Positions 1 to 64,000 of a stretch of DNA of 64,000 bases are shown here, piece by piece (the stretch's first letter is position 1; every line of letters starts with the position of its first letter). The notes under the pieces were generated by a model. The model did no database searches. It had not been told where the DNA came from and saw nothing but the letters and a program-made list of their open reading frames with translations. This stretch comes from Anaerolineae bacterium (GTDB lineage Bacteria > Chloroflexota > Anaerolineae > Aggregatilineales > Aggregatilineaceae): positions 1 to 64,000 of the forward strand of contig JAHDLB010000031.1 in NCBI GenBank assembly GCA_018432315.1. The letters are read 5' to 3'. A program made the translations under genes and the position numbers.

Positions 1-141
1 CGCTATCTTGCGCCGCATGGTGCTCAACCTACTCCGACGCCATCCAGCCAAGCTAAGCCTGAAACGCAAACGCTTCAAGGCAGCGCTCGATACCGACTTC
101 CTATTCGAGCTGCTCACTCAAGTTTGATGCGTTTGCCCTGC
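1..141 (+). mobile_element. Right end of an ISAs1-type insertion sequence (left part outside window)
   Basis: The window opens inside a transposase C-terminus and is followed by GATGCGTTTGCCCTG at 127-141. Its reverse complement begins CAGGGCAAACGCATC, the form expected of an ISAs1-type terminal inverted repeat that begins CAGGG. The element therefore seems to end at about 141, some 20 bases before the fdhA promoter. The left end and any target duplication cannot be seen. Confidence 0.6.
2..127 (+). CDS. ISAs1-family transposase, C-terminal 41 residues (partial at window edge)
   Basis: Frame 2 reads AILRRMVLNLLRRHP, then KRKRFKAALD and ends FLFELLTQV before a TGA at 125-127. The pattern of LRR..LNLL..HP, K.KRFKAAL and a final F..ELL is the usual C-terminal signature of ISAs1/H-repeat transposases of the DDE type. 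The N-terminus and the catalytic residues lie outside the window, so intactness is unknown. The stop codon is directly followed by the terminal inverted repeat, as in complete ISAs1 elements. Confidence 0.7.
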   Translation, partial: AILRRMVLNLLRRHPAKLSLKRKRFKAALDTDFLFELLTQV

Positions 142-159
142 CACCCCGGGCGCGGGGCG

Positions 160-189
160 GTGACAGGCGGCGCCGTTTGCGGCTATAAT
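160..189 (+). promoter_or_regulatory. Sigma70-type promoter of the fdh operon
   Basis: GTGACA at 160-165 and TATAAT at 184-189 are separated by 18 bases. The -10 is a perfect match and the -35 differs from TTGACA at one base. It lies between the insertion sequence end and fdhA, about 70 bases before the start codon. A small hairpin (ACCGCG ctg CGCGGT, 207-221) lies in the leader. Confidence 0.6.
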
Positions 190-260
190 GAGGCAGGGCG
201 ATTTTCACCGCGCTGCGCGGTCGCCTGTAAAAATGAGCGCGTTTCTTTGAGGAGCAATCT

Positions 261-3176
261 ATGATCGAATTGACGATCGACGGGCGGGCGTTCCACGTGC
301 CGCCGGGCGTGTCGGTGATGGACGCCGCCCGCGCTAACGGCATCGACATTCCCCACCTGTGCTACCATCCCGAGCTGAGCACGCCGGGCGGCTGCCGCCT
401 GTGCCTGGTCGAAGTCGAGGGGCGGGCCGACCCGGTGCCGAGCTGCCAGTTGCCGTGCGCCGAAGGGATGGCCGTCCGCACGCAGAGCGAGCAGCTCAGC
501 GCCATGCGCCGCGAAATCATCGACCTGTTCGTATCCGATCACCCGCTCGACTGCGTGATCTGCGACAAGGCGGGGGCGTGCCTGCTCCAGAAATACGCTT
601 ACGAGTACGGCGTTTCGGAAACCAGTTACGACAAACACATCGCGCGGTCGCTCTACCAGGACGACAACCCGTTTTTCGTCCGCGATCACCAGTACTGCAT
701 CCTGTGCGGGCGGTGCGTGCGCGTCTGCGAGGAGGTCGTCGGCGCCAGCGCGATCGAGATCGTGGGGCGGGGGTTCGACAGCCACGTCGCCACGCCGTTC
801 GACGGCCCGATGATCGACTCGAGCTGCGTGTTCTGCGGGAGCTGCGTGCAGGTCTGCCCGACCGCCGCGCTGATGCCCCGCTCGCGCCTGGGCCAGGGCC
901 GCGAGTGGGACCTGGAGCGGGTCGAGACGATCTGCGGGTACTGCGGCGTCGGCTGTCAGATCGAGTACGCGCTGCGCGATGGCCGCATCCTCTATGCGCA
1001 GTCCACGCCGGGCGCGCCGGTCAATGGCGAGTTTCTGTGCTCCAAGGGGCGCTATGGCTGGGATTTTGCGACGCATCCCGACCGGCTGGCCCGGCCCCTG
1101 ATCCGCCGCGACGTGGCCTACCGGCTGGGCCTGACGGACGAGCCGTGGGAGCTTCCCGACGAGTCGCCGCTCGACACCGGCGAGGGGGTCATCGAGGAGC
1201 GCTTCGTCCCGGTGGACTGGGACACGGCGCTGCACGTGGCGGCGGACGGGCTGGCGCGGACCGTACAGGCGCACGGGCCCGACGCGGTGATGGGCCTATC
1301 GTCGGCGCGCTGCACCAACGAAGAGAACTACCTGTTCCAGAAGTTCATGCGCGCGGGGATCGGGACTAACAACCTCGATCACTGCGCCCGCCTCTGACAC
1401 AGCTCCACCGTTGCAGGCCTCGTGCAGGCCTTCGGTAGTGGGGCAATGACCAACTCGATCCGCGAGATTCGCGACGCGGATTGCATCTTCATCACCGGCT
1501 CGAACACGGCGGAGTCGCACCCCGTGATCGGCTACGAAGTGGTGCGGGCGGCGCGGCGCGGCGCCAACGTGATCATCGTCGATCCGCGGCGCATCCCCCT
1601 GGTGGAGCACGCGACGCTGTTCCTGCAGATCAAGCCGGGCAGCGACATCTACGTGTTCCTCGCCATCATGCACACCATCATCCGCGAGGGCTGGGAGGAC
1701 CGGCCCTTCATCGACCGGCGCACCGAAGGCTACGACGCGCTGGCGGCGGTTCTGGAAGAATACACGCCGGAGCACGCCTCGCTGATGTCCGGCGTGCCCG
1801 TCGAGCAGATCGAGGCTGCGGCGCGAATCTATGCCCTGGGCAAGCGCGTGGCCGGGGCGTCGATCTACGCGGACGGCGCGTCCGGGACCGGGGAGCGCGG
1901 CCACAGCACGATCCTGTACGCGATGGGGATCACCCAGCGCAGCAACGGCACCGACATGGTCATGACGCTGGCGAATCTCGCCATGCTGTGCGGCCAGCTC
2001 GGCAAGCCCTCGACCGGCGTGAACCCGCTGCGCGGCCAGTCGAACGTGCAGGGCGCGTGTGACGTCGGCTGCCTGGTGGACGTCCTACCCGGCTACCAGC
2101 GCGTCACCGATGCGGAGAAGCGCGAGGCGATAGCGCGCGCGTGGGACGTCGAGCGGCTGCCCGGCGAGGTGGGCCTGACCATCGTCGAGGCGATGCACGC
2201 CGCCGCCGAGGGCCGCGTCCGTGCGATGTACGTCATGGGCGAAAACCCGATGATGTCCGACCCGGACACGAGCCACGTCGAGCGGACGTTGCGCGGCCTC
2301 GATCTGCTGGTCGTGCAGGACATCTTCCCCAGCGAAACCGCCCAGTTGGCCCACGTGATCCTGCCGGCTGCCGCCTCGCTGGAGAAGGACGGGACGGTCA
2401 CCAACACCGAGCGGCGCGTGCAGATGATCCAGCCGGTGATCGCCGCGCCCGGCGAGTCCCGCCCGGACTGGCAGATCACGGGCGAGCTGGCGGCGCGCTT
2501 CGACGCCCGGATGGGCATCGAGCGCCGGCCCGGCTACTGGGATTTCGCCTCGTCGTCGGCCATTTTCGACGAGCTGGCCCGCGTGACGCCGATCTATCGC
2601 GGCATGAGCTACGGGCGGCTGGCGGGCGCGGGGCTGCAATGGCCGTGCCCGGACGCCAGCCACCCCGGCACGCCGATCCTGCACGGCGAGACGTTCTCGC
2701 GCGGGCGGGGCAGGTTCAACCCGGTGATCGCGCGCGATCCCGCCGAGCTGCCCGACGACGACTACCCGCTGATGCTGACCACCGGGCGGGTGCTGTATCA
2801 CTATCACTCCGGGACCATGACCCGCCGCAGCGAGCCGCTCGACTGGCGCGAGCCGGGCGGGGCGGTGGAGATCCACCCCGACGACGCCGCCGCGATCGAC
2901 CTGCGCGATGGCGCGCCGGTGGTCGTCGCCAGCCGCCGCGGGCGCGTGCGGGCCCGCGCGCAGATCAGCGAGCGGGTGCCGCCGGGCACGGTCTTCCTGG
3001 CGTTTCACTGGCGCGAGGCCCCGGCCAACATGCTCACTCACGATTTCGCGCTCGATCCGGTCGCCAAGATTCCGGAGTACAAAGTCTGCGCCGTCCGCCT
3101 GGAGAATCCGCGGGCCGGGCTGGCGGACCGGCTCCGGCGGTCGGAAGGCGCGGCGTTTCGGACCTCATCAAGATGA
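261..3176 (+). CDS. fdhA: Formate dehydrogenase alpha subunit, selenocysteine-containing (UGA recoded at 1395-1397)
   Basis: Catalytic Mo/W-bis-PGD subunit of an NAD(P)-linked formate dehydrogenase, predicted cytoplasmic, 971 residues. The N-terminus is NuoG-like: 2Fe-2S cysteines C34, C45, C48, C62; a His-Cys cluster H94, C98, C101, C107; two 4Fe-4S sets C146/149/152/156 and C189/192/195/199; then C225, C228, C232 of the cluster at the start of the molybdopterin domain. The frame meets TGA at codon 379 in the context DHCARL-UGA-HSSTV, exactly where this family has Cys or Sec followed by His, and continues in the same frame to 3176. A hairpin follows the UGA. Read as selenocysteine, not a frameshift or stop. 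The start ATG has GAGGAG 6 bases upstream. It overlaps the next gene by ATGA. Tungsten or molybdenum cannot be decided. Confidence 0.93.
1395..1436 (+). promoter_or_regulatory. UGA selenocysteine codon with SECIS-like hairpin
   Basis: After the in-frame TGA (1395-1397) the sequence can fold with GGCCT (1416-1420) pairing to AGGCC (1426-1430) around loop CGTGC, and an outer ACCG (1407-1410) pairing to CGGT (1433-1436). The loop holds a GU at 1422-1423, 27-28 bases after the U of UGA, close to the distance of the fdhF SECIS element. Bacterial SECIS hairpins of this kind bind SelB. The fold was done by eye. Confidence 0.72.
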
Positions 3177-4948
3177 AAGACGGGGCGATGACTGCAAAAA
3201 CGACAGGCGGCCCGGCGGGCCAGATCGGCCAGGACGAGCGCTTCGCGGCGGTGGAGCGCGTGATGGCGCGGTTCGACTACCAGCCGCACGGGCTGGTCGA
3301 GGTGCTGCGGGCGGCCCAGGAGGCGTACGGGCAACTGCCGCGCGATCTGCTGGTGGCCGTGGCCGACAAGCTCGACGTCCCGCTGAGCAAGGTCTACGGC
3401 GTGGCGACCTTCTACGACATGTTCACCCTGGACCCGGTCGGCGAAACCCACGCGCTGATCTGCACCGACCCGGTGTGTGCGGTCAAGGGCGGCGGGGACG
3501 TGCTGGCCGAGGCCTGCCGCCACGCGGGGATCGACGCGCCGGGCGGCACCAGCGCTGGCGGGCGAACGAGCGTCCGCGCGGCGTCGTGCCTGGGGCTGTG
3601 CGATCAGGCGCCCGCCGCCCTGGTCGATGGGCGGGCCCAGGTCGATCTCGCGCCCGGCGACGTCCCGGCGCTGCTGCGCGGCGAGGCGTCCCCGGCGCGG
3701 CTCCAGGTGCGGGGCGAGCCGCGCATCCTGACCGGGCCGATCGGCAGGCTGGCCCCGACCGACCTGGCCGCGCACCGGGCGGAGGGCGCGTTCGAGGCGC
3801 TGGCGAAAGCCCTGGGCCAGACGACCCCTGACGAGGTGATCGCGCAGGTCAAGGAGTCGGGCCTGACCGGGCGCGGCGGCGCGGGCTTCCCTACGGGCCT
3901 CAAATGGGCGTTCGCGCGGCAGGCGCCGGGCGAGGCCCGCTACGTCGTGTGCAATTTCGACGAGTCCGAGCCGGGCACGTTCAAGGATCGCGCGCTGATG
4001 GAGGGCAACCCGTTTCGCGTGCTCGAAGGGCTGATCCTCAACGCCTACGCGATCGGCGCCCGGACCGGCTACATCTTCATCCGCGGCGAGTACCCGGCGG
4101 CGACGGCGGTGATCGAGCGGGCGCTTGGCGAGCTATACGCGGCGAACCTGCTCGGCGAGGACATCCTCGGCAGCGGCTTCGACCTGGATCTGGAGATCCG
4201 GCGCGGCGCGGGGGCGTACATCTGCGGCGAGGAAACGGCGCTGTTCGAGGCCATCGAGGGCCACCGCGGGCACCCGCGCGCCAAGCCGCCGTATCCCACC
4301 CAACACGGCCTGTTCGGCCAGCCGACCGTGGTCAACAACGTCGAGACGCTGGCGGTGATCCCCAGCCTGATCGAGCACGGCGGCGCGTGGTTCCGGCAGT
4401 GGGGCACCGAGCAATCGGTGGGGCTCAAGCTGTTCTGCCTGAGCGGCCACGTCAAACAGCCGGGCGTCGTGGAGGTCCCGTTGGGGCTGACGCTCCGCGA
4501 GCTGGTCGAGCGATTCGGCGGCGGGTTCGACGGCGAGCCCCAGGCGGTCCTGCTGGGCGGGGCAGCGGGCGGCTTCGTCGGGCCGGATGGCCTGGACGTG
4601 CCGCTGACGCACGAGGCGCTGCGCCCGCTGGACGTCCCGATCGGGTCGGGCGCGGTGATGGTGTTCAACCGCTCGGTCGATCTGTGGCAGGTGCTGGAGA
4701 GCCTCGCGCACTTCTTCGTTCACGAGACGTGCGGGCAGTGCGCGCCCTGCCGCCTCGGCACCCGGCAAATGCTGAGCCTGATCGACCGGATCAACCTGGG
4801 CGCCGGGTCGGAGGGCGAGCGCGACCGGCTGCACCGGCTCGGCCAGACGATCCGGCGCGCGTGCGCGTGCGGCCTGGGCCTGACCGCGGCTAACCCGGTC
4901 CTGACGTATTTCCAGCACTTCGAGCCGGAAGTGGGTCGCCCCGGGTGA
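3173..4948 (+). CDS. Formate dehydrogenase beta subunit: NuoE-NuoF fusion (NAD/FMN/Fe-S)
   Basis: Diaphorase subunit that passes electrons between the FdhA iron-sulphur chain and NAD(P). Residues about 20-165 are NuoE/thioredoxin-like with the 2Fe-2S ligands in CTDPVC and CLGLC. The rest is NuoF-like: GRGGAGFPTGLKW for NADH/FMN binding, GAYICGEETAL, and the 4Fe-4S ligands ETCGQCAPC plus a later C in RRACACG. 591 residues; a NuoE-NuoF fusion like the beta subunit of the clostridial/Moorella type enzyme. ATG at 3173 overlaps the fdhA stop; a second in-frame ATG at 3188 is preceded by GGGG and is an alternative. No accessory genes (fdhD, mob, sel) lie in the window. Confidence 0.88.
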   Translation: MKDGAMTAKTTGGPAGQIGQDERFAAVERVMARFDYQPHGLVEVLRAAQEAYGQLPRDLLVAVADKLDVPLSKVYGVATFYDMFTLDPVGETHALICTDPVCAVKGGGDVLAEACRHAGIDAPGGTSAGGRTSVRAASCLGLCDQAPAALVDGRAQVDLAPGDVPALLRGEASPARLQVRGEPRILTGPIGRLAPTDLAAHRAEGAFEALAKALGQTTPDEVIAQVKESGLTGRGGAGFPTGLKWAFARQAPGEARYVVCNFDESEPGTFKDRALMEGNPFRVLEGLILNAYAIGARTGYIFIRGEYPAATAVIERALGELYAANLLGEDILGSGFDLDLEIRRGAGAYICGEETALFEAIEGHRGHPRAKPPYPTQHGLFGQPTVVNNVETLAVIPSLIEHGGAWFRQWGTEQSVGLKLFCLSGHVKQPGVVEVPLGLTLRELVERFGGGFDGEPQAVLLGGAAGGFVGPDGLDVPLTHEALRPLDVPIGSGAVMVFNRSVDLWQVLESLAHFFVHETCGQCAPCRLGTRQMLSLIDRINLGAGSEGERDRLHRLGQTIRRACACGLGLTAANPVLTYFQHFEPEVGRPG

Positions 4949-4960
4949 GGCGCGACACGC

Positions 4961-6121
4961 TCAGGGCAGTTCGACGATGGCGCGGATGATGTCCGTGTCG
5001 TAGAAGACGTATTCCGTCTCGTCGATCCACTCCATCAGGTCGATGATCCGGTCGCCGTCCAGCACGGGCTCGTCGCTGGCGACGGCGATGCTGGCGTTCA
5101 GGGTGGGCAGGCTGAGAATCTGCACCGAGGGGAACTCGGTGAGGAGGGCGGCGGCGGTGCGCTGCGCGACGTCGTCCGTGGGACTGAAGTCGCCGGTGAA
5201 ATGCGTGATGGTGATACCCTCGCCGGCGAGTTCTTCGACGAGGATGTAGTAGTGGTAGGGCGCGGCGGCGGCGGTGGACTCGTCATCGTCCAGAACGACG
5301 CCCCAGGCCAGCAGGCCGCCATCGACGACCAGCACGATTGCCGCGAAGACGAGCGCGGTCAGCGTCAGGGAAAGCGGCCAGCGCCACCGCGCCTCGCTGA
5401 ACCCCGGCACGGGCGTTTGCGTCTGCAAGGCGAGCCGGTGATCGCCCCGGTGGAGGTAGTCGAGCAGCGCGTAGATGAAGACGACGACGCCGAGCATCTC
5501 GAACGTTTCCTCGACGGTGGCGATGGCGAGGTAGCGAAAGGACGAGGTGCCATCCGCCGCGTACTGGCTGGCGCTGATACCCTCGATCACGATCGCGCCG
5601 CCGACGTACATCAGCCCGGCGACGGCGAACAGCAGGCGCGTCCGGTCCGGTAGCCGCCACCAGAAGCGGACATAGAGCAGGCCGAACACGATCACCAGCG
5701 GTATCCCCAGGATCAGCCAGCCGAATTCGAAGAATCCCGACGTGTCGAAGGCGCTTTTCAGCGGCCCGGAGAACGATTCGTGGATGGCCGCGCCTTCATC
5801 CATCGAGAGATACAGGAACACCAGGGCCAGGCTCGCCCAGACGAGGCTGTACGGCTCGCCGTGAAGGCGCTTGCTAAGCGCGATCCAGGCCAGCAGAGTC
5901 GCCGCCAGGAACAGGTTGATGCTGCTGTACCAGGTCGGTATGCTCTCTTCGATGTTGACGCTGAACAGGTCGAGCAGGCGCGCCGGGGCGGTGTCCGTCC
6001 CCAGGCCGATGATTTCCACCAACACGTACTCGGAATAGATGCTTTGCAGCGCCAGCAGCACGGCGATGAGGCCGAGGACGATCGCGATTTTGCGCGGGTT
6101 CAGGTTCAGGCTCAGTCCCAT
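4961..6121 (-). CDS. Polytopic membrane protein of unknown function
   Basis: 386 residues with about seven hydrophobic segments: an N-terminal one after a short basic start (NPRKIAIVLGLIAVLL), several between residues 60 and 225, and one near 255-285 that precedes a roughly 100-residue soluble C-terminal domain. A striking polar motif, YLSMDEGAAIHES, falls at the end of a membrane segment, followed later by EGIS and EETFEM; buried acidic and His residues suggest metal or proton chemistry, but no known enzyme family was recognised. The tail has DDDESTA and reads like an extracytoplasmic sensor or binding domain. It converges with the fdh operon, 12 bases apart. GAGG precedes the start. Confidence 0.8.
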   Translation of the reverse strand: MGLSLNLNPRKIAIVLGLIAVLLALQSIYSEYVLVEIIGLGTDTAPARLLDLFSVNIEESIPTWYSSINLFLAATLLAWIALSKRLHGEPYSLVWASLALVFLYLSMDEGAAIHESFSGPLKSAFDTSGFFEFGWLILGIPLVIVFGLLYVRFWWRLPDRTRLLFAVAGLMYVGGAIVIEGISASQYAADGTSSFRYLAIATVEETFEMLGVVVFIYALLDYLHRGDHRLALQTQTPVPGFSEARWRWPLSLTLTALVFAAIVLVVDGGLLAWGVVLDDDESTAAAAPYHYYILVEELAGEGITITHFTGDFSPTDDVAQRTAAALLTEFPSVQILSLPTLNASIAVASDEPVLDGDRIIDLMEWIDETEYVFYDTDIIRAIVELP

Positions 6122-6206
6122 ATGGCCTCACGTGGCGGATGTCAACCGGGCCGCCATGCCAACAGGTGACTGGCAGCCCGGCGTTGCGGTCGAAGCGGCG
6201 GGGCGC

Positions 6207-7064
6207 TTAGCTCGATCGGCTCGAGCGGGATGAGGCCGCGGAAATCGAATCGCGGTCGCTGCTCGGCGGCGGCGGTGGCGGCGGCGGCGCAGGCTGGCGG
6301 TCGCTGTCGCGGTCGCTCTGACGATCGCTGAAGCTATCGCTGGTGCGGTCACTCTGGCGGTCGCTAAAGCGATCGCTAGTGCGGCTGTCGCGGTCCGAAA
6401 TGTCGTCGCTGCCGCGGAAGATGACCGGGGTGATGGGCGTGATGTTCACGGCCTGGATGCGGAACGTGTTGTTGACGGTCGTGAAACTGCCCACGACGCG
6501 CACGTTGTCACCCACGCTGATGTTCGTCACGATCACGGTGTTCGGGTCGATGGTGATGGTCAGGTCGAAGATGCGGATCGACGTGGGGCTGACCTGGCGC
6601 ACCGGCCCCTGAATGATGATGCGCCGTGCGCCGTCATCGCTGCGGTTGGCGGACGAGGCCGCGCCGCTCGACGGCACCGGCGTGCTGGTCGCGGGCTGGG
6701 CGCCCGGCTGGTTGGCGCCGCTCGTGTCGTCGTCATCGTCAAGCTGGACGAGAGTCGCCTGGACGACGCTGTTCTGCAGCGTCCCGACGATGGTGACCGG
6801 CGCGCCGAGTTGCAGGCTGCCGAGCGGGCCTTCCGCGCCCTGGAGATCGACCATCAGGCCGTTGACCACGATGAAGCGCGGGCCAACGCTCTCGACGACG
6901 CCGCTGAAGGTGATCGAAGACGCTTGCGGGGCGGTGGGGGTAGACCCATCCTGCGCCTGCGCGGGCGTCCACAACAGGGCGAGACTCGCCAGCAGGGCCA
7001 GCCCGGTCAGCACCAGCGCGACGGGCACGGTTTTTCTCTTGTTGGTTGAGGGTTGAACTTTCAT
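6207..7064 (-). CDS. Secreted DUF5666-like protein with SDR-repeat tail
   Basis: 285 residues from ATG at 7064 (a 22-codon upstream extension is in frame but lacks signal-peptide logic). After a basic stretch, a hydrophobic signal (about 14-34) ends AQAQ. Two OB-like beta domains follow, each of the GxVxxVxxxxxVVNG... type: GVVESVGPRFIVVNG (about residue 50) and GPVRQVSPTSIRIFD (about 150), the repeat pattern of DUF5666 proteins. A DDDDD run and a T/P/S linker separate them. The C-terminal 65 residues are low complexity: SDR/SDRQSDR repeats, a run of eight prolines and a Ser/Arg tail. Function unknown; likely cell-surface. Divergent from the PASTA gene. Confidence 0.75.
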   Translation of the reverse strand: MKVQPSTNKRKTVPVALVLTGLALLASLALLWTPAQAQDGSTPTAPQASSITFSGVVESVGPRFIVVNGLMVDLQGAEGPLGSLQLGAPVTIVGTLQNSVVQATLVQLDDDDDTSGANQPGAQPATSTPVPSSGAASSANRSDDGARRIIIQGPVRQVSPTSIRIFDLTITIDPNTVIVTNISVGDNVRVVGSFTTVNNTFRIQAVNITPITPVIFRGSDDISDRDSRTSDRFSDRQSDRTSDSFSDRQSDRDSDRQPAPPPPPPPPSSDRDSISAASSRSSRSS

Positions 7065-7253
7065 GATTCTCACTCTCACTTTGTTGACGATGGCGTATTT
7101 ATACAATGGGTAACCGGATATACAGCACACATGGGTTTGGTCAGTGGTGGGGTGGGATATAGAGATTGTAGCAACGCTGTGCGTCTACTGTGCACTTACC
7201 GTATATTCTACTAAAGCTTGTGCCGGTTTTCCCAATGGGGTGAGGAGCAGAAG

Positions 7254-8345
7254 ATGAGAATCCGATTAGTGTTGGTGCTGGTTCTGTTGAGTTTGGCTGC
7301 GTTTCCGGTACATGCCCAGGAGGGTGACGCCATCGTGCCGGACGTGATCGGGCTGAACGTGCCCCAGGCCGCCGCGACCCTGAATGCTGCCGGGTTGGTG
7401 CTGGGCGAGCAAGTGGCTGTGTTTTGGGCGCAGGAGAGCGGGCTGCCCCAAAACAGCGTGAGCGCGCAGTCGATCGAAGTGGGGGCGAGCGTCCCGGCGG
7501 GCACCGCCGTCAGCGTGACGGTGCTGCGCGGGCCGAACATGCGCCTCATCTACACCGACACCAGCCTGACGCTGCTCAACATGAGTGACTTACCGGCGGA
7601 TATGAGCCGCCTGAGCTTCACCGACGCGAGCAGCGCGACGTCGTTCATGCCCGCGCGCCTGATCAACCAGTTGCGCCCCCAGGGCTGCCTGCAGATCTGG
7701 TCCGTCACGCGGTCGGGGCCGTCGCGCCCGGATGACTGCGAGTACATCCAGCGCTGGCAGGTGACGAGCAACCCCACCGAGCACTTCTGGCGGGGTGCGA
7801 ACGGCGTTGAGGAACTGGTCGTCCTGGCGGACGGCGTGGGGCTGGTGAGCTGCCCGGCGTCCCCGGCAGGCAGCGAGGCCAACCCGCTGCGCTGCGAGTT
7901 CTATTACGACGGCGCGGGTATGGGCGACGACCTGACCGAGTACCTGTATTTCGTCTACACGCCGGAAGCGATCGCGCTCATCAACGCCAGCGAGGATCGC
8001 TGGATGCCGACCGGCGCCAATCCCATCTACAATTACAACCCGTCGCTCGCCATTCCCGGCTCGGCGCTGCGCTACGGTGACCCGGAGCTCTGGCCCGATG
8101 AATTCCGGCGCAGCCCCGGCGAGATCGGCAGCCTCGCGCCGGGACAGTGCCTGGTGATGACCAGCGCGCCGACCGACGCCGACGCGTCGCCGGAGCCGTG
8201 CACGGTGATCGCCCAGCGCGATCTCAGCCCGGACGTGGCCTTCTGGCTGGCCGATTTCGAGATCGAGAGCGTGGCCGACGGCCTGCGCTCGGTGTGCCCT
8301 GCCGCGATCGCGGAGATGCCGACCCTGTGCATCGTCCCGCGCTAG
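7254..8345 (+). CDS. Secreted PASTA-domain protein
   Basis: 363 residues. The start ATG at 7254 has TGAGGAGCAGAAG directly upstream and is followed by a clear signal peptide (MRIRLVLVLVLLSLAAFPVHAQ). Residues about 27-90 form one PASTA domain (VPDVIGLNVPQAAATLNAAGL, then a final VSVTVLRG). The remaining 270 residues are a cysteine-containing domain I do not recognise (pairs such as CLQIW, DDCEY, SCPAS, RCEFYY suggest disulphides). PASTA domains bind peptidoglycan or muropeptides in serine/threonine kinases and PBPs; here there is no kinase or transpeptidase. Followed by a strong terminator. Confidence 0.8.
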   Translation: MRIRLVLVLVLLSLAAFPVHAQEGDAIVPDVIGLNVPQAAATLNAAGLVLGEQVAVFWAQESGLPQNSVSAQSIEVGASVPAGTAVSVTVLRGPNMRLIYTDTSLTLLNMSDLPADMSRLSFTDASSATSFMPARLINQLRPQGCLQIWSVTRSGPSRPDDCEYIQRWQVTSNPTEHFWRGANGVEELVVLADGVGLVSCPASPAGSEANPLRCEFYYDGAGMGDDLTEYLYFVYTPEAIALINASEDRWMPTGANPIYNYNPSLAIPGSALRYGDPELWPDEFRRSPGEIGSLAPGQCLVMTSAPTDADASPEPCTVIAQRDLSPDVAFWLADFEIESVADGLRSVCPAAIAEMPTLCIVPR

Positions 8346-8368
8346 CCGCCCGCTGACCATGCCGACCC

Positions 8369-8412
8369 ACGCCATCCGTGCCCGCAACCTCGCGGCGCGG
8401 ATGGCGTTTTTT
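8369..8412 (+). terminator. Rho-independent terminator after the PASTA gene
   Basis: ACGCCATCCG (8369-8378) pairs perfectly with CGGATGGCGT (8398-8407), and the stem runs into six T (8407-8412). It lies 24 bases after the stop codon and between convergent genes. Confidence 0.88.
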
Positions 8413-8422
8413 CGGGCCGGGG

Positions 8423-9022
8423 TTAGCCGCCTTTTTTGGCATAGGACGGGGCGATGTCCAGCAGTCTCCCCAGCGTCAGGACCATGTATTCGGCGGCTTC
8501 GTCGTGGCTCAGCCCCTGCTTGACGCGCAGCGCCCGGTAGGTCAGCGGGTGCAGCAGCCCGTGCACGAAGCCCCGCAGCGCTTCGGGCGGCGCTTCGCCC
8601 TCGAAGAGGACGTCCGCGATTGCCCGGGCCAGTCCGTCCGTTTCGGCCATCACCTGCGCCATCGTGGGCGACTCGTCTTCCAGCACGTAGCCGGTCCACG
8701 CGTGGCCCAGCGACTGCTCGAAGACCGCGAAAAGCTGCCGGACCACCGCCGCCAGCCGTTCCGCCGGGTCGGGAATGGCCGCCAGCTCGTCGAGCCGCGG
8801 GACCTTCAGGCGCTCGGCGACGTGCCTCGTGCACGCCCCGAACAGGTCTTCGCGAGTGGGGAAGTATTTGTTCACCGTCGGCAGCGAGACGCCGGCCTCG
8901 TCGGCGACGGCGGACACCGTCGTGATGCCGCGCGCGTGCAGCCTGACGGCGGCTTCGACGATGGCCTGTCGCGTCCGGGCGGCGCTGGCCTGGCGCCGGC
9001 GGGATTCGTATTTGCGTGCCAT
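8423..9022 (-). CDS. TetR/AcrR-family transcriptional regulator
   Basis: 199 residues. The N-terminal helix-turn-helix is typical: RQAIVEAAVRLHARGITTVSAVADEAGVSLPTVNKYFPTREDLF in pieces across residues 18-62, with the G-VS-PTVNKYF recognition helix. The C-terminal ligand domain ends in KKGG. TAA stop at 8423; GGAG 9-12 bases before the ATG. It lies 78 bases downstream of the NADH dehydrogenase gene on the same strand, so it may be co-transcribed with it and may regulate it through the palindrome at 10582-10602. Ligand unknown. Confidence 0.87.
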   Translation of the reverse strand: MARKYESRRRQASAARTRQAIVEAAVRLHARGITTVSAVADEAGVSLPTVNKYFPTREDLFGACTRHVAERLKVPRLDELAAIPDPAERLAAVVRQLFAVFEQSLGHAWTGYVLEDESPTMAQVMAETDGLARAIADVLFEGEAPPEALRGFVHGLLHPLTYRALRVKQGLSHDEAAEYMVLTLGRLLDIAPSYAKKGG

Positions 9023-9052
9023 ACCTTTTACTCCTGTACCCTGTCTACCAGC

Positions 9053-9084
9053 CTGGGGGAGCCCCCGGCCAGGGACTCCCTCAG
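9053..9084 (-). repeat. Intercistronic hairpin between ndh and tetR
   Basis: CTGGGGGAG (9053-9061) pairs with CTCCCTCAG (9076-9084) with one G-U pair, with further CCC/GGG pairing inside. There is no T tract in either direction, so it is more likely a processing or attenuation hairpin than a full terminator. Confidence 0.45.
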
Positions 9085-9100
9085 CGTTCCATTCGGGGCC

Positions 9101-10447
9101 TCACTCCAGGCGAGGCCAGAGTCCTGTGTCGTACACCCAGCGCCCCGGCGCGGCGTCCATCGTGGCGGACGTCTGCGCGGACTCCTGCCGGTTGGTGATT
9201 AGCAGGGCCGAGCGACTCCGCGTGAAGAAGTTCCACACCCACTGCACCAGCACCAGCAGCCGGTTCTCGAGTTCCATCTGGTGCACGAGGTGGATGTACG
9301 CCCAGAGCTGCCAGGCGAGCAGGCCGGCGAACCGGAAGCGGCCCACTTCGGCCACCGCGGCCCCCCGCGCGACGACGGCGATGTTCCCCTTGTCGCGGTA
9401 GTGGAAGGCCGGCATCTGTTGGCCGCGCTGGCGGCGCTTGACCAGCTCCCCGACGTACTGCCCCTGCTGGATCGCCACCTGCGCGACGCCGGGCAGCGGC
9501 TTGTCGCCCTGGTGGGCAAAGTGGGCCAGGTCGCCGATGACGAAGATCTCCGGGTGCCCCGGCAGCGTGAGGTCCGGCTCGACCATCACGCGCCCGCCGC
9601 GATCCAGCGGGGCACCGGTCGCCTCGGCGAGCGCCTCGCCCAGCGGGGACGCTTTGACGCCCGCCGTCCAGAGCACCGTTCGCGCCGCGATTGCCTCGTC
9701 CTGGCCCGCGTGGGACACGATCACACCCTGCGGACCCAGGTCGGTGACGCGCGCCCCGGTCACGATCTCGACCTGCCGTTTCTCCAACGCGGCGGCGGCT
9801 TTGGCTGCCAGCTCGGGCGAGTAGGTTGGCAGCAGGCGATCGCCGCTCTGCACCAGCAGGATGCGCGCGTCCGACGGGTTGATGTTGCGGAACGCGTGCC
9901 GCAGCGTTTCACGCGCGATCTCGGCCAGCGCGCCGGCCATCTCGACGCCGGTGGGCCCGCCGCCGACGATGACGAACGTCAGCCACGAGCGCACCGCGTC
10001 CGGATCGCTGGCGACCTCAGCCGCCTCGAACGCGGCGATGATGCGCCGGCGAATCTCGGTCGCGTCTTCGACCGTCTTCAGGCTGGGCGCCCACTGTCCC
10101 CAGTGGTCGTTGCCGAAGTAGTGGTTGCCCGCACCGGCGGCCACGATCAGCGTGTCGTAGCGCACCGTCCCGTTGCGCAGAATCACCTGGCGGTTGGCCG
10201 TGTCGAAGCCGGTCACCTCGGCCATCAGCACGCGCGTGTTGGCCTGGTCTTTCAGCAGGTGGCGCAGCGGTGAGGCGATGTCGGCAGGCGATAGCTCGCC
10301 GGTGGCGACCTGGTAGAGCAGCGGCTGGAACAGGTGATGGTTGCGGCGGTCGATGAGCGTGACGTCGACGGGCGCGTTTTTCAGCCGCCTGGCCGCGTAC
10401 AGTCCCCCGAATCCGCCCCCGATGATGACAACGTGTTCCTTGTTCAT
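9101..10447 (-). CDS. ndh: Type II NADH dehydrogenase (NDH-2, NAD(P)/FAD-dependent oxidoreductase)
   Basis: 448-residue flavoprotein that oxidises NADH and reduces quinone at the inner membrane face without proton pumping. FAD Rossmann motif near the N-terminus (HVVIIGGGFGGLYAARRL), NDH-2 hallmark HHLFQPLLYQVATG, second dinucleotide motif VIVGGGPTGVEMAGALAE at about 165, and the FAD-binding VIGDLAHF near 300. The C-terminal AWQLWAYIHLVHQ and nearby hydrophobic stretch is the usual membrane-association region. Start chosen at ATG 10447, preceded by GAGGGG; the 49-codon upstream extension lies in promoter DNA. Its promoter carries a palindrome between -35 and -10. Confidence 0.92.
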   Translation of the reverse strand: MNKEHVVIIGGGFGGLYAARRLKNAPVDVTLIDRRNHHLFQPLLYQVATGELSPADIASPLRHLLKDQANTRVLMAEVTGFDTANRQVILRNGTVRYDTLIVAAGAGNHYFGNDHWGQWAPSLKTVEDATEIRRRIIAAFEAAEVASDPDAVRSWLTFVIVGGGPTGVEMAGALAEIARETLRHAFRNINPSDARILLVQSGDRLLPTYSPELAAKAAAALEKRQVEIVTGARVTDLGPQGVIVSHAGQDEAIAARTVLWTAGVKASPLGEALAEATGAPLDRGGRVMVEPDLTLPGHPEIFVIGDLAHFAHQGDKPLPGVAQVAIQQGQYVGELVKRRQRGQQMPAFHYRDKGNIAVVARGAAVAEVGRFRFAGLLAWQLWAYIHLVHQMELENRLLVLVQWVWNFFTRSRSALLITNRQESAQTSATMDAAPGRWVYDTGLWPRLE

Positions 10448-10578
10448 GATGGCCCCTCGACAGATTAGATAATTGGCTTGGATGGCTGCGGCAGTGACAT
10501 CGGTTCGAAGTCCATCGTGCGCAGCAGGGCTTGCGGCCCTCATGGCGAAGTCGGTAGTGCCTCGCCTTATTGGATATG

Positions 10579-10607
10579 AGTATATTATATTCAATATAAT
10601 ATGTCAA
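10579..10607 (-). promoter_or_regulatory. ndh promoter with embedded operator-like palindrome
   Basis: On the minus strand TTGACA (10607-10602) and TATACT (10584-10579) are 17 bases apart. A perfect inverted repeat, ATATTATATT (10582-10591), centre C, AATATAATAT (10593-10602), fills the spacer and touches both elements. A repressor bound there would block RNA polymerase. Confidence 0.75.
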
Positions 10608-10678
10608 TACCGAATTTTGAATCCGGCCCAGGTTGCCGCTGCGCGCATCGCGGATCAGGCATTCTGCGCCGACGGGTA

Positions 10679-10708
10679 TTGACATATGACAGAAAGCTCT
10701 CTTATAAT
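10679..10708 (+). promoter_or_regulatory. Consensus sigma70 promoter for the BBE-type oxidoreductase
   Basis: TTGACA at 10679-10684 and TATAAT at 10703-10708, spacer 18. Both hexamers are perfect. Transcription would start near 10715, leaving a leader of about 200 bases before the ATG at 10914. Confidence 0.8.
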
Positions 10709-10855
10709 AGTTTCCTCAATTTGTCGTCTTGTTTATTTGACTATTGATCATGAAAGCCGCTGGCCGGATGTACGCGTGACAGCACGATCGTTCATGGCGA
10801 CAATTCCGGCGCTTTTTTGCCAGGGCTCAGCCCGGCGCTGGGTCAGCAGCCGGCA

Positions 10856-10874
10856 CCCGTGAGGGCCTCACGGG
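10856..10874 (+). repeat. Leader hairpin 40 bases before the BBE-type gene
   Basis: CCCGTGAG (10856-10863) and CTCACGGG (10867-10874) pair perfectly around GGC. No T tract follows. It lies in the long leader and ends 24 bases before the ribosome binding site. Confidence 0.5.
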
Positions 10875-10913
10875 CCACTCCCGATCGAAACGGATATGCA
10901 AGGAGACATCATC

Positions 10914-12320
10914 ATGGTCAAGTCAAACACCCTCGACGCATCGACGCTCCAATCCCTGACGGGACAATTCAAAGGCGCCGTGATTCTGCCGGACGACGAT
11001 AGCTATGACGACGCGCGCAGCGTGTGGAACGGCATGATCGACCGCCATCCCGCGCTCGTCGCCCGCCCGCTGGACAACGACGACGTGATCGCCGCGGTCA
11101 ACTTCGCCCGCGAGCACGATCTGCTGGTCTCGGTGCGGGGCGGTGGGCACAACGTGGCCGGTCACGCTACCAACGACGGCGGCATCGTCATCGACCTGTC
11201 GTCGATGAAGGCGATCGAGGTGGACGCCGACCGGCGCATCGCCCGCGTCGAAGGCGGCGCGACGTGGGGCGAGGTGGACGCGGCGACCCAGGTCCACGGG
11301 CTGGCGACTCCGGGCGGCGTGTTCTCGCGGACGGGCGTCGCCGGGCTGACGCTGGGCGGCGGTCTCGGCTGGCTGCGCAACACCTACGGCCTGAGCTGCG
11401 ACAACCTGATCGCGGCGGACGTCGTCACCGCCGGCGGGCGGCTGGTTCATGCCAGCGCCACCGAGAACAGCGACCTGCTGTGGGGATTGCGCGGCGGCGG
11501 CGGCAATTTCGGCGTGGTGACCCGCTTCGAGTTCCAGCTTCACCCCGTCGGCCCGGACGTGATGTTCGTGTTCGTGTTCCACGATGGCCGCACCGTCGAG
11601 GATATGCAGCGCGCCGTGCGCCTCTACCGCGACTTCTGCGCGACCGCGCCGGACGAAGTGGGCACGCTCATGTTCCTGGGCCAGGTCCCGCCGGACGAAC
11701 ACTTCCCCGAGGAACTGCACCGCAAGCCCTACGCCGCGTTTGGCGCCCTGTACGTGGGCCCGGTCGAAGAGGGCAAGCAGGTCCTGCAGCCGCTGCTCGA
11801 CTTCGGCACGCCCCTGCTTGACTTCAGCGGCGTGATGCCCTACGTCGAGGTGCAGCAGGCGTTCGATGCCGACTATCCGGACGGGTTGCGCTACTACTGG
11901 AAATCGCTGAACCTGACCCGCCTCGACGACGACGCGATCGAGCGCATCGTCGAGCACGCGCGCCGGCAGCCGTCCCCGTTCAGCACGACCGACCTCTGGC
12001 ACGTCGGGGGCGCGGTGACGCGCGTCGGCCCGGACGAGAGCGCCTTCTTCGGGCGCGAGGCGGCCTTCCTGCTCAACCCGGAAGCGAACTGGATCGACGC
12101 GGCGGACGATGACGCCAACGTGCAGTGGGTGCGGCGCTTCGTGGCGGAGATGGCCCCGTTCTCGGACGGCAGCCGCTATCTCAACTTCGCCGGTTTTCAG
12201 GAAGAGGGCGACGCGATGATGCAGACGTCGTTCGGGGCGCACTACGCCCGGCTGGAAGCCTTGAAGCGGCGTTACGACCCGGATAACCTGTTCCGGCTCA
12301 ACCAGAACATCAAGCCGTAG
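10914..12320 (+). CDS. FAD-binding oxidoreductase of the BBE (berberine bridge enzyme-like) family
   Basis: 468 residues. ATG at 10914 follows AAGGAGACATCATC; a six-codon in-frame extension is possible. FAD-binding PCMH fold in the first half: ARPLDNDDVIAAVNFAR, then RGGGHNVAGHAT, where the His is the usual covalent flavin site, and GVAGLTLGGGLGWL. The second covalent Cys found in bicovalent members is absent (VFSRTG instead of a GxC motif), so one covalent link is predicted. The C-terminal BBE segment is clear (YDPDNLFRLNQNI). Family members oxidise sugars, alcohols or alkaloids; the substrate here cannot be told. No signal peptide. Confidence 0.88.
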   Translation: MVKSNTLDASTLQSLTGQFKGAVILPDDDSYDDARSVWNGMIDRHPALVARPLDNDDVIAAVNFAREHDLLVSVRGGGHNVAGHATNDGGIVIDLSSMKAIEVDADRRIARVEGGATWGEVDAATQVHGLATPGGVFSRTGVAGLTLGGGLGWLRNTYGLSCDNLIAADVVTAGGRLVHASATENSDLLWGLRGGGGNFGVVTRFEFQLHPVGPDVMFVFVFHDGRTVEDMQRAVRLYRDFCATAPDEVGTLMFLGQVPPDEHFPEELHRKPYAAFGALYVGPVEEGKQVLQPLLDFGTPLLDFSGVMPYVEVQQAFDADYPDGLRYYWKSLNLTRLDDDAIERIVEHARRQPSPFSTTDLWHVGGAVTRVGPDESAFFGREAAFLLNPEANWIDAADDDANVQWVRRFVAEMAPFSDGSRYLNFAGFQEEGDAMMQTSFGAHYARLEALKRRYDPDNLFRLNQNIKP

Positions 12321-12328
12321 CGCCTGCG

Positions 12329-12365
12329 CCGGGGCGCGGTCCTTCGCCGGAGAGCCGCGCCCCGG
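12329..12365 (+). terminator. GC-rich hairpin after the BBE-type gene
   Basis: CCGGGGCGCGG (12329-12339) pairs perfectly with CCGCGCCCCGG (12355-12365), an 11-pair stem, 9 bases after the stop codon. No T tract follows (TTGAATG), so termination by this alone is uncertain. Confidence 0.5.
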
Positions 12366-12432
12366 TTGAATGCCCCCGCGCGACTCCGCCCGCCTGGGGC
12401 GCTGCCCCTGCCGCCCCGCCGGCGCCGATCGG

Positions 12433-12441
12433 TGCTACAAT
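12433..12441 (+). promoter_or_regulatory. Possible extended -10 promoter for the CBS/transporter pair
   Basis: TGCTACAAT forms an extended -10 (TGnTACAAT) 131 bases before the CBS gene. No convincing -35 is present. Confidence 0.4.
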
Positions 12442-12571
12442 GGACGAGACACAACGTGGCGTCACGTAGTCGCCCTGTAACGCGGGACCATCCACCCGGG
12501 CGGTGTACCCGCGCTCTCGACGGCTAGCACCGCGTTCGAGACGCATTGTAGGTCACCAGGAGGAACCCAAA

Positions 12572-13036
12572 ATGCAGGTATCTGATTGCATGAGGACCCA
12601 GGTTTTCACGGTGGAAACCGGCGCGACACTGGTCGAGGCGATGCACATCATGGGCAGCCGCATGGTGGGCACCGTCCCGGTCATCGACAGGAACCGCCAT
12701 CTGGCCGGCGTGCTCGTCCTCGACGATCTGCTGACCCAGTTGATGCCAAAGTTCGTGCAGGTCCTGCGGTCGACGGATTTCATCCACGACTACGGGAAGT
12801 TCGAAATGGGACCCTATGCCACCAATCTGCTCGACAAGCCCCTCAGCGAGATCATGCGCCCCCCGTACTATCTCGAAGAGAGCAGCAGCCTGATGCAGGC
12901 GATGGTGTTCATGCATAACCACCAGGTCGCCGATGTGCCGGTGGTGAATGCGGCCAAGGAACTGATCGGCATCGTGTCGCGCGTGCGGGTGGGGAGCCTC
13001 TTTCTGGTCGACTGGCTCGACAAGAAAAGCGAATAG
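12572..13036 (+). CDS. CBS-pair domain protein
   Basis: 154 residues with two CBS motifs: about 1-60 (VSDCMRTQVFTVETGATLVEAM ... GTVPVIDRNRHLAGVLVLDDLL in pieces) and about 85-150 (EIMRPPYYLEES ... VADVPVVNAAKELIGIVSR). CBS pairs bind adenosyl nucleotides and gate enzymes or transporters. The ATG at 12572 is preceded by AGGAGGAACCCAAA. Only 7 bases separate its stop from the transporter start, so it is probably a nucleotide-sensing partner of that transporter. Binding of AMP/ATP is inference. Confidence 0.85.
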   Translation: MQVSDCMRTQVFTVETGATLVEAMHIMGSRMVGTVPVIDRNRHLAGVLVLDDLLTQLMPKFVQVLRSTDFIHDYGKFEMGPYATNLLDKPLSEIMRPPYYLEESSSLMQAMVFMHNHQVADVPVVNAAKELIGIVSRVRVGSLFLVDWLDKKSE

Positions 13037-13043
13037 CGCCCCG

Positions 13044-14342
13044 ATGACCGAAATTGTAGCCGCGGGGATTTTCATCGTCACCCTGTTACTGATCTTCTCT
13101 GCGAAATGGCACCGGATGGTGGTCAGCGCCGTCGGCGCGTCGGTGATGGTGGGCGCCGGCCTGCTGCTGAACTTTTACGACGAGGAGCACGCTATCGAGG
13201 CCATCGAATTCGAGACGCTGGCCCTGCTGCTGGGCATGATGATCCTGGTTGCGCTGCTGCGCACGACGGGCTTCTTCGAATTCGTGGCGATTCTCGTCGC
13301 CCAGCGCAGCAGCGGCAGCATCGTGCGCCTGATGTTCATGCTGGGCCTCACCACGTCCGTCCTGTCGATGGTGCTGGACAACGTGACCACCGTCGTCCTC
13401 ATCTCGCCGATGACGGTCCTGATCGCCGAATTCCTGGACATATCGCCCATCCCACTGCTGATCTCGCAGGCGATGTTCTCCAACACCGGCGGCATGGCGA
13501 CCCTGGTCGGCGATCCGCCCAACATCCTGATCGGCACGGCTGCCGGGCTGAGTTTCAACGACTTCCTGACGCACCTGGGACCGATCGTGTTCGTGCTGTG
13601 GGGGAGCATTTTCTTCGTGCTGCGCTATCGCATGGGCGACCGGCTCCGCGTGACGGGGGCGGTGCCCCACCGCGAAAACGCCATCCACACCCTGAACGCG
13701 GCTGATGCGCTGAACGACCGGCGCAGCGCGCAGCGCGTGCTGCTGGTGCTCGGCGGGGTGGTGGCGCTGTTCATGCTCGAGCGCCGGTTGGAGATCACCC
13801 CGGCGTTTGCCGCGCTCGCCGGGTCGGGCATCGCGCTTGCCTGGACGCACATCGACGTTCACGACGTCCTGCGGGACGTGGAATGGGACGTGCTGCTGTT
13901 CTTCGCCGGGCTGTTCGTGTTGGTCGGCGGGCTGGAGGCGGCGGGCGTGCTGGCCCAGGTGGCGGAGAGCCTGCTCGATTTGCAGGACATCTCGCCCGTG
14001 CTGCTGGGCCTGATCGTCATGTGGGCGATGGTCGTGCTCTCGGCGCTGATCGACAACGTGCCGGTGACCATCGCCGTGATCCCGATCGTGCTCAACCTGG
14101 GCACGCGCGGCATCGACATCCTGCCGCTCTGGTGGGCGGTGGCGCTCGGCGCGGGCATCGGCGGCAACGCGACCCCGATCGGGTCCACCGCGAACGTGGT
14201 GGTGATCGCCGTGAGCGAGCGCACCGACCGGCCCATCACCGACCGCGAATGGCTGTCCATCGGCATCCCGGCGGTGCTCGTCTCCGGCATTGTGGCGAGC
14301 GCGCTCTACGTGCTGCTGTTCGACTTCCTGAGCGTGGGCTGA
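13044..14342 (+). CDS. ArsB/NhaD-superfamily (SLC13-like) ion transporter
   Basis: 432 residues with 11-12 hydrophobic segments. Two ion-transporter signatures are visible: VLDNVTTVVLISPMT with SNTGGMATLVGDPPN (about 108-165) and ALIDNVPVTIAVIP with GAGIGGNATPIGSTAN (about 333-385), the paired DN and GxPxN re-entrant motifs of the ArsB/NhaD/citrate group. The substrate could be Na+/H+, arsenite or a dicarboxylate; no ars genes are nearby. ATG at 13044, seven bases after the CBS gene, without a strong Shine-Dalgarno, which suggests coupling. Followed by a strong terminator. Confidence 0.86.
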   Translation: MTEIVAAGIFIVTLLLIFSAKWHRMVVSAVGASVMVGAGLLLNFYDEEHAIEAIEFETLALLLGMMILVALLRTTGFFEFVAILVAQRSSGSIVRLMFMLGLTTSVLSMVLDNVTTVVLISPMTVLIAEFLDISPIPLLISQAMFSNTGGMATLVGDPPNILIGTAAGLSFNDFLTHLGPIVFVLWGSIFFVLRYRMGDRLRVTGAVPHRENAIHTLNAADALNDRRSAQRVLLVLGGVVALFMLERRLEITPAFAALAGSGIALAWTHIDVHDVLRDVEWDVLLFFAGLFVLVGGLEAAGVLAQVAESLLDLQDISPVLLGLIVMWAMVVLSALIDNVPVTIAVIPIVLNLGTRGIDILPLWWAVALGAGIGGNATPIGSTANVVVIAVSERTDRPITDREWLSIGIPAVLVSGIVASALYVLLFDFLSVG

Positions 14343-14364
14343 GCTGGCAGTATCCCCCGATCGC

Positions 14365-14394
14365 AAAGCCCCGCGCGCTGGCGGGGCTTTTTTT
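14365..14394 (+). terminator. Rho-independent terminator after the transporter
   Basis: AAGCCCCGC (14366-14374) pairs with GCGGGGCTT (14381-14389) and runs into seven T. It lies between convergent genes; on the minus strand it has only three T and so is mainly a plus-strand terminator. Confidence 0.9.
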
Positions 14395-14420
14395 GTGCGT
14401 GGGACGATCGGGTAACAGCG

Positions 14421-16199
14421 TTACATGATCAGCCCGGAGTCGACCAGGAACTGGAAGGCGACGTCCTGCGGTTCCTGGCTGTTGCCGTCCACTTCCCAGT
14501 TCAGGCCGGACATCGTCTCGGTGTCCAGCTTCTGCATCAGCATGTTGAGGATCACCGCCACGCGCGGATCGGTCTGGACGATCTCGGCGTCGATGACCGG
14601 CGCGGCGTTGTACGGCGGCCAGAAGCCCTGGTCATCGTCCAACACGCGCAGGCCCATCGCGCTGATCTGCCCGTCGGTGCCGAAGCAGGTCGTGACGTCC
14701 AGCTCGCCCTGCTCGAGCCCGCTGTATTTCAGGCCGGGATCGAAGCTCAGCACGTCGGCAAAGCCGAACTCGCCGTAGGCGTCGATCAGGCCGGGCAGGC
14801 CATCGGGACGGTCGATGAACTCGCCCGTCGCGCCGAACACCAGCCCGTCAGCGCTGGCGGCCAGGTCGCTCACCGTCTGGATGCCCAGTTCTTCGGCGCG
14901 GCTGTCGAGCATAGCCAGGCAGTAGGTGTTGTTGAACGCGCTCGGTTCCAGCCAGTCCAGGTTCCACTCGGCGAGGTACGCCTCATCGACCGCGTCGTAC
15001 ACGGCGCCCGCGGTCAGGTCGCTGCTGTACTCCATTTCGAGGAAGGTCAGGTAGCCGGTGCCGGTGTATTCGGGATACACGTCGATCTCACCGGCGACCA
15101 GCGCCTCGTGCGCGGCTGCGGTGCTGCCCAACTGGGTGTAGGTCGCGTCGTAGCCGTATTCCTGCAGCAGCAGGGCGATCAGGTTGCCCAGGATCAACTG
15201 CTCGGTGAACTGCTTCGACCCGACGTCGATGCTCACGTCAGCCGGGGCGGGCAGGTCTTCGGGCGCGGGGATCGTGTCGAGCACGGCCTCGTAGAAGAAA
15301 TCGAAGGCGACGTCTTGCGGCTCGCGGCTGTTACCGTCCACTTCCCAGTTCAACTGCGACATCGTCTCGGAATCCAGTGCGGCCATCACGGCGTTGAGGA
15401 TCACGGCGATGTACGGGTCCTGCGCGATCAGCTCGTTGTTGATCACCGGGGCGGCAAAGTACGGCGGCCAGAAGCCCTGGTCGTCTTCGAGCACGACGAG
15501 ATCGAGCGCGCTGATCTGGCCGTCGGTGCCGAAGCAGGTGGTGACGTCCAGCTCGCCCTCGGCCAGCCCGCTGTACTTCAGGCCGGGATCGAAGCTCAGC
15601 ACGTCGGCAAAGCCGAACTCGCCGTAGGCGTCGATCAGGCCGGGCAGGCCGTCGGGACGGTCGATGAACTCGCCCGTCGCGCCGAACACCAGCCCGTCAG
15701 CGTTGGCGGCCAGGTCGCTCACCGTCTCGATGCCCAGCTCTGCGGCGCGGTCGCGCGTCATCGCGAGGCAGTACGTGTTGTTGAACGACGCAGGCTCCAG
15801 CCAGTTGAGGTTCCATGCCTGGGCGTAGCCCTGGCTGACGGCGTTGTAGATGTCCGAGGGGGTCATCGCCGGGTTGTACGCGCCTTCGAGGAAGGTCAGG
15901 TAGCCGGTGCCGGTGTATTCGGGATACACGTCGATCTCACCGGCGACCAGCGCCTCGTGCGCGGCTGCCGTGCTGCCCAACTGGGTGTAGGTCGCGTCGT
16001 AGCCGAACTCGGCCAGCGCCAGCGATATCAGGTTGCCCAGGATGAGCTGTTCGGTGAACTGCTTCGAGCCCACGCGAATCGTCAGCCCGCTGTCCTGGGC
16101 TTCGGCCACGCCGTTCCCCGGGGCAGGGACTGCCACGAGCGCGCTGACCAGCATCACCAGCGGCAGCAGAATACTGAGCGTCTTTGTCATGCGGTTCAT
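14421..16199 (-). CDS. Glycine betaine/choline-type ABC substrate-binding protein with two tandem OpuAC-like domains
   Basis: 592 residues: Sec signal (to about 36, ending AEAQD) and two copies of a binding domain of about 280 residues. Each copy starts VGSKQFTEQLILGNLI and contains LGSTAAAHEALVAGEIDVYPEYTGTGYLTFLE in pieces, then FGATGEFIDRPDGLPGLIDAYGEFG. Copies are offset by 283 residues (849 bases); around 14732-14890 and 15581-15739 the DNA is nearly identical. Such proteins bind quaternary amines for osmoprotection or catabolism and are normally single-domain. No lipobox Cys. GGAGG lies 10 bases before the ATG. Last gene of the operon, 83 bases after the second permease. Confidence 0.9.
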   Translation of the reverse strand: MNRMTKTLSILLPLVMLVSALVAVPAPGNGVAEAQDSGLTIRVGSKQFTEQLILGNLISLALAEFGYDATYTQLGSTAAAHEALVAGEIDVYPEYTGTGYLTFLEGAYNPAMTPSDIYNAVSQGYAQAWNLNWLEPASFNNTYCLAMTRDRAAELGIETVSDLAANADGLVFGATGEFIDRPDGLPGLIDAYGEFGFADVLSFDPGLKYSGLAEGELDVTTCFGTDGQISALDLVVLEDDQGFWPPYFAAPVINNELIAQDPYIAVILNAVMAALDSETMSQLNWEVDGNSREPQDVAFDFFYEAVLDTIPAPEDLPAPADVSIDVGSKQFTEQLILGNLIALLLQEYGYDATYTQLGSTAAAHEALVAGEIDVYPEYTGTGYLTFLEMEYSSDLTAGAVYDAVDEAYLAEWNLDWLEPSAFNNTYCLAMLDSRAEELGIQTVSDLAASADGLVFGATGEFIDRPDGLPGLIDAYGEFGFADVLSFDPGLKYSGLEQGELDVTTCFGTDGQISAMGLRVLDDDQGFWPPYNAAPVIDAEIVQTDPRVAVILNMLMQKLDTETMSGLNWEVDGNSQEPQDVAFQFLVDSGLIM

Positions 16200-16282
16200 A
16201 GATCGTTTACCTCCAAAGTGTTCTATTACGGATCAGGCTGCCCGGGACGAACCCGGCGCAGCGCAATAACGCGCCGGACGCG

Positions 16283-17836
16283 CTAGGCTTCGCGCAGTCC
16301 GCGCGGCGTTAACAAGGTTTCGAGCCACCCGAAGAAGTATTCGAGAAAGATCGATAGGATGGTCGCCAGGACGGCGCCGGTGATCAGGATGTCTTCGCGC
16401 CCCGACCCGTCGCCGCGGATGATCAGCGCGCCGAGCCCGCCGCCGCCGATGAACCCGGCCAGCGTGGCGCTGGCGACGACCAGCACCGCCGACGTGCGGA
16501 CGCCGGCCATGATCACCGGGATGGCGATCGGCACTTCGACGCGGAGCAGCACCTGCGGGTCGCTCATGCCCATGCCACGCGCCGCCTCTTTGATCTCCGG
16601 CGACACATTGATGATCCCGACCGTGGTGTTGACCAGGATCGGCAGCGTGCCGATGAACACCAGCGCCACCAGGCTGGGGTCGCGTCCCACGCCGAAGATG
16701 GGCAGCGCCAGCGCCAGGACGGCCAGGCTGGGGATCGTGCGCCCCAGGTTGCCCAGGTTGGTCAGGATGGTGCGCAGCAGGTCCACGCGCGAGGCCAGGA
16801 TTCCGGCGACCATGCCCAGCGCGATCGAGATGCCCAGGGCGTAGAAGGTCAGCTCCAGGTGCGTGTTTAACTGGCGCAGCACCTCGTGAGAATCGCTGAG
16901 CATCCAGGCGTGCTGTGCTGCCAGCGGGATGAGCATGGCGCTGCCCACCAGATGCCCGATGCCGATCTGGGCGACGTTCGCCAGCCCGCTCCGCCAGTGG
17001 TGCCAGCGATCGGGCTCGTTCGGTTGGGGATCCTCGACCAGGTTCCCGGCCAGCACGGCGCTGGTCACCGGGACCAGTACCATGACCGCCAGCAGCGGCA
17101 GTTGCGGCAGGCGGGTGAACGGCAGCGCCGCCGCCGTGATGATCAGCACACCGGCCAGCGGCGTGGCGTGGAACTGCGTCAGCAGCTTCGGGATCATGCC
17201 GTTCAGCGTGCCGAGGAAGCCATCCACCAGGCGGCTGTACGCGCCGCGCTCGTGGCGGGCGATCAGGGCCGCGCTGGCGTGCTGGTAGATGGTGCTCGAC
17301 GCGCTGCCGAGGATGAATCCCCCGGCCAGCCCCATGATCAGCGCGCCGGGCAGATGGGCGAGCGCGTCGCTCACCTCGTCGCGGGCGGCGGGCACCAGAA
17401 GCCGGTAGGCGAAACCGCTCGCGACGAATGCCGCCAGCACCAGCGCCGTATCCCGCCAGCCGGTCCGCAGCACGGCGCGCCGGTCGAGTTGGAGCTGGGT
17501 TTTCGTGCGCCCGTTGAGGTGCAGGCTCTGGTAGCGCAGGCCGACCAGCGCCGCCGGCAGGGCGACCAGCGCCGCCACCAGCCCGATCTCGACGAGGGGC
17601 GGAAGCTCCAGCACCGGCAGGACCGCCGCGCCCAGCGCCAGCAGCGGCACGAGCGGCAGGCGCTGCAGCCAGCGCGCGCCCATGTCGAGCCGGTCGGCGG
17701 TGCGCGCCAGGGCCACACGGGCCAGCGCCCAGCCCAGCGCGCCGCCCGCGGCCAGCCCGGCCAGCGCCACCGGCAGAATGCGCGTAAAGACGTGCGCGAT
17801 CAGGTCGGAGTTCAGGTTGCCAAGCGGTCCAATCAT
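16283..17836 (-). CDS. ABC permease of the glycine betaine/choline type with large N-terminal membrane extension
   Basis: 517 residues, more than twice the usual size. The C-terminal ~210 residues are a normal MetI/BPD permease (LELTFYALGISIALGMVAG, PSLAVLALALPIFGVG, EAARGMGMSDPQVLLRVEVPIAIPVIMAG, FIGGGGLGALI). The N-terminal ~290 residues hold further hydrophobic segments not found in standard OpuCB/OpuCD. ATG at 17836 overlaps the TGA of the preceding permease by 4 bases and has GGAGG upstream, so translation is coupled. Together with the other permease it would form the membrane pore of the importer. Confidence 0.88.
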   Translation of the reverse strand: MIGPLGNLNSDLIAHVFTRILPVALAGLAAGGALGWALARVALARTADRLDMGARWLQRLPLVPLLALGAAVLPVLELPPLVEIGLVAALVALPAALVGLRYQSLHLNGRTKTQLQLDRRAVLRTGWRDTALVLAAFVASGFAYRLLVPAARDEVSDALAHLPGALIMGLAGGFILGSASSTIYQHASAALIARHERGAYSRLVDGFLGTLNGMIPKLLTQFHATPLAGVLIITAAALPFTRLPQLPLLAVMVLVPVTSAVLAGNLVEDPQPNEPDRWHHWRSGLANVAQIGIGHLVGSAMLIPLAAQHAWMLSDSHEVLRQLNTHLELTFYALGISIALGMVAGILASRVDLLRTILTNLGNLGRTIPSLAVLALALPIFGVGRDPSLVALVFIGTLPILVNTTVGIINVSPEIKEAARGMGMSDPQVLLRVEVPIAIPVIMAGVRTSAVLVVASATLAGFIGGGGLGALIIRGDGSGREDILITGAVLATILSIFLEYFFGWLETLLTPRGLREA

Positions 17837-19086
17837 GCGGGTTGTTCCTCCGTCTGGCGGGCCTGGCGGCGGAACCACAGCGATTTGAGCAGCGCCCCGC
17901 CGATGATCAGGCCGACTCCGACCGCCGCCAGGGTGAAGCCTGGCCCGGCGCTGAGCGTGTCCGGGTTGACCGGCACGCGGCCATCGATCAGGCTGTTGAC
18001 CTGGTTGCGAATCGAGCGAAAGAGCGTGCTGTAACTGCCCAGCTCGCCCACGGCGCGGTCCAGCTCCAGGTAGAAGTGGAGCAGGGGGAAGATTCCCAGC
18101 AGGCCGCACAGCAGCAGCACTTCCGCCGAGGCACGCCCGCCGGGGCCGCGCACCGTGTTCCACAAGGCGAGCGCGCCCGCAATCAGGCCCAGCCAGGGCA
18201 GGATTTGCAGCGATCGCTTCACCGGCGCGTCCGTCCGGACCCGCGCCACGTCCCAGCCGGTCATGTTCAGCAGGCCGTTGTCGGCCAGGGCCGTCTGGGC
18301 TTCCTCGTTCCCGGCGATCGCTTCGTGTTCGGCATAAGGCCGGACCCACGTCGCGCTCCCGTAACCGGCCAGCAGCAGGATCGCGCCGATCAGGGCGACG
18401 AGATCGGGCCGGTGCCAGAGCGCGTTCCAGGCGTCGGCGAGGTGCTCGCCCAGCGTCTTGAAGTCGCCGGTGATGCCGGGCGACGCGCCCTTTTCGATCT
18501 GCCGCAGCAGGACTTCGGTGCCGATTGCCATGGCGGATGCCGCGATGGCCCCCGCGATGATTTTGTCGTCGCGCTGGCTGCTGATGCCCTCGAAGATCAG
18601 GTCGCCGATGCCGCCGGCCCCGATGAACGCCGCGATGGTCCCCAGGCTGATGGCCGAGACGGCGGCGATGCGGATCCCGGCGAAAATGACGGGCAGGGCG
18701 AGCGGCAGCTCGATGCGCAGCAGGATGCTAAGCGGGGTCATGCCCATGCCGTTGGCCGCCTCGATGATGTTGGGATCGACCCCGTCGATGCCCACGGCGG
18801 TATTGCGAATCAGGATCAGCAGCGAGTAGAGCACCAGCGCCACCACTGCCGATTTGAAGCCGATGCCCAGGATCGGGATCATCAGGACGAACATCGCCAG
18901 GCTGGGCACGGTGTAGATGATCCCGGCCACGGTGAGCACGAGGTCGTACAGCGCCCGGATGCGCGTGACGAGCACGCCCAGGAACACCCCGATCACGCTG
19001 GCGGCCAGCACGGCGATCACGGTGATGTAGACGTGCTCGATCACCACGTCGAGCACAAGGTCGGGGCGGTCGAGGATGTACTGCAT
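17833..19086 (-). CDS. ABC permease of the glycine betaine/choline type with C-terminal membrane extension
   Basis: 417 residues. The MetI domain is N-terminal (about 1-220): HVYITVIAVLAASVIGVFLG, VPSLAMFVLMIPILGIG, EAANGMGMTPLSILLRIELPLALPVIFAG with the EAA loop that contacts the ATPase, and FIGAGGIGDLIF. The C-terminal ~200 residues carry four or so extra hydrophobic segments and an extracytoplasmic loop (ADNGLLNMTGWD). The extension is at the opposite end from that of its partner permease. It starts 2 bases after the ATPase stop. Confidence 0.88.
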   Translation of the reverse strand: MQYILDRPDLVLDVVIEHVYITVIAVLAASVIGVFLGVLVTRIRALYDLVLTVAGIIYTVPSLAMFVLMIPILGIGFKSAVVALVLYSLLILIRNTAVGIDGVDPNIIEAANGMGMTPLSILLRIELPLALPVIFAGIRIAAVSAISLGTIAAFIGAGGIGDLIFEGISSQRDDKIIAGAIAASAMAIGTEVLLRQIEKGASPGITGDFKTLGEHLADAWNALWHRPDLVALIGAILLLAGYGSATWVRPYAEHEAIAGNEEAQTALADNGLLNMTGWDVARVRTDAPVKRSLQILPWLGLIAGALALWNTVRGPGGRASAEVLLLCGLLGIFPLLHFYLELDRAVGELGSYSTLFRSIRNQVNSLIDGRVPVNPDTLSAGPGFTLAAVGVGLIIGGALLKSLWFRRQARQTEEQPA

Positions 19087-19088
19087 GG

Positions 19089-20213
19089 CTACACCCCTTC
19101 AGGCCCGTTGTGGGGGGTCGAGATCGCGTTTTGCACGGCGTCCGTCGTCACGACGCCCAGGTAGCGGTCGTCGTCGTCCACCACCGGCAGCATGCGGATC
19201 GTGTTGGTCAGCATCTCGGAGAACGCGTCGCGCAGCGTGCTCTGCTTCTCGGTGTACACCTCCAGCGGGTTCATCACGTCGGCCACGAGCCGGCGCGGGT
19301 GTTTTTCGGCGTCTTTGCGCGTCAGGTAGCCCAGCACGTGACGCTCGCGGTCCAGCACGACGAGGCTCCTGACGCCCGCCTTGTCCATGCGCTCGATCGC
19401 GACCTCGGCCACTTCGGACACCTGCACACTTGGATGCTGCTGGTACATGTCCCCCACGCGGATCAGGCTGAGGCGCTTCAGGCCGCGGTCGCTGCCGACG
19501 AAGTCGGCCACGAAATCGTTCGCCGGGCTTGCCAGAATCTCGTCGGGACTGCCGATCTGCTGGATCAGGCCGCCGACCTGCAGGATCACGATCTGGTCGC
19601 CCATCTTGATCGCCTCGTCGATGTCGTGAGTCACGAAGATGATCGTCTTGTGCAGCCGTTCTTGCAGGCGCAGGAACTCGTTCTGCAGCCGGTCGCGCGT
19701 GATCGGATCGACGGCGCCGAACGGCTCGTCCATCAGCATCACGGGCGGGTCGGCGGCCAGGGCGCGGGCCACGCCGATGCGCTGGCGTTGCCCGCCGGAC
19801 AGCTCGCGCGGGTAGCGGTCGCGGTAAGTGGGCGGGTCCATGCCCACCAGCTCGATCAGCTCGTCGACGCGCTGGGCGATCTTGGCGGGCTTCCAGCCGA
19901 GCATGTTGGGCACGACTGCGATGTTCTGCTGGATGGTCATGTGCGGGAACAGGCCGATCTGCTGGATGACGTAGCCGATCGTGCGCCGCAGCTTGACGGC
20001 GTTCATCTGGCGGACGTTGTTGTCGTTGATCGAGATGATCCCCTCGGTCGGCTCGATCAGCCGGTTCACCATCTTCATGATGGTCGTCTTCCCACAGCCG
20101 GACGGCCCGATGAGGACGCACGTGTTGCCCTCAGGCACGGTAAACGTCACGTTGGCTACCGCGGGCTGGCGCTGACCGGGATAGAACTTGGTCACGTTCT
20201 TCAATTCGATCAT
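19089..20213 (-). CDS. Glycine betaine/choline ABC transporter ATP-binding protein with CBS domains
   Basis: 374 residues, OpuCA/ProV type. Walker A GPSGCGKTTIMKMVN (about 33), Q-loop IGYVIQQIGLFPH, signature LSGGQRQRIGVARALA (about 135), Walker B PVMLMDEPFGAVD, H-loop VTHDIDEA. The C-terminal 110 residues are a CBS pair (LIRVGDMYQQHPSVQVSE..., VADVMNPLEVYTEKQ), the element that senses ionic strength or nucleotides in OpuA-type systems. First gene of a four-gene minus-strand operon (ATPase, permease, permease, binding protein). Osmotic regulation is inference from the family. Confidence 0.92.
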   Translation of the reverse strand: MIELKNVTKFYPGQRQPAVANVTFTVPEGNTCVLIGPSGCGKTTIMKMVNRLIEPTEGIISINDNNVRQMNAVKLRRTIGYVIQQIGLFPHMTIQQNIAVVPNMLGWKPAKIAQRVDELIELVGMDPPTYRDRYPRELSGGQRQRIGVARALAADPPVMLMDEPFGAVDPITRDRLQNEFLRLQERLHKTIIFVTHDIDEAIKMGDQIVILQVGGLIQQIGSPDEILASPANDFVADFVGSDRGLKRLSLIRVGDMYQQHPSVQVSEVAEVAIERMDKAGVRSLVVLDRERHVLGYLTRKDAEKHPRRLVADVMNPLEVYTEKQSTLRDAFSEMLTNTIRMLPVVDDDDRYLGVVTTDAVQNAISTPHNGPEGV

Positions 20214-20629
20214 AAGGTTGTTCCAGACTGGACTACGCTAGTTTAAAACGACTGCACCGCCGGGCGGGCTTGGCCGCCTGCAGGTGTTTGTTGGAACGAG
20301 AAAGCTGCGACTATGAGCTTATTTGAAGGCTCTGGGCGGCCCGCAAGGCCGGCAGAACCGTTTGAAGATGCGCAGGGCATCATTGAATTACCGGGCCGGT
20401 ATGGCGCCGGTGCGAACCGATTTCACTTCAACGTGGATAAGAGCGATGCAAGTATACTACCGTAAAAATGCGCTATTCTCAAATGACCTCGCCGAAACAC
20501 GAGGGACGGACTCGCAGCGTGAGCCGGATTCGCGCCGGAATCGCGGGCGAAGCTGACATCCTTCACTTGCGCGGGCTTCGCGCTTCCGGTAGTCTGAACA
20601 CGGTACGGTTTGCAAGGCGAGGGCGAGCC
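20214..20629. other. Intergenic region between divergent ABC operon and DUF3786 gene
   Basis: 416 bases without a gene I can support. An in-frame ATG at 20468 could extend the next protein by 54 residues, but that extension (many Arg, no similarity in style) looks like non-coding DNA. A TATACT at 20453-20458 has no good -35. A candidate promoter for the plus strand is TTGCGC (20567-20572), 17 bases, TAGTCT (20590-20595). On the minus strand a TTTAAACT near 20242 could be the -10 of the ABC operon. Confidence 0.4.
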
Positions 20630-21295
20630 ATGTTGGAGCGTCAACCGCAGGACAGCATGAAACACTGGGTGCAATCGATGGACGAACAGATGGCGGGCCA
20701 GCGACAGCGCCTGCGCGCCCGTGTCGCGCAGCAGGTCGCGGCCAACAGCGGCGCGTCGTGGGAGCCGTCCAGCCCGGATGAGGGGACGTTGTCCCTGGCG
20801 TTTTTCGGGCGCCCGCTGGTCGTGCGCGTGCCGGAATACCGCGTCCTGGACGCGGACGGCGCCGACGCACCGACGATGATCCAGGGGCTGGTGACGGCGT
20901 ACCTGCTGGCGGCGACCGGCGCCCCGCGCGTGGGCGAGTGGGTGGCCTTCCGCGAGCTGCCGGATGGCGCGTTCTACCACCAGGCGTTCACCGGGTATAC
21001 GGGCGGCCTGCTCAGCCGGACGCTGGGGGACGACCTGGCCGCGTTCGAGCGCGGCGCGCGGGCGGCGGGGGGCAGCCGGCTGTCCGGCTTCGGCGACGCG
21101 GCCTACGAGTTCCGGGCGCTGCCCCGGCTGTGGCTGGCGGTGACGTACTGGCTGGGCGACGAGGAAGACGGGTTTCCGCCCCAGGCCAGGGTGCTGTTCG
21201 ACCGCGCCGCGAGCCAGTACATGATCATCGACGGGCTGGCGATCATCGGCAGCCAGCTCGTCCGCCAGATTTTGTCCCACGCGGGCGCCGGCTGA
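20630..21295 (+). CDS. DUF3786-type protein
   Basis: 221 residues from ATG 20630, which has AGGGCGAG upstream. It contains GTLSLAFFGRPLVVRVPEYRV in pieces, PTMIQGLVTAYLLAATG, WVAFRELPDGAFYHQAFTGYTG and a C-terminal DGLAIIGSQLVRQI; this GxFYxxAF order is that of DUF3786 proteins, found in anaerobes often beside corrinoid or methyl-transfer genes. No such partner is present here. No signal peptide or membrane segment. Function unknown. Codon use matches its neighbours. Confidence 0.7.
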   Translation: MLERQPQDSMKHWVQSMDEQMAGQRQRLRARVAQQVAANSGASWEPSSPDEGTLSLAFFGRPLVVRVPEYRVLDADGADAPTMIQGLVTAYLLAATGAPRVGEWVAFRELPDGAFYHQAFTGYTGGLLSRTLGDDLAAFERGARAAGGSRLSGFGDAAYEFRALPRLWLAVTYWLGDEEDGFPPQARVLFDRAASQYMIIDGLAIIGSQLVRQILSHAGAG

Positions 21296-21332
21296 GTTGC
21301 GCGGCGTTGTCGTCAGTCAGGAGAAACAAAGC

Positions 21333-22346
21333 ATGAACGTCTTATTCATCGGCGGAACGGGCAACATCAGCGTCTCGGTCAGCCAGCTCGCCCTCAAACG
21401 TGGCATCGACCTCACGCTGCTCCACCGGGGCGTCGACTTCACTTTGCTCCACCGGGGGCGGCAGGATCGCATCATCGAAGGCGCCCGGACGATCAGGGCG
21501 GACATCACCCAGCCGGAGCAGGTGCGCGCCGCCCTGGGCGAGCAGACCTTCGACGTGGTGGTCGACTGGATCGCCTACCGCGAGCCGGACATCGAGCGCG
21601 ACCTGGACCTGTTTCGCGGGCGCTGCGGGCAGTACGTCTTCATCAGCTCGGCGTCGGCCTACCAGAAGCCGCTGACGGTCCCGGTCATCACCGAGTCGAC
21701 GCCGCTGGCGAATCCCTACTGGCAGTATTCGCGGGACAAGATCGCCTGCGAAGAACGCCTCATGCGCGCCTACCGCGAGGAGGGTTTCCCCGTCACCATC
21801 GTGCGCCCCTCGCACACCTACGACACGCACATCCCGGTCGCGGTGGGAAGCTGGGCCCGCTACCTGGTCCCCCAGCGGATGCTGCAAGGCAAGCCGGTCG
21901 TCGTGCACGGCGACGGCACGACGCTCTGGACGGTGACGCACTCCGAGGATTTCGCGAAGGGCTTCGTCGGGCTGCTGGGCCATCCCCAGGCCACCGGGCA
22001 CGCGTTCCACATCACGTCCGATTTCGCGCTGACGTGGAACCAGATCATCGAGCAGCTTGGCGATGCGCTGGGCGTGAAGCCGGCGATCGTGCACGTCCCG
22101 TCGGACGCGATCGCTCGCGTCGATCCTGAGGTGGGCGCCGGGCTGTTGGGCGACAAGATGTGGTGCGCCGTGTTCGACAACAGCAAGGTCAGGCGTTTCG
22201 TGCCGGACTACGTGGCGACCATCCCCTTCCACGAGGGGATTCGCCGCACGCTGGACTGGTTCCAGGCTGACGAGCGCCGCATGCAGGTGACGCCCGACGA
22301 TCACGCGCGGATGGAGCGCATCCTCGCGGTGGCGAGCGGGGGCTGA
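21333..22346 (+). CDS. NAD-dependent epimerase/dehydratase (extended SDR)
   Basis: 337 residues. ATG 21333 follows AGGAGAAACAAAGC. N-terminal NAD motif is VLFIGGTGNIS (GxxGxxS, atypical SDR subgroup), with FDVVVDWIAYREPD and FISSASAYQKP, then YSRDKIACEE where Y and K are the catalytic pair. The segment LTLLHRGVDFTLLHRGR contains a 9-residue tandem duplication (21405-21431 and 21432-21458) not expected in the family. It is followed after 2 bases by another SDR gene, so both probably act on one sugar or sugar acid. Substrate unknown. Confidence 0.82.
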   Translation: MNVLFIGGTGNISVSVSQLALKRGIDLTLLHRGVDFTLLHRGRQDRIIEGARTIRADITQPEQVRAALGEQTFDVVVDWIAYREPDIERDLDLFRGRCGQYVFISSASAYQKPLTVPVITESTPLANPYWQYSRDKIACEERLMRAYREEGFPVTIVRPSHTYDTHIPVAVGSWARYLVPQRMLQGKPVVVHGDGTTLWTVTHSEDFAKGFVGLLGHPQATGHAFHITSDFALTWNQIIEQLGDALGVKPAIVHVPSDAIARVDPEVGAGLLGDKMWCAVFDNSKVRRFVPDYVATIPFHEGIRRTLDWFQADERRMQVTPDDHARMERILAVASGG

Positions 22347-22348
22347 TC

Positions 22349-23116
22349 GTGGGAACGGAATGGTTCGACCTGACCGGGCGCGTGGCGCTGGTCACCGGGT
22401 CCAGCCAGGGGCTTGGCTTCACGCTGGCGCGAGGGCTGGCCGAGGCGGGCGCGACGGTCGTCCTGAACGGGCGGGACGCGGAGCGGCTCGCCGGCGCGGT
22501 CGAGCGCCTGCGCGACGCCGGGCTGGACGCACGCGGTTATGTGTTTGACGTCACCCGCCGCGAAGACGTCGCCGCCGCGATTGCCCGCATCGAGCGCGAG
22601 GCCGGCCCGATCGACGTGCTGGTGAACAATGCCGGCATCCAGCGCCGGGCGCCGCTGGAGCAGGTCGAGGGGGCGGTGTGGCGCGAGGTGCTCGACACCA
22701 ACCTGACCGCGCCTTTCCTGGTGGGGCAGCACGTCGCGCGCGGCATGATCGCCCGGCGGGCGGGCAAGATCATCAACATCTGCTCGCTGATGTCCGAGGT
22801 GGGCCGCCCGACGATTGCCCCGTACACCGCGGCCAAAGGCGGGCTGAAGATGCTCACCAAGGCGATGGCGACCGAGTGGGCCCGGCACAACATCCAGGTG
22901 AACGGCATCGGGCCGGGCTACTTCAAGACCGAGATGAACCGCGCGCTGTTCGAAGACGAGCAGTTCGACGCCTGGATCAGGGAGCGCACGCCCGCCCGGC
23001 GGTGGGGCGCGCCGGAGGAGTTGATCGGCCCGGCGGTGTTCCTCGCGTCGGACGCGTCCAGCTTCGTGAGCGGGCAGATCATCTACGTGGATGGGGGCAT
23101 CCTCGCCACCTTGTGA
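22349..23116 (+). CDS. SDR oxidoreductase, gluconate 5-dehydrogenase-like
   Basis: 255 residues, classical SDR. GTG start at 22349, 2 bases after the previous stop. Cofactor motif TGSSQGLGFTLARGLAEAG (about 15), NNAG at about 92, catalytic Ser in ICSLMSEVG and YTAAKGG (Y-xxx-K), and the common C-terminal SSFVSGQIIYVDGG. The sequence FDLTGRVALVTGSSQGLG and VNGIGPGYFKTEMN resembles the gluconate 5-dehydrogenase/SDR sugar-acid group. The role with the upstream epimerase is inferred to be sugar-acid metabolism. Confidence 0.85.
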   Translation: MGTEWFDLTGRVALVTGSSQGLGFTLARGLAEAGATVVLNGRDAERLAGAVERLRDAGLDARGYVFDVTRREDVAAAIARIEREAGPIDVLVNNAGIQRRAPLEQVEGAVWREVLDTNLTAPFLVGQHVARGMIARRAGKIINICSLMSEVGRPTIAPYTAAKGGLKMLTKAMATEWARHNIQVNGIGPGYFKTEMNRALFEDEQFDAWIRERTPARRWGAPEELIGPAVFLASDASSFVSGQIIYVDGGILATL

Positions 23117-23177
23117 GCGCGCCCGGCGGCCTGCTGCGCCGCACGTCGCAAATGCGCTAAAAACCATCAACAATATC

Positions 23178-23186
23178 TGATATAAT
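23178..23186 (+). promoter_or_regulatory. Extended -10 promoter for the response regulator/reductase operon
   Basis: TGATATAAT is a perfect extended -10 (TGnTATAAT). No -35 is obvious, as is common with extended -10 promoters. It is about 55 bases before the ATG at 23241. Confidence 0.55.
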
Positions 23187-23209
23187 AGGATTGCTTCGCA
23201 TTGCATTAA

Positions 23210-23235
23210 CCGGGCCACCTGTGTGTGTGGCCCGG
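23210..23235 (+). promoter_or_regulatory. Strong hairpin directly before the response regulator/reductase start
   Basis: CCGGGCCAC (23210-23218) pairs perfectly with GTGGCCCGG (23227-23235) around the loop CTGTGTGT. It ends 5 bases before ATG 23241, so the usual ribosome-binding place for that ATG is inside the stem. Confidence 0.6.
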
Positions 23236-23240
23236 CCATC

Positions 23241-24923
23241 ATGCTGGGGATAGTAGGCTTGGCGAAACCCATTCTCTTTCTGGTCGATGACGATCCCGAC
23301 GTGCTGCAGAGCATCACGCGCGACCTGCGCCACGAATTCGGCGAGCAGTTCCGCATTCTCAACGCCAGCTCCGGGGCCGAGGCGCTCGAAGCGCTGCGCA
23401 AACTGAAGCTGCGCAGCGAGCCGGTCGCGCTGTTCGTCGTCGATCAGCGCATGCCGGGCATGTCCGGCGTCGCGTTTCTCGAGCGCGCGCTGGCGCTGTA
23501 TCCCGACTCCAAGCGCGTGCTGCTCACCGCGTACGCCGACATCGACGCGGCCATTCGCGCGATCAACGTCGTGGGGATCGACTACTACCTGAACAAGCCG
23601 TGGGACCCGCCCGAAGAGATCCTCTACCCGCCGCTGCACGATCTGCTCGACGACTGGCTGGCGGCGTACCGTCCCCCGTTCGAGGGGGTGCGCGTCATCG
23701 GCCACCGCTGGTCGCCCGCCTGCTACGACGTCAAGCGCTTCCTCTCGCTCAACCAGGTGCCCTACCGATGGCTGGACATCGAGACGGATCCGGAAGCGCA
23801 AAGGCTGCTCGAGCAGTTGGGGCCGGGCGAGCCGAGGCTGCCGGTCCTGATCTTCCCGGATGGCTCGTGGCTGGCGGCGTCCGACAGGGCCGCGATCACC
23901 GAGCGGTTGGGGCTGCGCACCGAGCCGGAGCGCCCGTTCTACGATCTGGTCATCGTCGGGGCGGGGCCCGCCGGGCTGGGCGCTGCCGTTTACGGCGCGT
24001 CGGAAGGGCTGCACACGCTGTTGTTGGAGAAGGCCGCGCCCGGCGGGCAGGCCGTCACGTCGGCGCGGATCGAGAACTACCTGGGCTTCCCCGTCGGGCT
24101 CTCCGGCGCGGACCTGGCGCGGCGGGCGGTGGCGCAGGCGCGGCGCTTCGGCGCGGAGATCCTCTCGCCGCAGGAGGCGGTGCACATTCGCCTGGAGGAC
24201 CCGTACCGGGTGATCACGCTGGCCGACGGGCGCGAGGTGGTGTGCCACGCGCTGTTGATTGCCACCGGCGTGGACTACTGCCGGTTGGACGTGCCCGGCA
24301 TCGACGGGCTGACCGGCGCGGGCGTCTATTACGGCGCGACGATGAGCGAGGCCCCGGCCTTCAAAGGGCAGGATATCTTCATCGTCGGGGCGGGCAACTC
24401 GGCGGGGCAGGCGGCCATGCACTACTCGAAATACGCGGGCAGCATCACGCTGCTGGTGCGCGGCCCGGACCCCGGTCGCAGTATGTCGCGCTACCTGGTC
24501 GACCAGCTCGGGACGCGCGACAACATCACCGTTCGCGTGCGGACCCAGCTCGTGGAGGCGTGCGGCGACGGGCACCTCGAGTCGGTCGTGGTCGAGGACC
24601 TGGAGCGAGGCGTCACCGAGCGCCTGCGGGCGGATGCGGTGTTCATCTTCATCGGCGCCCGGCCCCAGACGCACTGGCTGCAGGACCTGGTCCAATGCAA
24701 CGAGCACGGCTTCATTCTGTGCGGCCCGTACCTCCCGCGCGACAGCCGGGGGCGCATCCGTGACTGGCCGCTGGATCGCGACCCACACATCTTCGAGACG
24801 AACGTGCCCGGCATCTTCGTGGTGGGCGACGTGCGGCACGGGTCCGTGAAGCGCGTGGCGACCGCGGTGGGCGAGGGCGCGATGGTGATCCAGATGGTGC
24901 ACCAGTACCTGGAGGGACTGTAG
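23241..24923 (+). CDS. Response regulator fused to a thioredoxin reductase-like FAD oxidoreductase
   Basis: 560 residues from ATG 23241; a TTG at 23259, preceded by GGGGA, would give MAKPILFLVDDDP and is at least as likely. Residues 9-125 are a receiver domain with DDD, phospho-acceptor D68 (FVVDQRMPG) and K119. Residues about 150-225 look glutaredoxin/thioredoxin-like with one Cys (SPACYDVKRFL). Residues 235-560 are a TrxR-like flavoprotein: VIVGAGPAGLGAA, PGGQAVTSARIENYLGFP, IVGAGNSAGQAA, GIFVVGDVR. The CxxC active site of true TrxR is replaced (GVYYGATMSEA). Forms an operon with the histidine kinase 2 bases downstream; likely a redox-linked two-component module. Confidence 0.88.
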   Translation: MLGIVGLAKPILFLVDDDPDVLQSITRDLRHEFGEQFRILNASSGAEALEALRKLKLRSEPVALFVVDQRMPGMSGVAFLERALALYPDSKRVLLTAYADIDAAIRAINVVGIDYYLNKPWDPPEEILYPPLHDLLDDWLAAYRPPFEGVRVIGHRWSPACYDVKRFLSLNQVPYRWLDIETDPEAQRLLEQLGPGEPRLPVLIFPDGSWLAASDRAAITERLGLRTEPERPFYDLVIVGAGPAGLGAAVYGASEGLHTLLLEKAAPGGQAVTSARIENYLGFPVGLSGADLARRAVAQARRFGAEILSPQEAVHIRLEDPYRVITLADGREVVCHALLIATGVDYCRLDVPGIDGLTGAGVYYGATMSEAPAFKGQDIFIVGAGNSAGQAAMHYSKYAGSITLLVRGPDPGRSMSRYLVDQLGTRDNITVRVRTQLVEACGDGHLESVVVEDLERGVTERLRADAVFIFIGARPQTHWLQDLVQCNEHGFILCGPYLPRDSRGRIRDWPLDRDPHIFETNVPGIFVVGDVRHGSVKRVATAVGEGAMVIQMVHQYLEGL

Positions 24924-24925
24924 CC

Positions 24926-26311
24926 ATGCGTGACGCGCTGCGCCGGGCGCTGCCCTTCGACACGCTAACCGAGGAACAGATCGCCACCTTCGAGGAAGAG
25001 GGCGAGGAGTTGTTTCTGCGCGACGGCGACACGCTCATGGAGGAGGGCGAGCCCGCCAGCGGGCTGTGCGTCCTGCTGGAAGGCGCGCTGACGGTCACCA
25101 AGCGGATCGGCGGGCGCGAGGTGCTGCTCACGAACCAGTATCCGGGCGCCTTCGTTGGCGAGATCTCGCTGCTCACCGGCCAGCCGCACCTGGCGACGGT
25201 CAAGGCCATTGCGGACTGCCACCTGGTGCGCTACCCGCCCGCGCTGTTCAAAGAGGGGCTGGACGCGGCGCCGCTGCTCCGCGCGCTGATGTCCACCATG
25301 GCGCAGCGCCTGCGCAGCACCGAGGCGATGGTGCAGCAGCACGAGAAGCTGTCCGCGCTGGGCAAGCTGGCGGCGGGGCTGGCGCACGAGATGAACAACC
25401 CCGCCTCGGCCAGCGTGCGCGCCGCCAAGCAGCTCCGCGAAACGCTCGCCGCCCTGCAAGACCTGTCGCTGCGGCTGGGGCGGCTCGGCCTCAGCGACGA
25501 CCAGCTCGCCCTCGTCCAGGGCTTGCGGGAGACGTTGGCCGGGCGGAGCGCGCGCGCGGCCCTGCTCGACCCGCTGGCGCGCGCCGACCGCGAGGACGCG
25601 CTGGCCGGCTGGCTGGAGTCCCGGTCCGTGGGCCGGGCGTGGCGGCTGGCGCCCGTGCTGGCCCAGGCGGGGGCCGAGATCGCCGACCTCGAGGCGCTGC
25701 GCGACAGGCTGGGCGATGCGGCGCTCGAAACGGCGCTGGACTGGCTGGCGAGCGCGCTTTCCGCCGCCGAGCTGTCGAACACGATCGAGCAGAGCACGGC
25801 GCGGATCTCCGACCTCGTCACGGCCATCAAGGCGTATACCTACATGGATCGGTCGCACAAGCAGGAAGTCGACGTGCGCGAGGGGCTGGAAAACACGCTG
25901 ACCATCCTCAAGCACAAGCTGGTCAACGTCACCGTCACGCGCGACTACGCGCCGGACCTGCCGCGCATCACCGCGCACGGCAGCCAGCTCAACCAGGTGT
26001 GGACCAACCTGATCGACAATGCGATCGACGCGATGGGCGGGGCCGGGCAGCTTTGCATCCGGGTCGCGCGCGAATACGATCGGGTTGTCGTCGAGATCAC
26101 GGACGACGGCCCCGGCATTCCCACCGACGTGCAGCCGCGTATCTTCGAGCCGTTCTTCACGACGAAAGACGTCGGCGACGGGACGGGCATGGGCCTGGAC
26201 ATCGTGTACCGCATCGTGGCGCACGAGCATCGCGGCGACATTCAACTGTTCTCCGAGCCGGGCGAGACGCGCTTCAAGGTGTGTCTGCCCATCCAGCGCG
26301 AGGGCGAATAG
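24926..26311 (+). CDS. Sensor histidine kinase with N-terminal cyclic nucleotide-binding-like domain
   Basis: 461 residues, no membrane segment, so cytoplasmic. Residues 10-125 form a cNMP-binding/CRP-like barrel (GDTLMEEGEPASGLCVLLEG in pieces, GAFVGEISLLTGQPHLATV). A helical linker leads to the phospho-accepting H154 in GLAHEMNNPA, then a long insert before the ATPase domain: N box NLIDNAIDAMGG, DDGPGIP, FFTTKDVGDGTGMGL. Start ATG 24926 follows GGAGGG and the previous stop by 2 bases. It is the expected partner of the upstream receiver/reductase fusion. Whether the barrel binds cAMP/cGMP is unknown. Confidence 0.9.
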   Translation: MRDALRRALPFDTLTEEQIATFEEEGEELFLRDGDTLMEEGEPASGLCVLLEGALTVTKRIGGREVLLTNQYPGAFVGEISLLTGQPHLATVKAIADCHLVRYPPALFKEGLDAAPLLRALMSTMAQRLRSTEAMVQQHEKLSALGKLAAGLAHEMNNPASASVRAAKQLRETLAALQDLSLRLGRLGLSDDQLALVQGLRETLAGRSARAALLDPLARADREDALAGWLESRSVGRAWRLAPVLAQAGAEIADLEALRDRLGDAALETALDWLASALSAAELSNTIEQSTARISDLVTAIKAYTYMDRSHKQEVDVREGLENTLTILKHKLVNVTVTRDYAPDLPRITAHGSQLNQVWTNLIDNAIDAMGGAGQLCIRVAREYDRVVVEITDDGPGIPTDVQPRIFEPFFTTKDVGDGTGMGLDIVYRIVAHEHRGDIQLFSEPGETRFKVCLPIQREGE

Positions 26312-26378
26312 CCGCCGCCCTTCGGGGCGTTCGAGTCCCCCTGATCGCCCCCGATTCCAGATCGATCGCACGAAATGA

Positions 26379-26408
26379 TTGACAAACGGGTCGCACCTGG
26401 AGTATGCT
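26379..26408 (+). promoter_or_regulatory. Promoter of ROK1
   Basis: TTGACA at 26379-26384, 18 bases, TATGCT at 26403-26408. Transcription would begin near 26415, just before the candidate operator. Confidence 0.65.
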
Positions 26409-26416
26409 GGAGGCAA

Positions 26417-26436
26417 CTTATTTCACTGAATGAGAA
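26417..26436 (+). promoter_or_regulatory. Candidate ROK operator, site 1
   Basis: CTTATTTC followed by ACTGAATGAGAA (core 26425-26436). The core fits ANTGANTGARRA, shared with sites at 27686, 43740 and 44958. It lies at the expected start of transcription, where a bound repressor would give autoregulation. Confidence 0.5.
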
Positions 26437-26443
26437 AAGAGCC

Positions 26444-27658
26444 GTGAACAAGCCTCGTCGTGGAAACCGGGACCTGATGCGCGCGATGAATCGCAACCTG
26501 CTCCTCAACACCATCCGGAGCCAGGGACCGCTGTCGCGCACGCAGCTCACCGAGCTGTCCGGCCTGAGCGTCGGCGCCGTCTCGCAGATCGTGAACGATC
26601 TGATCGAGTCGCGGTGGGTCACCGAGGCGGGCGAGAGCGACTTCACCGGCGGGCGCCGCCAGGTATTGCTGCGCCTGAACCCCACGGCGGGCTACGTCGT
26701 CGGCCTCAAGCTCATGGAAGACCGCGCCGTGTGCGCCGTCACCGACCTGGAAGCGACCGTTCTGAACTACCTGGAGCGCCCGCTGCCCACTTCGCACGGC
26801 CCGGAAGCCGTCGCCGAAACTCTGTCCCACACCGTGATCCACGCGCTCTATGAGGCGGACATCACGCGCGACAAGGTGCTGGGCGTGGGCGTCGGGCTGG
26901 CGGGCGTGATCAACAGCGCGGCGGGCATCGTCCACTACTCGCCCTTCTTCCACTGGCAGAACGTGCCGCTGGCCGGGCTGCTCGCCGACCAACTGCTGCT
27001 CCCCGTCTATCTCGAAAACGACGTGAACACGCTCACCATCACCGAGCAGCTATTCGGCCCCGGCCACGACGTGGCGAATTTCGCCGTGCTCACCATCGGG
27101 CGCGGGATCGGCCTGGGGGTGGTGATCAACCACCAGCTCTATCGCGGCCACAAGGGCGGCGTGGGCGAGGTGGGGCACATCACGCTGCTGCCGGATGGCC
27201 CACCGTGCGACTGCGGCAAGCGCGGCTGCCTGGAGGCGATCGCCTCCGATCCGGCCATCCTGCGCGATATGCGGGCCGCGCTGGCGGAGGGGGTCGCCTC
27301 GACGCTCGACACCGGGGCCGCGCTGGAGGACATCGTCCAGGCCGCCGCCCAGGGCGACCCGCTGGCCCGCGACCTGCTGGCGCGCAGCGGGCACTACCTG
27401 GGGATGGGGCTGGCGATCGTGGTCAACCTGTTCTGCCCGTCCCTGATCATCGTCAGCGGCGAGGGGGTCACGGCGGGCGCGCACCGGCTCGACCCGATGC
27501 TGGAAAGCCTGCGCGAGCACACGTTCAACGGCCTGCTCGACGGCGTGGAAACGCTCATCAAGCCGACGGACGATCAGGCGTGGGCCAGGGGCGCGGCGGG
27601 GCTGGTCGTGGGCAAGATCTTCGAGTCGCCGTTGATTCAGACCGTCGAAACGGCGTGA
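26444..27658 (+). CDS. ROK-family transcriptional regulator (ROK1)
   Basis: 404 residues from GTG 26444; the longer frame from 26375 begins inside the promoter. Winged helix at about 10-65 (GPLSRTQLTELSGLSVGAVSQIVNDLI in pieces). The ROK domain follows with GVGVGLAGVIN, the sugar-site ENDVNTLT, GRGIGLGVV, and the zinc motif CDCGKRGCLEAIAS. These regulators bind a sugar or sugar phosphate and usually repress a neighbouring transporter operon. It precedes two permeases, a binding protein, GH15 and GH31 in the same direction, so it very probably controls alpha-glucan/oligosaccharide uptake. Confidence 0.9.
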   Translation: MNKPRRGNRDLMRAMNRNLLLNTIRSQGPLSRTQLTELSGLSVGAVSQIVNDLIESRWVTEAGESDFTGGRRQVLLRLNPTAGYVVGLKLMEDRAVCAVTDLEATVLNYLERPLPTSHGPEAVAETLSHTVIHALYEADITRDKVLGVGVGLAGVINSAAGIVHYSPFFHWQNVPLAGLLADQLLLPVYLENDVNTLTITEQLFGPGHDVANFAVLTIGRGIGLGVVINHQLYRGHKGGVGEVGHITLLPDGPPCDCGKRGCLEAIASDPAILRDMRAALAEGVASTLDTGAALEDIVQAAAQGDPLARDLLARSGHYLGMGLAIVVNLFCPSLIIVSGEGVTAGAHRLDPMLESLREHTFNGLLDGVETLIKPTDDQAWARGAAGLVVGKIFESPLIQTVETA

Positions 27659-27685
27659 CTCCTGTTTTTTTGAGGAAGTTTTTTT

Positions 27686-27697
27686 AGTGAGTGAAGA
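27686..27697 (+). promoter_or_regulatory. Candidate ROK operator, site 2
   Basis: T-rich tract followed by AGTGAGTGAAGA. The surroundings (TTTTTTTAGTGAGTGAAGAAAGTGAG) closely resemble site 4 ahead of the second importer. It lies between ROK1 and the first permease. Confidence 0.5.
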
Positions 27698-27708
27698 AAG
27701 TGAGTGAG

Positions 27709-28593
27709 ATGGCAGGCAATCGCGGTATTACGAAGTGGGGGTGGGTCGCGTTCTTCCTGGCCCCCAGCCTGCTGGGGCTGATCGTCTTCATCCTGGGGCC
27801 GGTCGTCTATTCGCTGCGCCTGACGCTCTACGACTGGAACCTGCTCTCCGACGCGAAGTTCATCGGCCTGGACAACTTCCGCGAGCTGTACCACGACGCG
27901 GCCTTCTGGACCGCCTTCGAGCACACGCTGACGTTCATCGTGCTGTACATCCCGTCGGTGCTGGTGCTGGCCTTCCTGACGGCGCTGCTGCTCGACCAGC
28001 CGCTGCGGGGCCGGGCCTGGTTCCGGACGGCGTTCTTCGTGCCGGTGGTGACCTCGTGGGTGGCGGTGGCGGTCATCTGGAAGTGGGTCTTCAACCCGGC
28101 GTACGGGCTGGTCAACTATTTCCTGTCGCTGGTCGGCATCGAAGGCCCGGCGTGGCTGATCGACCCGGACACGGCCCTCTACGCGATCATCATCACCAGC
28201 GTCTGGAAGGACCTCGGCTTCATCACGGTCATGTTCCTGGCCGGGCTGCAGGGCATTCCGGAGAACTATTACGAGGCGGCCAAGATCGACGGCGCCAACC
28301 GCTGGCAGCGCCTGCACCGCATCACCGTGCCGCTGCTCACGCCGACCACATTTTTCGCCCTCATCATCTCGCTGATCAACTCGTTCCAGGTGTTCGAGCA
28401 GGCGTGGCTGATGCCGGAGCGTTTCGCCCGGCGCGGCGCGTCGGTGATCGTGGGCGAGATCGTCGACAACGCGTTCCGCTACAACCGCATGGGCTACGCG
28501 GCGACGATGTCGTGGGTGCTGTTCGCCGTCATCTTCACCATCACGCTCGTCCAGTTCCGGTTTCAGAATCGATGGGTGCACTACGACCTATGA
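27709..28593 (+). CDS. Carbohydrate ABC transporter permease (MalF type)
   Basis: 294 residues from ATG 27709; GTG codons at 27691 and 27700 are in frame and would add six or three residues, but they lie in the candidate operator. Six membrane segments; N-terminus WVAFFLAPSLLGLIVFILGPVVYS in pieces, EAA loop NYYEAAKIDGANRWQRLHRITVPLL near 190-215, C-terminal SWVLFAVIFTITLVQFRF. Forms the pore of an oligosaccharide importer with the next gene, which it overlaps by ATGA. No dedicated ATPase gene is present in this operon; a shared MsmK-type ATPase elsewhere is expected. Confidence 0.9.
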   Translation: MAGNRGITKWGWVAFFLAPSLLGLIVFILGPVVYSLRLTLYDWNLLSDAKFIGLDNFRELYHDAAFWTAFEHTLTFIVLYIPSVLVLAFLTALLLDQPLRGRAWFRTAFFVPVVTSWVAVAVIWKWVFNPAYGLVNYFLSLVGIEGPAWLIDPDTALYAIIITSVWKDLGFITVMFLAGLQGIPENYYEAAKIDGANRWQRLHRITVPLLTPTTFFALIISLINSFQVFEQAWLMPERFARRGASVIVGEIVDNAFRYNRMGYAATMSWVLFAVIFTITLVQFRFQNRWVHYDL

Positions 28594-29492
28594 ACGAGGC
28601 ACGCAAGACCATGACCCTGGACCGTTCTCTGCCGCGCGAGCCGTGGGTGGCGCGCCGGGGCGCCCCGCTGGCGCTCCAGGCCGCGCAGTACGCCGTGTTG
28701 ATCGTGCTGGCGCTGATCATGCTGGTGCCGTTCGTGTGGACGGTCAGCACGTCGTTCAAGGAGCAGTCCGGCCTGGCGACCGCCACGCCCCAGTTCATCC
28801 CGGACCCGGCCAGCCTGGACGCCTACCGCACCCTCTCCGACCGGATGGACATTCCGCGCCTGATCTTCAACAGCTTCTTCGTGACCGTCGTCGGGACGGC
28901 GGGGCAGGTGATCTTCGCGGCGATGGCGGCCTACGCGTTTTCGCGCATGGTGTGGCGCGGGCGCGATACCGTGTTTCTGCTCTACCTGGCGACGTTGATG
29001 ATCCCGGTCCAGGTGATCATCATCCCGCAGTTCATCCTGATCCGGCACCTGGGGTGGGTGAACACCTACCAGGGGCTGATCATCCCCAGCCTGTTCAACG
29101 CGTTCGGCGTGTTCCTGCTGCGGCAGTCGTTCCTCACGCTCCCGCGCGATCTCGAAGAGGCGGCCTTCATCGACGGGGCCAACCGCTTCACGGTGTTCTG
29201 GCGGGTGGTGCTGCCGCTCTCGAAGCCGGCGCTCGCCACGCTGACGGTGTTCAACTTCATGGCGCTGTGGAACGCGTACCTGTGGCCGCTGTTCGTGGCC
29301 CGCAAAGCCGAGGTGATGACGCTGCCCGTCGCGCTGGCGAACCTCGCTGGGTCCAGCCGCTACCAGGGCTCGGTCGAGTGGAACGTCGTGATGGCGGGCG
29401 CGGTGATCACCATCCTGCCCATCCTGATCGCCTACCTGTTCGCTCAGAAGTGGTTCGTTCGTGGTGTCACGTTTAGCGGCATCAAAGGTTAG
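28590..29492 (+). CDS. Carbohydrate ABC transporter permease (MalG type)
   Basis: 300 residues, six membrane segments. N-terminus after a short cytoplasmic tail: YAVLIVLALIMLVPFVWTVSTSFK in pieces; conserved EAA loop EEAAFIDGANRFTVFWRVVLPLSKPAL; C-terminal AQKWFVRGVTFSGIKG, where the FVRGxTxGxxKG ending is standard for MalG-type permeases. The start ATG overlaps the preceding stop by 4 bases. Partner of the MalF-type gene and of the binding protein 60 bases downstream. Confidence 0.92.
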   Translation: MNEARKTMTLDRSLPREPWVARRGAPLALQAAQYAVLIVLALIMLVPFVWTVSTSFKEQSGLATATPQFIPDPASLDAYRTLSDRMDIPRLIFNSFFVTVVGTAGQVIFAAMAAYAFSRMVWRGRDTVFLLYLATLMIPVQVIIIPQFILIRHLGWVNTYQGLIIPSLFNAFGVFLLRQSFLTLPRDLEEAAFIDGANRFTVFWRVVLPLSKPALATLTVFNFMALWNAYLWPLFVARKAEVMTLPVALANLAGSSRYQGSVEWNVVMAGAVITILPILIAYLFAQKWFVRGVTFSGIKG

Positions 29493-29552
29493 GGTTCGCT
29501 GCGAAACGTTCATTCGTTCGCATGAGTATTCATGATTGAAGGAGAAAAGAAG

Positions 29553-30791
29553 ATGTCCCGTAAGTTCTTTGCACTGGGTATCGTGGTGGCGCTGGTGATG
29601 GGGCTCGTCCCGGTGACCAGTTTCGCCCAGGATACCGTCACGATCCGGTACTTCAACTTCACGTCCAGCCCGGACCACCTCGACGATCTGGCCGAAATCG
29701 TGGCGGCGTTCGAGGCCGAGCACCCCAACATCAAGATCGAAACGTCCGACGCGCCCTACGGCGACTACCCGACCGTGCTTCAGGCGGACTTCGCCGGGGG
29801 CGATCCGCCGGACGTGTTCGAGCTGGAATACCAGACGTTCGTCAACTACGCGGCCAACGACGTGCTGCTCGACCTGACCGAGTACCTCGACCCCGACACG
29901 CCGTACTATCCGCGCGCGCTCGACGTGTTCAACTACGAGGGCAAGCAGCTCGCGCTGCCGGAGACGTTCTCGACCGTCGTCCTGTTCTACAACAAGGACC
30001 TGTTCGACCAGGCAGGGCTGGACTATCCCACCGACGACTGGACGATGGAAGACGCGCGCCAGGCCGGCCTGGCGATCACGGCGCTGGGTGACAACGTCTG
30101 GGGCATCAAGGCGCCGATCACCTTCTGGGAGTTCTACAAGCGCGCCGCCCAGAATGACTGCCAGTTCTTCAACGAAGACAAGACCGAATCCACCATCAAC
30201 GCGCCGGAATGCGTCGAGACCGTCGAGACGATGGTCGGGATGCTGGACGACAACGTGATGGCCGACGACGTCGAGCAGGCGGCGGAAGTCTCCGGCGACG
30301 ACAAGGACTTCTTCCTGACCGGGCGGGTTGGCATGCTGGTCAGCGGCATCTGGATGTTCCCGCTGTTCGAGCCGGCTGAGTTCGAATGGGATATCGTCGT
30401 GGACCTGGGCATGGCCCACAAAGGTTCGGCGTTCTTCTCGAACGGCGTCGCCATCGCCAAGTCCACCGAGCACCCCGCAGAGGCCGCGGCCTGGGCCCAG
30501 TTCCTGACGGCGAGCGAGACCGCCGCCCGCGTGCGCATCGAGAATAGCTGGGAGCTGCCCGCGCTCGACAAGCCGGAATACTTCGAGGCGTACCTGGCGC
30601 AGACCCCGCCTGCCAACCGCCAGGCGGTGTTCGACTCGTTGAACGCGGTGGCGACGCTGCCCGTGATCGAGCGCCAGACCGAAATGCAGGACCTGATCGA
30701 CGACCTGCTGAGCGCGGTTGTGGCGGGTGACCTGGACGCGCCGAGCGCGCTGGACATCGCCAAAGAAGAGATCGACGCGCTGTTGAGCTAG
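29553..30791 (+). CDS. Extracellular sugar-binding protein (ABC family 1)
   Basis: 412 residues from ATG 29553, which has AAGGAG 8 bases upstream; an ATG at 29532 has none. Signal peptide RKFFALGIVVALVMGLVPVTSFAQ in pieces, no lipobox Cys. Mature protein begins DTVTIRYFNFTSSPDH and shows FEAEHPNIKIE, FAGGDPPDVFELE and FYNKDLFDQAGLDYP, the family 1 solute-binding pattern. It is placed after its permeases, not before them. A GC hairpin follows the stop. Confidence 0.92.
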   Translation: MSRKFFALGIVVALVMGLVPVTSFAQDTVTIRYFNFTSSPDHLDDLAEIVAAFEAEHPNIKIETSDAPYGDYPTVLQADFAGGDPPDVFELEYQTFVNYAANDVLLDLTEYLDPDTPYYPRALDVFNYEGKQLALPETFSTVVLFYNKDLFDQAGLDYPTDDWTMEDARQAGLAITALGDNVWGIKAPITFWEFYKRAAQNDCQFFNEDKTESTINAPECVETVETMVGMLDDNVMADDVEQAAEVSGDDKDFFLTGRVGMLVSGIWMFPLFEPAEFEWDIVVDLGMAHKGSAFFSNGVAIAKSTEHPAEAAAWAQFLTASETAARVRIENSWELPALDKPEYFEAYLAQTPPANRQAVFDSLNAVATLPVIERQTEMQDLIDDLLSAVVAGDLDAPSALDIAKEEIDALLS

Positions 30792-30810
30792 CAACCCCAT
30801 CGACCATGCA

Positions 30811-30838
30811 GCGGCGGCGGGAGCCATCTCGCCGCCGC
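30811..30838 (+). repeat. Post-binding-protein hairpin (operon 1)
   Basis: GCGGCGGCG (30811-30819) pairs perfectly with CGCCGCCGC (30830-30838), 19 bases after the binding protein stop and 20 bases before GH15. No T tract. Probably 3' protection of the binding-protein message or partial termination. Confidence 0.6.
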
Positions 30839-30858
30839 ACCGTTCACCTGTCACGCCC

Positions 30859-31932
30859 ATGAATCTGCATCAATCGAGCCTGGACATCATTCGCACGGCG
30901 CAGGCCCCCAGCGGGGCTTACGTGGCGGCGCCGACCTTCTCGCAGTACCGCTACGCGTGGCTGCGCGACGGCGCGTGGATCGCCTATGGGATGGACTGCG
31001 CCGGGCAGCACGACAGCGCCCGCGCCTTCTACACCTGGGTCGGGCGCACGCTCGAAAAGCAGCGTGACCGCGTCGAGCGCCTGCTGGACATGCTCGCGCA
31101 GAACGTCACGCCCGCGGATGCCGACTACCTGCCCACCCGCTTCACGCCCGACGGCGCGATCGGCACGGATGACTGGTGGGATTTCCAGTTGGACGGCTAC
31201 GGCGCGTGGCTGTGGGGGCTGGCCGCGCACGTCGACATGACCGGGGACCGCGCCCTGTGGGCCGCGCTGGAGCCGGCGGTCGCGCTCACCGTCCGCTACC
31301 TGGCCCCGCTGTGGCAGTCCACCAATTACGACTGCTGGGAAGAGCACCGCGACCAGATTCACGTCAGCACGCTGGCGGCGCTGTACGGCGGGCTGAGCGC
31401 GGTTCAACGCCGCAGCCCGGCGCTGGTGCCCGGTGGCCTGCCGGAAGCGATCCGCGCGTTCACCCTGCAAACCGGCGTCGCGCCGGGCGGGCACCTGGTC
31501 AAGAGCCTGGGGAGCGACGCGGTCGATGCCAGTCTGCTGTGGGCCGCCGTGCCGTATGGCCTGCTCGACGTCGAGGACGAGCGCTTCGCCCGGACGCTCG
31601 CCCGAATCGAGCGCGACCTGCGCCGACCGGGCGGGGGCGTCTACCGCTACGCGGCGGACGTGTATTATGGCGGCGGCGAGTGGATTCTGCTGGCGGCGTG
31701 GCTGGCCTGGGTTTACATCGAGCTGGGGCGTCGCGCCGAGGCACGCGAGCTGGTGGCGTGGATCGAGGCGCAGGCGTCGGAGGATGGCGCGCTGCCGGAG
31801 CAGGTGTCCGATCACCTGCTGCACCCGGCGCATTTCGCCGAGTGGGAAGCGCGCTGGGGGACCGTTGCGCGTCCCCTGCTGTGGTCGCATGGCATGGTTT
31901 TGATCGTCGAGTCGCGCCTGGAGAAACCCTGA
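30859..31932 (+). CDS. Glycoside hydrolase family 15-like (glucoamylase/glucodextranase type)
   Basis: 357 residues, an (alpha/alpha)6 enzyme expected to release glucose from ends of alpha-glucosides. Visible landmarks: YAWLRDGAW at about 32, DDWWDFQLDGYGAWLWGL at about 103, the general acid in NYDCWEEH, and the general base in DGALPEQV near 315. It lacks a signal peptide and the extra domains of secreted glucoamylases, so it should act in the cytoplasm on imported oligosaccharides. Its stop overlaps the GH31 start by one base. A paralogue lies at 49853. Confidence 0.87.
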   Translation: MNLHQSSLDIIRTAQAPSGAYVAAPTFSQYRYAWLRDGAWIAYGMDCAGQHDSARAFYTWVGRTLEKQRDRVERLLDMLAQNVTPADADYLPTRFTPDGAIGTDDWWDFQLDGYGAWLWGLAAHVDMTGDRALWAALEPAVALTVRYLAPLWQSTNYDCWEEHRDQIHVSTLAALYGGLSAVQRRSPALVPGGLPEAIRAFTLQTGVAPGGHLVKSLGSDAVDASLLWAAVPYGLLDVEDERFARTLARIERDLRRPGGGVYRYAADVYYGGGEWILLAAWLAWVYIELGRRAEARELVAWIEAQASEDGALPEQVSDHLLHPAHFAEWEARWGTVARPLLWSHGMVLIVESRLEKP

Positions 31933-34238
31933 TGACTGAGATGATTCACACCCCCCTGGGGCAGGAACACCCTTACGAACAACTGCCCGAAGAACGCTTC
32001 CCGCGCCAGCCGCTGGCGAACGCGCCGTTCGCGGTCGGCATCGTGACGCGCCCGCCAGGCGCCGCCGGATCGGTGCGAGTCCACACGCGGCTCGAAGGCG
32101 TCGCCGGGCCCACGGTGACGGCGACCCGCGATCCCGACTGGCAGCCGCGCCAGGAAGAGGGTGTCGGCGCGGAGTACCTGGAGCGCGTCGTCCGCATCGA
32201 GCAGGACGTCTGGCGCGCCCAACTGACCGCGCCCCCGCTCGGCCAGACGCTGACCTACTGGATTGAGGTCGATGGGCAGGCCGGGCCGGAATACACGCTG
32301 ACCGGCGAAGACTGGCAGCCCGCGCCGCTGGAGTTGGTGATGTTCGAACGGTCCAGCGCGGACGCCCGCCAGTGGACGATGCGCGTGGGCCGGAACGTTT
32401 CCGGCCCGGCACCGGCTGGCGAGGCGCTGCCGCCGCTGGTGGCGGTCGAATGGCTGACGGATGGCGCGCGCGCCCGGCGCGTCCGGCTGGTGTTTGCGTG
32501 CGATCCCGCCGAGGCGTTCTTCGGCCTGGGCGAGCGCTTCAACGCGCTGGACCAGCGCGGCGAGATCATGGACGTGCGCTGTTACGAGCAGTACAAGAGC
32601 CAGGGCAAGCGGACCTATATGCCGGTCCCGTTCCTGCTCTCGTCGGCGGGCTACGGCGTGCACGTCGAGAGCAGCCGCTGGATGCAGTTCGACCTGGCCG
32701 CCACCCGGCCCGATCGCTGGACGCTGGAAGCCGACATCGGGCCGGACGAAACGCTGGCGGCCACGTGGTTTACCGGGGGCGACCCGCTGGAGATCACCGC
32801 CCAGTTCACGCAGCGCACCGGCCCGGCGGTTCTGCCGCCGCTGTGGGCGTTCGGCCTGTGGATGAGCGGCAACGAGTGGAACTCGCAGGCGCGTGTGTTG
32901 CGCGAGGTCGAGCAGTCGTTCGAGCACGGGATCATCCCCAGCGCGCTCGTCATCGAGGCGTGGAGCGACGAGCAGACGTTTTACATCTGGAACGACGCGC
33001 AGGTCGCGCCCATGCCGGGCGATGCCGCGCCCCGCCTCGCCGATTTCACCTTCCCCGCGGGCGGCAAATGGCCGGACCCGAAGGCGATGGTCGACTGGCT
33101 GCACGCGCGCGACATTCGCCTGGTGCTGTGGCAGCTTCCCGTCTTCAAATTCAGCGACGGGACGAACCCTCAGCACGAGGCCGATCGCGCGGTGTTCGAG
33201 CGCGAGGGCTACGGCGTGCGCAAAGCGGACGGATCGCTGTACCGGGTGCTGCCGTTCTGGTTCCGCAACGGCTACCTGTGGGACGTGACGAATCCGGCGG
33301 CGCGCGACTGGTGGCTGAACAAGCGCGCCTACCTGCTCGACGAGATGGGGATCGACGGTTTCAAGACGGACGGCGGCGAGCACCTGTGGAGCACGGCGGT
33401 GCGCTTCGCCGATGGCCGCCGGGGCGACGAGGTGTTGAACGAGTACCCGCAGTTGTACACCGCGGCGTATTACGACTTCGCGACCGGCAAGCGCCCCGAC
33501 GCCCTGACGTTCAGCCGGGCCGGGTTCACCGGCTCACAGCGGTCGCCCGTTCACTGGGCGGGCGACGAAAACTCGACCTGGGACGCGTTCCGCCATTCGA
33601 TCCTGGCCGGGCTGTCGGCGGGCGTGTCGGGCATTCCGTTCTGGGGCTGGGACCTGGGCGGCTTCAGCGGCGCGATCCCCTCGGCGGAGCTGTACCTGCG
33701 CGGCGCGGCGATGGCCGCCTTCTGCCCGATCATGCAGTATCACTCCGAGTTCAACCAGCACCGCGAGCCGTGCCACGACCGCACGCCCTGGAACATCCAG
33801 GCGCGCACCGGCGACGACCGCGTGATCCCGGCGTTTCGCCATTTCGTGAACACGCGGCATAATCTGATGCCGTATATCTGGAGGGAAGCGCAGCACGCCG
33901 CCCGCACCGGCCAGCCGGTGATGCGCGCGCTGGGGCTGTGGCACCGCGAGGCGTCGCCCTACCAGTATTTCTTCGGGCGCGATCTGCTCGTCTGCCCGGT
34001 CGTCGAGGAGGGCGCGGAAACGTGGTCCGCCTACTTGCCGGACGGCGACTGGCGCGACCTGTGGACCGGCGACCGTTTCGCCGGGGGGCAGCACGTGCAG
34101 GTTCCCGCCCCGCTGGACCGCATCCCGGTCTTCGTGCGGGCCGGCGCGGCGATCCCCGTGGCGTGGGGCCCCAACCGGCAATGGGGCGAATACGTCCCGC
34201 TGAGCGCGGAGCCGACCGATTTTGTGCGCTATGAGTGA
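31932..34238 (+). CDS. Glycoside hydrolase family 31 (alpha-glucosidase/alpha-xylosidase)
   Basis: 768 residues from ATG 31932. The N-terminal beta domain carries FFGLGERFNALDQRGE; the barrel has FGLWMSGNEWNSQ, the nucleophile Asp in GIDGFKTDGGEH and the acid/base Asp in HWAGDENSTWD, followed by GIPFWGWDLGGFSG. The KxDGGE form and the long N-terminus occur in alpha-xylosidases and alpha-glucosidases; the two cannot be separated here. No signal peptide. Last gene of the ROK1 operon; with GH15 it would complete hydrolysis of the imported sugar. Confidence 0.92.
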   Translation: MTEMIHTPLGQEHPYEQLPEERFPRQPLANAPFAVGIVTRPPGAAGSVRVHTRLEGVAGPTVTATRDPDWQPRQEEGVGAEYLERVVRIEQDVWRAQLTAPPLGQTLTYWIEVDGQAGPEYTLTGEDWQPAPLELVMFERSSADARQWTMRVGRNVSGPAPAGEALPPLVAVEWLTDGARARRVRLVFACDPAEAFFGLGERFNALDQRGEIMDVRCYEQYKSQGKRTYMPVPFLLSSAGYGVHVESSRWMQFDLAATRPDRWTLEADIGPDETLAATWFTGGDPLEITAQFTQRTGPAVLPPLWAFGLWMSGNEWNSQARVLREVEQSFEHGIIPSALVIEAWSDEQTFYIWNDAQVAPMPGDAAPRLADFTFPAGGKWPDPKAMVDWLHARDIRLVLWQLPVFKFSDGTNPQHEADRAVFEREGYGVRKADGSLYRVLPFWFRNGYLWDVTNPAARDWWLNKRAYLLDEMGIDGFKTDGGEHLWSTAVRFADGRRGDEVLNEYPQLYTAAYYDFATGKRPDALTFSRAGFTGSQRSPVHWAGDENSTWDAFRHSILAGLSAGVSGIPFWGWDLGGFSGAIPSAELYLRGAAMAAFCPIMQYHSEFNQHREPCHDRTPWNIQARTGDDRVIPAFRHFVNTRHNLMPYIWREAQHAARTGQPVMRALGLWHREASPYQYFFGRDLLVCPVVEEGAETWSAYLPDGDWRDLWTGDRFAGGQHVQVPAPLDRIPVFVRAGAAIPVAWGPNRQWGEYVPLSAEPTDFVRYE

Positions 34239-34265
34239 GCCATCAAGGAGACAGAATCACCGGAG

Positions 34266-35066
34266 ATGAACGCGCGAGACTATGCAGCTTTCACCGAGAC
34301 GCTGACGCGCACCCTGGAACGCGATCCGCGCGTGCTGGGGCTGATGTCGGCGGGATCGATGGCGGGGCAGACGCACCAGCCGGACGAGTGGTCCGATCAC
34401 GATTTCTGGGTGGTCGTCGAGCCGGACGCCGTCGCGTGGTTCAAAGCTCACCGCGAATGGCTGCCCGGCAGCGATCGGATCGTCCTGTATGTCGCCGACA
34501 CCGTGACCGACGGCGTCACCGCCATCTACGAGAGCGGTCACCTGGCCGAGTTCGCCGTCTCGGACCGGGACGGGCTGCAGCGCGCCAGGCTCAACGATTA
34601 CCGCCTGCTGGTGGACCGCGCCGGGCTGGCAGCGGTTCTGGAGCGCGTGGAACGGGCGACCGCCGCCGAGTTTCAGACGGCGATCCGGGACGATGCCTCG
34701 CTGCTGGGGCGCTTCTTCACCAGCCTGCTGGTCGGCACGGGGCGCTATCGCCGCGGCGAGCACCTGAGCGCGCGGCAGTTCATCACGGTGCTGTCGCTCC
34801 ACGCGCTGCTGCGGCTGATCGCCAAGCACATCCCTGCCGAGCAGCCCGCCGCACTGGACAACCTCGATCCGCTGCGCCGCTTCGAGATGGCCTATCCGCA
34901 GATTGCCGGCGAGATCAACGCGCTGCTGCGGCTCGATCTCGACCGGGCGGCGGCGGGCCTGCTCGACTTGGCGGAACGTCTGCTGCGCGACCGGGTCACC
35001 GGATACCCCGACGACGCCGCGCGTGCCCTGCGCCAGACCGTGCTCGCGGAGGTGGATGAGGCGTGA
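34266..35066 (+). CDS. Nucleotidyltransferase-superfamily protein
   Basis: 266 residues. The N-terminus has the minimal nucleotidyltransferase core: LGLMSAGSMAG (GS motif) then EWSDHDFWVVV, the DxD metal site, at about 40-50. The C-terminal half is helical, as in antibiotic nucleotidyltransferases (AadS/AadE-like) and MNT-type proteins; which of these it is cannot be decided. AAGGAG is 15 bases before the ATG, rather far. It follows GH31 by 27 bases, so it may be read from the same transcript, but its role seems unrelated. Confidence 0.72.
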   Translation: MNARDYAAFTETLTRTLERDPRVLGLMSAGSMAGQTHQPDEWSDHDFWVVVEPDAVAWFKAHREWLPGSDRIVLYVADTVTDGVTAIYESGHLAEFAVSDRDGLQRARLNDYRLLVDRAGLAAVLERVERATAAEFQTAIRDDASLLGRFFTSLLVGTGRYRRGEHLSARQFITVLSLHALLRLIAKHIPAEQPAALDNLDPLRRFEMAYPQIAGEINALLRLDLDRAAAGLLDLAERLLRDRVTGYPDDAARALRQTVLAEVDEA

Positions 35067-35169
35067 TCGAGGCCGGGCGGCTGGCCTGCGCGATCGCGCT
35101 GTCGCCCCGTTCTGGCGCGGATTCCGCGCGCGGCATACCATACAGGCGACGCTGAAAGGAGGCGCAAGG

Positions 35170-35652
35170 ATGAATATCGATCCCGAACTTCTGCTCGATT
35201 ACACCATCTGGGCGGACGACCGCGTGCTCGAAGGGGCGCGCCAACTCGCCCCGGACGCCCTCGCCGCGCCGATTCGCGCGGGGTGGCTGTCGCCGCATGG
35301 GGTCCTGGTGCACATGCTGGCCGCGGATCGGGTCTGGCTGTCGCGCTGGCAGGGCGAGTCGCCCGACCGGCTGCTGTCCGCTGGCGACCTGCCCACGCTG
35401 GACGCCGTGACCGAGGCGTGGGCCTCGCTGCGCGAGGAGTTCCGCGCGTTCCTGCAAACGATGGACGATCCGGACCGCGTCGTGTCCTACCGGACGACGC
35501 GCGGCATCCCGCAGCAGGACGTTCTCTGGCAGATGATCGTGCACGTGTTCAACCACCACACCGAGCACCGGGCGCAGGTGGCGCTGGTGCTGGCGCAGAA
35601 CGGCATCGACGTCGGCTCGCTGGACCTGATCACCTTCGTGCGCAGCGGCTAG
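35170..35652 (+). CDS. DinB/YfiT-family protein
   Basis: 160 residues, four-helix bundle. ATG 35170 follows AAAGGAGGCGCAAGG, a near-perfect ribosome site. The three metal-ligand histidines of the family are present in LSPHGVLVHML (about 46) and HVFNHHTEHRAQV (about 128-138). DinB proteins are thiol-dependent (bacillithiol/mycothiol) transferases or hydrolases, often stress-related; no specific substrate can be assigned. Confidence 0.88.
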   Translation: MNIDPELLLDYTIWADDRVLEGARQLAPDALAAPIRAGWLSPHGVLVHMLAADRVWLSRWQGESPDRLLSAGDLPTLDAVTEAWASLREEFRAFLQTMDDPDRVVSYRTTRGIPQQDVLWQMIVHVFNHHTEHRAQVALVLAQNGIDVGSLDLITFVRSG

Positions 35653-35673
35653 CGGTTCGCTGCGCGGATTGTG

Positions 35674-35698
35674 GGGCCGGGAGCGACACCCCCGGTCC
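35674..35698. terminator. Hairpin between convergent DinB and MFS genes
   Basis: GGGCCGGG (35674-35681) pairs with CCCGGTCC (35691-35698) with one G-U pair. It lies between two convergent stops but has no T tract. Confidence 0.4.
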
Positions 35699-35714
35699 GC
35701 GCCCTGGACGGTGA

Positions 35715-36977
35715 TTACACGGCGCGCCGGGGGTGGGGGGCGGTTAGGCTCGCCAACCCGACACCAACGGCCAGGGCGGCGCCCAGCCAGAGGACCGCGT
35801 TATAACTGCCCAGGTTGTCGTAGGCCAGCCCGAACGCGATCGGCCCGATGGACGTGCCGGCCACCAGCGCGGTCGTCACGAAGCCACGAATCGTGGCCTG
35901 GTGCATGCGCCCGTACAGGTTGGCCCACACCGTCCCGTCGAAGACCGAGCCCATCCCCATGAAGAATCCGAAGGCCAGCGCGTAGGCGATCACCAGCCCA
36001 TCCGCCGACATGGCCGTTGCCACGCCGTTGGCGAGCAGGAACGCGGTCAACTGCATCGCCATGACGACGTTCGGGCGCAGACGGTCGACCAGCCAGCCGG
36101 TCAGCAGCGTCGATCCGGCCATCACCAGGGCCGCATACCCGTAGGTTTCGGCAGCCAGGCGCGCCGTGTGGCCCGCGTTCTCGAACAGCGAAATCTGGTG
36201 AAAGATGAGCCCTGTCCCCCAGGCGGAGCACAGCACCCGGCCCGACATGAAGGCCCAGAAGATCGGCGTGTGCATCGCCTCGCCCAGCGACCAGTCGCCA
36301 TTTGAGCGGAGGTCCGCGCTCTGGGAGTCGCCGGTCTTGCCGTCGGGCTGCAAGCCGAAATCCTCGGGCCGGTCGCGCATCAGCAGCCACGTCAGCGGGG
36401 CGACGATCAGGCCCACCCCGGCCCCCAGGACGATCCACGCCTGCCGCCAGCCGTGCGCGTCGATGTAGCCCTGCAGCCAGGGCAGGTACAGGCGCTGGAA
36501 CAGCGCGAAACACACCAGGGTGATCCCCATCACGAAGCCGCGCCGCGCCTGGAACCACTCCGCGATCACCGTCGAGCTGTTCAGCCCCAGCGATCCCTGG
36601 CCCAGCCCGCGAATGGCGACGAAGCTGATCAGAATGGTGAACGGGCTCATGATCAGCGAGCAGGCCAGCAGCACGGCGGCGAACAGGATCGCGATCACCG
36701 TGCCCGCCCGCCGGTTGCCGCGCCGGTCGATCTGGCGGCCAACCCACGTCAGGCCGAGCGCCGCGATAAACGTCCCCAGCCCATACAGGCCGGAGACGGT
36801 GGTCCGGCTGAGGCCGAAGTCGGCGATGTAGTGGTCGATGAACAACGAGATGGAGAAGCTCTGCCCGGGCGCGGTGGCGGACAGCCCGACCGCGGCGGCA
36901 ATCCACACGAACCATCCATAGAAGAACGGGGATCGCTGAACGAGCCAGCTTTTTTGAACCGGTTGTGTTTGTCTCAT
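35715..36977 (-). CDS. MFS transporter (OFA/monocarboxylate-like)
   Basis: 420 residues with 12 membrane segments. ATG 36977 has GGAG 3 bases before ATC; a longer frame starts at 37052 but lacks a ribosome site. The N-terminus FFYGWFVWIAAAVGLSATAPGQSFSISLF, read in pieces, and the loop GRQIDRRGNRR match the OFA/MCT group, whose members carry oxalate, formate or other monocarboxylates. GYAALVMAGSTLLTGWLVDRLRP in pieces is the second MFS loop motif. The formate dehydrogenase lies 30 kb away, so a link is only a possibility. Confidence 0.85.
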   Translation of the reverse strand: MRQTQPVQKSWLVQRSPFFYGWFVWIAAAVGLSATAPGQSFSISLFIDHYIADFGLSRTTVSGLYGLGTFIAALGLTWVGRQIDRRGNRRAGTVIAILFAAVLLACSLIMSPFTILISFVAIRGLGQGSLGLNSSTVIAEWFQARRGFVMGITLVCFALFQRLYLPWLQGYIDAHGWRQAWIVLGAGVGLIVAPLTWLLMRDRPEDFGLQPDGKTGDSQSADLRSNGDWSLGEAMHTPIFWAFMSGRVLCSAWGTGLIFHQISLFENAGHTARLAAETYGYAALVMAGSTLLTGWLVDRLRPNVVMAMQLTAFLLANGVATAMSADGLVIAYALAFGFFMGMGSVFDGTVWANLYGRMHQATIRGFVTTALVAGTSIGPIAFGLAYDNLGSYNAVLWLGAALAVGVGLASLTAPHPRRAV

Positions 36978-37133
36978 GATCTCCGGCGATTTCGAATGCG
37001 TTCCAGACTGGATCTTCCTCGCGCCGAGGAACAGGCAGGCTGGAATGTCCAACCATGCCCGCCTATTCTAACAGATCGCGGGGAATGGTCAGGCGGCGCG
37101 TGTGATTCGCGCGACCCATGCCCGCCCCCGACG

Positions 37134-37139
37134 TATAAT
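37134..37139 (+). promoter_or_regulatory. Possible -10 element before the small membrane protein
   Basis: TATAAT 35 bases before the ATG at 37175. No -35 at a proper distance was found. Confidence 0.35.
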
Positions 37140-37174
37140 AGAGACAACCGACGCGTATCCTGTGGGAGGGACGA

Positions 37175-37570
37175 ATGGACCGGTTCGACCAAGCGTACAT
37201 GGAACGGCGCGAGAAGCAGATCAAAGAGTTGTACGAGCTGCGCGCGATGGTTCTGGCCTGCCTTGTAACCGGGGTGATTTTGGGGATTGCAGGGGCGGGG
37301 CTGCTGAGCAACGGATTCGACACGACCGGCACGATCGTGATGGTCTTTGCGGTGCTGTTCGGGCTGGGGGCGATCTTCATGGGCGCGAGCTATTTCGCGC
37401 AGAAGGGCGCCGACCGGGCTATCCAGCGGGAATACGAGCTGCTGGCGCGCTACGAAAAGCCCAAGCGCGGCAGCGGGGACGAGGTCGTCCGGCTGGCCGA
37501 CGACGGCGAGCTGATCGTGGAGGCCGACCTGGCCGACGAAGCCAGCTACCGGGAAGGGCGGGCCGGGTAA
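37175..37570 (+). CDS. Small membrane protein with two transmembrane segments
   Basis: 131 residues. A charged N-terminal helix (ERREKQIKELYELRA) precedes two hydrophobic segments (about 28-48 and 54-74), and the 55-residue tail is charged and probably cytoplasmic. GGGAGGGACGA precedes the ATG. No family recognised. It stands alone between divergent MFS and convergent kinase genes. Confidence 0.75.
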   Translation: MDRFDQAYMERREKQIKELYELRAMVLACLVTGVILGIAGAGLLSNGFDTTGTIVMVFAVLFGLGAIFMGASYFAQKGADRAIQREYELLARYEKPKRGSGDEVVRLADDGELIVEADLADEASYREGRAG

Positions 37571-37594
37571 ACCTGCCCGCCGCGCCGCGACCCG

Positions 37595-39070
37595 TCACGC
37601 CAGTTGGGCGAAGATCGGCTTGAGCGCCGGGTAAGCCTCGCGAAACGCACGGTACTGCCGGTCGAAGTGCTCTGCGTGGGCCGGGTCCGGCTGGAGCGTG
37701 GCCTCGATCGGGAAGAACTCCGGCGCGGCGTAACTCGCGCGCGCGCCATGGGCGACCTGCGCGCACAGGATCGCGCCGCGCACGCCGACGTTTTCGGGGT
37801 CCGCCTGGATGGCAACCGGCAGGTGAGTCACGTCCGCGAACAACTGGCACCACCGCCGCGATCGCGTGCCGCCGCCCGTCAGGGTGAGCGTGGTCGTCGC
37901 GCCGGGGATCAGCGCGTCCAGCGCGTGGCGGTAGGCATACACCACCCCCTCCAGCACGGCGCGGCACAGATCGTCGCGGGTCGCGCTGGCGCCCAGCCCC
38001 ACGAACGCCCCGCGCGCGTGCGGATCGCTGAACGGCGCGCGCTCGCCGCTGAGATAGGGCAGGTAGAGCAGGCGTGACGGGGCGCGGTCCAGGGCGCGGG
38101 CAATCACGGTGTCGTAGTCGCCGCCGCCGAACAGGTCCCGCACCCAGTCGAGGTTGCCGCCCGCGGTGAGCAGCGGCGCGACCTGGATGGTGCGCCCGGG
38201 GGCCGGATGCGCCAGGGTGATCACGCCCTGGCCGGGTTGGGCGCGCTCCGTCGCGGTGAAGGCGATCCAGCCGCTGGTGCCCAGGTAGGCGTACACCGCC
38301 CCCGGCTCGCCGCTGCCCGCGCCGATGGTCGTCGCGCCCGCGTCGCCGGGGCCGTGATAGACCGGGATGCCCGCCGGCAGGCCGAGCGTCTCGGCGGCGG
38401 CGGACGTCAGCGCTCCGACGCGGTGGCCGCCGGGCGTGATGGGCGGCACCAGCCGGGCGCAGTCGCGGAGCCCCAGCGCGGCAAAAACCGAGTCGTCCAG
38501 CGCCGTCCGGGTCGCGAGGTTCATCAGACCGGTGGTCGAGGCCGTGGTGGTGTCGGTGGTGGCCGCGCCGGTCATATTGAGGGCGACGAAATCCGCCGCG
38601 CCCAGCAGCAGCCACCTGCTCGCCTCCAGCGCGGCGGGCTCGTGCGCTTGCAGCCACGCCAGCTTCGCCAACAGGCTGCCCGCGTCCTGGTCGTTGCCGG
38701 TCAGCTCGCGGATGCGCGCCGCGCCGAGTTGGTCGGGCAGGCGCGCCGCTTCGGCGTGGGCGCGCGTGTCGCTGTAGAGAATCACCGGGCGGACCGGGTC
38801 CCCGGCGGCATTCACCAGGATTGCGTCCTGCATCTGCCCGGTGAGCGCGATCGCGTCCACCTCGTCGAGCGCGCCGAGCGCGCGGCACGTCTCGCGGACC
38901 GCCCGCCACCAGTCGCCCGCGTCCTGCTCCATGACGCCGCCCGTGGCCGTGTGAGTCGAATACTGCCGGGTCGCGCTGCGCACGACCTGCCCCGCGCCGT
39001 CGATCAGCGCGGCTTTGGCGCCCGTGGTCCCGATGTCGAATGCCAGCCAGAGGTTTGCCATGTCGCTCAT
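37595..39070 (-). CDS. FGGY-family sugar kinase, xylulokinase-like
   Basis: 491 residues from ATG 39070, whose codon overlaps the TGA of the TrpA-like gene by 4 bases; an ATG at 39061 is possible. N-terminal phosphate motif LAFDIGTTGAKAALID, VDAIALTGQMQDAILVN where xylulokinases have GQMHG, GPGDAGATTIGAG, and the ATP motif LTGGGTRSRRWCQLFADV. The Q-M-Q-D variation at the substrate loop suggests a sugar other than plain xylulose. Last gene of the ribose-type ABC operon; phosphorylates the imported sugar or the aldolase substrate. Confidence 0.88.
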   Translation of the reverse strand: MSDMANLWLAFDIGTTGAKAALIDGAGQVVRSATRQYSTHTATGGVMEQDAGDWWRAVRETCRALGALDEVDAIALTGQMQDAILVNAAGDPVRPVILYSDTRAHAEAARLPDQLGAARIRELTGNDQDAGSLLAKLAWLQAHEPAALEASRWLLLGAADFVALNMTGAATTDTTTASTTGLMNLATRTALDDSVFAALGLRDCARLVPPITPGGHRVGALTSAAAETLGLPAGIPVYHGPGDAGATTIGAGSGEPGAVYAYLGTSGWIAFTATERAQPGQGVITLAHPAPGRTIQVAPLLTAGGNLDWVRDLFGGGDYDTVIARALDRAPSRLLYLPYLSGERAPFSDPHARGAFVGLGASATRDDLCRAVLEGVVYAYRHALDALIPGATTTLTLTGGGTRSRRWCQLFADVTHLPVAIQADPENVGVRGAILCAQVAHGARASYAAPEFFPIEATLQPDPAHAEHFDRQYRAFREAYPALKPIFAQLA

Positions 39071-39867
39071 CCCGCGTCGTAATAGGTTGCGTCGCGCAAC
39101 GTCCGGATATAATCCACGAGAGCGCTCTCGCCCGCCTGCATCTGCTCGACGAGCTTCGTCCCGATGATTGCCATGTCCGCGCCGATGCGGGCCAGGGCGG
39201 CGACCTGCTGCGGGCGCTGGAGGCCGATCCCGACCGCGATGGGGATGTCCGGGTCGATGGCGCGAATCCGCCGGATCGCGTCCGCCACCACCGCGCTCAG
39301 TTCGCCCTCGATGTCCGCGGGCTGGCCCGTGCGCCCGGCCCCGGCCTTCAGATAGACGACGTTGCCCAGCCCGATGCGCTCGTGCAGCACGTCGTCCGGC
39401 GCGTGCGCGTCGATCAGCGTCAGCACGGCCAGGTTCAGCGCCTCGGCGATGGTCTTTACGTAGCGGCCTTCTTCCGGCTCGATGTCGGGCGCGATAAGCC
39501 CGTGGATGTGGTTCTCGACGCACAGGCGCAGGAAGCCGCTGAGCGCGCGCCCGACCGCGGTGTAGGTCATCACGAAGCGCGGCTGGGGAATGTGCCGCAG
39601 GCCGCCGAGCAGGGCCATCGCGGTTTCGGCCCCGATGCCGCGCTGGTGGATGACGACGTCGTGCGCGCTGGCGATCACCGGGCCGTCCATCGCGGGCGTG
39701 GGTGAGGGGATGCCGAACTCGATCACGTCCAGATCACCGGCGGCGCGCACCAGCCGGTAGAAGTCGTCCGGCGACGGATAGCCCGCCAGGAAATAGCCGC
39801 ACAGCGCCATGCGCCCCGCGGCCCGCGTGCGTTTGAGGGTGAGGAGTAGATGATTCGCGTTGCTCAT
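39067..39867 (-). CDS. TrpA-like (tryptophan synthase alpha-type) aldolase in a sugar operon
   Basis: 266 residues, a TIM barrel of the TrpA family. The catalytic acid/base pair of TrpA is conserved: E50 in DVIEFGIP and D61 in AMDGPVI, matching E49 and D60 of the Salmonella enzyme. VVYLKAGAGRTG corresponds to the YLVS/TGxTG loop and VGIGLQRPQQV...GTKLV to the phosphate-binding end. The FS(D)PLADGP signature is changed to PSPTPAMDGP. No trp genes are near; the gene lies between a ribose-type permease and an FGGY kinase and overlaps the kinase by ATGA. A retro-aldol reaction on a sugar phosphate is inferred. Annotation pipelines will name it trpA. Confidence 0.85.
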   Translation of the reverse strand: MSNANHLLLTLKRTRAAGRMALCGYFLAGYPSPDDFYRLVRAAGDLDVIEFGIPSPTPAMDGPVIASAHDVVIHQRGIGAETAMALLGGLRHIPQPRFVMTYTAVGRALSGFLRLCVENHIHGLIAPDIEPEEGRYVKTIAEALNLAVLTLIDAHAPDDVLHERIGLGNVVYLKAGAGRTGQPADIEGELSAVVADAIRRIRAIDPDIPIAVGIGLQRPQQVAALARIGADMAIIGTKLVEQMQAGESALVDYIRTLRDATYYDAG

Positions 39868-39882
39868 CGGGTTCCTCCGCGC

Positions 39883-40899
39883 TCAGCGCCGCGACAGGCT
39901 GCTCAACGTCACGGCCAGGACGATAATGCCGCCGGTCAGAATCTGCTGGATGTACGTGTCGATCTGCATCTGGGTGAGCCCGTTCGCCAGCACGCCCAGG
40001 ATCAGCACGCCGAGCATGGTCGCCAGCACGTGCGGCTCGCCCTCTTCGCTCATCGTCATGCCCAGGAACACGGCGGCGATGGCCCGCAGCATCAGCCCGT
40101 CGCCCTGCGTCGGGTTGGCCGACGCCAGCCGGCTGACGAGCATCAGCCCGGCGATGGCCGCCCCCATGCCGCTGATCACGAACGCCATCAGCCGCAGCAT
40201 CCGCACGCGCACGCCGCCCAGGCGCGCCGCCTCCATGTTGCCGCCGATGGCGTACAGGCGGCGGCCAAAGACGGTTTGCTCCAGCACGATCCACACCACG
40301 ATCAGCACGACGAGCGTGATGATCGTCAGGTAGGGCAGGGTGATTCGCTGGCCGTCGACGATGCCCAGGTAGATGCCGCCGCGCCCGAAATCGCTGAGCG
40401 CGGTGGGGATGGCGCGCCCGAAGATGGTGGTGCCGCCGCTGATGTACAGCGCCAGCCCGTTGAACATGGTCAGCGTGCCCAGCGTGGCGACGAACGGCGA
40501 GATGCGGATGTAGGACACCAGGACGCCGTTCAGCAGACCCCCGCCGGCCCCGACCAACAGCCCCAGCCCCAGCGCCACGCCCAGCATGTACCCGTCGCGC
40601 AGCAGCGTCCCGGCGACGATGCCGACCATGCTCGCCATCGTGCCCACGCTCAGGTCGAAGTCGTTGAGGACCATCACGATCGTCATGGTGGCCGCCACCA
40701 CGCCCAGGATGCTTACCTGCTGCGTGATGTTCACCCAGTTGCGCACGTTCATGAACGTGTCGGGTTTCTGCCACGAGAAGAACGCCACGATCACGATGAA
40801 GCCGATGAGCGTGCCAAACTGCCGGAACAGGCGCGCCCACCGGACGCGCCCCCCCCTCCACGAACGGGCGTCATCAGTGGCTTGCGGGCTGGTTGTCAT
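39883..40899 (-). CDS. Ribose-type ABC transporter permease (RbsC family)
   Basis: 338 residues with 8-10 membrane segments. Hallmarks: SILGVVAATMTIVMVLNDFDLSVGTMASMVG in pieces (the DLSVG motif), GLLNGVLVSYIRISPFVATLGTLTMFNGLALYISGG in pieces, and the R-L-G-G-V loop that meets the ATPase. The start ATG lies 26 bases inside the ATPase gene. Sixteen bases separate it from the TrpA-like gene. Confidence 0.92.
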   Translation of the reverse strand: MTTSPQATDDARSWRGGRVRWARLFRQFGTLIGFIVIVAFFSWQKPDTFMNVRNWVNITQQVSILGVVAATMTIVMVLNDFDLSVGTMASMVGIVAGTLLRDGYMLGVALGLGLLVGAGGGLLNGVLVSYIRISPFVATLGTLTMFNGLALYISGGTTIFGRAIPTALSDFGRGGIYLGIVDGQRITLPYLTIITLVVLIVVWIVLEQTVFGRRLYAIGGNMEAARLGGVRVRMLRLMAFVISGMGAAIAGLMLVSRLASANPTQGDGLMLRAIAAVFLGMTMSEEGEPHVLATMLGVLILGVLANGLTQMQIDTYIQQILTGGIIVLAVTLSSLSRR

Positions 40900-42472
40900 C
40901 CGAGAGCTCTCCGTAACACAGCGTCAAAAGTTCGTTTTCGGTCAGCGCTTCGGTCTGCACGGTGTGGACCAGCGCGCCGTCGCGCAGGATCAGGATGCGG
41001 TCGCACATGCCGATCAGCTCGGGCAGGTCTGACGACACCATGATGATGCCGGTGCCCTGCGCGTTGATCTTGCGAATCAGCGTGTAGATGTCGAATTTCG
41101 CGCCCACGTCCACGCCGCGCGTCGGCTCGTCGAGCAGCAGGATCTGCGGCGAGCGCGCAAATGCCCGCGCAAAGACCGTTTTTTGCTGGTTGCCGCCGCT
41201 CAACTGCCAGGTCGCCTGGGTCACGCCTTCGGCTTTGAGACGCACGGCCTCGCTCATCTCGGCGCTGGTTCGGCGCTCGCGCCCGTGGTTGAGAAACGTG
41301 CCGCGCCGGGCCAGGTGGCGCAGGTGCGGCAGCGTGATGTTGTCGCTGATGCTGCGCGACAGCACCAGCCCCTGCGAGCGGCGCTCCTCCGGCACGTAGG
41401 CCATGCCCTGGTCCCAGGCTTCGGCGGGGGACCGGGCCTGCAGCGCCGCCCCGTTGAGCGACACAGTCCCGGCCAGCACGCGGTCGGCCCGGATCAGGGC
41501 GCGCAGCAGCTCGGTGCGCCCCGCGCCGCTCAGCCCGGCCACGCCGAGAATCTCGTTTTCGTAGAGCTGGAACGAGACGCCGTGAATCGCGCGCGTGGTC
41601 AGCTCCCGCACGTCGAGCAGCACGCGCTCGCTCACCTGCACGTCCGGCCCGCGCGGGGGATAGACCTGCTGGAGATCGCGCCCGGTCATCATGCGGATCA
41701 GGCCGGCGGCAGTCGTGCCCTCGATCGGCACGCAGTCCACCACGCGCCCGTCGCGCAGCACGGTGACGCGATCGGCGAGCTGGAAGATCTCGTCCAGGCG
41801 GTGCGTCACGTACAGGATGGCGCAGCCGCTGGCGCGCAGCCGGTCGATCACCTCGAACAGGCGCGCCGCTTCCGACGTGCTGAGCGCGGCGGTCGGCTCG
41901 TCCATCACGTAGATCGCGACGGCGCGCTCGCCCGCCGCGGACGGATTGGCGTCCACGAACGCGCTGGCGATCTTGACCAGCATCTGGTCGCCGGGGCTGA
42001 GACGGGCCATGATCTGCCCCGGCGCGAGGTGGGTGATGCCCAGTTGGGCGAGCACGTCACGCGTCTGGCGGTGCAGCCGCCGCCAGTGGACGAACACCCC
42101 GGCGCGGGTCGGGTAGCGCTGGTTGAGGAAGACGTTCTCGGCGACCGATAGCGTGGGGACGGCGTTCAATTCCTGGTGGATGAAGCGCAGCCCGGCGTCG
42201 AAGGCGTCGCGCGCTTCGCGGAAATTCACCGGCTGGCCGCGCACCGCCATCGCGATCGAATCGGCGGACAGCACCCCGGCCATCAGCTTGATCAGGGTCG
42301 ATTTCCCGGCGCCGTTCTCGCCGATCAGCGCGTGGACTTCGCCGGCCCGCAAGGTGAGCGAGGCATCCACCAGGGCGGGGATGCCGTGATAGGCTTTGTT
42401 GGCGCCGGTGATGTGCAGCAGCAGAGTCGACTCGGCGGGCGCCGGCGTGGGTGGTGGGTGGACCATCGTCAT
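40874..42472 (-). CDS. Ribose-type ABC transporter ATP-binding protein (RbsA/MglA family, two ATPase domains)
   Basis: 532 residues. First ATPase domain: Walker A GENGAGKSTLIKLMAG, Walker B IYVMDEPTAALS, then VTHRLDEIFQLADRVTVLRDG. Second domain: degenerate Walker A GLSGAGRTELLRALI, signature LSGGNQQKTVFARAFA, Walker B LLLDEPTRGVDVGAK, as usual for this family. An ATG at 42466 is an alternative start; neither has a clear ribosome site, which suggests coupling to the upstream binding protein through the hairpin region. Confidence 0.92.
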   Translation of the reverse strand: MTMVHPPPTPAPAESTLLLHITGANKAYHGIPALVDASLTLRAGEVHALIGENGAGKSTLIKLMAGVLSADSIAMAVRGQPVNFREARDAFDAGLRFIHQELNAVPTLSVAENVFLNQRYPTRAGVFVHWRRLHRQTRDVLAQLGITHLAPGQIMARLSPGDQMLVKIASAFVDANPSAAGERAVAIYVMDEPTAALSTSEAARLFEVIDRLRASGCAILYVTHRLDEIFQLADRVTVLRDGRVVDCVPIEGTTAAGLIRMMTGRDLQQVYPPRGPDVQVSERVLLDVRELTTRAIHGVSFQLYENEILGVAGLSGAGRTELLRALIRADRVLAGTVSLNGAALQARSPAEAWDQGMAYVPEERRSQGLVLSRSISDNITLPHLRHLARRGTFLNHGRERRTSAEMSEAVRLKAEGVTQATWQLSGGNQQKTVFARAFARSPQILLLDEPTRGVDVGAKFDIYTLIRKINAQGTGIIMVSSDLPELIGMCDRILILRDGALVHTVQTEALTENELLTLCYGELSDDNQPASH

Positions 42473-42493
42473 GAGTATTGCTTATGGTTTGGC

Positions 42494-42520
42494 GGGGCGA
42501 TCCCTCGCCTGGATCGCCCC
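42494..42520 (-). repeat. Post-binding-protein hairpin (ribose-type operon 1)
   Basis: GGGGCGATCC (42494-42503) and GGATCGCCCC (42511-42520) pair perfectly around a 7-base loop, between the binding protein stop and the ATPase start. No T tract. Same position as the hairpins at 30811, 46332 and 53443. Confidence 0.65.
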
Positions 42521-42563
42521 TGAAAGAATCACTGTCTGCGCGGCGAAAACGGCGCGATTGCCG

Positions 42564-43505
42564 CTACTCGTCCAGCGCGTTAGCCGCGGTGATGAGCTTC
42601 GTCGGCACGTAGTACGTCGACTGCACGATCTCCTCGCCGCCCAGGTACGCCTCGACCAGATCCGCTACCTGCCGCGCGATGCCGGGGAAGTCCTGCGCGA
42701 CGGTCGCCTCGAAGCTGCCGCCCATGCTGATGGCGTCGCGGGCCTGCGGCGTGGCGTCGATGCCCACGATGACGATGCCCTCTTCTTCACGACCGGCGGC
42801 CTGGATGGCCTGCAGCGCGCCGAGGGCCGGCTCGTCCCACGCCGCCCACACCGCGTCGATGCTGCCTGGGTCCGGGTTGGCGAGCAGCACGGCTTCCATC
42901 GCGTTCCGCGCGCCTTCCAGCGGCCCGGCGTCGAAGCTCGGCGTGATCTTATCGACGATGGTGATGTCCGGCGTGTTGTTGAAGATGGCCTCGGCGATGA
43001 TGCCGCGCTTCTGCACGGGCGGGTACGGCTCGAAGATGAACATGACGACGCTGCCCTCGCCGTTCAGGCGGTCGACCACGTAGGTGGCGGTTTCGGCAGC
43101 CATCGCGTATCCGTTGCTTGTCACGTTGGCGACCAGCAGCGGGTCGGTGCCGGAGTCCATGCCAAAGACCGGGATGCCGGCTTCGGCAACCGCCGCCAGC
43201 CCGGCGGAGATCTGCGTCGGGTCGACGTTGATGACGATGGCGTCCACGTCCTGCAGGGCCACGTCCTCCATCCGGCTGATCAGGGCGGAAATGTCCTCAG
43301 CCGTGTCGATCACCTGCACGTCCCACCCCTTTTCGGCGGCGTACTCGGTGAAGGCATCGACCATCAACTGCGTGCCCGGCTGGGCCAGCCAGGGAGTCAT
43401 CACCACGACGCTGGGCGCGTCGCCGTCCTGGGCCGATACCGCACTGGCGGCAAAACCGGCCAACACGAGCGCGATCACAAGGGTAAGATACATTGTTCGC
43501 TTCAT
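42564..43505 (-). CDS. Ribose-type sugar-binding protein (RbsB family)
   Basis: 313 residues from ATG 43505; the open frame continues far upstream on the minus strand but that part is opposite ROK2 and not coding. Signal peptide ends SAVSAQ; no lipobox Cys. VVVMTPWLAQPGTQLMVDAF, AIVINVDPTQISAGLAAVAEAGIPVFGMDSG in pieces and GIDATPQARDAI follow the periplasmic-binding-protein type 1 pattern. AAAGGA lies upstream of the start. First gene of a five-gene operon divergent from ROK2. Confidence 0.9.
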   Translation of the reverse strand: MKRTMYLTLVIALVLAGFAASAVSAQDGDAPSVVVMTPWLAQPGTQLMVDAFTEYAAEKGWDVQVIDTAEDISALISRMEDVALQDVDAIVINVDPTQISAGLAAVAEAGIPVFGMDSGTDPLLVANVTSNGYAMAAETATYVVDRLNGEGSVVMFIFEPYPPVQKRGIIAEAIFNNTPDITIVDKITPSFDAGPLEGARNAMEAVLLANPDPGSIDAVWAAWDEPALGALQAIQAAGREEEGIVIVGIDATPQARDAISMGGSFEATVAQDFPGIARQVADLVEAYLGGEEIVQSTYYVPTKLITAANALDE

Positions 43506-43689
43506 GAGTCGCCTGTCCTTTGTCGCTGATACTATTTCTATTTCGGAATGAACCGGAGAATAGGACAATTGTACTGCTATTGCCGTCCGCGCGCGAAAAA
43601 CGAGTGCATCGACCGCGATTGTAATAGCACTCATACAACAAGCTGCGCGCCCGGTGCCGGGAAGTTGCGCGACCCAATCGACGAAGTGC

Positions 43690-43718
43690 TTGACAGATCG
43701 GCCAACCGGTTTTAGACT
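43690..43718 (+). promoter_or_regulatory. Promoter of ROK2
   Basis: TTGACA at 43690-43695, 17 bases, TAGACT at 43713-43718. Start of transcription near 43725. AACCGGTT lies in the spacer. The layout is the same as at ROK1. Confidence 0.7.
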
Positions 43719-43739
43719 GTGTGTAGACTTTCTTTGTTT

Positions 43740-43751
43740 AGTGAATGAAGT
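43740..43751 (+). promoter_or_regulatory. Candidate ROK operator, site 3
   Basis: TTTGTTT followed by AGTGAATGAAGT, which abuts the ROK2 ATG at 43752 and also overlaps its ribosome-binding region. Same core as sites 1, 2 and 4. Confidence 0.5.
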
Positions 43752-44921
43752 ATGGCCCGAAAACAACTCCTTAAAGCGATCAATCGCGTTTCCATCCTCA
43801 ATGTGATCAAGTCGCACGGTCCCATCGCGCGGACGGACATCGCCGAGCGGACCGGGCTGAGTCCCGCCACGGTCACCGGGTTGACGGCGGAGCTGATCGA
43901 GGATGGTCTCGTGCAGATCAAGCAGGAAGGCGACTCGCGGGGCGGGCGGCGGCCCATTTTGCTGGCGCTCGATTCGCGCGGCGCGTACGTCGTGGGCATC
44001 AAGCTGGCCGAGGAACACGCCACGCTCGCCCTGACCGACCTGAACGCCGAAGTCGTCACGCGGCGCACCGTCCAGCTTGGCGAGCGCGATCCGGAGCACG
44101 TGTCGCACCTGCTGGCCGACAGCGTGCGGGGGCTGCTGCGCGCGGCGGGGATCAACCAGGGGCACCTGCTGGGCGTTGGGGTGGGGCTGGCCGGGATCAT
44201 CGATCCGCAGACCGGGCTGTGCCGCGTGTCGCCGCACAACGGTTGGCGCGACGTGCCGTTCGCCAAGCTGCTCGAAGACGAGCTCGGTTGCATCGTCTAC
44301 CTCGACAACAACGTGAACACGCTGACGCGGATCGAGCAGTTGTACGGCGTCGGGCAGCACGTGCGCGATTTCCTGGTCATCACGATCGGGCGCGGCATCG
44401 GCATGGGCATCGTCGCCAACGGGCAGGTGTACCGCGGCGCGCACGGCGGCGGCGGCGAGTTCGGCCACATGGTCATCGATCCAGACGGGCTGGTGTGCGG
44501 CTGTGGCAACCAGGGCTGCCTGGAGACGTTCGTCGCCGAGCCGTGGCTGCTGCACCGCGCGCGCGAACGCGGCCTGGACGTGGCCGAAGCCGACGACCTG
44601 ATCGCGGCGGCCCAGGCCGGCAACGCGGTCGCGCTGGAGGTGCTCGCCGGGGCCGGGCGCGTGCTGGGGCAGGCGATGGCGAGCGTGGTCAATCTGCTCA
44701 ATCCCAGGCTGATCATCATCAGCGGCGAGGGCGTGCGCGCCGGGGATTTCATGTTCGCGCCGATGCGCGAGGCGGCCTACCGGCACATGTTCGCGCAGTT
44801 GGCCGAGGACGTCGAGATCCGCATCGAGCCGTTGAGCGACGACACCTGGGCGCGCGGGGCGGCCAGCCTGGTGCTGGGCAAGCTGTTCAGCCTGCCCGAG
44901 CTGGAGCCCAGCCTCGGATGA
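43752..44921 (+). CDS. ROK-family transcriptional regulator (ROK2)
   Basis: 389 residues. Winged helix at about 15-65 (HGPIARTDIAERTGLSPATVTGLTAELI in pieces), then the ROK fold: GVGVGLAGIID, DNNVNTLTRIEQLYG, GRGIGMGIVANG and the zinc motif CGCGNQGCLETFV. Strongly similar in layout to ROK1. It stands between a divergent ribose-type operon and a co-directional dextran-type operon, so it may control both. It begins right at the candidate operator, which points to autoregulation. Confidence 0.9.
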   Translation: MARKQLLKAINRVSILNVIKSHGPIARTDIAERTGLSPATVTGLTAELIEDGLVQIKQEGDSRGGRRPILLALDSRGAYVVGIKLAEEHATLALTDLNAEVVTRRTVQLGERDPEHVSHLLADSVRGLLRAAGINQGHLLGVGVGLAGIIDPQTGLCRVSPHNGWRDVPFAKLLEDELGCIVYLDNNVNTLTRIEQLYGVGQHVRDFLVITIGRGIGMGIVANGQVYRGAHGGGGEFGHMVIDPDGLVCGCGNQGCLETFVAEPWLLHRARERGLDVAEADDLIAAAQAGNAVALEVLAGAGRVLGQAMASVVNLLNPRLIIISGEGVRAGDFMFAPMREAAYRHMFAQLAEDVEIRIEPLSDDTWARGAASLVLGKLFSLPELEPSLG

Positions 44922-44957
44922 GGCTCGACCGGTCTCTTTTTTTGCGCAACTTAATTC

Positions 44958-44969
44958 ATTGATTGAAGA
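44958..44969 (+). promoter_or_regulatory. Candidate ROK operator, site 4
   Basis: CTTAATTC followed by ATTGATTGAAGA, then AAGTGGG. It lies 107 bases before the binding protein start and resembles site 2 over about 25 bases. Confidence 0.5.
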
Positions 44970-45075
44970 AAGTGGGTCCAGTTTCCAGGAGGTGACAGCG
45001 AAAAATCGGACATCGAACGCAAGCCAGACCATCTTTTTACGCACGAGTACTTGATAAGCACGGGAGAACTTGAAG

Positions 45076-46314
45076 ATGAAACGCAAACTGTTGATTGCCC
45101 TGTTGGTTGTCGTTCTGGCGATTCCCCTGGGCGTGACGAGCGCCCGGCAGGATACCGTGACGATCGAATTCTGGCACACCTACAACGAGGTGTCGCCGGA
45201 GAACGAGATGCTGGTCGAGACGCTGATCCCGATGTTCGAGGAAGCGAATCCGGGCATCAAGGTCGAGTCGGTCCCGTTCCCGTATGACGAGTTCCGGCAG
45301 ACGATGCTCACCGCGCTGGCGGGCGGCGAAGGCCCCGACCTGGCCCGGCTGGACATCATCTGGTCGCCGGAGTTTGCCGAGCTGGGCGTGCTCGAGGCGC
45401 TGGACGAGGTCATGCCCGACTTCCAGGACTACGCCGACCGCGTCTTCCCCGGCCCGCTGTCCACGAACAGCTACGACGGCCACTACTACGGCCTGCCGCT
45501 CGACACGAACACGCGCATCCTGTGGTGGAACGCGGCCATGTACGAGGCGGCGGGCATCGACGGGCCGCCCGCCACCATCGACGAGCTGGCCGCGCAGTGC
45601 GAGGCGATCAAGGCGCTGGGCGATGATAAGTACGTGTTCAGCGACGGCGGCACCTACGGCTGGGCCGTGCTGCCCTGGGTGTGGAGCATGGGCGGCGACG
45701 TCACCGATCCGGACATCACCCAGGCGTCCGGCTATCTGAACGGCAAAGCGACCGTCGCGGCCTACGAATTCCTGGCCGAGATGGTGGATAACGGCTGCTT
45801 CTCGCCGTCCTTCCTGGGCGGCGGCCTGGGCACCGAGGGCTTCTTCACCGACGTGTTCGCCACGGTGCTCGAAGGCCCGTGGTGGTACCCGCTGGCCGAA
45901 GCGCAGTATCCCGACTTCGAGATCCACACGTCGCTGATGCCCGCCGGGGATGGCGGCTCGATCTCGGTCGTCGGCGGCGAGAATATCGCGTTGTTCAAGG
46001 GCGCGGAGACGGAAGCGGCGCTCGCGTTCCTGCGGTTTACCCAGAGCGACGACTACCAGTTGAAGATGTCCGAGGTCGGCCAGTTGGCGGTCATCCCCGA
46101 GCTGATCGAAACGGACTACTTCCAGAACCATCCCTACTACGGGACGTTCCTGACGCAGCTCGAAACGGCCAAAGCGCGCACGCCGCACCCGCGTTGGACC
46201 CAGATGGAAGAGGTCCTGACCGAAGCGGGCCAGTTGATCCTGCGCGGCGAGGCGTCCGCGCAAGAGGCGTTGGACATGGCGGCAGAGGAAATCGACGCTC
46301 TGCTGGCCGAGTAA
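45076..46314 (+). CDS. Extracellular sugar-binding protein (ABC family 1)
   Basis: 412 residues from ATG 45076, with GGGAG 9 bases upstream (a TTG six bases earlier is less likely). Signal MKRKLLIALLVVVLAIPLGVTSA in pieces, no lipobox. Mature part DTVTIEFWHTYNEVSPENEMLVE, IPMFEEANPGIKVESVPFPYDEF and ALAGGEGPDLARLDIIW, each the family 1 pattern; W-rich sugar site (LWWNAAMYEAAG). First structural gene after ROK2; followed by a REP-like hairpin and two permeases. Confidence 0.92.
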   Translation: MKRKLLIALLVVVLAIPLGVTSARQDTVTIEFWHTYNEVSPENEMLVETLIPMFEEANPGIKVESVPFPYDEFRQTMLTALAGGEGPDLARLDIIWSPEFAELGVLEALDEVMPDFQDYADRVFPGPLSTNSYDGHYYGLPLDTNTRILWWNAAMYEAAGIDGPPATIDELAAQCEAIKALGDDKYVFSDGGTYGWAVLPWVWSMGGDVTDPDITQASGYLNGKATVAAYEFLAEMVDNGCFSPSFLGGGLGTEGFFTDVFATVLEGPWWYPLAEAQYPDFEIHTSLMPAGDGGSISVVGGENIALFKGAETEAALAFLRFTQSDDYQLKMSEVGQLAVIPELIETDYFQNHPYYGTFLTQLETAKARTPHPRWTQMEEVLTEAGQLILRGEASAQEALDMAAEEIDALLAE

Positions 46315-46331
46315 CGGCACCCGGTCGGGGC

Positions 46332-46358
46332 GTAGGGGCGGGCGCGGCCTGCCCCTAC
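46332..46358 (+). repeat. REP-like palindrome after the binding protein (operon 2)
   Basis: GTAGGGGC (46332-46339) and GCCCCTAC (46351-46358) form a perfect stem. The GTAGGGGC...GCCCCTAC form looks like a dispersed intergenic palindrome. It sits 18 bases after the binding-protein stop. Confidence 0.6.
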
Positions 46359-46405
46359 ACATCACCCCCTCGCCCAGGCCCTTTGCCAATCAGTTGAGGC
46401 AAACG

Positions 46406-47299
46406 ATGCGCGCCAAACTCCATCACCAGTGGTACGTTCCTTATATGTTCTTACTCCCCGGCCTGGCGCTGTACGTGCTGTGGATGCTCTACCCGCTGGG
46501 CTACGAGTTTTACATCAGCTTTTTCGACTGGAAGATCATGCCGGGCCAGACCAGCGAGTTCGTCGGCCTGGAGAATTACCGGCGCGTGCTGGACGACCGC
46601 AATTTCTGGCTCGCCCTCGAAAACACGGCACGCTACACCGTGATCACCGTCGCCGGCCAGATGGTCCTGGGGCTGGGGCTGGCGGTGCTCATCGACCGCG
46701 TCTTCACCGGCCAGCGCCTGTTTCGCGCCATCTACTACGTGCCTGTCGTCACGTCGTGGGTCGTGGTGAGCTTCCTGTTCCAGTTCCTGTTCGTGTCGCA
46801 TCCCGGCGGGCTGGTCAACTACGTGCTGGTCGAGATGCTGCACGTCCTGTCCGAGCCGGTCGCCTGGATGAGCCAGCCGGGCACCGCCTGGGTGATCATC
46901 TACTCGCTCGGCATCTGGAAAGGCGTGGGCTGGGCGATGGTGATCTTCCTGGCCGCCCTGCAGGGCATCCCGGTGGAACTGTACGAGGCGGCGGCCATCG
47001 ACGGGGCGGGCGAGTGGCGGCGCTTCCGCTTCGTGACGGTCCCGCTCATTCGCCAGACCACGCTGTTCGTGATGATCGCGCTCATCATCGGCGGCTTCCA
47101 GGCGTTCATCTCGGTGCTGCTGATCACCGGCGGCGGCCCGCTGCACCGCACCGAGGTCGTGCTCAGCTACATGTACGACCGCGCGTTTGGCCGCCTGTGG
47201 TTCGGCTATGGCGCGGCGATCAGCTACATCCTGGCGGCGATCATCGTCATGGTGAGCGCGCTCCAGATGAAGCTGTTCAGCCGACCGGTTGAGTATTGA
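46406..47299 (+). CDS. Carbohydrate ABC transporter permease (MalF type)
   Basis: 297 residues from ATG 46406, preceded by GAGG; a TTG at 46394 is possible. Six membrane segments. Starts WYVPYMFLLPGLALYVLWMLYPLG in pieces, EAA loop PVELYEAAAIDGAGEWRRFRFVTVPLI, ends with MYDRAFGRLWFGYGAAISYILAAII in pieces. Pairs with the next permease. No ATPase gene in this operon either. Confidence 0.92.
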   Translation: MRAKLHHQWYVPYMFLLPGLALYVLWMLYPLGYEFYISFFDWKIMPGQTSEFVGLENYRRVLDDRNFWLALENTARYTVITVAGQMVLGLGLAVLIDRVFTGQRLFRAIYYVPVVTSWVVVSFLFQFLFVSHPGGLVNYVLVEMLHVLSEPVAWMSQPGTAWVIIYSLGIWKGVGWAMVIFLAALQGIPVELYEAAAIDGAGEWRRFRFVTVPLIRQTTLFVMIALIIGGFQAFISVLLITGGGPLHRTEVVLSYMYDRAFGRLWFGYGAAISYILAAIIVMVSALQMKLFSRPVEY

Positions 47300-47310
47300 G
47301 AGGCGCTCCC

Positions 47311-48156
47311 ATGATCTTTGCCAACACACGCTCACAACGCGGTTTCCAGATCACGATCCTGGCCGTTCTGTGCCTGGGCGCGGTCGTGGCGATGGCGCCG
47401 ATGGTCTACATGGCCTCGACCGCCTTCAAACCGAACGCCTACTCGCCGGAGTTCCCGCCGACGTTCATCCCGGACAACCCCACGCTGAAGAACTTCGAGA
47501 CGGCGTTCTCCAGCCGCAACTTCGTCCGGGCGTTTTTCAACAGCCTGGGGGTGGCGGTGGCTACGTCCGCGCTGGTCACGACGCTGACCGCGATGATGGC
47601 CTACGCGTTCGCCCGCTTCGAGTTTCGCGGCAAGAACCCGATCTATTACTCCGTCCTGGCGATGATGATGGTTCCGACGATGATGCTGATCATCCCGCAG
47701 TTTATGGTCGCCAGAAGGTTGGGCATGCTCGACAGCCTGCCGGGCCTCGTGCTGGTCTACACTGCCGGCGCGATGGCGTTCAACATGTTCCTGCTGCGCG
47801 GGTTCTTCGAGACGCTCCCGCGCGAGCTGGAGGAGTCGGCGCTGATCGACGGCGCCAACCATTTCGTGATCTTCGCGCGCATCATGGTGCCGCTGGCGCG
47901 CCCCGCGCTGAGCACGGTCGCCGTGTTCTCGTTCCTGGGAGCGTGGGATGAATACATCTGGGCGCTCACCGTGCTGACCGACCTGGAGAAGCGCACGCTG
48001 CCGGTCGCGATCGCCAACTTTCGCGGGCAGCACGCCAGCGACTGGGGCCTGGTGTTCGCCGCGTCGCTGACGGCGGTCGTGCCGACGATCCTGCTGTTCA
48101 TCTTCTTCCAGCGCTACTTCGTCAAAGGGATCACGGCGGGGGCGTTGAAGGGATGA
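47311..48156 (+). CDS. Carbohydrate ABC transporter permease (MalG type)
   Basis: 281 residues from ATG 47311 with GAGAGG 8 bases upstream. Six membrane segments, EAA loop RELEESALIDGANHFVIFARIMVPLARPAL in pieces, C-terminus FFQRYFVKGITAGALKG, the usual MalG ending. Its stop overlaps the start of the GH66-like gene (ATGA). Confidence 0.92.
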   Translation: MIFANTRSQRGFQITILAVLCLGAVVAMAPMVYMASTAFKPNAYSPEFPPTFIPDNPTLKNFETAFSSRNFVRAFFNSLGVAVATSALVTTLTAMMAYAFARFEFRGKNPIYYSVLAMMMVPTMMLIIPQFMVARRLGMLDSLPGLVLVYTAGAMAFNMFLLRGFFETLPRELEESALIDGANHFVIFARIMVPLARPALSTVAVFSFLGAWDEYIWALTVLTDLEKRTLPVAIANFRGQHASDWGLVFAASLTAVVPTILLFIFFQRYFVKGITAGALKG

Positions 48157-49856
48157 TGCGCGCCTCACTCGCGGCGCTCTTGGGCGCGCTGTTCCTGGTT
48201 TTCGCTGGAGGTAAAGCCTACATGCAGGTGAATGCTGCGGTCGACATTGTTCCCCACAAGGCGTTCTTCCGTCCGGGAGAAACGGCCACCTTCCTGGTCA
48301 CCGCCCGCGGCGGCGAGCGTGCTGAGGCGACGATCACGCACCTCGCCGAGACGGTGGCCGTGCTCGACGTGACCCTGCGCGACGGCTCGGTGGCCCTGGC
48401 CTGGACGCCGCCGCCCGACGCGCCGCGCGGTTACGGCATCACGGTTCGCCTGCTGGACGGCGACCGGACGCTGGCGACCGCGTCCACCGCGTTCGACGTG
48501 CTGGAGCGCTGGACCCAGGCGCCGCGTTACGGGTTCCTGAGCGAGTTCGCGCCGGGCCGCGACGACGCCCAGGCCGCCATCGACGGGCTGCTGCGCTATC
48601 ACGTCAACGGCTTGCAGTTCTACGACTGGCAGTACCGGCACGAAACCCTGCTGCCGCCCGGCGATCCCTACACGGACCCCCTGGGGCGGCGCATGTCGCT
48701 GGCGACGGTCGAGCGCCTGATCGACGCGGCCCACGCGCGGGGCATCGCCGCCATGCCGTACACCGCGATCTACGGCGCGTCACCGGCTTTCTACCAACAG
48801 CACCCGGAATGGGCGCTGCTCCAGGCGACCGGGAAGCCGTTCGAATTCGCCGATGGGTTCCTGATCATCATGGACCCCAGCCCTGGGTCGCCCTGGAACG
48901 CCCACCTGTTGGGCGAATTCGCCCGCGTGCTGGACGAAACCGCCTTCGACGGCATTCACATCGACCAGTACGGCGCGCCGCAGATCGGGAAGAACGCGGC
49001 GGGCGAGCGCGTCGACCTGGCGGAGGTGTTCCCGGCGTTCATCGACCAGACGGCGGTCCTGGTCCGCGAAAAGCGTGGCGAGGCGGGCGCGGTGATCTTC
49101 AACGCCGTGCGCAACTGGCCGGTGGACACCGTCGCCTCGTCCGATCAGGACGCGGTCTACATCGAGGTCTGGGACCCGTACCGCGACTTCATGGACCTGC
49201 ACCGGCTGGTGGTCCGGGCGCAGGACCTCGGCGGCGGCAAGCCGGTCATCCTGGCGGCCTACATTCACCCCGATCACCGCCACAACGTGCGGCTGGCGAA
49301 CGCGGTCATCTTCGCCAGCGGCGGGACGCACCTGGAACTGGGCGAGCCGGGCGCCATGCTGGCCGATCCGTACTTCCCCAAGTTCGGCGCGATGGACGCG
49401 GACGTGCAGGCGACGACCCGGCGCTATTACGATTTCCTGGTGCGCTACGAGGACGTGCTGGCGACCGGCACCACCGACGCGACGGCAGCGCGCGGCGACG
49501 CCCTGCTGATCGAGGGGGTCCGAACCCGGTCGCTCCGCTCGCGGGACCGCGTGGCCGTGATCGTGCGCCAGGGCCGCGACTTCGAGACGTTCAGCCTCGT
49601 GAACCTGTTGGGGCTCGACAGCGGCGAATGGGCGCGCCCGCTCGCCGGCGGGCCCGATCCGCTGGACGACGTGGCGCTGCGGATCTACACGGATCGCCCG
49701 GTTGCCCGCCTGTGGTGGGCCTCGCCGGATGGCGACAACCTGGACGCTGTCCCCGTCGACACTGCGGCGGGACGCGACGAAAACGGCGCTTACGTGGCCT
49801 TGCGGCTGCCCCGCCTCGATTATTGGACCATGATTGTGCTGGAGTATGAATCTTGA
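48153..49856 (+). CDS. Glycoside hydrolase family 66-like (dextranase/cyclodextran-forming type)
   Basis: 567 residues. Hydrophobic N-terminus (SLAALLGALFLVFAGGKA) acts as signal or anchor. A beta-sandwich (about 35-115) precedes the barrel: HVNGLQFYDWQYRHE, the nucleophile Asp in FDGIHIDQYG and the acid/base Glu in AVYIEVWD, the positions seen in GH66 dextranases; PVILAAYIHPDH and a C-terminal beta domain follow. GH66 enzymes cut alpha-1,6-glucan. Coupled to the permease gene by ATGA overlap and to the GH15 gene by TTGA overlap. Signals suggest export, so it would feed isomalto-oligosaccharides to the transporter. Confidence 0.85.
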   Translation: MMRASLAALLGALFLVFAGGKAYMQVNAAVDIVPHKAFFRPGETATFLVTARGGERAEATITHLAETVAVLDVTLRDGSVALAWTPPPDAPRGYGITVRLLDGDRTLATASTAFDVLERWTQAPRYGFLSEFAPGRDDAQAAIDGLLRYHVNGLQFYDWQYRHETLLPPGDPYTDPLGRRMSLATVERLIDAAHARGIAAMPYTAIYGASPAFYQQHPEWALLQATGKPFEFADGFLIIMDPSPGSPWNAHLLGEFARVLDETAFDGIHIDQYGAPQIGKNAAGERVDLAEVFPAFIDQTAVLVREKRGEAGAVIFNAVRNWPVDTVASSDQDAVYIEVWDPYRDFMDLHRLVVRAQDLGGGKPVILAAYIHPDHRHNVRLANAVIFASGGTHLELGEPGAMLADPYFPKFGAMDADVQATTRRYYDFLVRYEDVLATGTTDATAARGDALLIEGVRTRSLRSRDRVAVIVRQGRDFETFSLVNLLGLDSGEWARPLAGGPDPLDDVALRIYTDRPVARLWWASPDGDNLDAVPVDTAAGRDENGAYVALRLPRLDYWTMIVLEYES

Positions 49857-51001
49857 ACGACCGTGCGCGTAGCCAACGCATTTACCAACGAAGTCTCGCC
49901 GTCATCCTGGAAAACCAGCAGCCCGGCGGCGCCTATCTCGCCTGCCCGACGATGCCCGACTACCAGTTTTCCTGGTTCCGCGACGGCGCCTATATCGCCT
50001 ATGCGCTGGCGCTGGACGCGCAGGCGGGGGACGTCTTCCACGAGGGCAGCATGGCGGCCCAGATCGAGAGCGCGCGGGAATTTCACGACTGGTGCGCCCG
50101 CGTGATCAACGACCGGGCCGAGGCCGTGGAGCGCAGCATCGAGCGTGCGGCGCGCGGCGAGCCGCCCGTGCTGGCCGATACGCTGAATGCGCGCTACCGG
50201 GCCAACGGCCACGCCGGGCCGGACGACTGGCCCGAATTCCAGCTCGACGGGGTGGGGACGTGGCTGTGGTCGCTGGCCGAGTACGCCGACCGGGCGCACA
50301 CGCCCCCGCTGCCGCTGGCGTGGGAGCGCGCGATCACGCTGGCGGCGCGCTACCTGGCCGCCATGTGGCAGGTGCCGTGTTACGACTGCTGGGAAGAGCG
50401 CGGCGGCGACATTCACATCAGCACGCTGGGCGCGATCTATGCCGGGCTGGCCGCTTCGAGCCGGCTGGTGCCGTCCCTGAACTGGGACGACACGACCGCG
50501 GCCATCCGGCGCTTCGTGCTGGCCCAGGGGCTGACGCCGGGCGGCGAGCTGGCGAAATCCGTCGGGCTGGACATGGTCGACGCGAACCTGATCGGCGTTG
50601 CCGTGCCGCACCGCCTGCTGGAGCCGGACGACCCGGTGATGCGGCGTACGGTCGCGCGCATCGAGCGCGAGCTTCACGCGCCGGGCAGCGGCATTCACCG
50701 CCACCTCGAAGACGTGTACTACGGGGGTGGGGCGTGGGTGCTGCTGGCGTTGTGGCTGGCGTGGTATTACCTGGAAGTGGGCGAGCGCCAGCGGGCGGAC
50801 GACCTGATCGCCTGGGCCGAGAGCCGGGCCGACGCGGACGGCAACCTGCCCGAACAGGTCCCCGACCCGATGCTGGCGTCGGCGTGGCATTACGACGACT
50901 GGGTCCGGCGGCGCGGCCCGATCGCCCAGCCGCTGGTCTGGTCGCACGCGCAGTACATCATCGCGCGCCGGATGGGTGGGGGCGCGCAGCCGGTCGGCTG
51001 A
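49853..51001 (+). CDS. Glycoside hydrolase family 15-like (glucodextranase type), paralogue 2
   Basis: 382 residues from a TTG start at 49853, which overlaps the previous TGA and has GGAG 8 bases upstream; no ATG or GTG fits better. Same order of motifs as the gene at 30859: FSWFRDGAYIAYA, DDWPEFQLDGVGTWLWSL, CYDCWEERGGDIHIS with the acid Glu, VYYGGGAWVLLALWLAW, DGNLPEQV with the base Glu, LVWSHAQYI. No signal peptide, so cytoplasmic. Placed after a GH66-like enzyme it probably removes glucose from alpha-1,6 oligosaccharides. Confidence 0.87.
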   Translation: MNDRARSQRIYQRSLAVILENQQPGGAYLACPTMPDYQFSWFRDGAYIAYALALDAQAGDVFHEGSMAAQIESAREFHDWCARVINDRAEAVERSIERAARGEPPVLADTLNARYRANGHAGPDDWPEFQLDGVGTWLWSLAEYADRAHTPPLPLAWERAITLAARYLAAMWQVPCYDCWEERGGDIHISTLGAIYAGLAASSRLVPSLNWDDTTAAIRRFVLAQGLTPGGELAKSVGLDMVDANLIGVAVPHRLLEPDDPVMRRTVARIERELHAPGSGIHRHLEDVYYGGGAWVLLALWLAWYYLEVGERQRADDLIAWAESRADADGNLPEQVPDPMLASAWHYDDWVRRRGPIAQPLVWSHAQYIIARRMGGGAQPVG

Positions 51002-51076
51002 GCCGGGCGGCGTCGAGGCTCGATGGCGAGAGAGAGCTTGCCGCCGTCGAGCCTCGGCGGTGAGAGCAGGTATCCC

Positions 51077-52006
51077 TCAGCCGGTCATGTCGCGCACTGC
51101 CGCCGGACTGATCGCGCCCTCCATCGGGCCAAACGCCTGGGCATTCAGCGCCCCGGCGGCGGCAGCCATCTGGCCGCATTCCAGGGGCGATCTGCCCTCC
51201 AGCACCCCACACAGGAAACCGGCATCGAAACAATCGCCCGCCCCGGTCGGGTCGACTTCCTCGACCTCGTAGGCGGGGATGGCGATCTCCTCCTCGCGCG
51301 TGTAGACGGTGCAGCCCGCCTTGCCGCGCTTGAGCACGATCGTCTGTAGGACCGGGTTCTCGAACGCCTTTTGGACCGCCCCCGCGACGTCGGGCTGCCC
51401 GGTGACCAGTTTGAGCTCGCTGGTCCCCGGCAGCAGAATCGAGCACTTCTCCAGGATCGGCCCCACCACGTCCATGATGTCGCGCCCGGCCAGCAGTTCG
51501 GGCCGCACGTTGGGATCGAAGCTGATCTGCGCGCCGCGCCGGTAGAGCCGGTCGGCGACGTCGAAGATCTGCGCGCGGAACGCGTCGTTGATCATCAGCG
51601 AGCAGCCCATGATGTGCAGGAAGCGGGGCGTCTCGATGCGGTCCAGGCGGCTGAGGTCGACCTGCACCGCGGGCGTGCCGTCGATGTGGTAGATGAACTT
51701 GCGTGATCCATCCCGGAAGTACGACACGAAGGCCACCGCCGTGGACCGGTGCGGCACGACGTTCACGAAGTCGCAGTTCACGCCGTCGCCGCGCAGGCGG
51801 GTCAGGCAGTTGTCGCCGAACTCGTCCTGGCCCACGCCGCCGATGATCCCCGCGCTGTGGCCGAGCCGCGCCGCCGCGTCGATGAAGATGGCCGGCGCGC
51901 CGCTGGGGAACGGCCCCAGGAACTGGCCGGGTTCGTTGAGGGGCATGTCGACGTCTGGCCGCATGATCTCGACCAGAATCTCGCCCATCGTCCAGATATC
52001 GCTCAT
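51077..52006 (-). CDS. PfkB-family carbohydrate kinase
   Basis: 309 residues. ATG 52006 has GAGGATGAG upstream; the longer open frame to 52150 lies in promoter DNA. N-terminal IWTMGEILVEIMRP, a GG-type sugar motif (GIIGGVGQDEFGDN at about 58), FDPNVRPELL, and the PfkB signature DPTGAGDCFDAGF with the catalytic Asp. Family members phosphorylate fructose, ribose, 2-keto-3-deoxygluconate and others. It is divergent from the ribose-type/mtn operon and may serve the same sugar. Confidence 0.9.
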   Translation of the reverse strand: MSDIWTMGEILVEIMRPDVDMPLNEPGQFLGPFPSGAPAIFIDAAARLGHSAGIIGGVGQDEFGDNCLTRLRGDGVNCDFVNVVPHRSTAVAFVSYFRDGSRKFIYHIDGTPAVQVDLSRLDRIETPRFLHIMGCSLMINDAFRAQIFDVADRLYRRGAQISFDPNVRPELLAGRDIMDVVGPILEKCSILLPGTSELKLVTGQPDVAGAVQKAFENPVLQTIVLKRGKAGCTVYTREEEIAIPAYEVEEVDPTGAGDCFDAGFLCGVLEGRSPLECGQMAAAAGALNAQAFGPMEGAISPAAVRDMTG

Positions 52007-52346
52007 GGTTCTCATCCTCGTTGTGCATGGCTGTCGCCGAGACCGGCGGTCCTGGCGTGCAGAAGGTGCCGCCCCCATTATAGCCGATCGCGCCCAGCCC
52101 CGTGATCGCCGGGACCGGCAGCGTCCTTCAGGCTCTGGGAGCCCTCCCATCTGGTTGTCAAAACGCCCGTCCTGTCCTACAATGAGCGTTAGTGTCAGTC
52201 CGTTCTACCTGCGTTCGAGAACGGAGCACCTTACGTCTTTCCTGATCGTCCTGCAAGTTATAGTGAGTGTCTGTTTTATCGGCTTCCGGCGGCCAACACC
52301 GGAAATTGTTGTATAACGAATGTTCTTATTCAAAAGGAGCCCCGCT
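52007..52346. promoter_or_regulatory. Divergent control region between the PfkB kinase and the mtn-type operon
   Basis: 340 bases without a gene. Plus strand promoter at 52155-52183 (listed). Minus strand has a perfect TATAAT (complement of 52077-52082), 71 bases before the kinase ATG, without a good -35. A small hairpin TTCCGG/CCGGAA (52284-52304) lies in the plus-strand leader. Confidence 0.5.
52155..52183 (+). promoter_or_regulatory. Promoter of the ribose-type/mtn operon
   Basis: TTGTCA at 52155-52160, 17 bases, TACAAT at 52178-52183. One mismatch in each hexamer. The leader would be about 155 bases. Confidence 0.65.
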
Positions 52347-53426
52347 ATGTCTAGCAGACTCAACCGCCGCGATTTTCTTAGAAGCAGCATGTTCCTCAGC
52401 TCGGGCTTTGCATTTGCCCAACTCATGCCGTTCATCGAATATCGCCGGGCCCACGCGCAGGACCAACCGCTGCGGGCAGCCATGTCGAGCGCCGGGCTGG
52501 CCGGCACGTGGAACGCCCAGGGTGAAGAGGCCGCCCGCTGGATGGGTGACCTGCTGGGGGTCAACATCACCTGGTTTGACGGTGAGTTCGATCCGGCGGC
52601 CCAGCGCGCAAAGTTCGACCAGCTCTCCACCCAGGAATGGGACTTCGTCGCCGTGCAGCCCAACTCGATTGGCGCCCTGATCGAGCCGATCATGACCCTG
52701 GTCGCAGCCGGCACGCCGATCATCGACATGGACACGCTGATCGCCCCGCTGCAGGACCTGCCCGACCTGGGCGTGCTCACCTTCATCGCGCCCGACAACG
52801 TCTTCATGGCCGAGTCGGTCGTCCAGAAACTGATCGACATGATGGGTGGCGCGGGCAAGATCTCGCACATCGGCGGCCAGCCGGGCCACACCGGTGCGCA
52901 GGCGCGCGGTCAGGGCTTCTGGAACCTGGTCAGCAAGTACCCGGATATCGAAGTGGTCGACGACCAGCCCGCCGACTGGGACGTGACGAAGGCGGCGGAC
53001 CTGACGGAAACCGTCCTCAACCGCCATCCCGATCTCAAGGCCATCTTCGCCGACAACGACGACATGGCGCTGGCCGCGCGGCAGATCGTCGAGAACGCGG
53101 GCCTGGCCGACCAGGTGCTGGTCGGTGGTGTGGACGCGATGCCGCCGGCGATCGAAGCCGTGCGCGATGGTCGCCTGGTTGCCACGGCGCGCAACTCGGC
53201 CTGCCGCATCCATAGCTGGGCGGTCCTGGCCGGCGCGTACGCCGCCTCGATCGGCCTGGAGCAGGCGCGCCAGGAGATTCCGTTCTACGTCTTGGCGGAT
53301 GGCCCGGCGATCTTCGCCGACATCGACACCAACCCCGATCTGGCCGAGGAGCCGTGGAAGCTGCGCAACTATGGCCTGTCGGCGGCTGATGGCTTGCTGT
53401 GGGCATCATCCCAGTACCTCTTCTAG
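52347..53426 (+). CDS. Ribose-type sugar-binding protein with twin-arginine signal
   Basis: 359 residues from ATG 52347, which has AAAAGGAG upstream. The N-terminus SSRLNRRDFLRSSMFLSSG has a clear Tat motif (RRDFL) followed by a weakly hydrophobic stretch and AHAQD cleavage. The mature domain is RbsB-like: AAMSSAGLAGTWNAQGEEAARWMG in pieces, FVAVQPNSIGALIEPIMTLVAAGTPIIDMD in pieces, IFADNDDMALAARQIVE, VGGVDAMPPAIEAV. Export in folded form is unusual for sugar-binding proteins. First gene of a six-gene operon. Confidence 0.88.
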   Translation: MSSRLNRRDFLRSSMFLSSGFAFAQLMPFIEYRRAHAQDQPLRAAMSSAGLAGTWNAQGEEAARWMGDLLGVNITWFDGEFDPAAQRAKFDQLSTQEWDFVAVQPNSIGALIEPIMTLVAAGTPIIDMDTLIAPLQDLPDLGVLTFIAPDNVFMAESVVQKLIDMMGGAGKISHIGGQPGHTGAQARGQGFWNLVSKYPDIEVVDDQPADWDVTKAADLTETVLNRHPDLKAIFADNDDMALAARQIVENAGLADQVLVGGVDAMPPAIEAVRDGRLVATARNSACRIHSWAVLAGAYAASIGLEQARQEIPFYVLADGPAIFADIDTNPDLAEEPWKLRNYGLSAADGLLWASSQYLF

Positions 53427-53442
53427 TCCTTGCCGAACGAAC

Positions 53443-53478
53443 GAGGCGGTGGTGGGGTGACCGCCGCCTCTGTCTTCT
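53443..53478 (+). terminator. Hairpin after the Tat-type binding protein; partial terminator
   Basis: GAGGCGGTGG (53443-53452) pairs with CCGCCGCCTC (53461-53470) with one G-U pair and is followed by TGTCTTCT. Weak T-rich tail; likely partial termination so that the binding protein is made in excess. Confidence 0.5.
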
Positions 53479-53582
53479 CGCCGAGGAAAGACCGCGCCAA
53501 TCACCATGATCCCCCGCCGCCGACGGTCTTTCTGGTTCGACAGAACAGGCAAGCGAGCCTGTTCCTGGCAATATGATGTCGT

Positions 53583-53608
53583 GAACCTCGCGCTCGTGGG
53601 CGAGGTTC
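53583..53608 (+). repeat. Second hairpin before the ATPase gene
   Basis: GAACCTCGC (53583-53591) and GCGAGGTTC (53600-53608) pair perfectly. It ends 26 bases before the GTG start of the ATPase. Similar in sequence to the hairpin before mtnK. Confidence 0.55.
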
Positions 53609-53634
53609 AGTCACATGTTTGAAAGGGCGCACTT

Positions 53635-55116
53635 GTGAGCACTGTGCCTATTATTGAACTCAAGGACGTCTCGAAGAATTTCCGCTCAATCCAGGCTCTC
53701 GATCACGTCGACTTCGACTTGCGCGAAGGGGAAGTGCACGCCCTGGTCGGCGAAAACGGCGCGGGCAAGAGCACGATGATGCGGATCCTGGCCGGTATCT
53801 ACACCGACTATGAGGGCGCCTATTATCTGGACGGCAAACAGATGCGGTTCAATTCTCCGCACGAGGCGCTCGCCCACGGCATCGGCATGATTCACCAGGA
53901 ACTGAGCGTCATCCCGGAGCTGTCGCTGGCCGAAAACCTGTTCCTGGGCCGCCAGCCGACGACGCGTTTTGGCACGATTGACTGGAGGCGGATGTATCGC
54001 GACGCGGAGGAAGAGCTGCGCCGCCTGGGGTTCGAGCTGGATGCCCGGCTCCCCCTCGAGCAGTACCCGCTCGGCACGCAGCAGGTGGTCGAGGTGCTCC
54101 GCACGATCGTCTCCGGCGCGCGCGTGCTGATCATGGACGAGCCGACCTCGGCGCTGTCGCCGTCGGAGGTCGGGCAGCTCTTGGCCCTGGTGGACACGCT
54201 CCGCCAGCAGCAGCGCAGCATCATCTACATTTCGCACTTCCTCGAAGAAGTGCTGCACGTCGCCGATCGCATCACCGTGCTGCGCAACGGGCGCAGTGTC
54301 GCCACGCTGACGCGGGACGAGGCGACGCTGGACCGGCTGATCGCGTTGATGCTGGGGCGCGAGGTAGACCGGCAGGCGCAGCCCATCACCACCGAGAGCG
54401 AACACGAGGAGACGATTCTCGAAGTCAAAGACCTGACCTCGGACAAGTTCAGGGACATCAACTTCCGGGTGGGCAAGGGGGAAATCCTGGGGATTTACGG
54501 GGCCATCGGGGCCGGGCATTTCGACGTGGCGCGGGCCTTGTTCGGCCTGTACAAGCTCGATCGCGGCACGATCATCCTCGATGGCGAGCCGTTCCCCTCC
54601 AATCATTCGGCACGCTACGCGATTCGGCGTGGGCTGGCGTACGCGATCGAATCGCGCCGCAAGAGCCTGCTGCTGGACCAACCCATCTATCAAAATATCA
54701 CCATGCCCCACCTCGAAAGAATCGGGCGCTTCGTTCCTCAGCAGTCCCAGGAACTGGCGGCTGCCGCGCCCACCATCGCCCAGGTCAACGTCATCCCGCC
54801 CGATCCTCACAACCCGGTCGGCAAGCTCAGCGGGGGCAACCAGCAAAAAGTCGCCATCGCGCGCTGGCTGACGTTCCCGCCCAGGGTATTCATCATGAGC
54901 GAACCGACGCGCGGCATGGATGTCGGGGCGAAAACCGAGGTGTTGGGGCTGTTGCGGCGGTTTGGCGAGCAGGGATTCGGCGTCATCGTCGTGTCGTCCG
55001 AGCCTGAGACGATCCTGGCGGTCGCCAACCGCGTCATTGTTATGGCCCGTGGTGAGATCGTTGGCCGCATGGAAAACAAGAACCTGGATAAAGATGCATT
55101 GATGAGGCTGATATGA
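53635..55116 (+). CDS. Ribose-type ABC transporter ATP-binding protein (RbsA family)
   Basis: 493 residues from GTG 53635 with AAAGGG upstream. First ATPase domain: GENGAGKSTMMRILAG, VLIMDEPTSALS, ISHFLEEVLHVADRITVLRNG. Second: GAIGAGHFDVARALFG (degenerate Walker A with H for the Lys-Ser/Thr region), LSGGNQQKVAIARWL, FIMSEPTRGMDVGAK where the Walker B Asp is Ser (MSEP). The second site is therefore even less canonical than usual. Overlaps the permease start by 4 bases. Confidence 0.9.
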   Translation: MSTVPIIELKDVSKNFRSIQALDHVDFDLREGEVHALVGENGAGKSTMMRILAGIYTDYEGAYYLDGKQMRFNSPHEALAHGIGMIHQELSVIPELSLAENLFLGRQPTTRFGTIDWRRMYRDAEEELRRLGFELDARLPLEQYPLGTQQVVEVLRTIVSGARVLIMDEPTSALSPSEVGQLLALVDTLRQQQRSIIYISHFLEEVLHVADRITVLRNGRSVATLTRDEATLDRLIALMLGREVDRQAQPITTESEHEETILEVKDLTSDKFRDINFRVGKGEILGIYGAIGAGHFDVARALFGLYKLDRGTIILDGEPFPSNHSARYAIRRGLAYAIESRRKSLLLDQPIYQNITMPHLERIGRFVPQQSQELAAAAPTIAQVNVIPPDPHNPVGKLSGGNQQKVAIARWLTFPPRVFIMSEPTRGMDVGAKTEVLGLLRRFGEQGFGVIVVSSEPETILAVANRVIVMARGEIVGRMENKNLDKDALMRLI

Positions 55117-56144
55117 ATTCCGTCATCAAACCAAGATTTAGTTCATTCGTCGACCGTTTCAGGGGCTTGCAGGCGTCGTCGCCGTGGATGCGCCGCTTTA
55201 GCATGCTGGCACAGGTCTGGACGCTGATCGCGCTCTTCGTCTTTTTCAGCCTCGCGTCGGACAGCTTCTCGCGGCCCATCAACCTTCGCAACATCCTGAC
55301 GCAGGTCTCTACCCTGGCGATTTTCGCCAGCGGCATGACGTTCGTGCTCCTGCTCGGCCAGATCGATCTCAGCATCGCGGCTGTGGCGGCCCTGTCGGCC
55401 ATGATCTCGGCGCACCTCTATTCCAAGCTGGGCTACGCCGAGCCGATTCCGAGCCTGGCCGGGATCGGCGCCGCCACCTTCCTGGGCTTCGTCAGCGGGG
55501 TAGCCAGCGCGCGCTTCCGAATACCGACGTTCATGTCCACCCTCGCCATGTCGCTGATCGCGGGAGGGCTGACGACCTACATCAGCAAGGGCCGCGTCAT
55601 CACCAAGGTGTCCCAGCTGTCGATGACGCTCGGCAGCAAGCGCATTGGCGGGCCGGATGGACTGCCGGTGATCGTCATCGTGGCGATCGTCACGCTGGCT
55701 GTTGGCTACGTGATCCTGCGCTACACCCGGTTTGGCCGCTATACGTACATGACTGGCGCGAACCGGTCCGCGGCGCGCCTGGCCGGCGTGAACACCGACC
55801 GGATCCTGGTCGTCGTGATGACGATCTCCGGGTTCTGCGCGGGCCTGGCCGGGATCATCAGCATGGGGCGCCTGCACAGCGCGCAGCCCGACGCGACCGA
55901 CAGCTTCCTGATCGACACGATCGGCGCGGTCGTGCTCGGCGGCACGTCGCTGATGGGCGGGCGCGGCGGCATGCCGCAGACGGTCATCGGCTTGCTGATC
56001 TACGGCACGCTGCGCAACGGCCTGGACAACATCCCCAGCATCGACATCTACCTCAAGGAGTTCATCACGGGGACGGTGCTGCTGGTCGCGCTGTTGATCA
56101 ACACGGTCTTTGCCGGAACGGCTGAGCGTGACCGGACGATATAG
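55113..56144 (+). CDS. Ribose-type ABC transporter permease (RbsC family)
   Basis: 343 residues, about 9 membrane segments. LAIFASGMTFVLLLGQIDLSIAAVAALSAM in pieces (the DLS motif), FRIPTFMSTLAMSLIAGGLTTY in pieces, and RLAGVNTDRILVVVMTISGFCAGLAG, then VLGGTSLMGGRGG. ATG overlaps the ATPase stop. Followed after 108 bases by mtnK with an RNA-like leader between them. Confidence 0.92.
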   Translation: MNSVIKPRFSSFVDRFRGLQASSPWMRRFSMLAQVWTLIALFVFFSLASDSFSRPINLRNILTQVSTLAIFASGMTFVLLLGQIDLSIAAVAALSAMISAHLYSKLGYAEPIPSLAGIGAATFLGFVSGVASARFRIPTFMSTLAMSLIAGGLTTYISKGRVITKVSQLSMTLGSKRIGGPDGLPVIVIVAIVTLAVGYVILRYTRFGRYTYMTGANRSAARLAGVNTDRILVVVMTISGFCAGLAGIISMGRLHSAQPDATDSFLIDTIGAVVLGGTSLMGGRGGMPQTVIGLLIYGTLRNGLDNIPSIDIYLKEFITGTVLLVALLINTVFAGTAERDRTI

Positions 56145-56170
56145 GCCGTGTGGTCGGTTCACGGCTCAGG

Positions 56171-56232
56171 CATGGCAACATAGTGATGTGATTGGGTGGC
56201 AACCTCTCGCGGCAGAGCGTGAGGTTGCCATG
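56171..56232 (+). promoter_or_regulatory. Two mutually exclusive hairpins before mtnK
   Basis: GGCAACCTC (56198-56206) pairs perfectly with GAGGTTGCC (56221-56229), with CGC/GCG inside. CATGGCAAC (56171-56179) can instead pair with GTTGCCATG (56224-56232). The two stems compete for the same 3' arm, 21 bases before the start codon. No S-box consensus was seen. Confidence 0.5.
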
Positions 56233-56252
56233 CTCTTTTGGGAGACAAACGC

Positions 56253-57500
56253 ATGAATGAAGACATTTCCCCGAACTACCGGCCACTGGACCCCTCGACG
56301 ATCGTCGAGTACGTCCGGTCGCGCCCCGAGCTGAACGAAGTCTTTCGCCCCGGCGAGGACCTGACTGCCGAAGAGGTGGGCGACGGCAACCTGAACCTCG
56401 TGTTCAAAATCTGGGCGACGGATGAGCCCGAGCGGACGGTGGTGATCAAGCAGGCGCTGCCCTATCTGCGGCTGGTGGGCGGCGACTGGCCGCTGCCGGT
56501 GGACCGGGCGCGCATCGAGGCCGAGGCGCTGCAACTCGAATACAGGCTGGTGCCCCGGCACACGCCGCGCGTCTACCTCTACGATCCGGATATGTACCTC
56601 TTCGCCATGAGGAACCTGAACCATCACGTCATCATGCGCAAGGGATTGATCCAGGGGATCGAGTACCCGCACTTTGCCGAGCATATCGGCCTGTTCCTGG
56701 CGAAGACGCTCGGCGAAACGTCCGACCTGGTGCTCGACTATCGCACCAAGAAGGAGATGGTCGCCCAGTTCATCAACCCGGAGCTGTGCAAGATCACCGA
56801 GGACCTGATCTTCACCGAGCCGTACCGCCCGACGGAGCGCAACCTGTTCCACAAAGAGCTGGAACCGCAGGTGCTGGCGCTGCAAGCCGACGAAGCGCTG
56901 CGCGTCGAGGTCGCCAAGATGAAAGAGAAGTTCATGACGCACGCCCAGGCGCTGATTCACGGCGACCTGCACACGGGCAGCATCATGATCAACCAGACGG
57001 AAACCTACGTCATCGACCCGGAATTCGCGTTCTACGGCCCGATGGGGTTCGACGTCGGCGCGGTCATCGGCAACCTGTTCCTGAACTACGCCTCGCACGA
57101 GGTCCGCATGCCCGATCCCGACCAGCGCGCCGACTTCCGCCGTTACCTGGTGAACACGGTCATCGACGTGTGGCACGTGTTCGTGCGCGAGTTCCAGCGC
57201 CACGTGTGGGATCACGTCGATCCGGTCAACATGCCCAAGGGGTACCAGGACGACTACATGCTGCGCGTCCTGCAAGACACGGCGGGCCTGGGCGCCTGCA
57301 AGATGATGCGCCGCGTGATCGGCCTGGCCGGCGTCGAGGACATTCGCGGCATCGAGGACCCGGACGAGAAAGCCATCGCCGGCAGCCTGGCCCTGAACAT
57401 CGCGCAAGCGCTGCTGATGAACCGCGCGCAGATCACGACCATCGAGGATCTGGTCGAGATGGCGACCGCCTGCAAGCCCACCTATCCCTGGAAAGGATGA
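56253..57500 (+). CDS. mtnK: S-methyl-5-thioribose kinase
   Basis: 415 residues from ATG 56253, GGGAG 8 bases upstream. It phosphorylates 5-methylthioribose at C1 using ATP, in methionine salvage. Family landmarks: EVGDGNLNLVFKIW (nucleotide loop), VVIKQALPYLR, catalytic IHGDLHTGSIM (about 235) and VIDPEFAFYGPMGFDVGA for metal binding, then a C-terminal helical domain. Length and order match MtnK. A 5-deoxyribose kinase of the same family is an alternative. Next gene is mtnA, 10 bases downstream. Confidence 0.9.
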   Translation: MNEDISPNYRPLDPSTIVEYVRSRPELNEVFRPGEDLTAEEVGDGNLNLVFKIWATDEPERTVVIKQALPYLRLVGGDWPLPVDRARIEAEALQLEYRLVPRHTPRVYLYDPDMYLFAMRNLNHHVIMRKGLIQGIEYPHFAEHIGLFLAKTLGETSDLVLDYRTKKEMVAQFINPELCKITEDLIFTEPYRPTERNLFHKELEPQVLALQADEALRVEVAKMKEKFMTHAQALIHGDLHTGSIMINQTETYVIDPEFAFYGPMGFDVGAVIGNLFLNYASHEVRMPDPDQRADFRRYLVNTVIDVWHVFVREFQRHVWDHVDPVNMPKGYQDDYMLRVLQDTAGLGACKMMRRVIGLAGVEDIRGIEDPDEKAIAGSLALNIAQALLMNRAQITTIEDLVEMATACKPTYPWKG

Positions 57501-57509
57501 ATCACCGCC

Positions 57510-58643
57510 ATGCTTGTCAACGGCCAACACTACCGCACCATCTGGATCAAGCCGGACGATCCGCGCGTCGTCCAGATCATCAACCAGCACGTGCTGCCGC
57601 ACCGGTTCGAGATCGTCGACCTGACCACGGTGGACGAGGTGGCTGTCGCCATCCGCGACATGCTGGTGCGCGGCGCGGGCTTGATCGGCGCGACGGCGGG
57701 CTACGGGATGTACATCGCCGCGCTGAACGCGCCCACCGGTAGCCGCGAGGCGTTCCTGGCCGCGCTGGAAGCCGACGGCAAAACCCTCAAAGCGACGCGC
57801 CCCACCGCCATCAACCTGGAGTGGGCGGTCGCGCGGCAGCTCGACGCGATCCGCGCCGGGGACACGATCCTGGAGATGATCGAGATCGCGCGCCAGACCG
57901 CCATCGCGATTGCCGACGAGGACGCGGATTTCTGCCGCCGCATCGGCGAGCACGGCGTGGCGTTGATCGAGGAGATCAGCGCGCGTAAGGGCGGCGAGCC
58001 GGTGAATATCCTGACGCACTGTAACGCGGGCTGGCTGGCGTTCGTCGACTACGGGACGGCGACCGCGCCGATCTACGCCGCCCACGACCGGGGCATTCCG
58101 GTCCACGTCTGGGTGGACGAGACGCGCCCGCGCAACCAGGGCGCGCAGCTCACCGCCTGGGAGCTGGGCCAGCACGGCGTCCCGCACGCGGTCATCGCGG
58201 ACAACGTCGGCGGCCACCTGATGCAGCACGGCATGGTCGATCTGGTGATCACCGGCACCGACCGCACGACCCACACCGGCGACGTGGCGAACAAGATCGG
58301 CACCTACCTCAAAGCGCTGGCGGCGCGGGACAACCAGGTGCCGTTCTACGTGGCGCTGCCGTCTTCGACCTTCGACTGGGTGACGCGCGACGGCGTGAAG
58401 GAGATCCCGATCGAGGAGCGCAACCCGGACGAGGTCACCCACATCCAGGGGCTGTACCAGGGCGAGGTCGTGCAGGTGCAGCTCACGCCCCAGGACAGCC
58501 CGGCTCGCAACTATGCCTTCGACGTGACGCCCGCCCGGCTGGTCACCGGCCTGATCACCGAGCGCGGCATCTGCGAGGCGAACGAAGCGAGCATCCTCGC
58601 GCTGTATCCGGAGCACCGCCAGGGGGCAGGGGGGCGAACATGA
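57510..58643 (+). CDS. mtnA: S-methyl-5-thioribose-1-phosphate isomerase
   Basis: 377 residues; converts the aldose 1-phosphate made by MtnK to the ketose 1-phosphate. Catalytic Cys171 in NILTHCNAG and Asp251 in GTDRTTHTGDVANKIGTY correspond to C160 and D240 of the Bacillus enzyme. VRGAGLIGATAGYG fills the RGAPAIG position and is the variant found in MtnA-2/DrdI-like isomerases, which also act on 5-deoxyribose 1-phosphate. AAAGGA lies 12 bases upstream. The later methionine-salvage genes (mtnB, mtnC, mtnD) are absent here. Confidence 0.9.
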   Translation: MLVNGQHYRTIWIKPDDPRVVQIINQHVLPHRFEIVDLTTVDEVAVAIRDMLVRGAGLIGATAGYGMYIAALNAPTGSREAFLAALEADGKTLKATRPTAINLEWAVARQLDAIRAGDTILEMIEIARQTAIAIADEDADFCRRIGEHGVALIEEISARKGGEPVNILTHCNAGWLAFVDYGTATAPIYAAHDRGIPVHVWVDETRPRNQGAQLTAWELGQHGVPHAVIADNVGGHLMQHGMVDLVITGTDRTTHTGDVANKIGTYLKALAARDNQVPFYVALPSSTFDWVTRDGVKEIPIEERNPDEVTHIQGLYQGEVVQVQLTPQDSPARNYAFDVTPARLVTGLITERGICEANEASILALYPEHRQGAGGRT

Positions 58644-59626
58644 GCAAGCGCATACTGGTCACGGGCGCGACCGGCAAAGTGGGCCGCGTGTTCGTCCGGC
58701 GCATTCTGGAGGACCCGGCCTTCGCCGGTTTCACGGTGCGCGCGCTGTGCCACAACCGCGTGCTGCCGCCGCAAGAACGCCTGGAAATCGTGCAGGGCGC
58801 CATCCAGGATCGCGCGGTCGTCGATCGCGCCTTGCAGGACGTGACGCACGTGCTGCACCTGGCGACCGTCAAGGAGACGCCCGACACGGTGATCGACGTC
58901 TCGACCAAGGGGATGTTCTGGCTGTTGGAGAACTGCCGCGAGAACCCGACGTTCGAGCAGTTCATCCTGCTCGGCGGGGATAACACGGTGGGGCACATGT
59001 TCTATCCCAAGGCGATCCCCGTCACCGAGGAGCATCCCTACACGCCCTATCCGGGCTGTTACTCGCTCGCCAAAGTGCTCGAAGAGGTGATGCTCCAGCA
59101 GTATTACGTCCAGTACGATCTCAACGGCTGCTGCCTGCGCGCACCCTGGATCATGGAGAAGGACGACTTCAGATACCATCTCTCGTTTGGCGAGGACGTC
59201 TTCGGCGGGCCGCGCTGGCGCGACCTGGTGGGGGCGGAGCAGGCCGACGACTACGCGCGCAGCGGGACGATCCCCGTGATGCTCGACGCCGAGGGCGTGC
59301 CGGTCAAGCGCAATTTCGTGCACGTCGAGGACCTGGTCAGCGCGATCCTGACCGCGATCGATCACCCGGCGGCCCGCCAGCAGACGTTCAACATCTGCAT
59401 GAACGAGCCGGTCGATTACGAAGCCATGGGCGCCTATCTGGCGGAGACGCGCGGCCTGCCGACCGTGCCCATCCGCACGCCGTACCATTCGACGTGGCTG
59501 GACAACGCGAAGGCCCGGTTCCTGCTCGGCTGGCGGCCCGAAGTCGATCTCGCGAAGCTGATCGATCTGGCCTGGGATTACCAGCGGGCCGACGACGATC
59601 CGCGCATCGTGTGGTATCCGGGCTGA
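58640..59626 (+). CDS. NAD-dependent epimerase/dehydratase (extended SDR)
   Basis: 328 residues, start overlaps the mtnA stop by 4 bases. NAD motif ILVTGATGKVGRVFV, VLHLATVKETPD, then catalytic YSLAKVLEE (Y-xxx-K) preceded by GGDNTVG, and the substrate end NVRP-like replaced by CLRAPWIMEKDD. It resembles uronate or sugar-acid dehydrogenases. Tight linkage to mtnK-mtnA suggests that it acts on the product or on a related sugar, a step not part of known methionine salvage. Confidence 0.85.
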   Translation: MSKRILVTGATGKVGRVFVRRILEDPAFAGFTVRALCHNRVLPPQERLEIVQGAIQDRAVVDRALQDVTHVLHLATVKETPDTVIDVSTKGMFWLLENCRENPTFEQFILLGGDNTVGHMFYPKAIPVTEEHPYTPYPGCYSLAKVLEEVMLQQYYVQYDLNGCCLRAPWIMEKDDFRYHLSFGEDVFGGPRWRDLVGAEQADDYARSGTIPVMLDAEGVPVKRNFVHVEDLVSAILTAIDHPAARQQTFNICMNEPVDYEAMGAYLAETRGLPTVPIRTPYHSTWLDNAKARFLLGWRPEVDLAKLIDLAWDYQRADDDPRIVWYPG

Positions 59627-59640
59627 TGGGCTGAGCCGGG

Positions 59641-60711
59641 TCAGGGCAGCCAGAGCCAGAAGAAGAGCTCGCCGCTGCGTTCCAGCACGGTGCGCGCGCC
59701 CGATCCGTCACGCCGGATGACGTCGATCGACCGGGTGTTGTCGTCGTGGCGGGTAATGAAGGCAATCCACGCGCTGTCCGGCGACCACAGCGGGAAATAC
59801 GCGCTGCCGTCGTCCGGCGTCAGCCGGGCCAGCCGGTCCGCTTCCAGGTCGTACACGTAGATCGCCCGCCGGATATCGGGGGGAAGGGTGCCCGCTGAGA
59901 ACGCGAGATAGCGCCCATCCGGCGACCAGACCGGCGGGCCGTCGTCCAAACTGTTATCGGTCAGGCGGCGCTGGTTGCTCCCATCCGCGTCCATCACCCA
60001 GATCTCGCCCGAGCCGTCGCTGACGGCGTAGTTCGTCATGTAGGCGATCTGCGATCCGTCCGGCGAAAACCGGGCGCGCAGGTCGTTCAGCCCCTCGTTT
60101 TCGGTCAGCCGCCGCACGTCCGTCCCATCCGGCGCCATCGTGTACAGCTCCTGGAAACCGTCGCGCGAAGTGGTGAAAACGATGCGCGTCCCGTCCGGCG
60201 ACCAGTCGGGTTCGAGGTCGTTCGTGTACTCGGTGAGCTGGCGCTCCTCGCCGGTTTCCGCGTCGGTGATGAACAAGGCCGAGAAGAAATCGCGCGAGCG
60301 CATGAAGACGACCTGCGATCCATCGGGCGCGATGGCGGGCTGGCTGTCGCGCGGGCCGCTGCTGATCGGGCGCGCGCCGGTGCCGTCCGGGTTCGCCACG
60401 TAGACCCGCGTGACATGGTCCGCAGTACTGAGGAACGCGATCCGCGAGCCGTCGCGCGCGCGCGTCACCCACCACGCGTTCGACAACGTGCCGTCCGCCG
60501 CGCGCAGCGGGACCGGCTCGATGGCGCCATCGGGCAGGCTGAGCCGGTTCAGCGGGTCACCCGCCAGCGAGAGGGCTAACACCCCGCCGGGGGCGCGCTC
60601 CGCGTCCGGTTCAGGCCGGTCGATCAGGACGATTGCCACGCCGCCCAGCACCAGCGCGAGCAGGATCACCGCCGCCCCGATCAGCGCCCGCCGTCGATTC
60701 AACCTGAACAT
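59641..60711 (-). CDS. Membrane-anchored TolB-like beta-propeller protein (PD40 repeats)
   Basis: 356 residues. ATG 60711 has GGAGGGCGAG upstream; the 70-codon extension to 60921 overlaps the next gene's start and is rejected. RRRALIGAAVILLALVLGGVAIVLI in pieces is a signal anchor. At least five PD40 blades follow, e.g. DSQPAIAPDGSQVVFMR, LEPDWSPDGTRIVFTTSRDG, ARFSPDGSQIAYMTN, PPVWSPDGRYLAFSAG, PLWSPDSAWIAFI. Propellers of this kind serve as protein-binding scaffolds at the cell surface. Diverges from a second propeller gene. Confidence 0.85.
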   Translation of the reverse strand: MFRLNRRRALIGAAVILLALVLGGVAIVLIDRPEPDAERAPGGVLALSLAGDPLNRLSLPDGAIEPVPLRAADGTLSNAWWVTRARDGSRIAFLSTADHVTRVYVANPDGTGARPISSGPRDSQPAIAPDGSQVVFMRSRDFFSALFITDAETGEERQLTEYTNDLEPDWSPDGTRIVFTTSRDGFQELYTMAPDGTDVRRLTENEGLNDLRARFSPDGSQIAYMTNYAVSDGSGEIWVMDADGSNQRRLTDNSLDDGPPVWSPDGRYLAFSAGTLPPDIRRAIYVYDLEADRLARLTPDDGSAYFPLWSPDSAWIAFITRHDDNTRSIDVIRRDGSGARTVLERSGELFFWLWLP

Positions 60712-60884
60712 GCTCGCCCTCCGCCCGGTTTGCTGGCCTGCGTTGCGATCACTATGGATCAAAGCGCGCCGGCTGGCAACCCGGCTCAGCGATGATTCGC
60801 CACCGCTCGCCTGACGCGCGCCCGGCCCCGGCGTGGTGTGCCCTATACTGGAAAAAACGTTGATGAAGAATGCGTGAGGAATGT

Positions 60885-62678
60885 ATGTCTCCCAGATGTT
60901 TTCTATGGGCTTTGCTCGCATGTGGGATCGCCGCGCTCGCGATCCTCGCCGCCGGGCCGCTGGCGGCGGACACGTCCCCCACCGCGACCTTTTCGGTGCC
61001 TACCGTGACGCCCCAGGCGACGTCCCCGCCCGCTGCCACCACCCCCGAAGGCACGCCGATCCCCGCCGCCGGAGTCGTGCTCAGCTTCCTGCGGCCCGCG
61101 GTCGATCCCCAGGCGCTGCAGGGCGCGGTCGCGGTCATCGAGACGCGCCTGCGCGCGCTCGACGTGGAACGACCGCGCGTGACCGTGTCCGGCGAGAATC
61201 ACATCATGGTCGAGATGCCGTTCCCACTCGATCTCGACCTGGCGATCGCGTCCTTTCGCCAGCCAGGGCTGATCCGGTTCCTGCACGCCGGCGACCACAC
61301 CGGCCCGTCCCTCGGCCAGGCGATCGATCCCGGCGCGTACGAGGTGGTTCTGGCGGGTGACGTCTTCGAGGCGGCCAGCGTCCAGCCGGTCGAGGGCGAG
61401 TGGTGGGCCGTCACCTTCCGGCTGAAGCCGGACGCCCACGCCGCCAAAGCGGCGTTTGCCAGGGATCACCCCGGCGCGGCCCTGCTCGTCGCGCTCGACG
61501 ACGTGGTGATCGGCATCATCGGCGCGGGGAGCCAGACCGTGTCCGGCTTGAGCTACCACGAGGCGCGCCTGCTGGCGGCGTTCATGCGGTCCGGGCCGCT
61601 GCCGCTGCCGCTGGAACATTACATGAACGACTACCCGGCGCCGACGTCCCCGCCCGTCACCTCCAGCCCGGCGCCACCTTCGCCAACGACGGGCGCGGCG
61701 ATCACGATCGAGCGGACGCCGCTCGTCACGGCCACGCCCCCGCGCCCGCCCAATCCGCACGTCATGACCGGCCCGGCGGCGGTCGCGCTCCGCTCCGGCC
61801 CCGGCGAGGGGTTCCCGGCCTACGCCACGTTCGGGCCGCACCAGGGCACCGCCATCCTGGCCGTGAGCGCCGATCGCGCGTGGTATTACGTCGACTGGCC
61901 GCCCGATCGCGGTGGCCCCGGCTGGATACCCGCCGCCGGCCTGGAGACGACCGGCGACCTGGACCGTCTGCCCACCAACCCCGGCCCGCCCATCCAGCCG
62001 GAAGACGCCCGGCGGCTGGCGTATACCACCTGGGGCGTCGCGCGCGTCGTCCACCTGGACACCGGCGAAGAGGTCATCCTGAACGGCTACGGCGGGCTGG
62101 ACGCTCACCGGTCGGTGGGATCGCCGGACGGGCGATGGGTCGCGTCCTGGCGGCACCAGGCGGGGCGCAAGTGGCAGCTCAGCCTGCTCGACACGACCAC
62201 CTGGCAGCGCATCGAGTTGGGCGAATTCTGGAGCCGGTATCCGACGCTGTCCTGGTCGCCGAACAGCCGCTGGCTGGCGTTCGGCGCGAAACCGTCCGAC
62301 CGGCGCGTCGACTACGACGCCAGCGAGTTGTTCATGCTCGACGTCGAAACCGGGGCGCTGCGGCGGCTGACGTCCAACACCTACCGCGACGACTCGCCCG
62401 GCTTCTCGCCGGATGGCACGCGGCTGGTCTTCACGTCGGCGCAGGACGGGTACAACCGGCTGCACGTCCTGAACATTCGGACCGGCGAGCGCCATCTGCT
62501 GACCGGTGAGGCGTTCGGCTATTCGCCCGTCTGGTCGCCGGGCGGGCAGTGGATTGCGTTTACGTCCAACCACGAGGACCTGCACCAACAGCTCTACGTC
62601 ATCCGGGCGGACGGCACCGGCCTGCGGCGGGTGACCTACGCCAACACCGATGCGGAGAACCCGGTTTGGGTCCCGTGA
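60885..62678 (+). CDS. Exported SecD-P1-like domain + SH3 domain + PD40 propeller protein
   Basis: 597 residues from ATG 60885 (GAGG upstream). Residues 6-28 are a hydrophobic export signal or anchor. Residues about 64-240 match the SecD periplasmic P1/head region: DPQALQGAVAVIETRLRAL, NHIMVEMPF, LIRFLHAGD, VTFRLKPDAHAAKAAFA, LVALDDVVIG, and SGLSYHEARLLAAFMRSGPLPLPLE read in pieces. After a P/T/S linker, 290-350 is an SH3-like domain (VALRSGPGEGFPAYATFG). Residues 365-597 are PD40 blades (YPTLSWSPNSRWLAFGA, SPGFSPDGTRLVFTSA, SPVWSPGGQWIAFTS). The SecD membrane part is absent, so it is not a translocase. Function unknown. Confidence 0.8.
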   Translation: MSPRCFLWALLACGIAALAILAAGPLAADTSPTATFSVPTVTPQATSPPAATTPEGTPIPAAGVVLSFLRPAVDPQALQGAVAVIETRLRALDVERPRVTVSGENHIMVEMPFPLDLDLAIASFRQPGLIRFLHAGDHTGPSLGQAIDPGAYEVVLAGDVFEAASVQPVEGEWWAVTFRLKPDAHAAKAAFARDHPGAALLVALDDVVIGIIGAGSQTVSGLSYHEARLLAAFMRSGPLPLPLEHYMNDYPAPTSPPVTSSPAPPSPTTGAAITIERTPLVTATPPRPPNPHVMTGPAAVALRSGPGEGFPAYATFGPHQGTAILAVSADRAWYYVDWPPDRGGPGWIPAAGLETTGDLDRLPTNPGPPIQPEDARRLAYTTWGVARVVHLDTGEEVILNGYGGLDAHRSVGSPDGRWVASWRHQAGRKWQLSLLDTTTWQRIELGEFWSRYPTLSWSPNSRWLAFGAKPSDRRVDYDASELFMLDVETGALRRLTSNTYRDDSPGFSPDGTRLVFTSAQDGYNRLHVLNIRTGERHLLTGEAFGYSPVWSPGGQWIAFTSNHEDLHQQLYVIRADGTGLRRVTYANTDAENPVWVP

Positions 62679-62731
62679 GGAGGCCCGAATCGAATCGTGT
62701 TTTTGACCGGTTTTGCGAGGAGGTACGATTC

Positions 62732-64000
62732 ATGTTGCGTCGACTCTGGCCTGTCGCGCTCGTCGCGGCGCTGGTGGTTTTCCCGGCCCTGTTCGCCGCG
62801 GCGAGCGCCGTGGGGGCCCAGGCGACCGCCACCCCCGTCCCGCTGACGCCGCAGCCCACCTTTACCGCGACGCCGCCCCCGCCGTCGCCGTTTCCAACCG
62901 TCCAGTTCCAGCCGACTCCCGCCCCGATCACGCCGGAGGCTGCCGCGCCGACCGCCGCCGGGCCGCTCCCGCTGTCGCCCGGCGAACCGGTTTCCGGCAC
63001 GCTGGCCGCCGGTCAGGTCCTGGCGCGTCACACGTTTTCCGGGCGCGCCGGGCAGGTCGTCGCGTTCTGGATCACCTCGCCCAACGAGCCGGTGCCGCTG
63101 ACGCTGTCCCTGTCGAACGACGTGGGCTATTCGGTGCGCGGCGTGGCCGGGGTGGGCGAGACGTTCGTCCACACGCTGCCTGATACCGCGGCCTACGAGA
63201 TCCACGTCACACACCCTACACACCCTGACCAAGGGCACGGCGAGATCGCGTACACGCTCACCCTCGATTTCCTGGCCCCGCAGCCGGTCGCGTATGGCGA
63301 GCGCATCGAGGGCGAGATGTCGCCGCAAGCGCCGGCCCGCCTGTTCACCTTCCAGGGCGCGGCGGGTGATGTCGTGCGCGCGAACCTGACCGCCTGGCGC
63401 TTTGGGTCGTACATGGTCCTGGAGGGCGTCGGGGACCGGGGCGGCTACCGCGAGCTGGCCGGGAGCGTCCGGTTCGGCAGCGTGCGCTTCGGCGGCGTTC
63501 AGCAGATCGGCCCGCTCGTCCTGCCGGACGATGGCGAATACCGGATCATCGCGCGCAGCCAGCGCGTGGATTTCGCGCCGGCGCCCTTCGCGCTTGCGCT
63601 GGACCGCATCGACCCCGCGCCGCTGGCCTACGGTGAAACGGTCGAGGACGAGCTGGCCGCCGGGGACCACGCGCGCTATTACCGCTTCGACGGCGCGTTT
63701 GGGGACATCGTCGATATCCAGGTCGTCGCCGAAGATGACGCCGATACCACGCTGTGCCTGTATGGCGGCGTGCCCTGGCGCCTGCTGGGATGCGACGACG
63801 ATTCCGGGCGCGGCCTCGATCCGGAGATGCTCGGTTACCTGCTCAACCAGGCGGGGATGGTCATCGTCGAAGTCGCGCCCACGGTTGCCGGTGATTCCGC
63901 CGCGTTCGCGCTGTCGCTGGCGCGCAGTCCCGAGGGCCTGCTCGACGAGGGGCCACGGCGCGTCAAGCACGCCGATCGCACGCTCAGCTTCACCGGCAGG
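62732..64000 (+). CDS. Secreted protein with PPC-type beta-sandwich repeats (3' end outside window)
   Basis: At least 423 residues; the frame is open to the window edge. ATG 62732 follows GAGGAGGTACGATTC. Signal RLWPVALVAALVVFPALFAAASA in pieces, then a Pro/Thr-rich linker (about 35-85). Three domains of the bacterial pre-peptidase C-terminal type follow, each starting with a GE..xG.L/E pattern: GEPVSGTLAAGQVLARHTFSG, YGERIEGEMSPQAPARLFTFQG and YGETVEDELAAGDHARYYRFDG, the last with DADTTLCLYGG and GCDDDSG. Lies 53 bases after the propeller gene and could be in its operon. Confidence 0.8.
   Translation, partial: MLRRLWPVALVAALVVFPALFAAASAVGAQATATPVPLTPQPTFTATPPPPSPFPTVQFQPTPAPITPEAAAPTAAGPLPLSPGEPVSGTLAAGQVLARHTFSGRAGQVVAFWITSPNEPVPLTLSLSNDVGYSVRGVAGVGETFVHTLPDTAAYEIHVTHPTHPDQGHGEIAYTLTLDFLAPQPVAYGERIEGEMSPQAPARLFTFQGAAGDVVRANLTAWRFGSYMVLEGVGDRGGYRELAGSVRFGSVRFGGVQQIGPLVLPDDGEYRIIARSQRVDFAPAPFALALDRIDPAPLAYGETVEDELAAGDHARYYRFDGAFGDIVDIQVVAEDDADTTLCLYGGVPWRLLGCDDDSGRGLDPEMLGYLLNQAGMVIVEVAPTVAGDSAAFALSLARSPEGLLDEGPRRVKHADRTLSFTGR

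Follow-up and report, generated by a model that had tools for sequence, protein, structure and literature searches.

A family of TrpA paralogues within a conserved bacterial module of probable sugar import, phosphorylation and processing

TrpA is a textbook enzyme of channelling and allostery, together with TrpB. It cuts a carbon–carbon bond adjoining a phosphorylated triol, and its chemistry depends on a carbanion stabilised by indole. An ordinary ketose has no such carbanion help without a metal or a Schiff base. BX1, a TrpA homologue, acts without TrpB, and the class I aldolases of PF01791 are barrels with the catalytic Lys on strand beta-6. BX1 is placed in a chemical plant defence system by the title of PDB entry 1rd5. 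The precedent for direct ketose use is the Rbl D-ribulose locus, for which the relevant passages of PMC12307932 describe a single operon encoding an ABC transporter whose binding protein is of the SBP_2 family, together with an FGGY D-ribulokinase and one sugar isomerase.

The window (the whole 64,000-nucleotide stretch of DNA that was analysed) contains an operon in which a TrpA-like open reading frame (TL) is combined with a CUT2 transporter and an FGGY kinase, all recognised by their Pfam matches. The genes, in their order on the minus strand, and the divergent regulator are as follows.

42564..43505, minus strand: CUT2 periplasmic sugar-binding protein, ATG at 43505 (Peripla_BP_4, E 2.7e-40, Pfam run from codon 2)
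40874..42472, minus strand: CUT2 sugar ABC transporter ATPase with two ABC domains (ABC_tran, 2 stretches)
39883..40899, minus strand: CUT2 sugar ABC transporter permease (BPD_transp_2, E 2.1e-37)
39067..39867, minus strand: TrpA-like enzyme TL, 266 aa (Trp_syntA, E 1.1e-31; barrel model)
37595..39070, minus strand: FGGY carbohydrate kinase (FGGY_N, E 8e-48; FGGY_C, E 9.8e-29)
43752..44921, plus strand: divergent ROK-family regulator (ROK and winged-helix domains)

The original prediction, made from the DNA letters, had set TL between permease and kinase, and the Pfam matches of both neighbours bear this out. The predicted 4-base overlap of TL with the kinase is real (ATGA, 39070–39067), and no trp gene was seen beside TL among the 16 window ORFs scanned, again as predicted. 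The permease stop lies 15 bases ahead of the TL start. For the kinase, a start at ATG 39070 gives 491 aa and includes the overlap, while ATG 39061 gives 488 aa. Here, a protein related to a tryptophan-making enzyme has joined a bacterial operon for sugar uptake.

The binding protein is nearest in sequence to 3l49, 2ioy and 4wt7 among PDB entries, and its model matched 4kq9, 4rwe, 4wt7 and 3l49 with Z values of about 31. The R, D and Q residues that contact the docked sorbitol in 4WT7 are kept. The best NCBIfam matches of the ATPase (AraG, RbsA and a xylose-type ATPase) and of the permease (ribose, L-arabinose (AraH), GguB and D-allose permeases) were all under their cut-offs, as was that of the kinase to XylB TIGR01312 (308 bits; cut-off 380). 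The kinase and the binding protein offer a hint of the substrate class only. The ROK regulator may control this operon; in those other loci whose sequence reaches that side, nothing upstream of the operon matched it, and locus L053 has a 30% match downstream of the kinase.

TL scored 110 bits against Trp_syntA in the Pfam profile search (cut-off 27). This match and a sub-threshold one to His_biosynth were its only Pfam matches at E 0.001; neither PF01791 nor any epimerase family was matched at that level. Against the TIGR00262 trpA equivalog of NCBIfam, TL reached 86.4 bits, under the cut-off of 102.35. The predicted structure is a TIM-barrel (pLDDT 85.8), with TrpA as the best structural matches (Z 33.8 to 1k3u, rmsd 1.9, 254 residues aligned), and the best matches in sequence and structure also include BX1 (1tjr). 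The 50 best structural matches listed include no class I aldolase or epimerase, which is uninformative either way. Alignment placed the catalytic Glu and Asp of TrpA in TL, as had been claimed (E50 and D61 correspond to E49 and D60 of Salmonella TrpA), and the motif around them is indeed altered (IPSPTPAMDG versus VPFSDPLADG in Salmonella TrpA).

The arrangement is not a chance one, because eight other genomes carry this module too, giving 9 TL members. These relatives were obtained from a scan of genome contigs with two peptide patterns, by which distant members outside the phylum could be missed. All five genes recur in 9/9 members (three loci are cut by contig ends), and the flanks, where scanned, are mostly unrelated. 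The expected co-occurrence with sugar transporters was upheld by the neighbourhood survey: transporter and FGGY kinase genes accompany TL at every locus, and trpB at none over the stretch covered. Among 47 control trpA loci, trpB was present in 41 and a kinase match in 1. In the phylogeny proposed with the original prediction, the nine TL rows were set apart from 31 TrpA rows with a support of 100/98. TL is a family of TrpA paralogues within a self-contained module, probably for import, phosphorylation and processing.

The distant member L055 belongs to another class; its TL shows 33% identity and its partners 44–49%, and its binding protein gene has moved to behind the kinase. The eight close TL members gave pN/pS values of 0.15 to 0.50 in all 28 pairwise comparisons, in line with purifying selection. 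Two peptide-pattern scans over viral contigs turned up no relative. Plasmid matches came from 12 records, all with less than 60% identity; two of the four records examined lie in trp operons, and in those of Tritonibacter and Embleya the 6 kb around the match contain no trpB and none of the sugar genes. Among the titles listed from the open-licence literature, none concerned a TrpA paralogue located in a sugar operon.

TL is not the tryptophan enzyme of this genome, which has a trpA–trpB pair of its own elsewhere. The sole other Trp_syntA match (G000:C51:174099-174812, 283 bits) has trpB just upstream; this is the second trpA that the original prediction had called for, and TL is not the only trpA of the genome. 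With this result and the neighbourhood survey, the idea has withstood both of the refuting conditions named for it. Separate trpA and trpB were found in seven of the nine TL host genomes. In the other two genomes (84 and 88% complete), neither a separate trpA nor a trpB above the cut-off was seen. Two PF00290 matches, L095 and L096, were below the cut-off. An ordinary duplicate trpA was rejected, because the genome has a separate trpA–trpB pair and every member found lies in a sugar operon. More broadly, TL might be another TrpA of the usual kind, or a lyase that releases indole on its own as plant BX1 does; its TrpA catalytic residues and fold and the BX1 (1tjr) match would suggest this. We regard it as very unlikely, considering the separate tryptophan genes in seven hosts, the score under the TIGR00262 cut-off, the link to sugar genes in all nine loci and the replacement of residues linked to TrpB contact. 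For a BX1-like activity, the sugar kinase would be superfluous.

Comparison with TrpA was then made residue by residue. Of 49 columns near-fixed in TrpA, TL keeps 26, including the catalytic pair and most of the phosphate-loop residues, and loses 23. In TrpA numbering, E49, D60, Y102, Y175, T183, G184, G211 and G213 are kept, and S55, D56, A59, Q65, N104, P132, P156 and F212 are lost. According to the passages of PMC8187860 on these residues, D56, Q65, N104, F212 (with L177) and P156 are TrpB contacts or belong to the linked network. Each of the six is replaced in 8 or 9 of the 9 TL rows (F212 in eight), and Ser235 of the phosphate loop is Thr in all nine. By these alignments, TL retains both catalytic residues and the greater part of the phosphate site, and the residues linked to TrpB contact are gone. 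The codons of three residues are located as follows.

39718..39720, minus strand: codon of E50 (TrpA catalytic Glu49), conserved in 9/9 TL and 31/31 TrpA rows
39685..39687, minus strand: codon of D61 (TrpA catalytic Asp60), conserved in 9/9 TL and 31/31 TrpA rows
39346..39348, minus strand: codon of K174 (Leu177 in Salmonella TrpA), with which strand beta-6 ends

TL could have a non-catalytic role in sugar breakdown, for example as a sensor or a sugar-phosphate-binding protein. This is highly improbable, as both catalytic residues are fixed in all nine members across a deep divergence, and the close members are under purifying selection.

Position 174 is K in eight TL members and R in L055, and its equivalent in the 31 TrpA rows is V (29) or L (2). 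In Salmonella TrpA, L177 is a TrpB-side residue; this position, hydrophobic in TrpA, is basic in TL. DSSP assigns a strand to residues 170–174 of the TL model, with K174 at its end. One reading of this lysine is that the TrpA scaffold independently became a Schiff-base aldolase, in which K174 would form an imine with a ketose phosphate and glyceraldehyde 3-phosphate would be released. We consider this unlikely. K174 may well not be the homologue of the class I aldolase Lys: by eye the register is off by two residues, and Y172 is the one that matches. A profile comparison of TL with four PF01791 proteins gave probabilities of at most 3.5% with no usable register and is uninformative. If the Schiff-base reading were true, the module would represent a route of sugar catabolism served by a separate aldolase family, and the Arg of the distant member would mark a non-covalent variant.

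A further reading stays nearer to indole-3-glycerol phosphate chemistry: TL would cleave a C-linked compound after its import and phosphorylation, for example an aromatic C-glycoside or a glycerol derivative. Retention of E49, D60, Y102 and Y175 fits this, as does the cleavage by TrpA itself of a bond beside a phosphorylated triol. Nevertheless, we find it distinctly unlikely: F212 is lost in 8/9 members and K/R174 gained in 9/9, and therefore the TL site looks more polar, while the binding protein keeps the sorbitol-contacting residues seen in 4WT7.

The interpretation given with the original prediction is supported in part: TL is distinct from the tryptophan genes and consistently tied to the sugar genes, and an aldol cleavage that releases glyceraldehyde 3-phosphate would be a candidate reaction. 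The probable role of TL is to act on the sugar phosphate that the adjoining kinase produces, and not to serve tryptophan synthesis. We infer in what order the steps occur, the kind of substrate and the chemistry. The CUT2 transporter would import a sugar (a ketose or something close to one is the most likely), which the FGGY kinase would phosphorylate, and TL would act on the product. The phosphate is probably still gripped via the TrpA phosphate loops (T180-G181, G213/G215 and G236-T237), and the acid–base pair E50/D61 is kept. K174, or Arg in the distant member, puts a basic residue on the TrpB side, where TrpA is hydrophobic. The most likely reaction is a cofactor-free retro-aldol cleavage that yields a triose phosphate together with a small carbonyl compound. 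We favour this assignment, of a TrpA paralogue freed from TrpB and acting by TrpA-type chemistry within a ketose module, as a tentative one that falls a little short of an even chance.

Several points count against this assignment. A retro-aldol is disfavoured because an ordinary ketose lacks stabilisation of the carbanion like that given by indole. The operon has no enzyme for the second cleavage product, the phosphate-loop Ser is replaced by Thr throughout, and two incomplete host genomes show no separate trpA and no trpB over the cut-off. Dihydroxyacetone as a required product is disfavoured, because Dak1 (dihydroxyacetone kinase) was not found in 7/9 host genomes, some of them incomplete. 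A hexulose-6-phosphate aldolase forming dihydroxyacetone was thereby weakened as the sole answer, with Dak1 found in only two hosts.

Nearly as good as the retro-aldol is a sugar-phosphate epimerase or isomerase, which would turn the phosphorylated ketose into a normal ketose phosphate of central metabolism; taken by itself, we hold it to be possible, if rather unlikely. Here, E50, D61 and perhaps K174 would move protons, or a reversible retro-aldol would be followed by re-addition. The module would then need no further enzyme, the failure to find Dak1 in seven hosts would fit, and the sub-threshold His_biosynth match agrees with a phosphate-binding barrel that has isomerase relatives. The part of PMC12307932 on Rbl, the closest functional precedent, puts an isomerase in this slot and also reports its deletion without a growth defect, which speaks against this reading. 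Also against it, the closest kin of TL in sequence and structure are TrpA lyases, and its Pfam search matched no epimerase family at E 0.001.

A natural family that has the catalytic pair of TrpA and has replaced the residues linked to TrpB contact shows how this machinery can be uncoupled, and it gives a clear residue list for testing the uncoupling. It is also a warning: what is annotated at the Pfam level as a second TrpA can in fact be a sugar enzyme. The family further hints at a sugar route, as yet undescribed, in bacteria of the Chloroflexi type, as most relatives are named; five genes would suffice to test it.

Among known systems, TrpA (PF00290, TIGR00262) shares with TL the fold, the catalytic Glu and Asp, Tyr102, Tyr175 and most phosphate-loop residues. 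TL differs by its missing trpB partner, the replaced D56, Q65, N104, P156 and F212, the changes of L177 to Lys/Arg and S235 to Thr, and its score under the TIGR00262 cut-off. BX1, an indole-3-glycerol phosphate lyase, is likewise a TrpA homologue of similar fold, whereas TL goes together with a sugar transporter and a kinase. The class I aldolases (PF01791: DeoC/FbaB/LacD/LsrF) resemble TL in their barrel and have their catalytic Lys on beta-6, at the end of which the TL model also has a Lys; unlike them, TL has no PF01791 match, their Lys register falls by eye on its Y172 instead of K174, and L055 has Arg. The Rbl locus of Citrobacter rodentium, as outlined in PMC12307932, matches the TL operon in its ABC transporter, SBP_2-family binding protein and FGGY kinase, but its third enzyme is a KpsF-like isomerase, where the TL operon has a TrpA paralogue.

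The window's operon consists of five co-directional minus-strand genes, which encode a transporter of the CUT2 sugar ABC class, the TrpA-like protein (TL, 266 residues) and an FGGY kinase:

42564-43505, minus strand, CUT2 binding protein
40874-42472, minus strand, ATPase of the CUT2 transporter
39883-40899, minus strand, permease of the CUT2 transporter
39067-39867, minus strand, TrpA-like protein (TL; Pfam Trp_syntA, E = 1.1e-31)
37595 to 39070 or 39061, minus strand, FGGY kinase

TL scored 86.4 bits and missed the NCBIfam trpA equivalog cut-off of 102.35. Its gene lies 15 bases after the permease end, and its stop codon shares the sequence ATGA with the first kinase ATG. The original prediction, a TrpA-like aldolase inside a ribose-type transporter/FGGY kinase operon, described TL and its operon correctly at each point checked, this overlap included. 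The operon is adjoined by a second sugar cluster (45070-51001), followed by a further CUT2-type binding protein and ABC ATPase (52320-55116):

45070-46314, plus strand, solute-binding protein (SBP_bac_8)
up to 48156, plus strand, two more ORFs, permease-like in look
48153-49856, plus strand, glycosyl hydrolase family 66 protein
49853-51001, plus strand, glycosyl hydrolase family 15 protein
52320-53426, plus strand, CUT2-type binding protein (Peripla_BP_4)
53635-55116, plus strand, ABC ATPase with two ABC_tran stretches

The family 66 and family 15 proteins suggest alpha-glucan or dextran use for the second cluster.

TL is not the tryptophan enzyme of the window's genome, because a second Trp_syntA protein (283 bits) is encoded on another contig with trpB directly upstream; the separate trpA sought in the original prediction is present. 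True trpA (269-287 bits) and trpB exceeded the cut-off in seven of the nine TL hosts. Neither gene was found over the cut-off in genomes G757 (84% complete) and G421 (88% complete); G421 carries part of a trpB close to the end of a contig. These absences likely stem from missing assembly. A separate trpA is demonstrated for 7/9 hosts.

The TL family was collected by several searches. A protein search of 396 genomes from the window's class returned one clear orthologue (60% identity) besides the window's own. A profile search of 154 genomes from the order gave eight members at 428-492 bits and no other match at E 1e-30; five of these were also the five loci found when a one-genome-per-species collection was scanned with two peptide patterns, and were counted once. 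A distant member (G421, locus L055, 135 bits) came to light on profiling 400 genomes of the phylum, where a match in G656 was rejected as a trpA accompanied by trpB. In the class of G421, 16/29 genomes (G421 included) had a match at E 1e-30; a trpB match lay beside each of the 11 whose loci were examined, and the remaining four had similar low scores. The nine known members thus comprise eight close ones, of which the other seven are 57-70% identical to the window's TL, and L055, at 33-34% identity. The contig JAHHHY010000002.1 (L038), which carries a 60%-identical operon, is titled Pleurocapsa minor, a cyanobacterium; it appears to correspond to G055:C5, from a genome placed in the window's order, and the organism given in its title is apparently mistaken. 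TrpA-like genes (31-32% identity) also occur on Tritonibacter and Embleya plasmids; trpB and the sugar genes are both missing within 6 kb of them.

Kinase, permease, ATPase and binding protein genes adjoin TL in all nine members, so the neighbourhood survey of homologues bore out the proposed association with sugar transport. Eight of the nine loci share the window's gene order; L055 runs GntR regulator, ATPase, permease, TL, kinase, binding protein. The binding protein of L034 is truncated by a contig end, as are the kinases of L035 and L054. The control set of 47 trpA loci, mostly taken with flanks of about 1.5 kb, included 41 with trpB and none with the permease or binding protein; a kinase and an ATPase matched once each (L024 and L018, both with trpB). 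This comparison scored the binding protein in 8/9 TL loci, since the short locus used in place of the window does not reach that gene; the window itself does contain it (Pfam). The six control loci with no trpB match in the stretch examined were L010, L015, L022, L081, L084 and L085; judging by coordinates, the contigs of the last three also carry trpB, about 2-3 kb upstream. Pfam scans of the flanking ORFs covered all TL loci but L034 and L054, namely the window and L033/L038, L035, L036, L037, L053 and L055. They were mostly unrelated (histidine kinases, GHMP kinases, a helicase, an acyl-carrier-protein synthase and others). Additional sugar ABC transporters neighbour L033/L038 and L035. Upstream of L035 lies a gene of the inositol-phosphatase family; downstream of L036, at a distance of about 2.4 kb and on the opposite strand, an aldehyde dehydrogenase; and downstream of L053, a ROK-family protein. 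These flanks showed no further sugar-phosphate aldolase or isomerase.

In a tree of 40 rows, a 100/98 branch split the nine TL from the 31 TrpA rows (30 loci and Salmonella TrpA), setting TL apart from true TrpA in the phylogeny; L055 and the Salmonella row had long branches. Pairwise pN/pS among the eight close members was 0.15 to 0.50 in 28/28 pairs, a rough estimate with synonymous sites near saturation. In the alignment of these rows, 49 columns were near-fixed in TrpA (one residue in at least 30/31 rows), of which 26 were kept (in at least 8/9 TL) and 23 lost. The kept residues include E49, D60, Y102, D130, Y175, T183, G184, G211 and G213, and the lost ones F54, S55, D56, A59, Q65, P105, P132, P156, F212, G230 and N104 (gapped in eight as aligned). 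Glu49 and Asp60 are catalytic in TrpA, and simulations of its complex give alpha-Gln65, alpha-Asn104, alpha-Asp56 and alpha-Leu177 with alpha-Phe212 as TrpB contacts and place alpha-Pro156 in the network path (PMC8187860). Unlike in TrpA, the contact residues named there and Pro156 are replaced in eight or nine of the nine TL. The Leu177 position holds Val (29) or Leu (2) in TrpA rows, but Lys (8) or Arg (L055) in TL. The phosphate-loop S235, also among the lost residues, is Thr in 9/9 TL, and position 153, at the end of beta-5, is Asp in the close members and Ala in L055.

The TL model (pLDDT 85.8, pTM 0.87) placed K174, the Leu177 equivalent, as the last residue of strand 170-174. The top-ranked matches in Foldseek and VIA-align were TrpA and BX1 (best Z 33.8, rmsd 1.9, 254 aligned), a likeness already to be expected from the sequence and uninformative as to the substrate. 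Among PDB entries, the kinase is closest to the xylulokinases 3hz6 and 2itm; it shares the motifs GQMQ and GDAG with 3hz6, whereas 2itm has GQMH and GDNA. The binding protein is nearest by sequence to 3l49, 2ioy and 4wt7, and its model (pLDDT 89.3 for the best of five, against 66-78 for the rest) gave Z of about 31 to 4kq9, 4rwe, 4wt7 and 3l49. According to PMC10318746, 4WT7 is an allitol-bound binding protein, and docked sorbitol makes polar contacts with H61, R89, R187, D268 and Q290. With a constant offset of 17 applied, R187, D268 and Q290 align with R166, D249 and Q270 of the window's protein, R89 faces E69, and H61 falls outside the alignment. These contacts would fit a monosaccharide or polyol, no more.

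The sugar would be imported by the transporter and phosphorylated, and TL would act on the sugar phosphate. A retro-aldol reaction is the favoured candidate, because both catalytic residues are unchanged. TL may almost equally well be an epimerase or isomerase, which would require no extra enzyme; Dak1 (dihydroxyacetone kinase) was found in only 2/9 hosts.

A precedent for such a module is the Rbl locus of Citrobacter rodentium, in which D-ribulose is taken up by an ABC transporter and phosphorylated by an FGGY kinase; the remaining gene of the operon encodes an isomerase, and its deletion caused no growth defect (PMC12307932). In the TL operon, the slot of that isomerase is occupied by a TrpA paralogue. 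Among the open-licence papers listed, none had a title pointing to a TrpA paralogue within a sugar operon. Neither the fold nor the type of operon is new in itself; the novelty lies in their combination, in the loss of residues associated with TrpB contact, and in the basic residue at 174.
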